A DNA stretch of 64,000 nucleotides from the NCBI RefSeq assembly GCF_963576615.1, contig NC_088708.1:56283196-56347195 (forward strand), written 5' to 3'. Shown in pieces: positions 1 to 64,000 of the stretch (its first letter is position 1; each line of letters begins with the position of its first letter). A program made the position numbers and the translations under genes. The DNA is from Watersipora subatra. Its lineage: Eukaryota; Bryozoa; Gymnolaemata; Cheilostomatida; Watersiporidae. Under the pieces are notes generated by a model. The model worked only from the letters and a program-made list of their open reading frames with translations. It made no database searches and was not told the origin of the DNA.

Positions 1-138
1 TCTTTGTCTTTCCTTTCAGTCAACTTGTCACCTTCAATACGTCTTTCTTTTATATTCATGTTTGTAATTGTCTATTGTACTAGCCTGTCCTTCTTTGGCT
101 ACAGTCTTATGCAAGCATCTGCAAATGTTGGTTTAAAC

Positions 139-1080
139 CAGCGGTGCTCAACCTTTTTAGACATGTGATCTACTTTTATATTTGCCTGCCTTCAAAGATC
201 GACTAGTCTAGCGAAGCCCCGAAACAAAAAATTAAAAACAAACTTGAGCCTGTAGTGGTGAGCCTATCACCTTTATTAAGTTCCACATATATGCTTATAT
301 AATGCAGTGATCCAGTAAGTAACATAATTTTAAAGGAAAAACATTCATTCTCTACCTTAGTGAGAAACCTGGCACTGGGAGGATGCAGCTAGTTTCTTAT
401 AGTCAGGGTAGTAGCAGGTTGTTGCAAGCCTCATACACGCCAGTAGGTGGTCATCTGTCATGGTGGATCTGTATTTTGATTTTATTATCTTCATGTAAGA
501 AAATGCAGATTCACACAGGTAGGTTGATCCAAAGCAGGCTGATAAATTAAAAGCACATCTTCTTATGTTTGGATACTTCTCCTCTAACAACAATCCCCAC
601 AATTTTTTGTCGTTTCAGATTTGTCTTAACACTCATTTATGGGTTTATGTTTTTATTCAAAAAGAAAAAACGAGATCGACTGCTAGCAGAAAGCTGCATA
701 ACATTTTAACAAAAGTTATTTTGGGTGCATGAAGAACTATACACGGTTTTGTATCGAGTGCGGACCTATCGGCTTTTTCTGCGGTCCTGTGCTGGGAACT
801 TATGAATGGCGTTCACGTGTATTTTTGTTGGTCTTGAAATACACAATCAAACACGACTATACATAAACAACGATAATAGGTAAATAATGTTATTATTAAA
901 ACTACTTTTTTAGTGCAGTAGTTTAGTAAAGTGCTGTGCAGCAATAGTAGTTGCTGCTAGTTAGTGAATAATTATTATTTTATGTTGTAATTATATGTTA
1001 TCCTAAAATCATCCCGCGATCGACTGCCAAGCACTTGAAGATCGACTGGTAGATCGCGATCGACTGGTTGGGCACCCCTG
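139..1080 (-). mobile_element. hAT-family DNA transposon relic with 8-bp target duplication
   Basis: Both ends are seen directly: the left terminus reads CAGCGGTGCTCAACC and the inverted right terminus reads CAGGGGTGCCCAACC. The element is flanked on both sides by the identical octamer GTTTAAAC (131-138 and 1081-1088), the 8-bp target duplication typical of hAT elements. On the minus strand, 357-602 encodes about 80 residues resembling the C-terminal hAT dimerisation region, including FGSTYLCESAFSYMK and a TDDHLLACMR segment, of the kind found in ZBED/GTF2IRD2-like transposase relatives. At 942 bp it is far too short for a full transposase gene, so it is an internally deleted or 5'-decayed copy. 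It lies upstream of the first visible NASP exon, probably in an intron. Confidence 0.85.
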
Positions 1081-1598
1081 GTTTAAACTGTCTTTATAAT
1101 CTAGCTAACCACAAAATCAAAATATCTGTTTCGAGTGCAATACATTCTATTGCACTAATTCCTAATATATGCCTAATTCTATTTCATTGTAACTGTCCCT
1201 ACTATTACAGATAATATAACACGCTATTGGTAACATTAGTAAATTACTTAGTAATTGTATTGGGTAAATTGAGTTGTTACAACCTGTATTTAATTTAGCG
1301 ACATCAACCAATTTAACCATTATCAATTTAACATTAATTAATCATTAACCACAATCAATCAATCATTAAGACATTAATCAATTTAACCACATCCAAGGAG
1401 AGGCCTGATTTATATACTTTGCTAAGCATTTTGCTTCATTTTTATGTTACGAAAGCTGGTTTGAACCTTTGTAGGAATAAGCATTGCCTATTTAGGTAAA
1501 TAATTACATGTTCCATGTTGTCGTGAACTACATGTATGTGTTAACATAAAACCTGCTCGTTCAGACCTTTATTGCCGGGACTAGCTGGCATGTTAAAG

Positions 1599-1738
1599 TG
1601 AGCTACAATTGTTGCCTCATAGTTCTATAGTTCATTGTTGTGTTTGTCTCTGGTTAAACATGAAGTGAGCTACAATTGAGAGTTGTTGCCTCATAGTTCT
1701 ATAGCTCATTGTTGTGTTTGTCTCTGGTTAAACATGAA
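1599..1738. repeat. Tandem duplication, 66-bp unit, two copies
   Basis: A unit beginning GTGAGCTACAATTG and ending with TGGTTAAACATGAA occurs at 1599 and again at 1665. The second copy has a few extra bases (GAGAGTTG) after its start. Confidence 0.8.
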
Positions 1739-1990
1739 CTTGCACAAAATTTTAGTATATTTTATCAGAAAGTATCGCTATTTTTCTATCATTTGCATTA
1801 ATTCTCGATATGACAAATCGCTGATGTGTTTTTTATACATTTTTCTTCTGAGTGTTTTAACCACGATCAAGTTTTGTCGATTTTAGTCTTGAAACATCCA
1901 GGCAATCAGATCACCTCAAACATCACAAACAATCGCACATGATGGAAAAATACCGATACTTTCTGATAAAATCTATGAAAGACTTAGTGT
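1734..1990. repeat. Foldback (palindromic) interspersed repeat, copy 1
   Basis: The left end (TGAACTTGCACAAAATTTTA, then ATCAGAAAGTATCG) reappears inverted at the right end (CGATACTTTCTGAT near 1957-1970). Inner arms share GATCAAGTTTTGTCGATTTT and CAGATCACCTCAAAC. The same arms occur inside a MITE at about 23660-23890 and on both sides of a LINE fragment at 50757-52055, so this is a dispersed family, probably a non-autonomous foldback or MITE element. Confidence 0.7.
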
Positions 1991-2041
1991 CTTTCACAAA
2001 CTGTTTCCAGGTTTGCTTCATCTGGTTTGTTGTAAATACAG

Positions 2042-5000
2042 AAGAGAAAGAAGGTGGTGACGTGTCAGCGAACTCAGAGGTGGTCGACTCTGCTGAGAAT
2101 TCTGTGGAGGAAACGGCCAGCGATGGTGCTGAGATGGAAAGCGCTGATGATGCAGAGCAGGCAGCCGGCTCATCACAGGTATGTCTTATTTTAGTACTGC
2201 AGCTGATATGTTTTAAAGCAGACTGGGGCTCTGGCACATCAATTGCCATATTCTCAGTCTCCGTTATTTTCAGCTAGTGCCAAACGCGTTATCTCAGTGT
2301 TTGGTGCAGCTATTTTGGAAGATGAAATGTTGTAAGAACAAGCTGTGATCTTAGCTCACCAACGAGCACCTACATGACATTTTGTTGAGTACTTCCTCAA
2401 TTAATCCTGATGTTGTTTCCATCTTGAAGAAAAATGTTTTCAATTGATTTTAGTAAATTGTTTTTTCCTGGAAATCTTTTTTCTGGTTTAGTGCTCTTTG
2501 ACTCCCTGAAATGGCCCAAAAATGTTTGCCAACCTTTGGGATGAGGTCTTCAACACAAGCGGGATATCACTAGCAACAGTTGCAATTCTTAACGGTTACC
2601 AGCTCCATTCAGAGCTGCTGAAGAGCTCATTGAACACTAGCATTTTAGCAAGTACATTCTAAGTGTATTCTCCTTTCTATAAAACACAGCTTTATCATGC
2701 AATGATACATGACAGGAGGAGACAGATGCAGATGATATTCCTAATTTACAACTTGCATGGGAAGTCCTGGAGTTGGCTAAAACCATCTATCTTCGACAGA
2801 GTGAGGAGAGCTCTGACAATTCACGAAAGGTGTGCGCAATTGCTTTCATCGACAATATGATAGCTAAAACTATAGCCATAACGGCGCTACAGCACTTTTG
2901 GCATTCCCCATTCCCCATACTATTGCTTTTGAGTGAGCATGAGTTGAATAATGATAATAAAGTGTATAGTTTGTTGCTATTACATCTCCTTCAAGGTTTT
3001 CCAGCTGCTCGTAAGCAAGTTTTAAAGGGAATTTGGCTTCATCGTACTAACACTTTACCTCAAGAAGTTTTGAAATCATGCTGTTATTGTTTGGTTACAT
3101 ACGAGATTGAGATAAGATGGGGCAGATAAGGGAGATAAGAAGAGATATGAAGAGAGGGAGATAAGATGGGGCCTGTCGACAGAATGTCTCATTTGCATAG
3201 CATGCGTTGTTAGCCGTAGTATGGTCATGTGTAAAAAACGTAGTTGGTTCCTAATGAACACTTTATTCAATGAACAATTTATTCCCAATTCTATTTTATT
3301 GATTTCGTTATTGAAGCTGATTTTATTTGAGACTTCTCTGACAAAAGTGGGCTTCACGCACAGTTAATTTATATGGACAAAGGGTTTTCATGTGACAAAT
3401 AATGTTTATTGGAATTGCTCAAAAACTACTAAATCTATTCAAATCGCAATTATCATTTTGTAGCTTAATTTACTAAAACTCGTAGACACAAATTCTTGTT
3501 GTCTTAGATTGATTTTTGTAACATTTAGTGTTTTTTTCTTGAATAAATATTTAACAAGGCAAATTGTTGGTAATCCATAATTGATAAGTAATCCATTCTT
3601 CAATAACCAAAACGAAAATCTAGCAAGGATGTCATTGGCTTCTCTTGATCTAGGCGATTCTTATTCGATGATCTGTTTGCAAAAGCGAGGGTATATTTGT
3701 TAGCATAGTAGTTGCATGCAGCCGTTCCAGCTGCCTACACTAGGCATCACCTGTCTATCTTGTCAGTAGCCTTTGTAGCCATGATTTTCTAGCTTCATCA
3801 TTCTCGCGATGACAATTTCTCCTAGTCCAATGTACAGGTCTTGCAGCAGTCCTGGCTGCACCAGGATGCCTCTCTGGGTGGTGCCTCATCCTATTCAATC
3901 TGATTATAATTGCAGGTGAGATTAAGCGAAGTCTACAGAGCTTTGGGTGAAGTTAGTCTCGAGACAGGAGTGTATGAGCAAGCCACACAGGATATTGCAT
4001 CTTGTCTCGAGTGGCAGTCTATGTGCATGGCAGCGGATGACAGACGTATAGCGGAGACTCACTATCAGCTGGGCAACGCCCATTCACTTTTTAGAGACTA
4101 CACCAAGGCTATAGAGCATTTACGCAAATCAGTGTCGGTAAGTGTCCTCACCTACTTGCTAAGTATCCGTACTAAGCGTAACTTACATGTGGTCATCACA
4201 GTTTCTGGGCACTCCCGAGTCTGATTTTCTACCGGTTTGCTGTGGTACGCTAGTGTGCTGTGAGAGTTTGCCAAATGCGCCATGGTAAATTATCAATAAA
4301 TGCTCTTCTGAACTTCATCAATATTATTATTGGTCATTATCTGCCCAACGGTTCGCTTTATCTATCAAAAGTACAGAGGGTAAACATTTGCGCAATCTGA
4401 GGTTGTGGAAGGTAGCTGATGTGCTCAGTTGGTTGGAGCATCACTCCGCTTATTTGAAGGTCAGGAGTTCATCTGTGTACACAGCAGTCTTTTTCTCCTG
4501 ATTGATGCAATTATTCTGTGACTTCAGAAGGTGATCAATTAGTTGAGTTGGTTAGACAGCGTCGGTCTAATAAGCCCAATATAGTTCGAGTCCCATATTG
4601 GCCAACATTTTAGTGAACTTATTAATTACATGTGCAGAATTTTGTGATTACGCAAAAGTTGGCATATTTAAAACAACTGCTATTGTAATACAAAACTAAA
4701 AAGGTTTTGACATCCATACTGTACTTTATCAATTCTGACAATTTAGCACCGATTCAAAAGTTATCTTTTATAAGCGACGAATTTGTGAGTCTTAGACGAA
4801 TCTCATATGAAGCTGATTCCAGATAAGAAGGATTACAATGGAAATTGTTTTGCTCCGCTCCCGTCGAGCGGAGCAAAACGTAAAAATAGAATAGAACATT
4901 TATGTAGAAAAAATAGGATAAAACCGTTAACATACCTTTAAACTGCAACTGAGGTTGCAAAAAGTCATACTGTAATGGCTTGATCTGGCTAATGTTGAAC

Positions 5001-8000
5001 TTCTGTAGGAGAGGCCATGGTAACTGAATTTCGGCATCCATATAACTTATCTATTTATAGTCTAATTAACTGAAAACATGAACGAACCAGCAATGAAACT
5101 GAATTTACTTTAGAAAAAAAAAACTGACTGATACAAAAATACAAATAAAACTGACTTAGTGCACAAATAACTTGTTTAGTTGCTGTTGTTGCCTAAGTTC
5201 TTAAGTTCTGCTAAAGTTTACCGCAGAGACTGGTCTCTGGTTAAACGTTTCTATCTTATTTTTCCTACATAGATTTTTGGGCTAAATCCGTTATGATTAC
5301 CAATGGAGTGACTGGCATAATATCGCAGCCAACCCGCATAGACGGAAGAGAACAACTCCCTTTCAGTGCAGCTGATGCTTCAGGTGTAGTGCGTAGTGTG
5401 ACAAGCTGTTGTTTTTGCTCGCTCCGCTCGATGTGGGACAACTCCGCAAAAACAGCAGTTTGTCAAGGCCGGCTATTGATGCTTCTACAACATAAATATT
5501 CGGTTTTGGGAGTGTTTACATTATAGAGCCTTTGCGTTATACGAACAGCACAGGACATGTAAATAGCCTAATCCGTTTTAAGATCTTTCCAAACTCACCC
5601 ATTTGTTCCTTCAGAAAAGGGAAAAATACTAGCCATAACTTTTTGATTTAATGGATGCACGGTAACTGAGATTATCGGTTTGTAGTAGAGATGCCCCGAT
5701 TTTTAATTCGCCAGCCGATTCAGATACCAATCCGGTATACCAATTCTTATTAAAAAATAATCCGATTCAGATCTTTTGTGTTGCATAGATAATTGTTCAT
5801 TTTATTATGCAAATATAAGTATAATGCAACGAAAATATAAATATTAATGTATTTGTTTGTATTAATGGAGAAAAAATAATTCACATACTGATATATCGTG
5901 CGTGTCGTAACAAAACAGTCCATGTATCTTGTAATTTGTAAATAAAGGTATTTACTGTTAGTGGTACAGCTCTCTCTGTGATAAGTACGTCTCTCTTCTT
6001 TTGCTGAACAAACTGCTGCGCCTGTACAAGTTCGGAGCAAATCAATGTTTCTTTTAATTACGGTTGGTGATTTAATTATCTCAGTAATAAGTCTCTTCTA
6101 TCACTATCAATGTAGCCAGTCGTACTGAAGAGGGACTCATGTGCCACAGATGATGGAGGACAGGCTAAATACCGATAAGTCACTGGGTTCACCGTATTTT
6201 GTACGATACAAACGATACATTGTATCGTCAGGATCAAGAGTGATAGATAACTTTATGCATCAACTGTTTAAACCATAACTGTCACATACAACTTTTATCG
6301 TATTTACTAGGCAAATCAGACACGCTGATTCCGATTTTGTACTCAAAATAAAGATCGGACCACTAACTTTCATAGTATTGAGGGCTTTTTTACAGCATTT
6401 CAATATCGGTCTCGAAAACAACACGATCGGCACAACAAGCTCTGTCCATAAATTTGTGACGCAGCCTAGCTTGTTAGGAACGGAAGTTAGGGATGTTTAG
6501 TCCAATTTCGAATGATAGAGATGGGTGTCTTAAAATCTATTATCTAAATTCAGCCTTAAAAATAATCTGTCTTTTCTGGAAAGTAGATAAGCTATTTAAC
6601 ATTGCATATTTGAAAAAGCGTGATAACAACGCTAGCTTGTGATAAAATTGCGCTCTTTTTAGCTCATTTTTCTCGGCGTTCATCCTATTAAACATCATGT
6701 AACAAGCTACGAGCAATTTTAAATAATTTATCTACCTTTCATAAAAGACTGAGATTATTTTACAGGCTGAATTTAGATAATAATGGGCTTTTAATGGTTT
6801 TATTGAATGCGTGAAGTATATTTGTGAAAATATTTCGACGAATAAGGTTGCATGAAAGTGTAAACAGAAACCATCTCTCGTAACTACGTCACATTTGAGC
6901 CGTTTTGGAAAGCGAATCCAAACTACAGTGGTCTCGTGTGGCTGCGATTACCTGTTCATTTTTGAGCTTTTAAGAGCTTGTAATCACATTTCCACATATT
7001 TGGCACCTACAACACAACAGATTTAGACATGGTGAATCTTTTCATATCAAACAACTGTAATGTGAATTTTATTGCAAGCCAACCTTCAACAGACATATCT
7101 GCACCGATTCCGATACCAAAATCGGGGCAACTCTAGTTTGTAGCGAAAATTTTTTGCTCGGTTTATGGTCTATCATTACCCAATTTTAGTAATTAGCATT
7201 TAGTAATTTTACGTTAATTTATGGTAGCGCACTCTTTTAATGTCAATTTAAATGGATTTTTTTATTGAAGAAGAAAAAGAAAGATATTGTATACGTCTAA
7301 ATAAAGTAAAACAAAAATCTTTCTCTACCATAATAAGGGCGGTGTTCATCTGTCGCCAAGGTTCGCGGTAAGGATAAAAGGTAGTAAGACATTCGAAACT
7401 CATACCATTCAGCTTGGTAGACCGACACTCTAACGTCTGCACCATATAATCGCCTTCAAGTTCTTCTGAATACTTGTGCAGCCACATGTTCTCTGCGCTT
7501 TATCGACAAACTTGACAATCTCTCACATTACACTAGATGGTCAGGGTACTCGTATGTACATGTATTGTAGAGATAATCTTATACGACATTCTCATAAGTT
7601 CAGCGAGAGAGAAAATGATACTCTTGAGGCTAACTAATGGTACTCTCGCTTTTCAAATCAAGTTTGAGAATTTGCACCGGTTTGATGTTTTACGTTATAT
7701 TGAATTTCTTACATGATACGAAGCAAAAATTTTACATAAAATTATGTGGAATGGAATTATGGGATTTATGTTATAAGCGCCTACTGTAATTTTATTCTTT
7801 TGGGTTACCAGATGTTACCTGTTCCTTTGGTTGTGGACAACAGTATATTATAACAGGAAGAGCTATAGTGTGCACCACTGAGCCTTTTTGTATAGCCTGA
7901 GTCTGATCGTGTACCTGTTTTTGGTATGCTTTCTGGAATGCCTGTTTATGAGCATTCAGAAAAAAAATTTTCTTATTGCACCAAATGTTTCTTACGGCAC

Positions 8001-9241
8001 ACGTGATTGGATGGTTATACATAGCAAGAAATCTGTATATTCACCTATGAAATTACGCTTGTTATTTATATTGTTTCTTTTGCATTATACATAGACAAAT
8101 TTGCAAATAAATAGTATTTGCATTGCATATAAACCAAAGATTTTCATGAACGTGTGCAATCCTTCACAGTAACCTTATAGAAGGCCAAGTGTGTGCTTGG
8201 CTCTAGCATTCAGATAACTTGAAAGCATTATAAAATCATATTGTGTGTAATGCCGATGTCATCAACAACAACTGCTACAATCAATGATGCAAGGCATCAG
8301 TCTTAATAATCAAGTTTTCACACAAAATGTTTTGTGTTCAACTACATTCTATTGGAAAATCTATTGGCTATTTGTGCGCATGCAATTGAACCTGCAATAG
8401 GATTGTTAACGTACCTGTAATGAAATGCACAAAAAGTTTGTGATTTTCATGTTTGAAATATTGCGATTTATTCAAAACTGTTGATCCAGGCAAGGCTTCG
8501 CTGACTGAGAATTGTTTTTATTAAATATGTGCTTGTTATTCCAGTTATCAGTTTGCAAATCTGCGTTTATTGTCCTCTTCGTTGAAATAGTGCAGAACTT
8601 CAAAATCATTTTCTTTTTAGGTTCTTGAGGCTCGTATAGCAAACATAGAGGCATCTGATGAGATAACAGAGAAAGAAAATCTGGAGAAGGAGCGGAATGA
8701 GATCCAGGCCCTTCTTCCAGACATTGTTGCAAAAGTTTGTTTCTTGACATATTTTCACTTGTTCACACTTTTCAGTTGCATGCAGTTCGTGATTGATGTT
8801 CAGGTTCAACTATTTGTACCATTTTACCAGCAATTCTTTCAGAAAAAGTTATTCTTTTGCAGTTGATAAATATCAAACACTTGTGGTCTTTCTAAATGTC
8901 GTCACAACTTGGTTTGTGAGTTGCTGTTCTTTTCTTCCCAGATTGAAGATGTGGAAGACGAATCTCGTAATGCCCTGAAGGCTGAGACAGAGGTGAAGGC
9001 CATGCTTACAAGCCAGAGTGGTATTACTACCACCACAGGATTTGGAGACAGCTCAGGAAGCACTCAAACAGCTAATGTTATCGCGACAAAGGCCAATGAC
9101 ATTTCAAATTTAGTGCGCAAGCGCAAAACTGACGAGAAAGACGACCAGGGTGTGAAGAAGGTGAAACAGGAAATGGCTCATGGAGACAGTGTGAACAAAG
9201 AGAACGGCACAGTTGAGTTAGCATCAACTGATGGCAAATAA
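2042..9241 (+). CDS. NASP: NASP-like histone chaperone (SHNi-TPR family), 3' part of gene
   Basis: NASP binds histone H3/H3-H4 and maintains the soluble histone pool in nucleus and cytosol. Exons seen: 2042(?)-2178, 2716-2829, 3916-4137, 8621-8734 and 8942-9241 (stop). All have AG/GT borders, and every junction is phase 0 apart from the uncertain first acceptor. Together they encode about 294 residues. The first exon is an acidic stretch (DSAENSVEETASDGAEMES) like the acidic insert in NASP TPR2. Next comes DDIPNLQLAWEVLELAKTIY, matching the family's 'NLELAWDMLDLAK' TPR. Then come TPRs containing ALGEVSLETGVYEQA and AETHYQLGNAHSLF, a helix with ITEKENLEKERNEIQALLPD, and a tail with VRKRKTDEKDD..KKVKQE, a probable nuclear localisation signal. 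The N-terminal TPR exon(s) are missing and must lie before base 1. Family assignment is strong; the first acceptor at 2041 is the weakest boundary. Confidence 0.9.
3110..3172. repeat. Purine-rich GAGATAAGA repeat tract
   Basis: Imperfect reiteration of GGGAGATAAGA/GATAAGATGGGGC in a NASP intron. It is a short low-complexity tract with no other feature. Confidence 0.6.
4411..4604 (+). repeat. Two tRNA-like units in tandem (SINE head or tRNA pseudogenes)
   Basis: The second unit (4530-4604, 75 nt) resembles a tRNA-Ile(AAU): D-arm-like AGTTGAGTTGGTTAGA, anticodon-like CTAATAA and B-box-like GTTCGAGTCCC, ending in TTGGCCA. The first unit has TGCTCAGTTGGTTGGAGCA. The acceptor and T stems do not pair properly, so I read them as decayed tRNA-derived sequence rather than a working tRNA gene. 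They lie in the last large NASP intron (4138-8620). Confidence 0.45.
4847..4879. repeat. Perfect 14-bp hairpin
   Basis: GTTTTGCTCCGCTC, loop CCGTC, then GAGCGGAGCAAAAC: a GC-richer perfect inverted repeat in an AT-rich intron, perhaps part of a decayed MITE. Confidence 0.8.
5399..5466. repeat. Imperfect 19-bp inverted repeat
   Basis: GACAAGCTGTTGTTTTTGC pairs with the inverted GCAAAAACAGCAGTTTGTC (17 of 19 positions). The spacer contains GCTCCGCTCGA, echoing the hairpin at 4847. No coding signal is seen. Confidence 0.6.
5686..7135 (-). mobile_element. hAT-family transposon relic (second, distinct) with 8-bp target duplication
   Basis: The termini are inverted repeats: TAGAGATGCCCCGAT on the left and, inverted, TAGAGTTGCCCCGAT on the right. 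The flanks carry the identical octamer GTTTGTAG (5678-5685 and 7136-7143), a hAT-type target duplication. On the minus strand near 6085-6185 there is a degraded hAT C-terminal motif (YRYLACPPSSVAHESLFST, followed by SDRRDLLL), then a stop. The remaining 1.45 kb has no intact transposase, so the element is dead. Its termini differ from the hAT relic at 139-1080, so it belongs to a separate family. It sits in the last large NASP intron. Confidence 0.85.
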
Positions 9242-9354
9242 CTTTACACTTCAATCTAGTCAAGTCTCATGTCTTCCTTCTTGTATATAGATTTCCTCTG
9301 TTGACTATTCCTTGTACATTTAACACTGCACTTGTATCTTTCTAATTTGTTGTT

Positions 9355-9360
9355 AATAAA
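9355..9360 (+). terminator. Poly(A) signal of NASP
   Basis: AATAAA lies 114 bp after the NASP stop codon. Only about 420 bp separate the NASP and UBAP1 stop codons, so the two convergent 3' UTRs are close or overlap. Confidence 0.7.
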
Positions 9361-9659
9361 AAATCTCCCTTGTTATTCATACAGTCAGGAAAAACAACCG
9401 AAGTTGACAGTAAAAGCTCAGAATGTAACATAAACAGTAGTTAAATGATAGGTGCAAGCAAACATTCAGTTAGCAAAGCAAAATGTGAGTGCATCAGCTG
9501 GTCTTGCGCGACAGCGCCAACAACATCCATTAGTTATAGTTAGAGTGTAATAAGCTGTCTGCATTGTCATGCGAACAGGTAGTCTTGGCCCGCACCATTT
9601 TATAAAGAGTACAAATTTCTCATAGCTCTCCTCCTAGTCTCAATAACTAATTTTGAAGT

Positions 9660-12600
9660 CTACGATACTAAAGCGTCGAGAGCCTTCTGCATATCCATAT
9701 CATTGCTAATCAAAGCTTCCTTCACCTGGTCTTCTCCAAATCCAAACTCTGACAACTGCTGATATCCTTTAGCAAACATCCCTGCCTGCCAACATAGAAG
9801 AACACTGACAACACGTGACAAGTCACTGGCTGATTGCAAGAATATGAGTGCTGTTGGTAGCTACACGTAACTAAAGGGTTAAACTACAATACAAGGAATT
9901 CTATTATAACCGCAAGAATCTTTATAGACAGACTATTTAGGGTGGATGACATGCCGATGATAATGAAACGAGTGTTTTACTAACAAACTAAACGAAAAAG
10001 ACTGCATTTAATGTAGAATATTGTGTAGTTTGGTTTATTAGTTTCCAATTATTGCAAGTAGATATGATTATACAACACCATGAAATGGTGTGCCTGATCA
10101 AAGTGAGATGACATCTGATGAGCTTGAGAGGTCTGATCAGATCATAAGAGATATCTCATTTTATGGCTGAAATTGGTGAAAACCAGGCCTCGTCATACAC
10201 TCAATAAAGCTATGTGCATATAGTATATGTAAAGTGACTGCACCGACTAAAAACTATGTTGTACTCACTTTGCCAAGGTCATGACCGCACATGAAAATAG
10301 CCTGTTGTGCACTCTGCCATTTAACATCATGAGTAACCAGTTGCTGCACGGCACACAGGTGTTCCGCCAACTATATAAGAAAAAGTGTACATTGCTTAAA
10401 CGCAGTGTATCGCAGCTGTTCCAGAGTCATGGATGGTCTGGCGTACTTCAGATACACAGCATTGACATCGACTATCACTACGGCAATAACTCAAGTTTGG
10501 CATTTTGAAAAAAGGTTATTTTTTGAACTAATAATAGTGTCACTGACTAGATCTACTAGCGGCCAATCATTAAACGGTGATCTTTTTCAAGGGTTTGATG
10601 AGGTGATCATATTTTGCCAAATGTGATACCAGAATGAGACGCTGTAGGTTCACTTATAACAATAAATTTTTCTTCATTGACGATTCTTCCCGTCTCATCC
10701 CTAAATAGTGCAGGCTTTGAACATTAACTCCCCATGCTTGCCGGAATTCAACCTATCACATGAGATTACGCATATGGGAAAACAGCAAATATACTAGAGC
10801 ACTATAAATGTCATTAAAAATGCTGCAAAGCCGATTGAAAAAGACAGAAATTTATATTCTTGTCTTAGAAAGCCTTAAAATTTAAACTTCCTACAAAAAT
10901 AACTAGTTGAACATATCCGTCTTCTCCAGACCAAAGCTCCTTTTGGTCAGAAACCCATGTTTTATTCATTTCTGATGAGATATTATTTTTTATGCCTGTA
11001 ATTTTTTTTCCGTGTAAGATGACAAAATGAATAAACTAACATTCCCTAATCATATCTCGATTTCACAAAAAAATAACTTACTTAGTAAGAAGCTGTGCAT
11101 GAACATGGCTAGCTAGCATATCACATAACTAGTGTATTCTACAGAATAGAACAATGACTCATTACATCTGTTTCTACAATGGCTTTTTCAAAAAAAGACT
11201 AAGTTACAAACTAACTTGTTTTGTATCAGAGCCGAGATGTTGTATTGCTGCAACGATTTGAGGCTTCTCGAAGCCCATGGCAAGCAGCGACTCAACAACC
11301 TGACCATCAGCCTGCAGAAAACAACAAAAAGTGAACAAACATTTTTAAACATCGTCAATGTGGAGTGGAACTGTTGGAGTTGTCTTACTAAAACAAGAGA
11401 TGACAGAGCTTGAGTGTTACAAAACTTACAAAGAATGACTTAAGTTGTTTTCAAAAGGTGTTGAACACAAAATAAGCACCACTTTTTACCCTACACTGAT
11501 GAATGCAAAATGTAGACAATTTCTATCTGATAAATATCTTCTATAAATAAAAAGAACAATAACTAATTTTTTTAAATACAGTCAACTCGCGGCATGTTAT
11601 TGATATGCAATATTAACAATAATAGAATACACTACATTTTAAAAACTGATGTTTTTTATAGATCAGGATTACACAATTTGAAATAAATCGTCAAGTGTTT
11701 TCTTCATAAACTCAATAAGTTTTGACTTACTGCACTACATATTTTATTTCAGTAAAGCGATGAAATCACTAAATAGTTCCAAGCAACTTCCTAAAGGTTG
11801 ATGCAAGCAAGAGAAGACAATCAAAGTGGTATCTCCATCCGCAATAATTATCTTCAACTCAGCTTTGAACTACCATGCATAAAGTTCTATAACATTGACA
11901 GACCTCACATTATCAGCGGAGCTCACGCACGGCACAGCCGACTAGACAAGGTAGTGAAACGAGCAAAAGCCTAAAAAAATAAAATTTTTGTTTGCAGCGC
12001 AAAGCTGGATTTCAAAGATGCAATTATAATCCATGATTTGTTACTTTTTGATGATCTAATAAAACTATTACACTCAGTTATATAGTATGTACTTCCTACT
12101 ATCCTAGTGACAGTTGACAACCTATGAGATTCATACAAGAAAACACGCAGCCTATTATTTCAAAGTTCTTCATTAGAATAAAGGCCCAGAGAAGCTAAAA
12201 CATTATTGGTTTTTTAATAAAAATGTTTTACTTACTGAAGAATGAGCAGCCTTTTGGGTGTTGGGTTGTTTTTTGCCTTTGTTAGGTGATACATGGCCAG
12301 AAGAATTCTTCTGTTTCACCTGCTTAGCAGGTGGAACCTTCTTCAGATCATTAGACTGCTTCATGGGATCTTTTGACTGATTGATTAAACTAGAAGGGTT
12401 TGAGGAGGGTGGATATGAGCTGGGAGGTTCCGCAATTATAGGAGTAGCGGGAGGAGAGCGCAACTCAAGAGAGGGCCATTCAATATCTTTTACCTCCTTC
12501 TCCTCCCTGCCATTAGACTTTGTATTTTCAGTGGCAGGGGCAGCTGCTGTATAAGAGAATCCCTTGGGGGCACCTGGCGGACGATTTACTGCCCCACCTA

Positions 12601-15037
12601 AATCCTTGCTCAATGCATTGGCCAATGACTGAACCTTTGTCTCAGCTGAACCTCTCATTGGTTTATTCTCATTTTGCTGCCCCTCTCGATTAATCATTTT
12701 GTCACTTATAGTTGGTTTTGGTTTCACCGGTGGGGGAAGAGTCGGAGCACTCTTTACAGAAGAATCAGCTGAACTTATTATAATATTCACGTCTTCCGAT
12801 GCCGGTTTATACTGAACTACCGCTGCCGACGTGTCAAGGTTGTTATGAGATTTGCTCCCCGGGTTAAGACGGGGAGTCGCTATGGGTGGCTTCTTCAAGT
12901 TAAAATTATTTGCTTTAACCGGAAGCGTCGATTGACACTCAGCAAGATTGGAATAAATATTACTATCGTCAGATATGCATGACTGCGGATTCTGATAAAT
13001 TGGCGAGTCACGATCCGTGCCATTTGAAGAGTCAGACTGAACCTCTCCATTAGGAGGTTGCACTTTCTCTGTCGAAGTCTCTTCCTTAGGGGAATGAGCC
13101 TGTGAATTAGCCAATACAGACTCCAATTCTTGCATGTCATTAATAGTTTTGAGTTCAAGGTTATCAAATGGATCCTCAGCCAAGTTTTCAAAGTCCTTAA
13201 TATTGACATTAGCTATGACTGTGGAGGTTTCTGCAGAAGCTGCAACAGTGACAGGCGAAGCGCGCTCAGGAAGTAATATTGCATCTGTCACAATGGGAAC
13301 TACAGCAAGGTTTTTATTTGTGTCTTTGGTATCTTCAGTAGAGGTGACATCTGAAAGTGCTACCTTCTTTAGATTGGGTTTGCTTACTACCTTAGACAGT
13401 TCTTCAGCCTTATTTTCTGCATTCTTTTGTTTTTTAAGTGCTTCTTGCAGTTCTAAATCTCTTTCTAGCTGCTTCTTCTTGGCTTCTTCTTTAATTCTCT
13501 TTTGCTCTGCTATTTCCAGTTTCTCTCTCTCCACGGCTTCTAGCCACTTCATGAATTCAGTTTCCACTTTGTATTCATACTAAAATTGGGAGATCATAAA
13601 ATTGTCACACTTGCAAAACATGATTTGTGCGTTAGAAACTAAATAAGACACCCTAGATGCAGTTGATTGGCTAACACAGACATCCTAGAAGCAGTTGATT
13701 GGCTAACACAGACACCTGAGAGGCAGTTGATTGGCTAACACAAGCATATACTCGACAGATGTATTAAACTATTAGGCTAAATGCATGAAGCTGAAAATAT
13801 AACACATACATGAAGATTAAGAACCTTTGACTGCCTGTGGTGAACTCGAATGTCTCTAGGTAGCAGATCCTAAAACAAAGAACAAGACGATGTATCAAAG
13901 TCACCTTCGCGACTCTACATTTAAAGTATTTGGCAAAATCGAAAACGGTTAGAGATATGTTGTCAACAGTAAAAGATATTAATGAAAATGAGCTCTGTTT
14001 ACTCTATGACATTTTGAACCAAAAACAATTTACATGTACTGAGAGTATGTGTGTGTGCGTGCGCGTGTTGCCTCGAAGATCAAGTATGGTGTCTCCTTGG
14101 CTTACTGCGAGCGGGGCTGGACGTGTTTTTAAGGGCATTGTTGCACAAACAATGGCTCTATGATCTTGACTGGATATTTTTGGGCCCAGTGGTAAAAAAC
14201 CTCAATGATTGGAGACAAGCCCAGTTGTCGAGAGCAACTCATGGTTTAATTTTTGTCACTGCCTGTGGTTTTTTGGGAGTTGAACCTCAACCTGTTTGCA
14301 TGTCAGGCATCCTAGACCATTAGACCATTTTTGCTCTTGGCAACACAACTATAATCTAAATCGTAAACCTTACTATTATGAGCTGCTATTTCTTTGTAAA
14401 AACACCTCCCGTACTTCAGAAAAATTCAATCATTAAAATAATAATTGAAAGCTGGGTGCCTGTGTAAATTGAGATCCATCTGCCATAAAATCACATTTTA
14501 TGGAAGATTTAATAGCTTTGTCAGCATATTAAAAGAAACCTATTTGGCTGTATGAGAGCTTCCAAATGATAAATAAATTAACAAAAATTAGTGGCAATCA
14601 TTTCATGAATTTCATCGCATTCCGTCATAAATTTGTATTTGGCAGCATCTGTTAAAAATCACCATGTCCCAAGTGTAAAACGACTGCTAACAGCACTTAT
14701 CATGGTGTACTAAATAAAATTATACACTGGTAATACATAATGTAACATCTCAATCGTAGTCTCAGAAGATATTAGGAAACAAACCTTGACTTTTTGCTGC
14801 GGGCGAAAATTCTCTGGTATCTTCATAGGCACGCCATCTAGCACCAAGTGAGAGGCTAAAAATAAAAGCATTGTAAAGTTAACTAAAAATGAATATCACC
14901 AAATATGAAGCAGCAAAAAGAAAAATATGTCAACCTGTCTTGTCTGAGCAGAAGAAATAAGTATGAGAATGATGACAAAAGCAGACATTGCACATACCAT
15001 TTGTCATTGATATCCACGGGTCTGAAATACCAGCCAT
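9660..15037 (-). CDS. UBAP1: UBAP1-like ESCRT-I subunit, complete, 7 exons, 612 aa
   Basis: UBAP1 is an ESCRT-I component that sorts ubiquitinated cargo at endosomes. Minus-strand exons in order: 15037-14998 (ATG; MAGISDPW...), 14855-14785, 13869-13810, 13579-12236, 11311-11216, 10370-10269 and 9785-9660 (TAG). They total 1839 bp and all phases close. Exon 2 encodes LVLDGVPMKIPENFRP, the UMA motif that joins ESCRT-I. A charged helix follows (MKWLEAVEREK). The large exon carries the conserved DPFDNLELKTI box and proline/serine-rich disordered sequence with PxxP runs. The last three exons give three UBA-like helical segments (ESLLAMGFEKPQIVAAI; AVQQLVTHDVKWQSAQQAI; LSEFGFGEDQVKEALISN), the SOUBA ubiquitin-binding solenoid. 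Human UBAP1 is about 500 aa, so this one is longer in the linker. The start is supported by the short first exon splicing in phase. Confidence 0.93.
13650..13745. repeat. 32-bp minisatellite, 3 copies
   Basis: GCAGTTGATTGGCTAACACA recurs at 13659, 13691 and 13723 in the UBAP1 intron between exons 3 and 4. Confidence 0.85.
14045..14327 (-). mobile_element. tRNA-headed SINE candidate
   Basis: On the minus strand a tRNA-Glu-like head has an A box (TGGTCTAATGG at about 14327) and a B box (GGTTCAACTCC at 14276-14286). A body of higher GC than its surroundings follows, then a GT/CA-rich microsatellite tail (14045-14070). This is the expected layout of a SINE: tRNA promoter, unrelated body, simple-repeat tail. 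No target duplication was confirmed. It lies in a UBAP1 intron. Confidence 0.55.
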
Positions 15038-16531
15038 CCTCAAACGGTCAAATTAAATTATTTCTTTCATTTTCTGTGTCGATTTGTTCACCGTGGTATC
15101 ATTTCCTCTAGAAACGTTAGTACAGTTATTAGGTAGTACTCTTTACAGTCATTACTATTCGTACGACCTGGAATAATGAACAAAAACAGGTTGATTCTGA
15201 TAAAATTATTTTGTATATGCAGTAAAACTTTCAGACTGTTACGTGAACGTACTGTTATATGTTTACACTAATAACCGTGACTCACGATCAGGTGAAACAA
15301 TCAAACGACAAAAAACCACGTTTAATTTTTGATTACATTAAGCATACATAAGTTTGAAAGCAATATTTGTATTATTGTTACATTCATAGTATAACATTGT
15401 ATTTATGTGCTAACCTTTATACACACTGCTATCTCGATACCCTAATTAAATCAACTTTTTTCCGAGTGAAGAACTGTTCAACGATTGTGTATTTTCCAGT
15501 TCAGATAACCGGATATAGCAAACATTCTCAACTTCATTACTAAAGGCCCTGATCAATACAAATTGAAAGAAGTTGTCTACTCATTCTTAGGGTAAACAAC
15601 TTCTTTGCACGTGCGGTGGTATCCTACAATGGTCGGTACCAAAATGCTCTGCAGACCCTACGTATATGCCTCATTCAAAATTTCTCCTCGATTAGGTTTT
15701 TTTCGACACGCTCTTTTTACGAAGTTATGGTTATCTGACTGAATTAGCAGTAATGAATTCTCGATAAGCTTCAAACAACAACATTTCAAATTTGTGTCCT
15801 AGAAATTATGACTCACAAGCTGCTAGCGGGAATGATAGAATTCCACTGCAGCTTTCATTTATCTGGCAAATGTAATGAATAGTGTCAAACCAGTCTTTTC
15901 TGATTAGCCAAAAACCTCATCATAGTTTTGTAGCTCTTAGTTACACAAACTCTGTAAACACACTTGAGTATTCTTTAGCCAATGTAGCCCTCTACACAAC
16001 TTGTGAAATGTTACTACCTGAGCTGATGTATAATATCTATCAGTGAAAAGTAAAATAACATTGAAAGTCCCTAAAGTGGTATCATATACATAGCGAAGCT
16101 CGGGAACATCATCTGCAAGCAATTGATGCATAAGCAAGACTTGCTGTTTATGAAATGACAAACTTCGATGTACAATAAGAATGGAAGGTTTATGCCAACT
16201 TTATAAAAATATGTACATAGTAAAAGAAAGCAACTATTTTGTACACAGAAACAAGATACTACAATATGCAAAATACAAATACATAACGTCTAAAGTTAGC
16301 TGCTAAATCGAATGCGCATATAATATGTACAAATAATGAAATTTATAAATGTAGGATGCATACCGTATCGTTGATTGTAAAAACATTAATGCAATTTATT
16401 CATGGGTACAAGAAGTCTAATTGGTTCTAAAATCCACCACACTTATAACGCTATTGTATTGTTTATAATTAATTTATATATAATGAGATGAAATTGAGCT
16501 TTTAGTAGCACTATATGCAGATTTCTGAGTA
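15038..16531. other. Intergenic spacer between UBAP1 and the phosphatase gene
   Basis: Holds the UBAP1 5' flank and the phosphatase 3' UTR. A candidate poly(A) signal for the phosphatase (AATAAA on the minus strand) is at 16396-16401. No further gene or repeat was recognised. Confidence 0.5.
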
Positions 16532-19500
16532 CTATGTGGTGTCCAATCGTATGAGACGGAGTTTATTGCTGTCAGCCAACACGCATGCTGCATCATTGCT
16601 GCCACCACAATAGCCTGAGGATGAGAAAACTGTGAGCAATTTACCTCTCTGCTGCACCTGCAACAATCCTCATTGAGTAAAAACAAAAGCATTGACAAAC
16701 CACCAACAACCGCTAACCACTACTACAGTCATAACCACCAACAACCGCTAACCACTACTACAGTCATAACCACCAACAACCGCTAACCACTACTACAGTC
16801 ATAACCACCAACAACCGCTAACCACTACTACAGTCATACCATACGATTTAACGATTTAAACGACATGTACTTGTTTATATGATGAAAATGGATACAGACC
16901 TTTATGAGCCATAAAAAGCTATCTAGAATAAGATATCTGCTATGGATCATTCCTTACTTGTCTTGCGCAATGATATAGAAAGCAGTTTCCCCGATAGAAG
17001 GTCATAAATGATTCACTATGCCTTTAAATGTATGCATATATGCCTTATTATATTTGTGGTAGACAATCAAATAAATATGAAGTAAAGTACTCACTACCTC
17101 ATATGAACATATAATTTTTGTATAACCTTTAATATATTTTGTACAATTTTATATATGTACGTCCTGTATAATTTTTAGCTCTTTACTAAAAGACCGTGCA
17201 GCAGTACTTTCAACTTGCCACAACTTGACAAACACCTATGACTGCTTCATACACATAAAAGAAAATATTTCTATGACTCTGTTGCTATATGACATTGAAC
17301 AAGCTCTATTATCAGTGCGGGAGCCGCTGGTAACAGTCCCTCAAATGATGTATACCGGTACATTGTCACTGGTGCTTTAACCAACCAGCCAGAATGCAGG
17401 AACTTAAATAAAACATAAACCTAGCTTTGAATATTCACTTGAATACAAGAAATGAACGCTTAGCAACATTGCTGTTACAAGTGTGAGCTCAAATATAAAA
17501 AGGAAACATCTCCAACATAAATAATAAGACAGCCCTGTATATAATTGATATATTTTTAATATATCAATTATATATCATATATTTTAACATATACCATATA
17601 CATGATATTCTTTTTACCAGTGCTGAGGTAACTGAAGTAAAAACTGCTTTTATTTGTGTCAGTTATCTCAGTATATTGCCCCATAGCCCAACATACACCA
17701 AACAGCTGATCCATGATATGTGATCAGATATGTTATCAGTTATCTCAGTATATTGCCCCATAGCCCAACATACACCAAACAGCTAATCCATGCTATGTGA
17801 TCAGAGTGTGTGCAGTCTATTATCTAGCGAATGCAAACATGTCAAATTATGAGGTAAAAATACATACTTGAAAACCACTTTGTTGTACTTCATGGGCGCG
17901 TATGACATGTGAGAGTCCATTCCTTGTTAAAAATCCCATCAATGCTTCGACATTCCAGAAGTAAGCCGTACCTAAATGGTACAATATTTATCAGTCCGTT
18001 GACATGAATAAAACATGTCATGAGTGAGTCAGTATACATGAGTGACATGACAGAGAGAATAGTGGGATTATCACGAGGTTTAAAATACTATAGAATGATC
18101 ATGAGACAGAGTATAGTGGGATTATCATAAGACTTAAAATGCCATAGAATGATAATGAGACAGAGTATAGCGGGATTATCACGAGGTTTAAAATGCCATA
18201 GAATGATTCAAACTAACCATAGAAGATAGTAGGATTAGAAGCATTTGGCCTCTCATTTAAAAGAAAATATAATTTAGGAAATAAGGAGCTACATTCACGC
18301 ATACTCAATATATGATATGATTTATACTAGAGCAGTTACAGACCGACAGATATGGTGAAGACAACTCTCGGCTTATTAAGCTAATATCCTAGAACTTGTT
18401 TTACTAAAGGGTTGCTAGATTAAATAAGCTATGGGCGGATGCCAACTTGGGCCAACTTGAAAAACAATATACTATCTAAAAACCTAAGCTAGACCCTAAA
18501 TGAAGTACCAAACATTCTTCAATGTTATTCACCTCTGCGTGAGTTGAAAACAAAGCCCTTGTTAGCTTTCATATCCCGTTCCTCTTCTTCATTGAACTGA
18601 TATGAGTTGTTTACTGGGTCACTCCACATAATCTCCCAGGCAAGGGGACTTTCAAACTCTGGATCAGCCAAGGGCACAGGTATGTCATCTATTGCTGTCA
18701 GGGTGCCGTCAGAGTGTGACATAGACGGGATTCCACCGTGCACACAGAATATCTACAACATAAGATCAGTAGCCATTTTTGTGCCATGCACACGTGAAAC
18801 CTACAGTAAAATATTGATTTTATCTAAATTTACAAATTTGCCCAGAGCAAGTGGATTTCTTTTTAAATATACCATTCCATAATTTTTCATAAAAAACCTA
18901 TTAGAACTACCACGCGTTTAAGGCTGCATACTCTTTTAGGTTGGTAAGACAATTCCTTGTTAAATAACAAAGTGCATTGAATATCTTCAAGACTTTATTG
19001 CTGTGACATGTACTTACACATATATGCATATGAAAACAAATTTATTGTAACAAATGGAAGTGTTTCATTGTTTTGAATTAAGAAGTCCGCCTTGTAAATA
19101 GCATATAATATATTCTTAGCATACATGTACGTGGACACAGTTACCAATACGTGAAACCACTGCCAGGCAAGCACCAGGTAATTAAATGTAGTTAAATTCA
19201 TTATTAAATACAGCAATAACAATAATTAAATACAGCAATAACAATTATTTAATACAGCAATAACAATAATTAAATACAGCAATAACGATTATTAAATACA
19301 GCGATAACGATTATTAAATACAACAATAACGATTATTAAATACAGCAATAACAATAATTAAATACAGCAATAACAATTATTAAATACAGCAATAACGATT
19401 ATTAAATACAGCGATAACGATTATTACATACAACAATAACGATTATTAAATACAGCAATAACAATTATTAAATACAGCAATAACGATTATTAACTACAGC

Positions 19501-22500
19501 AATAACAATTAACAAAAGTAGCTGATGTAAGGTGTAACTTAGAAAATTTTGCAAAGGTAGATTTTGCTCAACTCTATTGCTAGCGTAAAATGGTCGTGAT
19601 TTACCTTACTGTCGATAACGGCAGCAACCGGCATGACATCAAAACACTCATTGATGGTGTCCCAAACTCGCAGCCCCACCTGTTCCCCAAACTTTTCACA
19701 ACATTCTCGTTTAAAGTTAAAATTCTCTTGTACAGATCTAAGCTCATGATTTCCTCGGAGGAGAAAGAACTTGCTGGGCGCGAGAACCTTCTGGGAGAGA
19801 AGGTATGCCACGACCTAAACAATCAGAGATAATACATTATACACTTACAATTAACCCTTACAATTTATAAACATCTAAAAAAATATGTCAAGTATCTATT
19901 ATAATATCAACTTCGGCAAACCTGATTAATACATGGAAGTTCTTGCATTGCTTTAGACTACATGCAATTCATTCAGAGACGAGACCTTATTGCAGCAATG
20001 ATTTGGCTAAAGTAATTCGGCTGGAAAGCGCCGCAGATAAATTACTTTCTACATAAAACCTCTCCAAGTAGAACCTTTTTATTTGTTTTATATTTTAAGC
20101 CAATAGAAGATCAGCAAAGAACAACAAAAACAATCTCAAGCAATCTAGAATACTGAGTAATTATTTTATCTACTAGAAAAAATTTTTTATTTAAACAAAT
20201 AGAAAATTTTGATGAGAAAAAACTATTTTCATTGTAGTAAAATCATGAAAGAGGACAAACCTCAACTCCATAACTGCCTCGATCTACGTAGTCACCGAGA
20301 AATAGGAAAGAGGAGGGAGTGACGAGAGGCCCCATCCTCCACAGCACCTTCTCAAAGCACACCAAATCATGGTAGTTGCCGTGAATGTCTCCTGAAACAA
20401 TTTCCAAACATAAAGCTCTGCGCTAAATTTAAATGTTACGAAGAGTCACAAGGTATATGAGCTGCTATAAACATAGCTTCTTATGACATTCCACAGATGG
20501 TGAATGTGTGTAGATGTTTTATAAATGCACATAATGGATGGCGAACCTTAGGCTAAAAACGCAAAGGAGCAAAAGCATAATTGGTTGTGTTTAATATCTC
20601 GAGGGCTGAGAAGTCAATCGAAAGCAAAGGCGAGTTAGTAGAGAAACTGTACTTGAAAGTATAAAGTTGTTAATAAGTCCATCGAGTAGATATAAATGTA
20701 AGACAATAAAAGCACAAATTTGAAATCCAGTAGATGGTGACTAGAACTGTCAATCAGTTCAGCTGCAAGGTGAAAGGTACAAGCTTGCTTCTGAAGAAGC
20801 TACGCAGGCCCATACTTCTGACGTGTACGCGCTGCAAGTACAAGTCTACGCCATTTATTGATTTTGCTGGTGACAAGGGCATTTTTGGAAGATTATAAGA
20901 AATGATAATTTTCATCGCGATAATTTCTATCAGTGTCCAATAAAAATAAAAGCAGCACATTAAAACAACTCTGAGCAGGTAATGGCATTGGCTAATATAC
21001 AAACTCTGTGGAAAAATGAAGGTTCTTCATAAAGCATCAAAAGGAGAAATTGGACACGCCTATTCAGCCGAGGTAGCCACTAAAACATTGGCCAGTAATA
21101 AAACTCGATGCTCTAAAACGGCGACTCGTCTAGTTAACCTATATGGCCAGAAGCTAAATAGATAACTAGACACTTCCCCTGACGATGTAAGAGTGAGTAC
21201 AGATTAAGGGTTCACATTGCAGAAGTAATGTATGAGTGAGTGGTTGTAATGGCTCACTTATGAAACCTGGTGCGTATACAGGAAATGACAGTGTACCCTG
21301 ACAATACTAAAGTGAATGGGCATAATGGGCCAATATGATACCTAATATATAGACAGGAGATCGGAGTCTGAGCAGTCTGGACTCTGTTCTTAGCAAGTCT
21401 TTGACCTGTTCGCACATAGCGAGCAGGCACTTGGCAAAAGCTGTCATGTCCACCTCTCCCCAATCAAAGGCTTTCTACAATGTTACCATCACACAATCAC
21501 TGTACAACGGGCACAGAGGATATTTTTTGACCATCCACCGGCATGAAAAAAATATTTGGGACTCTAGAAAACACAAAGCTGAACATGTAAATACCAAGGG
21601 TGAGGCATGGCAAACAATATTTGATAACCCAACAACGTAATAAGCTAACAGCAAGAAAAAGTAATATATTTTATGAAACAAAAACTTTTCGAAATGTGCT
21701 TTGCCATATGCTTTTGCTAACACCGAACTAGCGCAGAATGTAATTGGCTGCAAATTACCTTTTCCTGCAAGCTATCTGCTCCAGGTTTCTTCTTTATGGC
21801 CATTTCAAAGTATTTCAAGCCGGAGAGCATTTCGTTGGCATGCGACCCCTACAAGCCGTAAGCCCGGAAAGTAGCTAGAGAACTCAGGATAATTATAAAC
21901 ACAAGCAGAGAAGCATAAAAATTCAATGAATAAAGATATGATTTTATTATGGGAAGACAACAGAAAGCAAAGTTAAGTAATGAAAATATGAGGCAACTCG
22001 ACAGGTGTTCATATCACTACATATACAGCAAATGCCCCAAAAACATCCAAACCCCAAACCTCCTATAATGTACACTCCGCTGACCATAGAGAATGTATGT
22101 AAAGTTTCGTTTCATATGTAAGAAAGTCGACAAAACGTAGGGCGCCAAGTCGGTGCAAGTTCTCAAATTCAATTTGAACGAGAGTCTCATAGTTAACCTA
22201 AAAATTTTCATTGCAATCAATACTTGATGCTAACCTCTAACACAGGCTTTGGAAAGAAATTGAAAAAAGGACGGCCGGACAGACGGACAATGCTCTGACA
22301 ACAGTAAATATATTTTTTGTTTCACTTTATTTTCGACATACACAATATTGCTTTAGCTGTTTTTCCCACCAGAGACCACCAGCTGTTTAGAAAAAAGAGA
22401 ACAAAGGATTTAAATTTAAATTGAAGGTCTGCGCTCTCTTTAACTTAACATAAAATTACCATAATCATAATCATTAACCCTAAACCAAGTGAAAGTGATG

Positions 22501-25500
22501 AGAAAAAATTTGCCGATACAAACCAATAATACTACAGTTATTACATTGCATAGTTATTAAATTAAATACCACAGTTACTAAATTAAAAGGATAGGTTTAG
22601 TTTTTTCCTATATGAAAAGCCAAAGGAGGGAGTTTGAGACAATCTTTGAACGGATTAGGCGATTTATGTGTATATTACTGTTTGCATAACACAAAATCTC
22701 TGTAACGAAAGCGTTCTTGGAATGGATTATTTATGTTGTAAGAACATTTACTGTACATTACCTAATCAACATACACTGTATGAATCTCTGTAACGAAAGC
22801 GTTCTTGGAATGGATTATTTATGTTGTAAGAACGTTTACTGTACATTACCTAATCAACATACACTGTATGAATCTCTGTAACGAAAGCGTTCTTGGAATG
22901 GATTATTTATGTTGTAAGAACGTTTACTGTACATTACCTAATCAACATACACTGTATGAATCTCTGTAACGAAAGCGTTCTTGGAATGGATTATTTATGT
23001 TGTAAGAACGTTTACTGTACATTACCTAATCAACATACACTGTATGATATACACTACCTAATCAATATATACTGTGTGGCATACACAGTACACTACCTAT
23101 TAAATATCTTAACCCTTACTGTAAAGGTTGCCACGAGTTGCCTTCATCACATGTCACGACTAAATGACATTAACATGATCGAAGAGCTAAAGCAGGTATA
23201 GGCAAGTGTGATCAGTCAATGTTACAAGAGTTGCCCTACCTTGTTGAATGAGTCTATGGATGCAAAACGACTGAATCTAAGCTTTTCCTCCTCCAGATCT
23301 TGCCCGGTCATAGAGCTAAAAGCGTCGGTATCTTTGAGATCCCAGAGCGCTTTGACATCCATGAGCGCCCCTGAGCGACGCACTTTCACAGTGTGAGTCG
23401 CTAATTCATACGGCCTCTCACTGAGATAACCCTGGTCACTGTTGGCTGTTTGTAGTAGATCTGAAAACAATGCGAGTTCACACAAAATGATGTACAGTGA
23501 AACTCGGATAACTCAAACTTCAAGGGACCGAGCAAAAGTGTTCGAATTATCAGAGCGTTCAAGTTATCAGAGCACTGTCACAAGTCCATGTATTTACTTA
23601 CTTATTAGTAGATACATGTACATATACAAACTATAATATAAATCAAAAGCACAAATGGCTTGTTTCAAATTAAATGCTTCTAATGTAATGTTTAAAACGT
23701 TTTTATCAAAAAGTATAGAGATTTTTCTATCACTTGAGATTGGTTTGTTGTTTGAGGTGATGTTATTGCCAGGACGTTTTTTAGATTGACATTGGCAAAA
23801 CTTGATCGTTGCTGAAATGCTCAAAAGAAAAGACATCATTTTCTTTTGAGCGTTTTACCCACGATCAATTTTGCCGATTTTTCTTGAAGTTTATGCAAAG
23901 ATTACCTTACTTTACCTGGGATTCGTTAAGAGCAACACTCCGAGGCAGTTCAATTAAAAGTTTTACGAGTTTTTACGGTACATTGTATATATCACTCACG
24001 CTTTTTGAATGGATACTTATTGAATGTACACACGTATTCTGTGTTTAGGTCAAACGATGAATAGTTTTTTTTAGCTAAGACAACATAGACGTTTAATTAC
24101 AACAATTTTTAAGACGTTTTAAACATTCAACATTCCGACGTTGATTCAACACGGAATCAACGTCGGAATGATTTTCGCCATGCAAATACAAAACAAAAAC
24201 AACATGCTGTTTTTGTTTTAAATGTGCGTGGCGAAAATCCTTGCGCGCGTGACCCGGCTAGCCCGTGATATTCATCGTATAGCAGTATAAATCAAATTTC
24301 ACCAAATCTTTAGAAAAGTCGTTGACAAAAATATTTTGCCGATGGAGGTAATAACGACGCTTATGAATTAAGAAAAGTTGAGGTTTATCTCTATGGCTTG
24401 GAATAAAGTGATTTTCTAAAGCGATTGCAACCGTTTCGGTAGCCGTTGGGCAAAAAACAGTTCGAATTAACAGTGTTGAGTTCGAGTTATATAGAGCCAT
24501 TTATCATTGCGTGGGAACGGACCAAGCAAATCCATTCGAGTTAACCATGTGTTCGCTATATCCGAGGGCGAGTTATCCATGTTTCACTGTATTTTTATAT
24601 TTTTAGTGCAGTAGAAATTCAATAATCTGTATGTGTTGTTTTGGAGATCGATGTTTTGCACATGCTTTATACAAGCCAACTCTAAACTAGAGTACAGTAG
24701 ATGACCCTATAATATAAACCTTTTTTTAAGTAAATTCCAATGAATGTAAAGCATTTATGTGAAGTTTTTGCTTCATATTACATAAGAAATTCTATATAAC
24801 ATGAAGCATCGAATTGGTGCAAGTTCTCAAATTCATTTTGAATAGCGAGAGTCCCATAGCTAGCCTTAAAAGTATCATTTCCTCTGTTGATGCACACGAG
24901 AGAAAAAACGACCTATAATAAGGGTATCCATTACATTTTTTACTTTATTTTAGGCGTGTACAATATTCTTTTTTTTTTGCAGCATAGACCTTGCTGTGGA
25001 GAGTAAAAAGTACAACAAAACTGATTTAAATTGACATTGAAGGTGTGCACTGTTCTTAACTGCATGTAGAATTACTGTAATCATCGTACTAAACCAAGTG
25101 TGAGTGATAAAAAAAGAGAAAACTTGTCAATGCAAACCAGTAACACCACAGTCATTGTTAAAAAGTTATTTCCATTTTGAAGTTCTAAAGGGGTGAGTTT
25201 GGGAAGATCTTAGAACAAATTACACTATATACATGTATTTTAGGCTTTGCATAACGTAGCCTCTGTAACAAAAATTTTCCTGAAACAGATTATTTATCTT
25301 GTGGGGCCATTTACTGTATTACTATATTTTTTTGACTTTAGAACCATTGGAGTGACAATATAATCATAAGCATATTGATAGACTGTAGCACACAATAGAC
25401 CTGAATTTTTTGCAATGCTTAGTGAAATGAATCCAATGCTTTCCAAATGAATTTAGACATGATTACACATTATAATGATTAAACTCGGGGTACTTGGGTA

Positions 25501-28500
25501 CGATGACCCTGCTATACGATTTTTCGCCTTACGAAGTGGACCACGATGTCTTTTGCCCTCGCCGTACATCATTTTGTTCGCAATACAATATCAACAAAAC
25601 TTTCTCTCGAAATTAATACTTGGCAGTCGGGGTGCTAAATACATGGCAATAACGAAGATGTCGATATGCTATTAGCCGAAATCTCAAAGTAAAAAATAGT
25701 AAAGACATACTAAAACTTAACTTTGCTTTAAGTATGTGTTTAGAAAGCCAAATTCATTTAGGTTAAATTCAACGTTTATGTTATACGTCTGTTTCGAATG
25801 TAAGAACTCCCTAAGGTACGTACTGCACATACATTTAGTACATTATAATGTTACATTTCATGGCAAATTATAACCACTAAATACACTAAAGTTATTGTAG
25901 GTAACTATAGTTAATAAGGTTAACATGTTATTTTGTAATTAATTTTTATAGGTACAGTACATATATAAAATTTATGATTTTTTACCAGGGGTGTTTGCAT
26001 TAGATAATTATTATGGGTTTCTATACCCATCTATACGACATTTTCGCCTTATGATGCCAACACTGAAACAAATTAAAATTGTATGGCAGGGTCCACTATA
26101 ATATGAACTGCTTTTGCTATAAACTTAAGGTTATCTATTAGGTTATCTTTAATAAAGTTTTACAAGATCTTCACTCAAAAAGATTGTGAAGTTATAATAG
26201 GATGCCTAGATCATTATGTTGGTTTAATTGCCTGAGCCATAGCCAGCTACATAACAATAACGACAATAATGTGTGTTTATGATTAACCTGCATACCATTC
26301 GCGGGGAAGCGTGTTGAACTAAATAGTTCCATGAGGAAATAACTCCCGATTAGAATACAGATGACTATCTAGTAATGACTTGTATGAACTGCATGAACTT
26401 TACCACTATCACACCTACTTTAAAATAAAAACAGACAGCTTTTGATACAGAAAAGCTTTTATCGAGGCTAGTTCAATATCAAAACTTATTGCAGTATGAA
26501 GGCAGTGTGAAGGCAGTGTGAAGGCAGTGTGAAGGCAATGTGAAGGCAGTGTGAAGGCAGTGTGAAGGCAGTATGAAGGAAGTGTGAAGGCAGTATGAAG
26601 TATTCATACTGCCTTGTATGAAGGCAGTATGAAGGCAGAAACTGCAGTATGAACTATGAATGCTTTTCCAGGAGCTGAAAATTATGACACAGAGCCAATC
26701 TTAGCTAGGTATCTGTAATTAGCTGAAAAGCTGTCCGAAGAGCTGTATTGTTCATGTGTTTCCTTAACTAACTATTACACACCGTTTTGAGACATCTGTG
26801 TAGACAGAGTCCTGTTATAAAACGAGGAAATGTCCTTCTTTGGACGTTTGTTCGGAGGTGAGAGAGATTTAGGACTACCTGGACTTCGTGGCCTATAAAA
26901 AGAGAGATAACAACGGGTTATGCTAACAAGAGGACAGAGACACTAAAATGTCTTTGTAGATAGCCAGGATTGTTTTACTAAAATAAATATTATAAGAACA
27001 CAAGCTGAGTGTTCATCTATACTGATCAGTCTTTACTTATGCGTCTTTCTTTTTATACATAAAAACATTTTTAGTCAAATGCGGCTTTAAGGTACACGGG
27101 CCATATAAACCCACGTGTGCGCACATTTATCAAGCAGTCAACAATAAGACTACACCACACGCTGCGTGTGAAAAAGCGCTGATCACCTGATATAGTTTTG
27201 TAAAACTAAAATGTGTGAATTACCAGTTTTCATGAGTTGTCTCTCTATTGAGTGTTGTGCAAATTGGTCATGCAAAACCTAGACAACCAACCAGACATGA
27301 CATATATGACCAGTGCAAATGAAATAATGCATCCTTTTATTGCACAAAAAAATACCGTAAAACCTGTATTTCAACGCCACCTCTATTTAACCTCCAACTC
27401 TATGTGACCGTCACTATAAGAAAAGAGTTGAAAAATAGTGCATGACCCTCTAATTGGACGCCAATTCTATTTGACCGCCACTGCTTGGCATTATTGATCT
27501 TTATGAACCCATACCAGCGAGTGATCAGTAAAAAGTGCCCACAAAATCGTACTAATAATGAATCAATTACATCAATAACGATTAATTCTTTCGTTGTTGC
27601 TGTTCGTATCTAAGCCCCTTTTATAACTCCAAAGCTTTACAGTTTTCAAGTTAAAACTTTAAAAGCAACACCATAGAAATAATTAATAACTGTGCCAGGC
27701 TAATAGTAGTTTTTTAACACGGTATTGATACTTAAACGCATGTTTAAAATGTATTAGCAATTACGATGCTGTAGTCGACTTGTAAATGCGCTAAGCGCAT
27801 GCGACTAAAAGTTTATCATTTACAAGTTTTACGTTACAAAAGTATTCTAAATAGCAACAAATAAGTTTTGCTCTGCTAAAACAATTGTTTGGATGCTAAC
27901 ATCGACTAGTTCGACAGTGCAGAAGAAGAGTTTGCTTAGCGGGCAGTGTAGAAGGTCTGCTGAACCAACATTAAAAAGACGATGAAATGGTTCCAACAAA
28001 AAGCAACAATCAGAATGCAATTGGCCGAGCAAACGATGCAACTAGTTTTGTGTAAAAAATGTTAATTTTTGTTTCTGAATGTATTACAAATATGGTTTGG
28101 TTATGGCACTTGGTCTTGAATATACACATGTATTTGTAGCATTTGATAGATTATTATTATTATATAACTTATAAATTTGCAGATTTATAGCATATTATTT
28201 GATGGGCTGATAGTATCATGACGGTAATCTAAACTCGGCTTACAATGAACTGAAGCTCATAACGCCTCCTCTATTGCACATAAAAAACCAGTTTTGATTG
28301 CTAACTCTAACAAAGATCAATGAGTCCAATGAGCTTTTATGAAACATCGTTAAATGTAATTATAAAATAAACATTGCCTTCAAATTTAAAAAGAAATAAA
28401 AAATTCAAAGCTCTCAACAAATTGCAATGTAGGCTATAAGATTACCGTAGGCTACTGTAAAACCTCTAATTGAGCGCCCCGGTGGTTTACTTTTTAACTC

Positions 28501-31500
28501 GTCATCTACAGTGGCGGTCAAATAGAGGTGGCGTTCAAATAGAGGTGGCGTGCAAATAGACGTTTTACGGTAGTTTCAAGCAATAGATATCAACTGGTAG
28601 AGATATTTTTCAGCTTTCCAATGCGCATTTATTTAGAAATCTACAACAAGTTGGAGGTAAGTTATAGTAAGATTTCTTGTATTCAAAAGGGTTCGAGTCG
28701 CTCAGCCCAAAGAAGAGTGCAAAATATAGCGAACAGTCGCTTCGCCCTTGAAAGGGGTAAATTTATATTACCATAATTCTGACGAACGATTTGAAAAATA
28801 CTATGACATCCTCTATTTGAATCTCACCTTTAATAAAGAGTCACTATAAGGGAAGGGTTGGAAAATAGAGCGACACGGGGTTCAAATACACATTTTATAG
28901 TACATTGTTTTATTTGGTCAGTTTCGGTAATTTCCTGGCTAAGTTTATCTCACCATAGATATGCCAAAAACACTGGCATAACAGTTCCAGCGTAAAAAAT
29001 ATACTATTTCAGAAGGACAGCTTCACATATTTTTTACTTGTGCTATCACAAACAATTCAAACGTGTGCATACACCCACACACACACACAGGCACGCACGC
29101 ATGCCAAAGGGTTCATTCTGATTTTTACAGTAATGCTTTAATTGACTGTTCAATGACTTTAATTCCTGACAACTGACAGCGGGAAATAGACATTCTATCA
29201 ACCATCATAGACCTACCCTGTTAAGAAAGAACGAGGTGACCTAAAGAGCACAGAAGTACCCCGAAACTTTAGTTGGCCTACAGTTGTGAGGAATGTGATA
29301 AGTCCGAGGTTCAACGGCTTGCTTGCATTTGCTGTTGGATCAAACTTTCTAAAATAAGAAGAGGTAAATCACTCGCTGACCCTGTGAGAGGACCACAACA
29401 CGCATCCAAGTCAGCTGATTGAGATACCAGCTGTTATATTATATATGTAATATAGGTAACTATATGATTGTATGTATGTTTCATCAACAAACAAACTAAT
29501 ATAGGTAACTACATGATTGTATGTATGTTTCATCAACAAACAAACTAATATAGGTAACTACATGATTGTATGTATGTTTCATCAACAAACAAACTGACTT
29601 TATGAACAACAGACTTCATCATACAATCACAAAGACTGAAGAATTCATCCATTTCACACTCAGTGCAGCCATGCATATTACATATACCATGAGCTGCATA
29701 GTGTGGCTCAGCACAACATTTTCATATGGCTGAGAGCCGCGTGGTGCAGCTCTAGTAGGATTCGCACAAAAAGCTTCTGATTAATCAATAGTTAACTATC
29801 CTACAGGATGAAATTATTCGCAGAGTTAAATCTCGCAAAAAATGGTCTTTTCAGGCATATTCGCGGACTAAATTATTCGCGGATGAACAGATTCACGAAT
29901 AAATTAATATGTGAAAGCAGCTAGCAGTATAGTAAAACCTTCACGTGCGTATACCACGTGTTTAGGTTTCTATTTAGCTGAAAAATTCATGTCGATCATG
30001 CTAAACTATAAATTTTTGGCTGCATCCAGAAGTTTTCAGGATTTTCATTGATTTGGAGGCCTTTGGTGAACCAACAAATTGTGGTAAGTTATGAGTTTTT
30101 TCAAAGTAAAGAATTGCAGAAAAGATTTTTTTGATGATGATACCGCGCCGAATTCCGAATAACTTGTGACAACCTTGAATCATTTTGTAAAGAAGTGTGA
30201 TTTATCGGCAATGGGCTTAACTCAAAGCCCCGGCGATGATTTTAAGAGTTTGGAACTCAGCTACGTTTACTAACTCTGCCTAGCGACTAGTTTTTAATTT
30301 GAGGTAGTAGTTATTTTTCCTTGTGTTAAAAATAAAACTAATTATTCGCGGATTTTAATAATTCGCCGAATTTACTGTACGCGAACTCGCAAATTATTAA
30401 ATCCATCGAATAATTTCATCCTGTAGGGTAATTAACCTATCGTATTTGTACGTGAACGAAAGGAAACAATTATCTGCATGCATTGAGCCAATAGAACATA
30501 TGCTTACAGCCCATTCTGAGTCTAGTTTCGCTTTGTAAAAACCTAATTTTTTCAACGCAATTTCGTTTTAGCAATGACCAGTTGTGTCAAATGCATTATA
30601 GCTACGGAGGTTTCACCGATTGTAGATCAATGATCTTTGGCAGAGTTTTTATTGAACAATAGTACTGCTGAGAGTAATCATTTTGCCGTGAACTATAAAA
30701 ATATTGATAACTTATCCGATTCAGACATGCTCACAGTAGTAGAAAAAATGGCCGAAAAGTCCAAGCCCATTTTGCAATACATTTGTTGCATTTTCTATGG
30801 CATCAACCAATGTGAAAAACTGTGGGATTCAAAAGTTGTGGCACTTTATATGTGCCCTTGTCAAATACAGCCGACGCTCCTATAACGTATATATCTTATG
30901 CCGGTAACATAAATTCCAGATAACGTAAAAAATCTATGTGAAGTTTTTGCTTCAACCTACGTAAAAATTCCATATAACGTAAAGTGTCAAGTCGGGCGAG
31001 TTTTCAAAATCGATTTGAATGCTAGTTCATCTGGCTGCACCTGCGGAGGAAAAAACGACATGCTTATAGCGCTATATCTATTATGCGTAACGTTCGCGAT
31101 ATTCTAATTCGTCGTAATACTGTAGATCGTGAACAGGACAGCTGCGCAATGTTTCAAAAATACTTGAAGACGATCAATTGGTGCAATTGTTACAGAGTTG
31201 ATCTACCAATCTGAATGTCATGAGTTGGAGTATCGTCGACAGTTATCTTTCATCCTAACCTTGACTCCTAGATAAAAATAGACGACGAGCAGGTAGAACC
31301 GATTTCTATATTTAAAAAAATTTTGTTGTTTTGCCTTATTGTAGACGTACAAAATATTTGTTATTAATTAACTTAGCGGTTTAGAAAAAAAAAGCAAATT
31401 GTTGTAAATGAATGCCGAAAATGTGCAGTCCTCCATCAACTTGTAAAATTACTGCGATCATGGTCTATAAAACCAGTGAGATTAATCATAAAAAGTTGAA

Positions 31501-34500
31501 AAGGTGTCAATGCAAACCAATAATACTGCAGCTACGGTACAGCCCACAAATACAAAAAGGAGTTCAGTCAAGTTTTCCTTTTATGAATGGCCAAATGGGT
31601 GAGTTTGAAAAGACTTTGGAACGGATTAGGCAATTTACATGTATTTTACTGTTCTTATAATGTAAATTCCCTATAACGTAAATGTTTCTGGAACGGATTA
31701 TTTATGTTGTAGGAGGGCCTACTGTATTAGATTCTAATGAACATGTAGTTATGTCTCGGTAAAAAAATCAATTTGGAAGCAAAAAAGTTAATGTATGGAG
31801 AAAAACTAGAGACCAAAAGAGAGCATACTAACAAGGCACTGCTGGCCACTTCTTCATCCAGTTCAGCAATAGTCATGGTCTTCTCTTTCTTCTTATGTAT
31901 GTCTTTTATCATATACCTAAAGTTACATACATGTCTTTTATCATATACCTAAAGTTACATACAGGTCTTTTATCATATACCTAAAATTACATACAGGTCT
32001 TTTATCATATACCTAAAACTACATACAGGTCTGTTATCATATACCTAAAATTACATACAGGTCTTTTATCATATACCTAAAATTAAATAACTAGTTTTCA
32101 TTGCTTTCGTTAAGTATTGTTCTCCTGAGAATGCTCGCATCATAGGACAACTTTGATTGAAGGTCATCCTCTAGCCAAATAGTAAGTTTTATACCCAACA
32201 GCCGCTCCGATGGAAAAAACAAAGCAGCTTGCATCAGTTGTGGTTTTGTTCTAACAAGCCAAACCCATAGGTTCATAATCAAGTATACTTACCTGCATGT
32301 ACCAAACATTAATCTTAAATCGAACATCTCAGCTATCGCTAAAAATTTGTTCCAAAACATCGTTAGAGTAATCTTAAAGTTGCAATGTATTACAATCAAA
32401 TCTGAGTTTTGTTTAACTGCAGTACTATTTGTAAAGGTCACAATGCAAACCGGTAAGAGATGGAGCAATAATGGCTGTCCAACTTGAACTGTAACTGTTG
32501 ACGGAAGTGATGTTCTTGTCACTATTTTGATTGCTAAAAGCTGTGAAAACAACTCCTGTAACAATGAAACCAGCTAAAATCTGATAGTCAATTATTGGCT
32601 ATTTGATTATCGATCAATTGGTTGTTCAGTCTGGATGTGGAGTTGAGTGGAGTAGAACAGAAGCACTATGAGAATAACAACAATACAGCGACTCCTCTAG
32701 ACAAGGTCTTAATTATAATAATAGTTGCGGTTGACCTTGACATGAGAAACCATATGAATTGTGTCTGAAGAGATGTTTTTATGGAATGAAAACTCTGAAC
32801 AAGCAGTTTTAATCAACAAACAAAAATTGAGCCAATACGGAAGGAAAAAAGGAGCTCACCAGGCGAGACCTTATCTACACTAAATGCACAGGTGTAAAGA
32901 ATATACTACTACAATGCAAAAAGGCTTTGATTTTGCAATCTAAACCCCAGAAAAGAAACTTCGTTATCATGCTACTCTGCCAATATATCAACGCTATGGT
33001 GCCGTTCAGATCATATGCAATCAGAGTATGTAGTGCTGACCCTAGTTGACAGCCACTCACCTAAATTCATCCCAGTTAAGATGGTTATCACAGTCAGCAT
33101 CATAATATCTGAAAATGTATCTGCATCGAAACTCAGCTGGGGATCCACCATGAGGAGTTGTTGGCTCAAGACATGCCAGCCCGATCAGTGTGTCAAACCA
33201 AGTAAGGAAACCCTGCCGATTTGTGTCAAAGGCTCTAAAGCAAAACCAAAATGTCATCATAACTATTTAGACATGTAGGCAGGAATATTTACCGGCATGT
33301 TAAAAGAGATTACGTTCAGGCAATTACGGACAGAATAATAAAATAATTGCATCAACAAAGCACTCCCTCTTGCATCGGGACAGACGGTAGTTTTACTACA
33401 CTCAAAGTGATCAATTCTTCTGAGTGGATATGAAATAGAAAGCGAAGATGACGACGCTGCAGAGCGATGCAGATGTAAAAGCTTGATGTCAGTCACTATC
33501 AATTGAATATTATAACCAACAAGGTAGGACTGAAAAGGAATGAATATAGAAAGGGAGTACCGTGTATCCTCGCATATAAGCCTATCCACATATAAGCCGA
33601 TCCTAGAAAAACAGCCCTGAAGTCAGGTGATTTAGAAGAGCTCGCATATAAGCCGACCTCATAAATCGTAACACACCGCACGTATCTGTTGGAGCAAAAG
33701 GTTGCGAAAACGAAGCGACTTTTGCAAGCTTAGTAGAAAACGCTTCTGATAGATGAGTAGTTGTATAACTAGCCTATCGTGTCTCTGCTTACTCGAAAGG
33801 AAACAACAATCTGTTTGCCTTAGCCAATGGAAAACATGTTTGCATCTCACACTGACTCTCATCTCACACTGACCTTAGTTTTGCTTTTTAAAACCACATT
33901 TTTATAGCTATTTGTTTCTTTGCTTTTGTTTTTATAGCTACGTAGGGTTCACAAATTGTAAATCAATGAATTTTTGATGATTATCTATTGGGCAATAGTA
34001 GTGGTGACAGTGAGAGTTTATTAACAGTAATAATAATGTCGTAAGCTATAGTAATAGTGATAACTCGTCTGACTCGGAACACACTAACTTGTTCACCAGG
34101 ATAGTATGAAGGGTACAAAAAAGTGTCCCACTTGATTCTGATACGCATTTGTGGTCTTTTTATGGTATCAGATGATGTACAATTTTATGCTAATTAATTT
34201 AGTCAAATGTTATGGCAACCTATATGGGCCAATATCAAATATTTAGTTTACCGAATATTTGTGTCCATAAAAATTTATTTGGTAGCGAAAGAGTTAAGTA
34301 TAGTGGTAACCATTATTGTGGTCTTACTTTTCTTAATAAACAAAGTTGAGTTAATAAAGGTTCGAGCTGTAGTTGTCAAAATTAAATTAGCAAAATTTCA
34401 TTTCGTTGTCTTTCCATCAAAGTTACCCACAAATAAGCCGGACCTCTAAGTTTTGTAAATAAATTTTGCGATTCTAGAATCAGCTTATATGCAGTGATAT

Positions 34501-37500
34501 ACAGTAAATGACAGTAAATAAAATACAGTAAATGACATAACATAATAACATAATACAAGTGAATTAACTAAAACTTTGTTTCAAAACTAATTTTGACATT
34601 AAAACCGTTAATATTATACAACAATGCAAAAATTTATTAAATTACAGCCAAAAATCTTAAAATGATAGAAGTTGTTTGCCACGTTTATGCTCTATGTTCA
34701 TCTGATTATGCATAACAAATCAAACATAAGAAACAAGTTTAAACATGTCAGCTACATAAATGAATAAATGTTGCTGACCTTTCAGCACTCAGTATCGTGT
34801 AATGTATTTTAGGAGTGGGCTATAATAGGCCAAGCCTCAAAAACTCACCTAAAGAATTTGTCCAACTGCTCTGTGATATCTAGGAAACCAAGTCTCTTCA
34901 TAAGGTTGTGAAATTGAGTGTTGTTCAGAGATTGACTAGGAAAGGTTATATCTAAATATTCCTTGTAAAGTAGTTCTTGTTCTGAAATGTAAACACCATC
35001 ATCAGTGGGTTCCAAACTGCGATTAACAGACCAGTTTATATAACTAACCAAGCGGTGATTTTAAGAGTAGCAGGTACTGATTGCCAGAGTGAAATTCCTA
35101 ACTATAATAAGAACAGCGTCCGTCCAAAGCCATGATAAGAGCGTTAACAAAAAACAATGCCTCGCACGGAAATCAAACCCAGGGCATCATTGTCACAGCT
35201 GAATATGCTACCACTACACCACTCGGGCGCCTAACCACCTTACGGGACAATTCTCCATATACAGATTACTCATGATGGTCTCTCACATTGTACGGGACTA
35301 GCAAGCTAGTAAAAATAAAGAGTCTTTAGCTGCATATTTCTAGATGATTCAGAGTTGGTGTGTCTTGTCGTAATTGTTTCAAGCTATGTTAAGTCATTAG
35401 TATAAAATGTTAAGTCATTATTGTAAAATGTTAAGTCATTATTGTAAACATCCCAAACCATCTAAAAGTCAACAAAACTTGCACTAAACATAATACTTCC
35501 GAAGTCCAAGTTAAATCTTACACAAAACACGCAGGTATAATTTACCAAACAAGTTCACTTGTAATAAAAACATAACAAGAGAATAATTTTTTTAATTTTG
35601 CACTGTGCTTCTAAAAACAACTGCAAAGACAGTCATAGCAGCCAGCACCTGAAGATCTCAACGCGCAACTGGCAGGCAAAGCGAGGTAAGCCTGAATTTC
35701 ATCTTAATATAAATCAGACAACCAAAAACTCGTTGTTTCTAAAAATCTGCACATTGTCTTTGCCGCACAATCTTTAAACAGAACATCTTTAACTATTCAA
35801 GTTTAAAACAGTACTTTAATCAAATTCCATAAATCTCTTTGACTATTTCCAAACCTCACCACATAAGAAACAAACCTAATTTTGAAAATATTATTTGCTA
35901 TCAAGGGTCGACTTCTTCTGGTTGAAGGCAGTTACACTACAAGCAGTGCCAACATCGCCACATGGCAGTCATCAATACCATTGTACTAAATTGCAATAAA
36001 ATGTAACACCAGAACAAAAACAAACCTTTCATTCCAAACCGTGCAGACTTGAGTAGCATATTGTATGAGGCAGAAGGGAACTTATGCTGTGCCGAAGTGT
36101 CCACCGCTAAATCATTGTCCGTGAAGATGTACTTGTTATCAGTTAGAGTAGAAACATCAGCTAAATTGCCGGCATCAACTGCTTCTATGTAGGTTACAGC
36201 CTCCAAGCCATACAGGTCTGGTGTATCTGACCTTCCCTGTTGAGAATGGCACTAATGTAGACAAATGCAGGAAGCTAGATTTGCACTAACCAATTCCAAA
36301 TGTAAAACTGAACTCTGGGTAATTGACAGGTCTCATTGTTGTATTATTGACTCTTCCTTCCAACAGAACTGCAGTAAAGTCTTACATAGTCAACTAGATT
36401 TTGTAATAACCAGGTGTATAAATAAGAAGTCTGAGATAAATTTAATTTCTTTGAAAAAGCGAGAACTAAAGTTTAATATAGTTTTCCTGTGTAAAGGCAA
36501 TTAGAGTGCAAACAGAGTTGAAAATAACAAACCCGTTGAGCCATTTGCTTGATGCGCTCAAGAGACAGCCATGTTTGTCCCGCAGGAGAATCCTCGCTCT
36601 CTTCTCCATCGCAGAATGAGAGAGAAAAAGAGACGTGGTTAATATCTCGGTCTAGCATTCGACTTTTTCCCAAAGACACTTTTACTATACCACTGACCTT
36701 CACCCTTACACCAAAGAGCTGCAATAATCAGGATGTCAGATATTGCTAAGCTGAAAATTGAAAAATAACGGTATGAATAAAAGTTATGCATTACAGCATG
36801 ATTATGGTGAGCAATAACTGACTCAGCTCTTGCAAACTTATTTTACATTATAGTAATACACAAGCATACAGAAACAGATTTTCACCATAAAAGGTATTTG
36901 CACGATTTACAAAACTAATAGCTGATAATGTAACCTCACAAGTACAGATTCACTATTACATGGAGATAATAGTTTAGTACGAAAGCTTTCATACGATAAA
37001 GGAGTGTGACAATTCATAATTTCGGTAAAAAAGATTCCACACCTTACACGTTTAATGAAAACGAAGAGGAACTTTTGAGCCTGCTTCACATTTATTATGC
37101 TGAACATAGTGTATGGTAAAGTATGAACATGTATGGTGATGGACAAAAGTCTGGGGATTTTGTTCTAGAGCGTTCCCAGACTTCTGTCCCTCATTGTAGG
37201 TGATTTTTACCATACAAGTTGCTCAATATATTATTCAGTATTTTCTTCAGTCTTCTGCACCAAAAAGGGTGTTGAAAGTTTGATCTTGGGTGCTATTTAT
37301 GATAAATTAAATATCTTCTTTACATTGCACCAAACGAATATCATATTGACATGATGAACTAGATTTTTATTGCTAACATGCGATCATCCCACAAGTGCTA
37401 TAACAGTCTTGGAAAACATACCTCAAAACCTAGTCGTTGTGCAGCAGTGATAGAAGTTTCACCATTTTTTATATCGGTACATGGCAACCATAGGCCTTTT

Positions 37501-37673
37501 CCTTCATAATCTCTCAACAAATATGTGTTATCCAATTTTCGTTTGACCACAACGCTAACTATACTAGTCAGACCACAAACTGAAGAAGTGTGCGACACAG
37601 AGTCCATTGCTGTATCTCCATTGCTATTATCTGTGCAATCTCCGCCACCGGAAAATGAAGTGGAAGCATCCAT
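16532..37673 (-). CDS. Nudix-like / EF-hand / PPP-type Ser/Thr protein phosphatase fusion, 17 exons, 873 aa
   Basis: Minus-strand exons: 37673-37422, 36718-36533, 36236-36026, 35691-35649, 35043-34849, 33234-33061, 31916-31833, 29348-29217, 26892-26783, 23460-23240, 21848-21759, 21474-21342, 20391-20261, 19814-19605, 18752-18533, 17971-17868 and 16657-16532 (TAG). They total 2622 bp and all phases close. Residues 1 to about 150 look Nudix-like ([39 protein letters not shown]), with an imperfect Nudix box. Around residues 295-360 are two EF-hand loops: [12 protein letters not shown], and the more canonical [12 protein letters not shown]. From about 600 there is a complete PPP catalytic domain: GDIHG, GDYVDRG, RGNHE, HGG and RAHE, ending [19 protein letters not shown]. 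All metal and phosphate ligands appear present. The expected activity is phosphoserine/threonine hydrolysis under calcium control, which is inference. PPEF phosphatases carry EF-hands at the C-terminus; here they precede the catalytic domain. I do not know a name for this architecture. The start ATG is the first in-frame Met of exon 1; extra 5' exons cannot be excluded. Confidence 0.88.
16698..16840. repeat. 35-bp minisatellite, 4 copies
   Basis: Near-perfect repeats of a unit containing ACCACCAACAACCGCTAACC then ACTACTACAGTCAT. They lie just upstream of the last phosphatase exon, in its intron. Confidence 0.9.
17658..17812. repeat. 78-bp tandem duplication
   Basis: A unit starting CAGTTATCTCAGTATATTGC occurs at 17660 and 17738, in the last intron of the phosphatase gene. 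Confidence 0.85.
18050..18212. repeat. 54-bp minisatellite, 3 copies
   Basis: AGTGGGATTATC..AAAATGCCATAGAATGAT recurs at 18061, 18115 and 18169. Confidence 0.85.
19200..19515. repeat. 22-bp minisatellite, about 14 copies
   Basis: The unit AATACAGCAATAACAATTAT repeats with a 22-bp period, alternating AACAATTATT and AACGATTATT variants. It lies just downstream of the exon encoding RGNHE. Confidence 0.9.
22023..23046. mobile_element. TACAGTA-family MITE (copy 1) with its end expanded into an 88-bp tandem array
   Basis: Starts TACAGCAAATGCCCC and shares internal sequence (GGTGCAAGTTCTCAAATTCA) with copies at 24693-25318 and 30866-31726. The right-hand terminus (ATTTATGTTGTAAGAACATT followed by TACTGTA) is part of an 88-bp unit repeated four times (starts 22695, 22783, 22871, 22959). 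TA dinucleotides mark the ends, as in Tc1/mariner-like MITEs. No coding capacity. Confidence 0.7.
23660..23890. repeat. Foldback interspersed repeat, copy 2 (nested in a MITE)
   Basis: Contains ATCAAAAAGTATAGAG, TTTGAGGTGATGTTATTGCC and AAAACTTGATCGTTG, matching the repeat at 1734-1990. Its centre is a short palindrome in which CTCAAAAGAAAA faces TTTTCTTTTGAG across GACATCA. Confidence 0.65.
24131..24239. repeat. Two adjoining hairpins
   Basis: The first is a perfect 17-bp stem, CATTCCGACGTTGATTC with a 6-nt loop (24131-24170). The second pairs GATTTTCGCCATGCA with TGCGTGGCGAAAATC (24170-24239) and has an inner AAAACAAAAACA/TGTTTTTGTTTT stem. Confidence 0.85.
24693..25318. mobile_element. 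TACAGTA-family MITE, copy 2
   Basis: Left end TACAGTAGATGACCC; inverted right end TACAGTAAATGGCCC; TA at both borders. Shares its interior (GTGAAGTTTTTGCTTCA, TTGGTGCAAGTTCTCAAATT) with copies at 22023 and 30866. No coding capacity. Confidence 0.8.
25499..26100. mobile_element. TA-flanked MITE (GACCCTGCTATACGA family)
   Basis: Left end TACGATGACCCTGCTATACG; inverted right end TATAGTGGACCCTGCCATAC. Secondary inner similarity (ATTTTTCGCCTTACGA and ATTTTCGCCTTATGA) is present. About 600 bp, non-coding. Confidence 0.7.
26491..26645. repeat. 11-bp minisatellite with internal hairpin
   Basis: GCAGTGTGAAG repeats about ten times and then runs into a perfect hairpin, CAGTATGAA-GTA-TTCATACTG (26591-26611). 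A short second run of GTATGAAGGCA follows. Confidence 0.85.
27353..28572. mobile_element. TA-flanked TIR element (TACCGTAAAAC family)
   Basis: Left end TACCGTAAAACCTGTATTTC, then CGCCACCTCTATTT. Inverted right end TACCGTAAAACGTCTATTTG, then CGCCACCTCTATTTG repeated twice. TA borders. 1.2 kb without a recognisable transposase. A decayed relative lies at about 28800-28905 (CACTATAAGGGAAGGGTTGG with AAAATAGAG). Confidence 0.8.
29075..29102. repeat. CA/CACG microsatellite
   Basis: Short (CA)n run followed by GCACGCACGC, in a phosphatase intron. Confidence 0.9.
29449..29596. repeat. 49-bp minisatellite, 3 copies
   Basis: ATATAGGTAACTACATGATT plus TGTATGTATGTTTCATCAAC repeats at 29451, 29500 and 29549. 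Confidence 0.9.
29797..30430. mobile_element. TA-flanked MITE (CCTACAGGATGAAATTATTCG family)
   Basis: Left end TATCCTACAGGATGAAATTA and inverted right end TACCCTACAGGATGAAATTA, with repeated ATTATTCGCGGA motifs near both ends. 634 bp, no coding capacity. It lies in the intron between exons 7 and 8 of the phosphatase gene. Confidence 0.8.
30866..31726. mobile_element. TACAGTA-family MITE, copy 3
   Basis: Starts TACAGCCGACGCTCCTATAA and ends (inverted) TACAGTAGGCCCTCCTACAA. Interior GTGAAGTTTTTGCTTCA and CCATATAACGTAAAG match copy 2. The right end lies about 100 bp from the phosphatase exon at 31833. Confidence 0.75.
31901..32087. repeat. 32-bp minisatellite, 6 copies, containing a splice acceptor
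   Basis: Unit starts at 31901, 31933, 31965, 31997, 32029 and 32061. Read on the minus strand each unit contains TTTAGGTATATGATAAAAGA or a one-base variant of it. The lowest-coordinate copy is the acceptor and first 16 nt of the phosphatase exon ending at 31916 (EF-hand 2 continuation, YMIKD). The array is therefore a duplicated intron/exon boundary. Confidence 0.85.
33558..34506. mobile_element. TA-flanked TIR element (TATCCTCGCATATAAGCC family)
   Basis: Left end TACCGTGTATCCTCGCATAT; inverted right end TACTGTATATCACTGCATAT, followed on both sides by AAGC and similar sequence. ATATAAGCCGA motifs recur inside. 950 bp with no transposase. Confidence 0.75.
35159..35232 (-). repeat. tRNA-like sequence (SINE head or tRNA pseudogene)
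   Basis: The minus strand has an A-box-like TGGTGTAGTGGTAGCA and a B-box-like GGTTTGATTTCC at tRNA-like spacing. The stems do not form a convincing cloverleaf. Confidence 0.4.
35387..35450. repeat. 21-bp minisatellite, 3 copies
   Basis: TGTTAAGTCATTATTGTAAAA repeats at 35387, 35408 and 35429. Confidence 0.85.
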
Positions 37674-40323
37674 CACTACAGACGTGTCACTAAAACAGAC
37701 AAATTGTGCATCTTTATGAACCAACTGAAAATTTCCTAATTCCAAAAACAAATTTGCATGTGGCAATATAAAAAGCTGAATTTTATAGCATTAAGCTTAA
37801 TGTTTTTATAGCAAAGAGTAGCAATGTAAACGGATACACCTGTCCATGCAGTCTAATACTAAAGCGAACAACTACAGTTCCGTATGCTTTATTGGGGTCG
37901 TGTAAAACGTTACATTATGATGCAGTTCCCTTAAAAGTTGGTAGAACAACGCCATCACAATACGCATGTCGGGTTTAAATTGGTATCGACTTTATGTACA
38001 TCAAGATGCATAAATGATTTTATTAACTGATACGTGCACATCCAGCAGCAATCACAGCTTTAAACAAAAATGGTATCATACGAAACAGTGATGTTTTATT
38101 GTTATTGCACTGACCTAGGTCTCAAATTTTCGATTGTATATCAAATCCCAATTCGTAAAATGCATAAAACTATTCGGTATAAATTTATGAAAACTTTTCA
38201 CAAGTACTTTCTTACCTACCAAGTTATGCCATATTAAAACGATGCTCGCATTCGGTAAATCATGCTATAAAACATATCCTGCGCTAAGGCTTGCCCGTCT
38301 TGCAGACAATTAGTAGTCATTCTACAGAGGCCCTGAATATAAAATTATGTGACTACAACTAACATGAAAGTAGGCTTGTGCAACAATACTGTTTAAAATG
38401 ATAGAATACTCACATGGTCACTAAAGCACATAAACACGATCTGTTAAAGGTCCGAACTCTTAAGCCTAAATGGAAATGTACAAAGTGCCATTTTTCCACC
38501 GGATAACAGCACTAAATCGCGCAAACGAGTCACACGAGAATTCTTTGTATTAAAAGCAAACATATTTTAGTTGTTTGTTTTATAAAATTTAAAAAAAAAA
38601 CAAAAATATTTCGCAACATTTAATTTTACAGTGAATTCGTTCGTTTGACAAAAAATAAAAACAATGAAAACACGCTTGCAAAACGCGTTTCCTAGATTAT
38701 GACTCGTGCGACCTTCTTCAGATTTTAATTTCTTTCACTCATCTTCTGTTAAGAGGTGTGTATAAACAGTATTGATGTAGACACACCTCGTATATTTTTT
38801 TCAAATTAGTTTTGCAACACAAGTTGTTTTGATTTGCAAGTGTAAAAAGTTTCATATTGGGCGTGTGGGCGAGCATACATATCGATGTAACTAAAAGATT
38901 ATTTGCTACAAACCTCTCCTTTTATTATGAGTTTTATTTGAACTACTAACACAAAATCTATATGATGTGAGTTAGCAAATTACACGGATATTGTTTAGTC
39001 ATTATAGCTTGTGAATGATGAATGTTTTTGTGTGCATTAGAACCATATTAACCTATATTTAAATTATTTCTTAATTTAAACAAACAAGTTTAACAAAGCG
39101 AAATTGTTGAGTGGTTGAAAATGAAGAATATTTCACAAAAACATTGGCCAACATTGTGTGTCATTTTGTTTTAAAACAATTGGTAGATATGCAGAACGCT
39201 TTAGTGTAATGTGAAACAAAATTTAGTGATGCTGCATCAACATATAAGCGATTGGTGTTGATCACTTGAATAGTGTGCATATTCCCATTATACGCAAAAT
39301 TTCATATTCTTGTCTGTAACATGTCATATTATAAAAAAGGATGCTCACATGTACGAGACATGGCAAAAAATAAAAGAAATTGCAATTTGATCGCAAAAAT
39401 AGTCTGATGATTGCATCACTTGAACAAAATAGCACAATTATTAATCGCACCTCTTTCTTGAGATCTCTTAAAGAAGCTTTCTGCTGTTTATCGACAAATC
39501 CTTGAACTGCATGGTGCAGTGCCGGTATTAATTACCGCAAAATATATTCAATTATTTTATAAATTCTGTGTCATAAATTGTGTTCTCAAACTAAAATGTA
39601 ATAATATTTTAACATTTCTCATGATGAGTCAAATGCAAGATTTTGACGTAAATTGTGCCATTTACTCAGCTAGATAAAAATCTAATCACAGTACTTTTTA
39701 TGTTAAAGGTTAGCAAATACACTGGAGTTTTTTAATTTCATATATATTTTCGTATGTTGCAATAACTGTAGTTTTGCCAACTATACTGCGCAAGACCTCA
39801 ATAAAATTATAATAGCAAATAAATATTTATTTTAGTAGCCCAGATTGCCATAACTTGATCTTTGTTGTAATGGCTTGTTGTATTATATTATGTTTGGCAT
39901 AATATAAGTTGCTTATCAATATGAAAATTAATGCTTTTTAGAATAAATGGAATCAGTACAATGTCAAATACCTGTTATGGTTATGTCGAATATTCCGCAT
40001 TGGCGTCAAAAATGCGCTTTTGTCAGTTATAGATTTACCTAATTTCAATGTTCACAAACATTCATTTTTGTGGTGAAACATCAGTGATACTCATTGCGTC
40101 TGATCAGATCACTTGAAGGATTCTTTTGCATGACATCTAATTCATTTTCTCATTTTTGTCAGTTGAAAATTCCTAGAACCACCAGTCACAAATTTATTTC
40201 TTACGTTTATAGGCCTAGAGACAATATTCAGCCCGAAAAGATCATCACACTTCACTGATGGACTACTGATCTAGTCATTCTTATTACATGTTCTAATCAT
40301 TAAGCTATCACTGGCCTATCAGT
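37674..40323. promoter_or_regulatory. Divergent intergenic region
   Basis: Separates the start of the phosphatase gene (-) from the TMEM121-like gene (+), so both promoters should lie here. The sequence is AT-rich. I see no further exon, repeat family or distinct core promoter motif. The phosphatase 5' UTR, with possible further 5' exons, probably falls in the first few hundred bases. Confidence 0.4.
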
Positions 40324-41370
40324 ATGGCATTTGTAAACGTCATACTAAACAAGATGTGTCTAGAGCTAAAAAACATCCCTATGAAAGTGTTATGCATTAT
40401 GTTAGTAATACTGCAGTCGTTCTTTATGGATGTTATCATCATAAATTGTTATGGCACTGGACCTGGTGGTGAGGATGAGTGTAAGCATTGTAAGTTATGT
40501 TACTGGTGGATAGCTGGAGACGCGCTAATTGTGGCTGGCTTCATTGTCACATTTGTCGTATCATACAAACACTTAGAATATTATTCTAATTCTCGACGAT
40601 TAAATAAGAAACACATGTCATATGGAGTACCATTATCCGCCATTGTTTGGTTCATTTATTCTTCATACCTCTCTGCAAAAGTCGCTGTCATCTTCATTAC
40701 CGCAATCGACGATAAGCTGAAATCTACCGATTTCTATGGACCACAGTTCTTAAAAACAGGGATTTGTTTGAGCGGTGTAGTCTTCATACTTTTTGTCGCG
40801 TCTCACCACAAGGCTAAAGAGAACAGCAAAGAGCGAATGTATATCACGAGTGTTTCGTCCGGCATCACATTTGACGTATTGGATACTGTGGATTTTCTGG
40901 ATGTGCTATTTGTCAATGAAACTGGCTTGATACTAAGCTACCCTCTGGAAAGAGCCATTTTGGCTATAGCAATACTGAATCTTCTCCGGCCTACGTTCTC
41001 ATTTATTCTCATCATTCTTAATCATTTTAACGCTACAAAGCTTTCAAGAGAGCTATCAGCTGCAAATGCTGTTGTGTACATATTTTTTGTTAATGTACCA
41101 TTCATGGCTGTAAGAATGTATCTATGGCATAATCTCGATTCAGACATGAGTGTGTTCCTCGTCAAGAACTTCGTCATGATATTCATCGGACTCAATGAAC
41201 TGCATGAAATTTCTCTAGAAAAAACCCAAGAGCAAGATTCATCCGTAATTGAAATGACACCACGATTAACAACAGCGCATCGACCAACCGACCTTGTAGA
41301 TAGCTCTCCTGAAGGACCACCACAGTATACAGATGCATTGGTTAATAGAAATGAGACTGCGGATGTGTGA
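40324..41370 (+). CDS. TMEM121-family multi-pass membrane protein, single exon, 348 aa
   Basis: An uninterrupted ORF. The protein has about seven hydrophobic segments: near residues 20-40 (VLCIMLVILQSFFMDVIII), 64-84, 103-127, 146-162, 208-235, 247-265 and 276-292. Family hallmarks are SGITFDVLDTVDFLDVLF, NVPFMAVRMYLWHNL and FLVKNFVMIFIGLNEL, resembling the conserved core of vertebrate TMEM121/TMEM121B. The molecular function of that family is not well established. The cytoplasmic-looking C-terminal tail is hydrophilic and contains PPQY, a PPxY motif that can bind WW-domain E3 ligases (inference). Vertebrate TMEM121 is also encoded in one coding exon. A second in-frame Met at residue 11 could be used instead. 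A tandem decayed copy lies 1.1 kb downstream. Confidence 0.88.
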   Translation: MAFVNVILNKMCLELKNIPMKVLCIMLVILQSFFMDVIIINCYGTGPGGEDECKHCKLCYWWIAGDALIVAGFIVTFVVSYKHLEYYSNSRRLNKKHMSYGVPLSAIVWFIYSSYLSAKVAVIFITAIDDKLKSTDFYGPQFLKTGICLSGVVFILFVASHHKAKENSKERMYITSVSSGITFDVLDTVDFLDVLFVNETGLILSYPLERAILAIAILNLLRPTFSFILIILNHFNATKLSRELSAANAVVYIFFVNVPFMAVRMYLWHNLDSDMSVFLVKNFVMIFIGLNELHEISLEKTQEQDSSVIEMTPRLTTAHRPTDLVDSSPEGPPQYTDALVNRNETADV

Positions 41371-41631
41371 ACATGGGCATTATATATTCATCTAGTCTAC
41401 AAAAATGTTTTCTCTAGTCTGTGTGAAATGTTCATTCTAGTCGTTTAGTGTGTAAAATGTTCTTGCAACTCGAATTGCAGTCATTTAACGTTTTTGGTGT
41501 GTTTTACACAAATTTTTAATTCTCTTCCGTTGTTACAATCATTATATAATGACTGAGAATTACTTTCTTGAAATGGTGTGCTATTTACGTGGTAATGAGA
41601 TTATGTAAATAATTGTGTATTTTTTAACATC

Positions 41632-41637
41632 AATAAA
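41632..41637 (+). terminator. Poly(A) signal of the TMEM121-like gene
   Basis: AATAAA 262 bp after the stop codon, after a UTR rich in TTTAG/TGTT motifs. Confidence 0.6.
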
Positions 41638-42497
41638 AAATGTGAATGCGTGAGATCATTATTTTATAAACATTTAACTGATCATCCAGTCAGATAATAA
41701 CAATGCTCTCATAAGACAGCTCACCTTGGGTAATATGACTTATATAATACTCCAGTTGAACATACGCATATATTTATGTGAGCATTTCCATTTCTTCAAC
41801 GTCATTCAATCCATTTCACACTACGCAACATTGTGGCTGTATTCAACTATTCAAAACTTCCTTCGGATTCTTATAACAAATTTAAACCTTTTTTATCACA
41901 AACTGTGTTAAAATATTCCGCAAAAATGAAAACCTGTAATACTAGAGAATTTAATAAACTTGCTAATAAATTGTAATTCAGATGAGTGACAATGAGTATT
42001 TATATATCCATTTGGTTCTAGACATGCTTGATTCTTAGCACAACACCTGAAATGCAGTGATTCCCTCACAGCTGTCCAGTTGGTGGAGCTAGTAATGAAA
42101 TATTACAAGAATAAATAGAGTGAAAGGGGTAGAAAGTGAAATAACATGAGTTGGAAGGAAATGTAAGCTAGACGGCAAGATTCTCCGATGCATGTTTTGT
42201 TTGGAGGAAACAGAACTTGCATTACCACTTCATAAGCTTTAGAGACTGGAAAGGGGCCATTTAAAGCTTCTTGATGCTTTTATGCTTGAATCCTACAGGT
42301 TGAGACGGCAATTCGTTCTTTTTATATTGCACACTATAAATTATTAGTCGGTTACAAATGCCATTAGGACCTGCATTCAGTCTCGAAAGCATTTCTTTCC
42401 AGGGACTGTCAGTGAAAATTTTAGCCAATCTAGTAGATAGTAGCCAATCCTGCTGCCCACTGTACTACATGAAGTTGCTGCATAATTTCGCCTAAGC

Positions 42498-43075
42498 CAC
42501 AAAACCTAAAAGCCAACGCACATTATAAGTGCTTCATCCGCCATTGCATTTGATGGATTGGATACGGTGGATTTTTCATTTGTGAAGGCGAGTGATTCTT
42601 TATTGCCTGCTAGAAAGCAATTTAATTGTTAGCAATATGGATGCTTATTTTGTCTATGAATACAATCATGAAAATATGTCTATTTGGCCCACTCAAGCCA
42701 TGTCACAAGTTTGCGTTTCATCTCTTTGCAAAATCACTGTGTTGAAGTGTGTATGAAGTATATATCTACCTATATATTTTGAAGTAACATTTGCGAACCA
42801 CATATTTGTGAACAACATTTGTGAGTGTTGTGAACCACCTCACTAAAGAATGATCAATCAGTGTATAATGTTGAACTGGCACAATCGAGTATCACACAGA
42901 GCACAGCAGTGCTTAATGCTGCACTGCTGCACATGCAGTGCAGTTTTGCCTGATATGTTAGAAATGTGTAGACCCGATTACGGACAGCAAGCACTAATGG
43001 TTGAGAATTACTCTTTTTTCACATGGTTTATTTCTGTGCAAATGAGATTTTGTATATAAATAATTACTTTGTACC
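42498..43075 (+). pseudogene. Decayed tandem partial copy of the TMEM121-like gene, including 3' UTR
   Basis: 42529-42575 (GTGCTTCATCCGCCATTGCA, then GGATTGGATACGGTGGATTT) aligns with 40848-40900 of the gene. It encodes SSAIAFDGLDTVDF in place of SSGITFDVLDTVDF. After a roughly 60-bp unrelated stretch, similarity resumes (GGATGCTTATTTTGTCTATGAA against GGATGTGCTATTTGTCAATGAA). At 42998-43070 a third block matches the gene's 3' UTR (TTGAGAATTACT, AATGAGATTTTGTATATAAATAA against CTGAGAATTACT, AATGAGATTATGTAAATAA). Gene order and orientation are kept, so it looks like an old segmental tandem duplicate with large deletions. It has no open frame. It ends next to the 3' end of the GDI gene. Confidence 0.65.
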
Positions 43076-43220
43076 AGAATGTCACCATATTTCCATACCA
43101 CTGAACATGAATATACAATGTTAAGGTTACAAGACCCATCACTAACTGACCAGTCAAGCAATAATAGACTACGACACAACAGTTAATCTTGCGCAGTATG
43201 ACAGACTTATTTCGCATCCC

Positions 43221-46200
43221 TCACTCATCTCCGAGGTTGTGCTTCACCTGACTAAAGTCAAAGTCCGCTCCTGTGATTCGCCTGTAGATGTCCAGTACAT
43301 CATCACATGTGGTTTCAAAGTGTGTGGTGGCATCATAAGACTTGGATATAAAAATCTGCAAGAAAGTTCAATGAATACGAAAAGTTAGATATCGCAGATT
43401 TACCCATAATTGTTATCCCTTACCACTTCACATCTCATCCTTTGCTTCCTTGCTGCATCATGGACTTTTCAAAAAGCAATGTCTATTATTATTATTACTA
43501 TTATTCACACATGGAGAGGAGCGAGGCTAAACAAACTCAACAATGGTACGAATAACTAAAAAGCGCTCTGCTAGCTTATGAACCTTTTAGATTCAAACAT
43601 TGATTCCAGAAATAACCGTTGCCAGACTAGTACGACTAAGACTATAACGGTAAAGATGATGTAGCATGATCTTATCAAATTATTTTCCTTACTATCAAAA
43701 AATATTAGAGCCAGTTCGAACCGTTGTTTTTAGGTGAAGCGACCAAATATTTCACTAGTTGATTATATGAATTTGGAGAAACTAGGCCACAACTACAATT
43801 AATTTGATGTACATGTATTTAAAAGGCTTAGGGGTGGTTGGGGGCTGACACAACTAAGTGATCGATCAATATGCATAATTTAAAGGCTCACAGGTACAGA
43901 TAACGGAGAAGTAGGTGGATCCGTTGATTAACCATCAGGTAAAGCAGATGATTACCTGTTTGCTATGCTCAACATTCATTATTCAATGAGGACGTACAGC
44001 TAACCACAACTTTATAAATTCTCAAACTTGCCTCAAAAAGGAACCTACCAAATTTTGAATTTTTCAGACCAGTAACTTTTTGGAAACTCAAGCATTTAAT
44101 TGCTGCATATGATACAAATAGATAAAAACATCTTTAGATATACACAGAACATGTGGACTCAACTGGACACTTGGTGAATAAACCGTACTTGTTTTTGTAA
44201 GAGAACCAACAACCCGTTAACATGAAATGAAATTTAATCCAAATACAGCAATAATCGTGAGCATAACGCAAAATAGTATTTACAGCATATGTAGGCATGA
44301 ACAATGACTGTACATATAATTTTCAATACGCCTTGAAGGCCTTTGGCAAAAGTCATTAGATGATCTACTATTTTCCATAGGAACACAGTGCTTTGTAGCA
44401 GTCAAACCAATGGTAGTAATTTACCTTGCTTGTTGTTCCATCGTCAACTGGCTCATACAAATCTTCCACAGTAACAAACCTACATGAGACAAAACATGGT
44501 AAAATTATTCACACAAATTGATTACACGCCGATGCATACCCTCAGTTCAGTGAATCCTATACGCATTATCACCAAGGAGTAATTTTGAGGCCTTTGATAA
44601 GGTTCTGCAGCGCAGCCATATGGTTGAAGCCCATATAAGAATGATATACATCGAATAAAAAGAAAAATGGACTGGATAATAAACTTGGAGAACAAGTAAT
44701 ACGAAAAAATTTAAGAAAAACGCATGTCAGTAAAACATCTAATTGTAACAAAATACCTTCAACTGACTGAACGTAATAAATAAACCTTGATACAAGCAAA
44801 TAATGAATTAGCATATTATGTACTTGTATGTGATACAGACTAAAGTACCGGGGCATTTCTTTTTTATATCATCAACTGCTATTTGTCGAAAACATTATGT
44901 AAAAGATAGACTTACTTTTGTTCGATTGGTCCTAACAGGTCGAGGCCTTTTTTGATTTCCAGTTCAGGATTATCCGTCTCAACAAAGGTGCTGACAATGG
45001 CAAGGAAGTAGCCCTTTTGGGCTACATTGTGGGCATATGATACGGCCAACACATAGATATCTACAATTACAGACTCTCGTCTCCAGTGACTGCGAATATG
45101 ATTTCAAACAACATGTACAAACATGAAAACAGTTCAGCGAAAGTTTCGTCTGCTTTTCCATGAGTATTAGTTAACTAGAAATTCCCCTGTCATACAGCCC
45201 ACGACCAAAGTGATATTGGAAAAAAGAAAGGGTACTGATGGTTGAGAAATGCAATATTAGCAGTCAAATGGCACCACAGTGCAATAGGATAACTGCAATG
45301 GTAGCTTTAATGTGCTGGGTGTTATTATGGTTATAATGACATGTTAATGTTATAGGTGTTATTAATTTTCATGAGTTGTGTGCACTTATGCCTTTATCAT
45401 AAAGCTTCCAAACAATCGCTTCGCTCGTGTTTGGTCGTGGGATAAAGAAGAGTCTCTATGCTAGACAAATTAATAAATAATTAATGTATAAAGCTCAGCT
45501 CTGTCTAATCATCGGCTGTGAATCTACTCCTTAGGGACTCTGCATTTACATTTAAATTTTCTGAAAAAGGACAAACGATTCCAGTAAATATTTGACACGA
45601 CACCTGCATGTGTATGTCCTTACTGATGTAAAAATTGACTCATTGTTTCGTCTAGTTTTATATAACCCATTTGTTCAATGCTATTTGTAATCATCCGCAG
45701 TATTTACAAAAGTATTTTGGCCATGGAACAAATGAAACGAACTGCAGGGTATTCTCAAAGGCGTATTTGCTCCAACAGATTGTTTCAACTTGAAAAAGAT
45801 CTCAAAAAGCATTAACGTCATATAGAGATGTTTATCAACGCTTTACTACTAGAGCTACACGATACTCAGCATGACAGCAAAATTTGGCTATAGCTACTAG
45901 CGGCATTCTATGATTAAAATCGTTGGACACAACTGCTTCGGGTAAACTAGTGACTAAAAGCTTCATATAACGCTAAATATGCATTTTTGCAGAAAATCTA
46001 CCACTGATTTTAAAATTGTTCAACTTAATCCTAGCAAACCTCTACTGCCCGAGTGTCATACTTGAAGCACTATTTGTATTGTTTGAAACAGCAGATCTAA
46101 AGTGAATGTTTGTCCTTAATTCACGTAAACTACTTACAAGAGAGGGCAACTTAGAATTGTATATAGTCAAATATTGTCATTTGACTTTCGAATAGGAAGC

Positions 46201-49200
46201 AAGTGAACCCCATGAATAAAAAATAATACACAATGCTTATTCATTGTCTCCTACATTCTATGTAACGGAAGCATTAAGCTCCTTCATGAAGTACTTCTAG
46301 TGCCGTGACCTTGTATGACATTGAAAATGTTATTAAAGAGAATTCCTAACCTGATTTTCGATCCACTTGATTTTGGGGTATGATGATTTGGGCAGACAAA
46401 GAGTCAGAGGTATTGGGAAGTGGGTGGTTCAGTATGCATATGGCACGGACTACCTACAATGTCAAAAAAACGTCATTCTACTGAAACAACTAAAACAGAT
46501 TGCAATGTTAGTAATGTTATGCTAAGCTTCCTAAAGCGCTGCCAACAGCATGGTCAGACAACACTGAAAAGGATCAAATCAAAATAAATAGACCAAGGCT
46601 TCATATTATCAAAACAAGTTAATTGGAAATCCTGTCAGTTGCTGTCAAAATGTCACAGTTCTTCACCTCTGAATATAATTAGAAAACCGACAATGAAATG
46701 GACATAGTTCCCCTAGTCGAATCATGAAAACCGACAATGAAATGGACATAGTTCCCCTAGTCGAATCATGAAAACCGACAATGAAATGGACATAGTTCCC
46801 CTAGTCGAATCATGAAAACCGACAATGAAATGGACATAGTTCCCCTAGTCGAATCATGAAAACCGACAATGAAATGGACATAGTTCCCCTAGTCGAATCA
46901 TGAAAAGTCAGCAAAATCAAACAAAGAGAAGACTTAGCAACTGTTAGACGTGTGGCAGAAGGCCAAAGCTGCTGCACATATACATTTGCCCTAGTTTTTG
47001 GGTGGCATATATCCGTTCATTAGTACATCTACTGATAATGATTTCGTAGGGACACGTTCCTACACATAAAATGCTGCCGCATCATCATCTTATCAGTGGA
47101 CTGCCTAAGAATGGCTGCGCACATTCCAATTGTACCTTGAAATACGAGCAGGAAATTTGAATAACGATAAAGGCTATCTTGATTGAAATGAGGCCAGTAG
47201 TAACTATTACAAGGGTAACTTTAGCACTATGGTATCAAATATTAGATTGTGACACGTGAGTACATCTACCAGCTGTGTACTGACCATGTGAGTACATCTA
47301 CCAGCTGTGTACTGACCATGTTATCGCATCTACCCGCCGTGTACTGACCATTTTAGCGCATCTACCCACTGTGTACTGACCATGTGAGTACATCTACCAG
47401 CTGTGTACTGACCATGTTATCGCATCTACCCGCCGTGTACTGACCATGTTAGCGCATCTACCCACTGTGTACTGACCATGTGAGTACATCTACCTGGTGT
47501 GTACTGACCATGTTAGCACATATACCCGCTGTTTACTGACCATGTTAGCACATATACCCGCTGTGTACTGACTATGTGAGTACATCTACCAGCTGTGTAC
47601 TGACCATATGAGTACATCTACCAGCTGTGTACTGACCATGTTAGCACATCTACCTGCTGTATACTGACTATGTTAGCACATCTACCCGCCGTGTACTGAC
47701 CATGTTAGCACATCTACCCACTGTGTACTGATCATGTTAGCAGACCTACCTGCTGTGTACTGACCATGTTAGCACATCTACCTGCTGTGTACTGACCATG
47801 TTAGCACATCTACCTGCTGTGCACTGACCATGTGAGTACATCTACCTACTGTGTACTGACCATGTTAGCACATCTACCAACTGTGTACTGACCATGTTAG
47901 CACATCTACCCACTGTGTACTGACCATGTTAGCACATCTACCCACTGTGTACTGACCATGTTAGCACATCTACCAACTGTGTACTGACCATGTATGTTAG
48001 CACATCTACCAACTGTGTACTGACCATGTGAGTACATCTACCAGCTGTGTACTGACCATGTTAGCACATCTACCCACTGTGTACTGATCATGTTAGCAGA
48101 CCTACCTGCTGTGTACTGACCATGTTAGCACATCTACCCACTGTGTACTGATCATGTTAGCACATCTACCCACTGTGTACTGATCATGTTAGCGCATCTA
48201 CCCACTGTGTACTGACCATGTTACCACATCTACCCACTGTGTACTGATCAATGCGACGGTATAAAATCAAAAGCTAGGTGAATGAGTTCAAATGTAATAC
48301 TATGTATAGCTGTGAAATGGCCAGCGACAACTTGAATGTACACTATATGACCATGGGATAACGACTAGAAGCCTAGAAGATCAATAGCCATTAGGAATTT
48401 ATTTACATTTAAAGTTAATCAATGTGGTATATTCCCAGTGCGCATCTACTTCCGCTTTCATACTAAAAGGCTAGCATTAAACCAGATTTTGTGAAAGCAA
48501 AATCCGTGTGGCCAACCAAATGTACCAAGTAAAGAAACGACAACAAATGAAGATAGATTATAATAATGATGATTGTAACAATAGCTGCTAGTAGGTATCT
48601 AGATAAAAAGGGGTAAGAATGACAATGCTGAATATATCCAATGGGTTGAGCGTAAAGTTATATGTAATGTGGAATATGGGCGCAGAGAAAACAGGGTGTG
48701 GAAAAATGACTAGAACTTCTATATGTAAATAGTAAAGTATTCCTCAGCTTTCCACCTGAGTGAACAACTCCAATCTTCATCGTTCCTCAACAATTACAGT
48801 ATGGATATCACTGTAGCAACAACAGTTCCAGTCGGGTTGTGTAAAAGATGTGAAGATGATCAAATGGTTGTAACACAAAGGATAGTGAGCTCCTGCATTA
48901 CTTAAACCAACTACAAGAATTTCATTGGAGGCCTTTCTAGAGCAGCTGTTCTACCGCTACTGCGTATTAACATGACCATCTATTTATTTTGTTATACTCA
49001 AAATGCATGTCATGTGTTGTAGTGACCCTCTTGGCATAATGATACTATTAAGCTGCTTCAGTCACATACAGAATACGTCATATAATCAGTATAACAGAAT
49101 ACACCATATATTCAATATAACAGAATACACCATATACTCAGTATAACAGAATACACCATATAATCAGTATAACAGAATACACCATATAATCAGTATAACA

Positions 49201-52200
49201 GAATACACCATATACTCAGTATAACAGAATACACCATATACTCAGTATAACAGAATACACCATATACTCAGTATAACAGAATACACCATATAATCAGTAT
49301 AACAGAATACACCATATACTCAGTATAACAGAATACACCATATACTCGGTATAACAGAATACACCATATACTCGGTATAACCGAATACACCATATACTCA
49401 ACATAACAGAATACACCATATAATCAGTATAACAGAATACACCGTATAATCAGTATAACAGAATACACCATATACTCAGTATAACAGAATACACCATATA
49501 CTCAGTATAACAGAATACACCATATACTCGGTATAACAGAATACACCATATACTCGGTATAACAGAATACACCATATACTCGGTATAACCGAATACACCA
49601 TATACTCAACATAACAGAATACACCATATAATCAGTATAACAGAATACACCGTATAATCAGTATAACAGAATACACCATATACTAAGTATAACAGAATAC
49701 ACCATATAATCAGTATAACAGAATACACCATATAATCAGTATAACAGAATACACCATATAATCAGTATAACAGAATACACCATATACTCAGTATAACAGA
49801 ATACACTATATACTCGGTATAACAGAATACACCATATAATCAGTATAACAGAATACACCATATACTCAGTATAACAGAATACACTATATACTCGGTATAA
49901 CAGAATACACCATATGCTCAGTATAACAGAATACACCATATACTCATTATAACAGAATACACTATATACTCAGTATAACAGAATACACCATATAATCAGT
50001 ATAACAGAATACACCATATAATCAGTATAACAGAATACACCATATAATCAGTATAACAGAATACACCATATAATCAGTATAACAGAATACACCATATAAT
50101 CAGTATAACAGAATACATCATATACTCAATATAACAGAATACACCATATACTCAGTATAACAGAATACACCATATACTCATTATAACAGAATACACCATA
50201 TACTCAGTATAACAGAATACACCATATACTCATTATAACAGAATACACTATATACTCAGTATAACAGAATACATCATATAATCAGTATAACAGAATACAG
50301 AAGCACAATAAATGTATAAATAAAATATGTTCATGAATAAATCGCTCCAATATCGTAAAGTTACTAGCAATGACAAACCTTAAAACAACAAGATAATACC
50401 TACCTGCCCAACTTTCTTGCAGCGGTCAGGGGCGTACGAGGGGTCACAGATCACCATTTTACACTTAGCAGTCTCGCCATCACTAGTAACTCCAACTGCT
50501 TCCCCTAATTCATTGGTGACGATCTTGTCGCACGGTTTATCGAGCATGTAGGTGCCGCCGTATATAGCGCTGAGCCTCGCAAATCCTTGCGGTAATTCTC
50601 CAAGACCGTAGAGCGGGTAGAGATAGGGACTCTTGCCATACCGCGCAACAGAGTCACTATACAGCTTGCATCTGCTCACCAACCCCTCAGCCTTGTGGCC
50701 TAAATAGCTAAAAACAATTCAAATAATAATAATAATAATGTGCCAACAAACCTAAAGATGAACTTGCACAAAACTTTAGTAGAATTTATCAGAAAGTATC
50801 AGTCTTTTTCTATTATTCGCGGTTGTTTTTTATGTTTGAGCTAATCTGATTGCCTGGATGTTTCAAGAGTAAAATCGATAAAACTCCATCAAGGTTAAAA
50901 CACTCAAAAGAGAATTACATGCAAAATGATGTCACTAGTTGCTATCATTGCTAACTTTACTTTATTGGCAATAACTTCATTTCACAAGTAGAAATGCTTT
51001 TTAAATTAGGCCATACAACAATAGTAAAACAAAAAAAGGGAAAAAAACAACAGTTAGCCATTAAAATTGAATAAATAGTCTGACAAAAAGTGTTTAAAAT
51101 GCTTTTCTCTGCTAAGAGAACAGATATTTGGTGGAAGATTGTTAAAGCAGCTGGCAATGACATTTTCAAAATGATTGTTAGTGATTGTATGCAATTTGTT
51201 CCCATCACGTAAGTTGAAATGAGTTGAGAACCTGTAATTGTCACGTAAAAAACGAGGACACAAACCATGAAAAATCTTGAAACATTGATTTGAAGTAAAA
51301 TAAATATTTAGCATAGGCAGAGTAAGAAGACGCAGAGATTTGGAAAGATCATTCGTCGGAATAATATATGCAGGAATATGATGTGCAATGAGTCGAAATG
51401 CTCTTTTTTGCAACAAAGATTAATCCTTAGTGACATATCTTGGAGCTAGATTATAATAAATGTGAATACCATAAATAATATGGCAAAATATAAACTGATA
51501 ATAAAATCCAATAGCGAATTTTGAGTTCATGTATGGCCTGCAAAACTGGAGCAGAGTCAATGACTTCGTGACCTTACTACAAATAGTGTCGACATGATTA
51601 TTCCAAGAGAGTCGATCTGTCAAAACAAATCCTAACAATTTTGTCTCATGTCTACAAGTGATAGATTGACTGTTAAACTTAAGAGTAAAGCTGTTTCGAA
51701 GGTTTTCATCAGTATTATAAAGAAGTGTGATTTTTGTAAATTGATTGTCATATGATTTGAGACAATCAATTTGTAGTTGGTATAGCTATAGTTAATATCG
51801 GCAATTGCATTCAAGTTACACCTATTCAAGCTACACAACTATTCCGGCGGTCTCTTTGCCACTATGGACGGCATGATCGCATTTTCTCTTGAGCTAAGCG
51901 ATTTACCCGTGATCAAGTTTTATCGATTTTAATTTTAAAACTACCTGGCAGTCAGATCACCTCAAACATCAAAAACAATCACAAATGAAAGAAAAATACT
52001 GATACTTTCTGATAGATTCTGTTAAGATTTTGTGCATATTCATTTGTAGTAGACTCCAAACAACTTTGGATAGCAATAGTTCAAACACAAATGGAAATAC
52101 ATGTAATTTGGTTAGCAAGTCTTCCTCTGTTTGAGTATCAGCGACTGAAAACTGTATACACAAAAGTCCGCAGTTGTCTAAATGTATAAGATGCATAAAT

Positions 52201-55200
52201 CTAATTCGTATCCAAGACACGAAGGCCAACGCTAAACTACAACATTTTCCTTGCATCTCTAGCCTAAAAGAGTTAAGGTTACTGAATGCGAGCTACTCAC
52301 TTGTCATCTCTGTAGAGAGCAACAGCGTGTCCGGTGAAATCCTGTGTATTCTTGTCGACTCCAAAGTGCTCATACAGCTGCTGACAAGTCACCTCCTTTG
52401 GGTTGATCTTCTTAAATGAGGCCGGATTTTGTGGGTCGTAATCATGGATGAATATGAGCATGTTACGATACTTGCGCTTTTCAAAGATGCCCATCAAACC
52501 TGCATGAGTCCCAATCAGGAAACTTTCATTAATGGTTTGTGTAAGTTAAAGCAAGGATTGTTGAAGCATAAATATAAAAAGTAGGCTACACGTACACTAG
52601 TCAATTATCCCTCGTTAGATTTTACCAGAAATCAGTGTAAGCGATCCCTTTAGCGAGTAATGAGCAACAAATACTTTACTCACATTATTTTGGCTCAAGC
52701 TTACCGGTGACAAGAGTACGCGGCTCAAAACAGTAACTTTGGTTAATTCATAATGTATTGTTTTATTTGAATGATTTTCAACAATGCAGTGTCATTGTAA
52801 CCGAGCGAGAAATCTTATTAATCTATATGGTATTAAATCCAAAATACAAATCTGCAAACAAAAATAGCAACAGTACTTATAGTCACATAACCAGGCTAGT
52901 CTATCAAGTGCAAATTTCAAGTAATTACTGGTAGCGTATTGACACAACCTGCTACAAGTAAAATAATCCTTGTTTTAGATTACTTGTAGCTAACATGTTT
53001 ACTAACATTATAAAGTTGGCAGAATTGCAATGGTTGTCGGTAATGACAGAAATTTGGCAAGCTTTACATAAAGGTTTAGCAGAGAAAAATACTACTGTTA
53101 AATGTGTTTTAGAGTAAAATATAATCACTCTTGCTATTAAGACTGGTTATCGTGAGATAATATTAGTGGGAAAATTGAAAATGAATAATTTGAAGTTTGG
53201 CAGTTCTAATGAAACAATTGACGATTCTTCTGCATGACAGAAGATACAACTTTACAAAACTCATATTATTAACCCAGTTATTAGCTAGTATACATATGGG
53301 CTTATTAGGAACTATCGTATGCAAACAAATGCAATTGTTATTCGATAGATTGATGACATCCGATCAAAGAACTTTGAGCAAATTCAATTCCCATACAATG
53401 TATTCACTTAACCATCTCTAATCTCTTAACAACTCCGCCATTCAGTTTCCAGGTTGTTAATAAAGCTATAAATTTTAGAAAGACTGGAAAAAAAAACTCC
53501 AAAATAAAGGAGCTAAATAAAGTGATCTGAGTAGGCATGCCAAACTCTTTAGAAAAGCAACCAAAAGGCAACCGATTTCAGTCTGAAGCATGGTGTTTAT
53601 TTTGGCCACCTGAGCTTTACAGAAACTTAAGGAACAAAACACCAATATTATTCTAATCCACCTTTCAAGTTTGAATGGTTCTATCATATAGCGATGTTCC
53701 GATTAAACATACTATTAACATTCGAGTCCTACCAACTATGCAAAATAGTCGTCACAAATGTTTTGCTTTCTTGCAGGTGTCGGCACAGTCACAGGTTGTC
53801 ACGCTATTTTACGCTATATTACGCTATAATATTTTAAGATGGCCAAACATCTTTCAAAACCAAATGAGATTGTTTCAAGCCTTGATAAGCAATAGATTCA
53901 CAGCAATTCTTTTACCATGTCACAATTACTTGTAAATGAAATATCTTATAGGATGGTGTTTAAAGACCAAAATAACTGGGGCAAACTGGTATGCAAACTA
54001 CCTTATGGGTAATTTCTCCGTCAACAGGCATAGTAAAGTAGCTAGACAACTGTGTGATTAGTTAGCGACAGATATAGATTAATATGCCTCGCCAACATTT
54101 TGCCTTAAACACACATTTTCTTGCAATACTGAGTGCAAATCTGACCAGTGTGTTTGTACCTGAAGACTACAAGAACACGCATTTGATTTTGAATTTTGAT
54201 GTCTCACCTGTAGCCAGTGCCTCTTTCTCACTGGCTGGCACCTTGTGCGCCTTTCCTCCTTTAAACACATAGCTACCCTCAACTGATTTGAATTCTAGGT
54301 ACCTTGTAACACCGGTGTGGACGAGCAACTTGACAAGCTGACCTAGAAACCATCGAACAGTGCATAGCCATCATACAACAGACACAATAAATGCCTCAGT
54401 CTGCTAGCGTAAAATCAATAATTCTATTGCTCTAGTAAAACTAGTTGCAACTGTAAGCCGCCTTGTATAACCTAGTTTATCTGTAAAACAATTCATATCT
54501 CAGCTTTTTGCTTTCTATTAAAAGCCATGATAAAACGCATAGTTACAAAAACAACAATATTTTTATAATACTATTTATATTTTGGTAGATATAAAATATC
54601 AACAACACAATCTCTAAGCATCACATCACCTTATTAAGGTCACACACAATTAACAAGCTGGCCATGTTTTGCACCGAAGGCTAGATTAGACACACTTCAA
54701 TCCTCCATAGATAATTGAAGTTTTAACTGGAGTAAATAGTAATCTTTCAGCTAGCCAGAAGATTAGACACAACAGGTGAGTAGCACCCAGTATAGCAATG
54801 CTAGGTAAAAAAGATTCCCTATAATTTGTAAAACTTTAATAAATGTATGACTTACAAGTGGTATCTTGAGGCTAGGGGCAAAAAGGTTAATTTTAGACAT
54901 GAATGTGACTTTTAAATGTCGTCTGAAAGAGGAAGTGAAAGAGCTGCTAAGACCACACACAGTGTTATACCGTGTTAAACGTCATCACCACAACAAAAGA
55001 ATGTCTAAATTTTACAATGTAAAACACGCCATACAATGAAGTAATAATACAATAGAGCATTCAATTATTCAAACGCAAATTTAAATTATATTTGTTCCTT
55101 GAATGATAACTGGATCTTCTTGAATAGTGTTACGACTGGATCTTTTTGAATAGTAGCTCAAAGCGCCATCTCATCCACCTCTTGCAATGCTGATGTACTG

Positions 55201-56970
55201 CATTTCTTAGCTAGCTCCATTTTAAAACACTGTTTTTAAAACTCTGAATTATGTTAAGTATAAAGTATAAACTGCTATCTTGCCATCCTTTATCACTAAT
55301 GCAAATCCTTTTCGCCTCACGCAGGATGTGGATCTATTTTAATTAAGAAAGCTTCAACCATTATACAAAAAACTAATCGATTAGAAGACTCATAAACTGA
55401 AAAGATTTTGTAATGTGTAATAGAAATGTTTCCCCCTTTTCACCAGAAATCAAACAGGCGTATGAGAGTAATTAACAATTGTATAAAATAGACTCACCAT
55501 TCGCCATGAGAAACTTTGGAATGAGATCCACATTCCAGTCCCTTCCCTTGTCATACTGAGATGGCGGTGCTCCCATTTTATATTTCGCATAAAACTAAAA
55601 ATACACCACAAATAGAAACACTGAGCAATATCTCAACATGGCAGTTGGCAGATTAAGAGTATACAAGTTACAACACATGCTCAGTAAACGTCGTTTGATG
55701 AAAGTTATTGCAGAGTATTTCATAACATTTAGTAACACAGTAACAAACGCACATCAGCAAGTGGAGTGATAGAAGCACTCTCTCCTCCGTAATACTTGTT
55801 TCTATCCATGTGGAGGACCTTCTTCCCACTCACGGACAACATTCCACTCAGAATGCATTCCTAAAAAAAGGAGGTTAGAGCATATATGTAAAATACTTAA
55901 ACATACACTCGATTTTAATTCTGAAAAAATGAACACAAATGAAGCATGAAATCTTTCTTTCATTGAATGTCTATTGTATACAATAAGATAAAACTAGCGT
56001 ATATAATTTGGAATAAGTTCAAATTGACATTTACGTAGATGAAACAATAATGTAAATCATAGCATTGTCCTAGACATTGATAGTTATCTACTAGTTGATC
56101 CAGTAATGATTTCTTCACTAGACAAATGATAGAGACTCCTTTTTCAAGTCAGCATTCAGCCGGAACGAGCAGCTATATCACATGCATTGCTTTTTGATGA
56201 GCTGCCTTCAAAGTATGAAAAGTGTGGTTGGATGTCCCATTGACCAAACCACTATAGACTATCAATGTTGTAAGGTTCACACAAAAAATGAACAATAATA
56301 AAAACTATCAGTGATATAATAGCTGAAAAATTAGTTTCGGCCTCCTTGAGTACTGAGTTAATATACTATGCAAAAAGAATTTAGATTAATTAGAGACCAA
56401 TGTAAAAGTACATAAATATTTTACAGCTTTGACGAATCATCCAAATAACGTTTTTAAAATAGCCCATCATTAGTATAATCGTCTTTTAGTTTGCCGTGTC
56501 CCACATATAAAGCAAAATTCAGATAACCGGTGCAACAGATACTAAACCAATATGGCCTAACAATTTACTGACCTAAATTTGTACAAAACATTGCCCACAG
56601 TAGGTGTAAAATATCATTACTGTAAAATTAAAAATAGAGCTAAAATCAAACGCTTTAACTCTTGCGCAAACATGGGATAAACCAACAGCGTCAGTTAAAT
56701 CGCGTCGCTCATCATGACAGTTGTCAATATTTTTAGTCGAAAGTTTTAGACATGTTCATGTTAATAAAAATTGAACCAACCATAGCAAATTGCCATTTTA
56801 TGCATCTTATTACTTCCCCATTGAGCCAAGTAAATCGATATACGCAGTTTTGTTGTCATTACCCTGCTATAGTTTATATGAACTTATGTAAGACGATTTA
56901 ATGAAATGAATTCTAATAGCCGTACCTTAAGGCCGGTACCTAAAACTATCACGTCGTATTCTTCATCCAT
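43221..56970 (-). CDS. GDI: Rab GDP-dissociation inhibitor, complete, 10 exons, 441 aa
   Basis: GDI extracts GDP-bound, prenylated Rab GTPases from membranes and keeps them soluble for recycling. Minus-strand exons: 56970-56926 (ATG), 55860-55753, 55594-55498, 54342-54208, 52499-52301, 50707-50404, 46453-46351, 45060-44916, 44479-44425 and 43355-43221 (TGA). They total 1326 bp with all phases consistent. The protein begins [20 protein letters not shown], the nucleotide-binding-like fold shared with REP/CHM. It includes [70 protein letters not shown] and [15 protein letters not shown], all near-invariant GDI stretches. The length fits animal GDIs (about 443-447 aa). The symbol is generic because invertebrates usually have one gene ancestral to GDI1/GDI2. 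Its introns carry very long satellite arrays and a foldback/LINE composite. Confidence 0.95.
46682..46901. repeat. 44-bp minisatellite, 5 copies
   Basis: A unit containing GAAAACCGACAATGAAATGG then ACATAGTTCCCCTAGTCGAA repeats without visible mismatch, suggesting recent expansion. Lies in a GDI intron. Confidence 0.95.
47245..48250. repeat. 32-bp satellite array, about 31 copies
   Basis: CATGTTAGCACATCTACCCA then CTGTGTACTGAC repeats about 31 times. Variants include GTGAGTAC for GTTAGCAC and CAGCT/CCGCC/TGCTG for CCACT, so there are subfamilies interspersed in blocks. Lies in a GDI intron. Confidence 0.95.
49075..50297. repeat. 26-bp satellite array, about 47 copies
   Basis: GTATAACAGAATACACCATA plus TACTCA or TAATCA repeats with a 26-bp period. 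Higher-order blocks are visible (runs of ACTCGGTATAACC recur). It ends about 105 bp from the GDI exon 50404-50707. Confidence 0.95.
50757..52055. mobile_element. Foldback element split by a LINE fragment
   Basis: The left arm (50757-50915: TGAACTTGCACAAAACTTTA, ATCAGAAAGTATCAG, GATTGCCTGGATGTTTCAAG, AAAATCGATAAAACT, CTCAAAAGAGAA) is repeated inverted at the right (about 51885-52055: TTCTCTTGAG, GATCAAGTTTTATCGATTTT, CAGTCAGATCACCTCAAAC, CTGATACTTTCTGATAGA). This is the dispersed palindromic repeat seen at 1734 and 23660, here opened at its centre by about 970 bp carrying a LINE tail. Confidence 0.75.
51054..51838 (-). pseudogene. LINE reverse transcriptase C-terminal fragment, broken
   Basis: Minus-strand frames encode the end of a non-LTR retrotransposon ORF2. 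[12 protein letters not shown] resembles the post-palm segment. After a frame change near 51638 comes [20 protein letters not shown], a well-known LINE RT C-terminal motif, then [25 protein letters not shown] and [10 protein letters not shown]. There is an in-frame stop at 51420-51422 before the LLQKRAFRL part. The 3' tail ends near 50940 with GCCAATAAAGTAAAG. It is 5'-truncated and inactive, of jockey/CR1-like type by motif. Confidence 0.8.
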
Positions 56971-59339
56971 GGCAGAAGTTCTTTGGTAAATCAGCAAATG
57001 ACACACCTCCCGCTATCCAGCAAAAGGAGAAATGGCGATTCGATAAAACCGGAACAGGAAATACACATATAGCTCCAATACGTGCATAGACCACTGACCT
57101 AGACCGCCTCTACTGGTAATAGAGGTCAGTGGCATAGACCGTATCCGACATAGGGTAGTCCACAACATTAGGCACATAAAGCATAAAGTACTTTCCTAGA
57201 GTTCTACAAATGCATGTTTATTGTAACGTCAAATAAATTTTAAATCTCCATCTTTGTTTGGGTAGAATATTGCCGAACCGATTGAACAATACTTATACTT
57301 CATCTAAGCAGTTGTCGGTTTACAATATTTTAACTAATAAATAGGTTGATTTAGTATTAGTTTTGAAATTGTTGCAAACATACAGCTGAGAATAATTTTT
57401 TCAGTTAATCAACACCTGTGATTAAATTGTACAACTGATTATACGCTGGTTAATCAGTCAATATTTACATAAGGCTGTTCATGAAAAAAGCTGTTCATGA
57501 ATAAATTATGTAAACAAAGTTTATAATAAAACGAAATCCAAAAGTGAATTAGACCAGCTGTTTGAACACTAGCCATAATGACCTATGTACAATTTTAAAA
57601 TTTACTAGAACTCTGGTAGGCATTATTGTTTAATGTTTCTACATAATCGTAGTTTTACAAAAAGATAACAGTCAGATATTTTTCATCTGTGCTGTTTTAG
57701 TCAGATTTGAGTGACCATATGTAATCTCGCTTCAAACCCACCATATTCTTTTGTTTTTGGATGCATATTAGACAATGTTTCTTACAGATTATTCAAGGAT
57801 TGGGCTCGCACAAAGCATATAAAAATGTCACTTATTACAACACACAGACTAGCTGGCTAATCCGCTGTAACTAACATTGATCAGCCTACAATGTTATGCG
57901 GCTCATGCATTCATCTTAACGATTAAAGCTAAGTATTACTATTTAACAAAAAACACTCAAGGTAAACCTGACATCAAGAATTGTAGAATGTATCAATTGT
58001 ATCAGTGGCTGCTGTCTTCTGTTATTCTTCAGTCAAAATACAATGGCAATAACATTAGTTGGCATATCATTGTTAATTATCAACATTCATGACATGATAA
58101 GCTTTGGCTACTCCAAGCAACAGTGGTATTGATAACAAGCATAAAGCATAAGTTTTATCCATTTTTGATGTATTTTCAAACATTTTCAATGGTGTTTAGG
58201 TTTTAAAAGTACAGAGATAATTCAAAAATTTTACTTGGATGACAATGCTACAGTACACTCATGATAATAGCTGTGATGTTAGCAGAGAAAACTAATTTGC
58301 TTTATATATTGTTAATGGTCGTGCGGCCATTGTGACAGAGCCTTAGTAAACTCTGATCATGGAGTGACCAGTGTAATATAACCTTGGTCAGCCCTGATCA
58401 TGGAGTGACCAGTGTAATATAACCTTGGTCAGCCCTGATCATGGAGGGACCAATGTAACATAGTTTTGGTCAGCCCAGATCACAAGAGGCTGTGTGAGGA
58501 CATTGACGACAGCCTTATAAATAATTTACACATGAGTAGATTTTCATTTTTGCTAATAGTTACTTCATACTGTAGTTTATATCAATTTCAACAAATATGT
58601 AAATTGATAATATTTTTCAGACTTTAATAAATGCTAAGTTAGATTTAAATTCAATGTCAACTAACACATTCGAATTTGACATAAATAATATCAGTGCAAT
58701 TGTAAGGCTTGAGTCAATTTTGGCAGTTGAAGCTTAATCATAAAAAATATATATTAATATATAAAATATGAATAGTATTCCGCAACGTACTGCGTTTACG
58801 TGTGTTATATGTATATTACACTCTATTTAGCAATATACTTTTATAAAAAATATGTTTATGTGTTATATATATATTATATATACAGATATATAATGTATTA
58901 AACAGTAGAACTAAAAAGTTGGCAACATTTTATTACTATTTAGTTTCATACAGTTAAAACGACTGAACTCATTAGATAAAATTTGCCTAATAGAATATGC
59001 TTTATGTAAGGTATACATAATCAGATGGTTAAAGTGATTAGAAGGGGTTACTGAGAATTACAGATGTACCTTGCAGGTAGCTTGTGAAAGTTTAAAACGA
59101 ATTATTAAGAATTACAGATATAGCTTGTAAAATCATGTTGAGCTTATATAATTAAGAAAATGTTGTTAAGTGACACAATAGCTTAATAAAAACTTTGTGG
59201 CAGGCCTACAATTATAAAGCACTTTTTTTCTTTTGTTAAGAGATGATAAATGGGGTTTGTAAACTATAAAAAACTTTTCCCAAAGGCAAAGCTCACACCT
59301 CCTGAATATATTATTAAAAGAGGAAGCAGTTCGTAAAAT
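56971..59339. other. GDI upstream intergenic region
   Basis: No gene recognised; the GDI promoter should lie at the left end. Contains a 9-bp inverted repeat (CCACTGACC / GGTCAGTGG) around 57090-57132, a short minisatellite and AT-rich simple sequence near 58740-58900. Confidence 0.45.
58349..58480. repeat. 41-bp minisatellite, 3 copies
   Basis: CTGATCATGGAGTGACCAGT plus GTAATATAACCTTGGTCAG recurs at 58352, 58393 and 58434. Confidence 0.85.
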
Positions 59340-59379
59340 TTTCCAATCTATGGTATGCTGAAATTAATCTTATTGTCTT

Positions 59380-59860
59380 TTAATTGCTATATATGTTTGA
59401 TAGCTCTGTTGATAGTCTCTTATTGGCATGCTTGAATGAGCTTTTGTTGTTGGTGTAGCGTGCCTCAAATGTGCCTTCTGTAAGCCCATCATAGGTGTTA
59501 GTTTGTGTAATGTCTGCAGTGGTCACTTTTGTCTGGTATACAAGAGATCGAGTTAAGCATTTGCCTTCTAGCGGGCAGGTCATTTGTTGGCGGCAATTAC
59601 AGTATTTGGTTTTCTCTCCTGTTGGTGTTATGCTTAGCATTGATTTGTTGTGACTCATAATTGTATGTCTTATATTGTTCATGCAGTCGTAGCTGATCTT
59701 GCAGTTGTTGTTGTTGTTTAATATTTTATGCAGTTTGCTGCAAGGTAGAAATTCAGTAGCGATGATTTGCATGAAAATTTTTCCAATGTTAGTTAGTAGA
59801 CTCTTACTATAAGGAATATTGTACCATATGATTTTTTGGGAGCGTCTGTATGTTTTGGGT
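59380..59860 (-). mobile_element. Penelope-like element fragment (RT thumb plus GIY-YIG start)
   Basis: The minus strand encodes IIWYNIPYSKSLLTNIGKIF, then KLHKILNNNNNCKISYDCMN, a zinc-like linker CNCRQQMTCPLEGKC, and a GIY-YIG-like YDGLTEGTFEARY. It stops early, soon after ELSNIYSN. These are the RT C-terminal part, linker and endonuclease start typical of Penelope-like elements. The sequence differs from the neighbouring copies at 59996-61425, so it belongs to another subfamily. It is truncated at both ends. Confidence 0.8.
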
Positions 59861-59908
59861 GTTGTAGCAGTGGGTTGCTGAGTGTACTTGAGTTGGTGTT
59901 CATATCCG

Positions 59909-59909
59909 C

Positions 59910-59940
<31 letters not shown>

Positions 59941-59993
59941 TATATAATATATATAATATATAATATATATATATATAATATATATAATATATT
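59909..59993. repeat. TA microsatellite
   Basis: An (AT)n tract with periodic ATAATATAT interruptions, separating the two Penelope-like copies. Confidence 0.9.
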
Positions 59994-59995
59994 AA

Positions 59996-60574
59996 GAACT
60001 GAAAACTTTTAAAACATTTTACTACTTAAAGTTTCATGGTTGTTACCATTCATCAGGTAAAATTAAAATGATCTGAAGCTCATATGACTGTACGCAAAAA
60101 CACATCGAGTAGCTTAATGATAAAGGTTAGCTACATATAATACAACAATTTAATTGGTTCATGTCACAGAGTTGCAAATTAAGTGCTTATTTGAATGTCT
60201 GCACTTTGACACAAGCTCGTTTCTTGAGTTTAAGCTCGCAAGCTCAGGTTTGTATAAAATGAAGTACTTCTCCCAAATACACAAATTACAGCGTTTACTG
60301 GTCTTATTGTAACTACTCGCTTTTTTCATTACTCTCCCCTTGATGTCGTACTGGATGGATCGATCTTTAAGCTGCCATATATAATTACTTAGTTCTGTTG
60401 AAGTTCATTTTGATGGATTGTTGAAGCTGCTACGATGGTTGTAATATCTTTTCTTGAATGGGCCCTCGGTCAGGCCAACATATGTCTGTTTGGTAGCATC
60501 AGGTTCGTTGGTCATAACTGTAGTCTGATAGATGACAGAACTAGCCGAACATGCATTTGGCAGTGGACATTTTA
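59996..60574 (-). mobile_element. Penelope-like element 3' part, inverted copy (left arm of hairpin)
   Basis: The reverse complement matches 60836-61415 almost throughout (about 95% by eye): zinc-like linker, GIY-YIG region and 3' UTR with ACCTGATGAAT. It carries a premature stop (AAATGA where the other arm reads AAACGA), so it is non-functional. Outer end AAAGTTTTCAGTTCTT, adjacent to the TA microsatellite. Confidence 0.85.
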
Positions 60575-61425
60575 AGAAACAAACGCAGGAGAAATATACT
60601 TTGGTATAACCCCCCTTTCTCTAAAAATGTTGCCACCAATATAGGAAAGCTTTTTTTCAGAACTCTGAGTGAAGAATTTCCCAAAGATCACAAACTTTAT
60701 TCGATATTTAATAGAAACAATTTAAAACTTAGCTATAGCTGCATGAAGAATATTGGACAGATTATTACAAATAACAACAAAGCGCAGCTATTAAACGAAA
60801 AGCCAACAGCAACATGCAACTGTCGAGATAAAGGTACATGTCCACTGCCAAATGCGTGTTCGTCTAGTTCTGTCATCTATCAGGCTACAGTTATGACCAA
60901 CGAACCTGATGCTACCAAACAGACATATGTTGGCCTGACAGAGGGCTCATTCAAGAAAAGATATTACAACCATCGTAGCAGCTTCAACAATCCATCAAAA
61001 CGAACTTCAACAGAACTAAGTAATTATATATGGCAGTTTAAAGGTCGATCCATCCAGTACGACATCAAGTGGAGAGTATTGAAAAAAGCGAGTAGTTACA
61101 ATAAGACCAGTAAACGCTGTACTTTGTGTATTTGGGAGAAGTACTTTATTTTATACAAACCTGAGCTTGCAAGCTTAAACTCAAGAAACGAGCTTGTGTC
61201 AAAGTGCAGGCATTCAAATAAGCACTTAATTTGCAATGCTGTGACATGAACCAATTAAATTGTTGTATTATATGTAGCTGGCCTTTATCGTTAAGCTACT
61301 TGATGTGTTTTTGCGTACAGTCATATGAGCTTCAGATCATTTTAATTTTACCTGATGAATAGTAACAACCATGAAACTTTAAGTAGTAAAATGTTTTAAA
61401 AGTTTTGAGTTCTTAATATATTCTA
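60575..61425 (+). mobile_element. Penelope-like element, 5'-truncated, GIY-YIG endonuclease intact (right arm)
   Basis: The frame open to 61249 encodes, in order, NILWYNPPFSKNVATNIGKL, LYSIFNRNNLKLSYSCMKNI (the RT C-terminal motif), linker CNCRDKGTCPLPNAC, then a Penelope-type GIY-YIG domain ([53 protein letters not shown]). Candidate catalytic residues Y, R, E and N are all visible. Most of the RT is missing, and the start given by the first ATG (60551) lies within the hairpin junction, so the element is dead. The 3' end carries CCTGATGAA, common at Penelope-like termini. Confidence 0.85.
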
Positions 61426-61513
61426 TATAAATGTTCTATTCTAATATTGAGCACTCTCTTCTAGTGAACTGCAACCTTCTTCTTCATCAGGATATATATA
61501 TATAGATAAAAAA

Positions 61514-61867
61514 ATTGTTTCCTCACCCCGGATACCCCGTATGGGTGGTAAATTCTGCTCTAACTCGGGTCTCCTACCAGAGACCTGGGAGTTTGAGCAC
61601 TCGCCTCAAGATCTTAGCTGTTCCCAATAGCGCACTTTTCTGCAACTCACCTGAGTTGATTGTTGTTGGTATTTGGGCAAGCCACATTTTATGCGCCGGT
61701 GTTATTGCGCCCAGTGCCCCAATGACTACTGGGATTACAGTTGTTCTTACATTCCAGCATTTTTCAATTTTTTCTCCAAGAGGGAAATATTTCTCTACCT
61801 TTTCTTTTTCTTTGCTGGCTATATTGTAGTCATTGGGTACTGCTATATCTATTATAGTAGCCCTCTT
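61514..61867 (-). mobile_element. Non-LTR retrotransposon tail, R2-type endonuclease region, inverted copy
   Basis: The reverse complement matches 61988-62342 with few differences. The apparent plus-strand frames here are shadows of that inverted copy. Forms the left arm of a second palindrome. Confidence 0.75.
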
Positions 61868-61883
61868 GTATATATATATATTT

Positions 61884-61915
<32 letters not shown>
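61868..61915. repeat. TA microsatellite at the centre of the palindrome
   Basis: TATATATATATATTTATATA-type run in the spacer between the two arms. Confidence 0.9.
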
Positions 61916-61924
61916 ATACTTCTA

Positions 61925-62342
61925 CATCCGGACTGACAAGCATGTCTTGGCAAACCAACCAGATATAGTGGTGGTGAACAAGGAGAACAAGAGGGCTACT
62001 ATAATAGATATAGCAGTACCCAATGACTACAATATAGCCAGCAAAGAAAAAGAAAAGGTAGAGAAATATCTCCCTCTTGGAGAAGAGATTGAAAAATGCT
62101 GGGATGTAAGAACAACTGTAATCCCAGTAGTCATTGGGGCACTGGGTGCAATAACACCGGCACATAAAATGTGGCTTGCCCAGATACCAACAGCAATCAA
62201 CTCAGGTGAGTTGCAGAAAAGTGCGCTATTGGGAACAGCTAAGATCTTGAGGCGAGTGCTCAAACTCCTAGGTCTCTGGTAAGAGACCCGAGTTAGAGCA
62301 GAAACTACCACCCATACAGGTTAACCGGGGTGAGGAAACAAT
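61925..62342 (+). mobile_element. Non-LTR retrotransposon tail with restriction-like endonuclease motif
   Basis: Encodes LANQPDIVVVNKENKRATII, DIAVPNDYNIASKEKEKVEK, YLPLGEEIEKCW and VIPVVIGALGAITP, ending soon after LRRVLKLLGLW. The PDIVV..(x)n..IIDIAVP pattern is the PD-(D/E)xK-like restriction endonuclease region found at the C-terminus of R2/NeSL-type LINEs. Only this tail is present. Confidence 0.75.
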
Positions 62343-62866
62343 TTTATATATATTACGTTCTGTTTAGCAATATAATGTTATATGAGATTTGAAAACAGCC
62401 TTCAGCCATGGCTATATTCCATCAGATTTTTGTGCAACTGAGGCTACCAATTAATGAAGTCAATATTGTAAAGAGCCTAGTTTATTATACTTCTGCCTAT
62501 CTTTCATTCTGTCAAAAAATTAATTTCTGCACGAAAAGATAACTCCAACTTAAGCAGATACTATTCAGTAAGTCACAAAGCAGTGCTCTGCTGACAAACG
62601 AGTTACAATTGGTGACTGTCCTCGGTGAATTATGTGTAATAAAACATTTGTTGTATTTTAAATACAGAAAGTAATGATAGTAAAAACATGTATTTAATTT
62701 TTAAAAAACTATGAAGTGTAAAAATTAATGTAAAATGTTTTTAAAATGATAAACACTAGAAAAATGAAAAAAAGGCTTTTGTAACTAAATTTATAACATT
62801 TTAACAAAAGACAAGTTTACAACCATGTTAATTACAAATCTCACATTCTAACTAATCCAGAATCGA
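62343..62866. other. AT-rich spacer before the MGMT 3' end
   Basis: No gene or repeat recognised. The MGMT 3' UTR should lie in the right half. Confidence 0.4.
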
Positions 62867-63124
62867 TTATGTATAAGGAAAGATAAAAGAGTTATCTTTC
62901 TTTTTCTCATGCTCAAGCAGCCATGATTTAGTGTTGTTTAGCTTTCCGCCAGAGTAGTTTCCAGTCATACCCGATGCAAGAATAACTCTATGACAAGGTA
63001 CAACCAAGGCTACAGGGTTGTTCCTCATTGCTGACCCAACAGCCTGGCTGGCCCTCGAGTTCCCACAGAGCTCAGCAAGCTGCCCATAACTGACAATTTC
63101 ACCACACTGTCTTTCAAGGGTGCA
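62867..63124 (-). CDS. MGMT: O6-methylguanine-DNA methyltransferase, last exon (partial gene)
   Basis: MGMT removes alkyl groups from O6-guanine by irreversible transfer to its own cysteine. This exon (minus strand, acceptor TTTAG at 63125-63129, stop TAA at 62867-62869) encodes about 85 residues. It includes GEIVSYGQLAELCGNSRASQ, VGSAMRNNPVALVVPCHRVI and GNYSGG. The PCHRV active-site box with its acceptor cysteine and the helix-turn-helix are intact, as in animal MGMT and bacterial Ogt. It ends with a lysine-rich KSWLLEHEKKK tail. The upstream exons for the N-terminal domain were not found between 63125 and 64000 and are probably beyond the window. Confidence 0.88.
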   Translation of the reverse strand, partial: CTLERQCGEIVSYGQLAELCGNSRASQAVGSAMRNNPVALVVPCHRVILASGMTGNYSGGKLNNTKSWLLEHEKKKDNSFIFPYT

Positions 63125-63129
63125 CTAAA

Positions 63130-64000
63130 CCTTGTTTTCGAAACTCTCTGAAACATTCCAGACTAGCTCTGATAGAAACAGGTTTCTACTTGAGTACTTG
63201 TACAGAGAGATGGAGATAATCATCAGAGTATTTAAACCCTTTCATAGTCCTGTTGTTTGTGAGTCCAGCATATGTGAGGTTTGGAACATTTATTTGGTTG
63301 ATAATAGCTATCTGTTGATCATTTTCCTATATCCATGGCAACATTCTATGTTGATAATATCACTAGTTTCAAATTAAACATAGGAGAATCTTTTTAGTTA
63401 TTATCACTTTCTGACAAACTTTAGAGAGTGAAAGATTTGGTATCGATTGAACAACTGTCAGCTTTTATAAAACTGTGAAGAATTGAGTTTGGCCAACAAC
63501 AAAGCATTGTTCCGAGACGAGTCCTTGAATCAATCAATCTTGAAAATTGAGTCCATGAATCAATCATGAAATTGAAGAAAGTGTATTTGTTCTCATAACA
63601 ACTTGCCTATGTTAATCTGGATTTTTATATGTCAAAAATAAATATAGTAATGCCATCAACCCTGTAAGTGATCTAAGAATTTTATTCATTTACAAAAAAA
63701 TACATTTTGATCAAATAAAATAATAGTAGAGAAGAGGCAAGAAAAAAGTCAAAGATCATGAAATATAAGACTGTTTTGTGTTGCTGCTGTATAAAAATGT
63801 CACACTCTTCTTAGAATGACCTTCTAATAACATATTGTTTTCATGTATTCCGAATGTCTGCTTTTCATTGTTTTGAGCCGTTTTCCTTTCATTCAGAATA
63901 AGGGTGTCCACGACTGCCCTCACCAGTTGTAAGGGCTTAGCAATGAACAAGAATGGGGAAGCGATGCTCTAAATGGTCATCATAGCCCATCTATCCCAAA
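63130..64000. other. Probable MGMT intron, no exon recognised
   Basis: No convincing coding exon or repeat family was seen. Short open frames have no family resemblance. Confidence 0.4.

Follow-up and report, generated by a model that had tools for sequence, protein, structure and literature searches.

The 64,000-nucleotide stretch of Watersipora subatra DNA analysed here (the window) probably contains one gene for a single-chain, calcium-regulated PPP Ser/Thr phosphatase that carries a non-catalytic Nudix module. As read from the sequence, the basis for this interpretation is a C-terminal PPP active site that appears intact, two EF loops of fitting form, a linker that is basic and rich in Ser/Pro and, at the N-terminus, a remote similarity to Nudix domains in which the box is broken. 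Sixteen predicted exons on the minus strand, from an ATG start codon at 37673 to a TAG stop codon finishing at 16532, join in phase to give an 838-aa protein, in which the Nudix-like region, the EF-hands, the Ser/Pro-basic linker and the PPP catalytic domain follow one another from the N- to the C-terminus. As a whole, an earlier note on this DNA was partly confirmed: the single in-phase exon chain on one polypeptide and the domain order that it proposed are supported, whereas its count of 17 exons and 873 aa was not reproduced. The predicted features are as follows.

Exon 1, 37422..37673, minus strand: aa 1-84; opens with the start codon and covers half of the Nudix-like domain, as far as the RLGFE in its degenerate box (hhalign)
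Exon 2, 36533..36718, minus strand: aa 85-146; remaining half of that domain, with LFGV ... WLSLERI (hhalign)
Exon 3, 36026..36236, minus strand: aa 147-217; closes the N-terminal region, without an assigned family
Exon 4, 34849..34981, minus strand: aa 217-261; probably holds the first EF-hand, in degenerate form
Exon 5, 33061..33234, minus strand: aa 261-319; EF-hand pair, 12-residue loops at 33192-33227 and 33066-33101
Tandem array, 31901..32089, minus strand: 32-bp units, each repeating the junction at the exon 6 acceptor
Exon 6, 31833..31916, minus strand: aa 319-347; completes the region of the EF-hand pair; donor GTTAGT selected for phase
Exon 7, 29217..29348, minus strand: aa 347-391; linker start, with a guessed fourth EF-hand-like segment (coding score)
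Exon 8, 26783..26892, minus strand: aa 391-428; basic linker rich in Ser/Pro, containing an NLS-like KRPK
Exon 9, 23240..23460, minus strand: aa 428-501; linker, without family match (coding score)
Exon 10, 21759..21848, minus strand: aa 502-531; linker running into the phosphatase domain (coding score)
Exon 11, 21342..21474, minus strand: aa 532-576; the PPP domain begins here
Exon 12, 20261..20391, minus strand: aa 576-619; GDIHG and GDYVDRG
Exon 13, 19605..19814, minus strand: aa 620-689; RGNHE
Exon 14, 18533..18752, minus strand: aa 690-763; VHGG and WSDP
Exon 15, 17868..17971, minus strand: aa 763-797; RAHE; negative coding score
Exon 16, 16532..16657, minus strand: aa 798-838 plus the stop codon; carries SSGYC
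Candidate poly(A) signal AATAAA, 16395..16400, minus strand: about 130 nt past the stop codon

Because the splice sites of this model were picked to preserve the frame, the in-phase junctions are no independent evidence. A search for an extra exon (45-300 nt, [CT]AG acceptor, 16 common donor types, best two per intron) found no in-phase candidate with a coding score above 0.1 in the 15 introns; two of the 20 candidates scored 0.1 and 18 scored below 0, and introns 3, 4, 13 and 14 had none. By leave-one-out scoring, 15 of the 16 exons are positive, exon 4 barely so; exon 15 is the sole negative one, though it carries RAHE.

The catalytic domain matches Pfam Metallophos at aa 571-792 (E 2.7e-29). 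All of the motifs by which PPP Ser/Thr phosphatases are recognized (GDxHG, GDxxDRG, GNHE, HGG, RAH/RSH) are present, with GDIHG at aa 576, GDYVDRG at 608, RGNHE at 639, VHGG at 693 and RAHE at 787, which bears out the full core described previously. Each of the 13 PP1 positions checked is identical in this domain, and the active site is predicted to be intact. Among five PPP types, a comparison that did not include PPEF, calcineurin A has the highest identity to the domain (40%) and PP5 the lowest (31%). In a six-sequence tree without PPEF or PP7, the best placement is with calcineurin A (bootstrap 72, long branch), and an AU test did not reject a position beside PP5 (p 0.08); PP5 is not among the 60 matches listed of 92 PDB matches to the catalytic domain. 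The domain thus appears most like calcineurin A of the five types, although the tree is not decisive.

Calcineurin A has a C-terminal B-binding helix and calmodulin-binding and autoinhibitory segments, and calcineurin depends on a separate EF-hand subunit, calcineurin B. The calcium control of calcineurin through a calmodulin-like EF-hand module adds to the likeness in identity. In contrast, the EF-hands here lie in the same chain, N-terminal to the catalytic domain, and the stop codon directly follows that domain, so that the protein has no further C-terminal segment and lacks all three of these calcineurin A elements. The missing B-binding helix and the negative coding score of exon 15 were both counted against the single-chain reading. 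BSU1 shares 38% identity with the domain, and both carry a short insertion in the corresponding position (GEQVG in this protein, GESYG in BSU1); in PPKL phosphatases, however, kelch repeats are N-terminal, as described in an excerpt of PMC3447748, and Pfam finds no kelch repeats here.

The EF-hand module is recognized by Pfam (EF-hand_7, E 2e-8) and its region aligns with hippocalcin-type proteins over 105-116 residues. Two 12-residue loops, beginning at aa 264 and 306, fit our own pattern of the DxDxDGxxxxxE kind, in which Q is allowed at the fifth place, and from these residues both look able to bind calcium. Two loops had been expected, and two are present, but at aa 264-317 rather than about 295-360. 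A match of the first EF segment to RIB57 (E 3.2e-7) was dropped as generic, since it sums three weak EF-hand matches. The 15-residue Ser/Pro basic stretch reported for the linker was found in exon 8.

EF-hands and a PPP domain in a single chain are also a feature of PPEF/rdgC/PP7. In PPEF, passages of PMC1885993 place the EF-hands C-terminally and an IQ motif N-terminally, so the contrast drawn earlier is correct: the EF loops here (aa 264 and 306) precede Metallophos (571-792). A pattern search found no full IQ calmodulin-binding motif; its only hits were two short, partial ones in the C-terminal part (aa 796 and 798). N-terminal EF-hands on a PPP domain are already known from apicomplexan EFPP/PP8, also a single chain (PMC8355824, in part), and the protein here resembles it in this order, as far as a comparison by description goes. 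EFPP is described as apicomplexan-specific (PMC8355824), with an activity that is doubtful or likely absent (passages of PMC8355824 and PMC3447748); set against that description, the present protein differs in its apparently intact active site and its added Nudix-like domain. Among the papers listed by searches of the open-licence PMC literature, none with Nudix added to an EF-hand PPP phosphatase was found.

The N-terminal region was compared, as one sequence, with a 30-member Nudix profile by hhalign and scored 30.2 (probability 66%, 83 aligned columns). The profile derives from a MutT search of genome_contigs, in which 247 stretches matched and 80 loci were kept; two of these loci led to 30 Nudix domains, all of them in the profile. 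The MutT query also matched 88 phage and 79 plasmid records, none of which was used in the profile, and found no relative in viral_contigs. In controls, 200 shuffles scored at most 19.2, 107 of 108 other gene segments at most 20.2, and five other windows of the protein together with the reversed region 9.1-11.7. The remaining segment (109.7) sits in L099, a locus with its own Nudix domain, and probably is that domain. Seven true Nudix domains kept out of the profile scored 73-193, far above the query. Among three NCBIfam matches, two are weak ones to Nudix models (E 0.027 and 0.076 with aa 41-153 as the query, 0.073 and 0.11 with aa 1-216) and the third model is unrelated. Pfam, which names Metallophos and EF-hand in the translation, found no Nudix domain with a cutoff of E 1, its one other hit being a chance match to MULE; the low score relative to true domains and this Pfam result were also counted against the single-chain reading. 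With E values up to 10 allowed, the PDB gave a single match for the region, an unrelated one (E 0.62), and two chance PHROGs matches are not Nudix. The Nudix-like N-terminus proposed for residues 1 to about 150 therefore stands as a remote, degenerate similarity, supported by profile comparison and not by Pfam, although a profile search of this kind was the test that the note itself had proposed.

The box itself spans 23 residues (aa 66-88), is in register in the hhalign alignment and keeps its spacing exactly across the exon 1/2 junction. It reads RLGFEL where REUxEE is expected, and the strict catalytic form Gx5Ex7REUxEExGU is absent from the protein, so the domain is probably not catalytic; with most of the catalytic box lost, binding of a ligand or partner is the most that could be expected of it. 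Non-catalytic Nudix domains are noted in general terms in part of PMC5389931, and an excerpt of PMC6461439 describes NUDT9-H of human TRPM2, with the box RILRQE, as inactive and as binding ADP-ribose. The two are alike, by description, in having a degenerate Nudix box within a multidomain signalling protein (the Pfam scan named no such domain here), but differ in that the Nudix-like domain here is attached to a phosphatase.

An N-terminus unrelated to Nudix, leaving an EF-hand PPP phosphatase with an orphan region, would agree with the Pfam, PDB and PHROGs results, the broken box and a profile score far below that of true Nudix domains; it is nevertheless judged unlikely, because the hhalign score exceeds those of all shuffles and of 107 of the 108 gene segments over 83 columns with the box in register. 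A divergent PPEF/rdgC phosphatase with relocated EF-hands is scarcely credible: the EF-hands and PPP in one chain and the AU value for a position beside PP5 are compatible with it, but the EF-hands are N-terminal, the full IQ motif is absent, PP5 is the least similar type (in a comparison lacking PPEF) and it does not appear among the 60 PDB matches listed.

Two adjacent same-strand genes, one Nudix-like/EF-hand and one PPP phosphatase, could also have been joined on paper, since the fusion is predicted from DNA alone, introns 6-9 are long (1.4-3.3 kb) and linker exons 7-10 have no Pfam family match. Predicted fusions can be wrong, as in Plasmodium, where one gene model that combined a phosphatase with another domain has since been reinterpreted as a proposed pair of genes (passage of PMC2559854). 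However, the coding scores of exons 7-10 (0.10-0.22 per codon) exceed those of all 442 open intron windows (best 0.04, using a coding model trained on all exons), and GT/AG sites allow in-phase joining from exon 6 to exon 11, which is supportive but, being phase-selected, not independent; such a join is considered rather improbable. Six tandem copies of the exon 6 acceptor are present; the model uses the last, the sole one preserving the frame, whereas the other five shift it and lead to a stop codon 13 codons on. A gene that is decaying or often truncated, most of whose transcripts end just past the EF-hands, is very unlikely even so, given a frame open over 16 exons, the intact active site and the frame-preserving last acceptor.

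Relatives were sought in non-animal collections: the whole protein had no pattern match in viral_contigs and 13 in genome_contigs, none a relative, and the PPP domain had no match among plasmids. Since these collections are not animal, the searches say little about conservation.

In the favoured single-chain phosphatase, calcium on the EF-hand module would alter the contact of this module with the catalytic domain and thereby switch phosphatase activity, much as calcineurin B acts on calcineurin A, but inside one chain. The Nudix-derived domain may have lost hydrolysis and become a regulatory module that binds a ligand or partner, comparable to NUDT9-H of human TRPM2. A more speculative and rather doubtful extension is a phosphatase integrating calcium, through the EF-hands, with a nucleotide-type metabolite such as ADP-ribose or an NAD derivative, through the non-catalytic Nudix domain, possibly with an exon 6 splice switch to a phosphatase-less calcium-sensor form. 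If true, a calcium module ahead of a calcineurin-like domain, with a repurposed Nudix domain ahead of both, would add a mode of control to the PPP phosphatases and would parallel TRPM2, whose degenerate Nudix domain acts as a metabolite receptor.

The PPP motifs GDIHG, GDYVDRG, RGNHE and RAHE each occur once on the minus strand in a six-frame scan. The predicted gene model comprises 16 exons from 37673 to 16532 (minus strand) and encodes 838 aa with every junction in phase; splice sites were picked so that the frame is kept, the donor of exon 6 being the least certain. An earlier count of 17 exons and 873 aa could not be reproduced: a search of the introns for further in-phase exons gave no convincing candidate (of 20 printed, 18 scored below 0 and two 0.1 by the codon model with common donor types). 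Leave-one-out codon scores are positive in 15 of the 16 exons, though barely so in exon 4, and negative in exon 15 despite its carrying RAHE. In the linker (exons 7-10) the score is 0.10-0.22 per codon, against 0.04 for the top of 442 open intron windows under a codon model trained on all exons. AATAAA lies ~130 nt 3' of the stop codon. Later work proposed that a Plasmodium phosphatase model with a second domain fused represents two genes (PMC2559854), so predicted fusions need RNA.

Intron 3 contains a stretch resembling a tRNA, with matches similar to box A and box B (~35130-35235, minus strand), possibly a tRNA-derived SINE; ARAGORN found no tRNA gene in the 64-kb window. Intron 9 carries an 88-bp tandem unit in four near-identical copies (22695-23047, 99% match). 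Intron-rich genes with Pfam matches to SHNi-TPR, CECR6/TMEM121 and GDI point to an animal source. Further features of the window are as follows.

3910-4221, plus strand: SHNi-TPR ORF (Pfam E 1.7e-11), which we take to be, probably, a NASP-type histone chaperone
12206-13579, minus strand: open frame of 458 aa that by eye is rich in Lys/Glu and Ser/Pro; Pfam finds nothing at E up to 0.01
40297-41367, plus strand: CECR6/TMEM121 family ORF (Pfam E 1.1e-42)
47262-48247: minisatellite, 32-bp unit, ~31 copies
49068-50299: minisatellite, 26-bp unit, ~47 copies
50383-50718, minus strand: GDP dissociation inhibitor ORF, probably an exon (Pfam GDI E 3.1e-46)
59383-59991, minus strand, and 60545-61246, plus strand: two open frames, mutually similar by eye, without a Pfam hit at an E cutoff of 0.01; may be retroelement parts

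The PPP catalytic core proposed in the earlier note is borne out by these four motifs and by a Metallophos match at aa 571-792 (Pfam, E 2.7e-29). Alignment with PP1 shows identity at 13 of 13 positions checked (D64, H66, D92, D95, R96, N124, H125, H173, D208, R221, H248, Y272 and C273 in PP1 numbering), and, judged from these residues, the phosphatase active site is intact. Calcineurin A, BSU1 and PP1 are the top PDB matches to this domain, and PP5 is absent, among the best 60 of 92. Catalytic-domain identity is highest with calcineurin A (40%), then BSU1 (38%), PP1 and PP2A (35% each) and PP5 (31%). In a six-sequence tree the domain sits on a long branch and groups with calcineurin A at a bootstrap of 72. 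For this tree, which covers calcineurin A, BSU1, PP1, PP2A and PP5 beside the subject, all five sister positions remain allowed by the AU test at 5% (p: PP2B 0.73, BSU1 0.41, PP5 0.08, PP2A 0.076, PP1 0.055); in the same table, bp-RELL rejects the PP5, PP2A and PP1 positions.

The EF-hands indeed lie in the same predicted chain (EF-hand_7, Pfam, E 2e-8). Hippocalcin-type proteins align with 105-116 residues of aa 217-387 (best E 4.3e-5), followed by NCS-1 and KChIP. A custom-written calcium-loop pattern permitting Q at the fifth place picks out two plausible calcium loops, [12 protein letters not shown] and [12 protein letters not shown]. The alignments suggest that a degenerate first EF-hand is likely; a fourth would be a guess.

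The domain order differs from that of PPEF, which has an N-terminal IQ motif and, as previously noted, C-terminal EF-hands (PMC1885993), neither of which fits the present protein. EFPP/PP8, as described, resembles it in its N-terminal EF-hands; two sources describe that family as apicomplexan-specific and its activity as doubtful (PMC8355824, PMC3447748). No publication combining Nudix, EF-hand and PPP phosphatase was found among the matches listed in a literature search.

The proposed Nudix-like N-terminus finds support as a remote profile resemblance, but not as a Pfam-recognized domain with an intact box. Within an E cutoff of 1, Pfam finds no Nudix domain in aa 1-216, and its sole match is MULE (E 0.09). 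Of the three NCBIfam models that match aa 41-153, two are Nudix models (E 0.027 and 0.076) and the third is unrelated (E 0.088). Compared with a profile built from 30 bacterial Nudix domains, aa 34-160 score 30.15 (probability 66%, 83 columns), a value reached by 0 of 200 shuffled sequences (maximum 19.2). Scores of 9.1-11.7 were obtained for the reversed sequence and for five further windows of the protein. Segments of neighbouring bacterial genes score at most 20.2 in 107 of 108 cases, the one exceeding the subject (109.7) being taken to be the Nudix domain of the locus in which it lies. Seven true Nudix domains held out of the profile, some with close twins still inside it, score 73-193, far above the subject. 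The Nudix box, [23 protein letters not shown], retains the spacing, one catalytic glutamate and the last glycine, and has lost the first glycine, the glutamate after the arginine, the next hydrophobic residue and the last glutamate; because of these losses, hydrolysis by this region is unlikely. Human TRPM2, with the box RILRQE, is inactive and binds ADP-ribose (PMC6461439), and non-catalytic Nudix domains usually occur within multidomain proteins, binding small molecules or other domains, according to a review (PMC5389931).

In the favoured reading, the Nudix-derived domain would bind a ligand or partner, and calcium would switch the phosphatase via the EF-hand module ahead of the catalytic domain. 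The linker carries four SP sites and the sequence KRPK within aa 384-403; it may be phosphorylated or have a role in nuclear import. A 32-bp tandem array (31901-32089, minus strand) presents the intron 5/exon 6 acceptor in six copies, of which the last, used in the model, is the sole one preserving the frame; the five upstream acceptors shift it, so that translation meets a stop after 13 codons. If used, these upstream acceptors would yield a protein form ending after the EF-hands.
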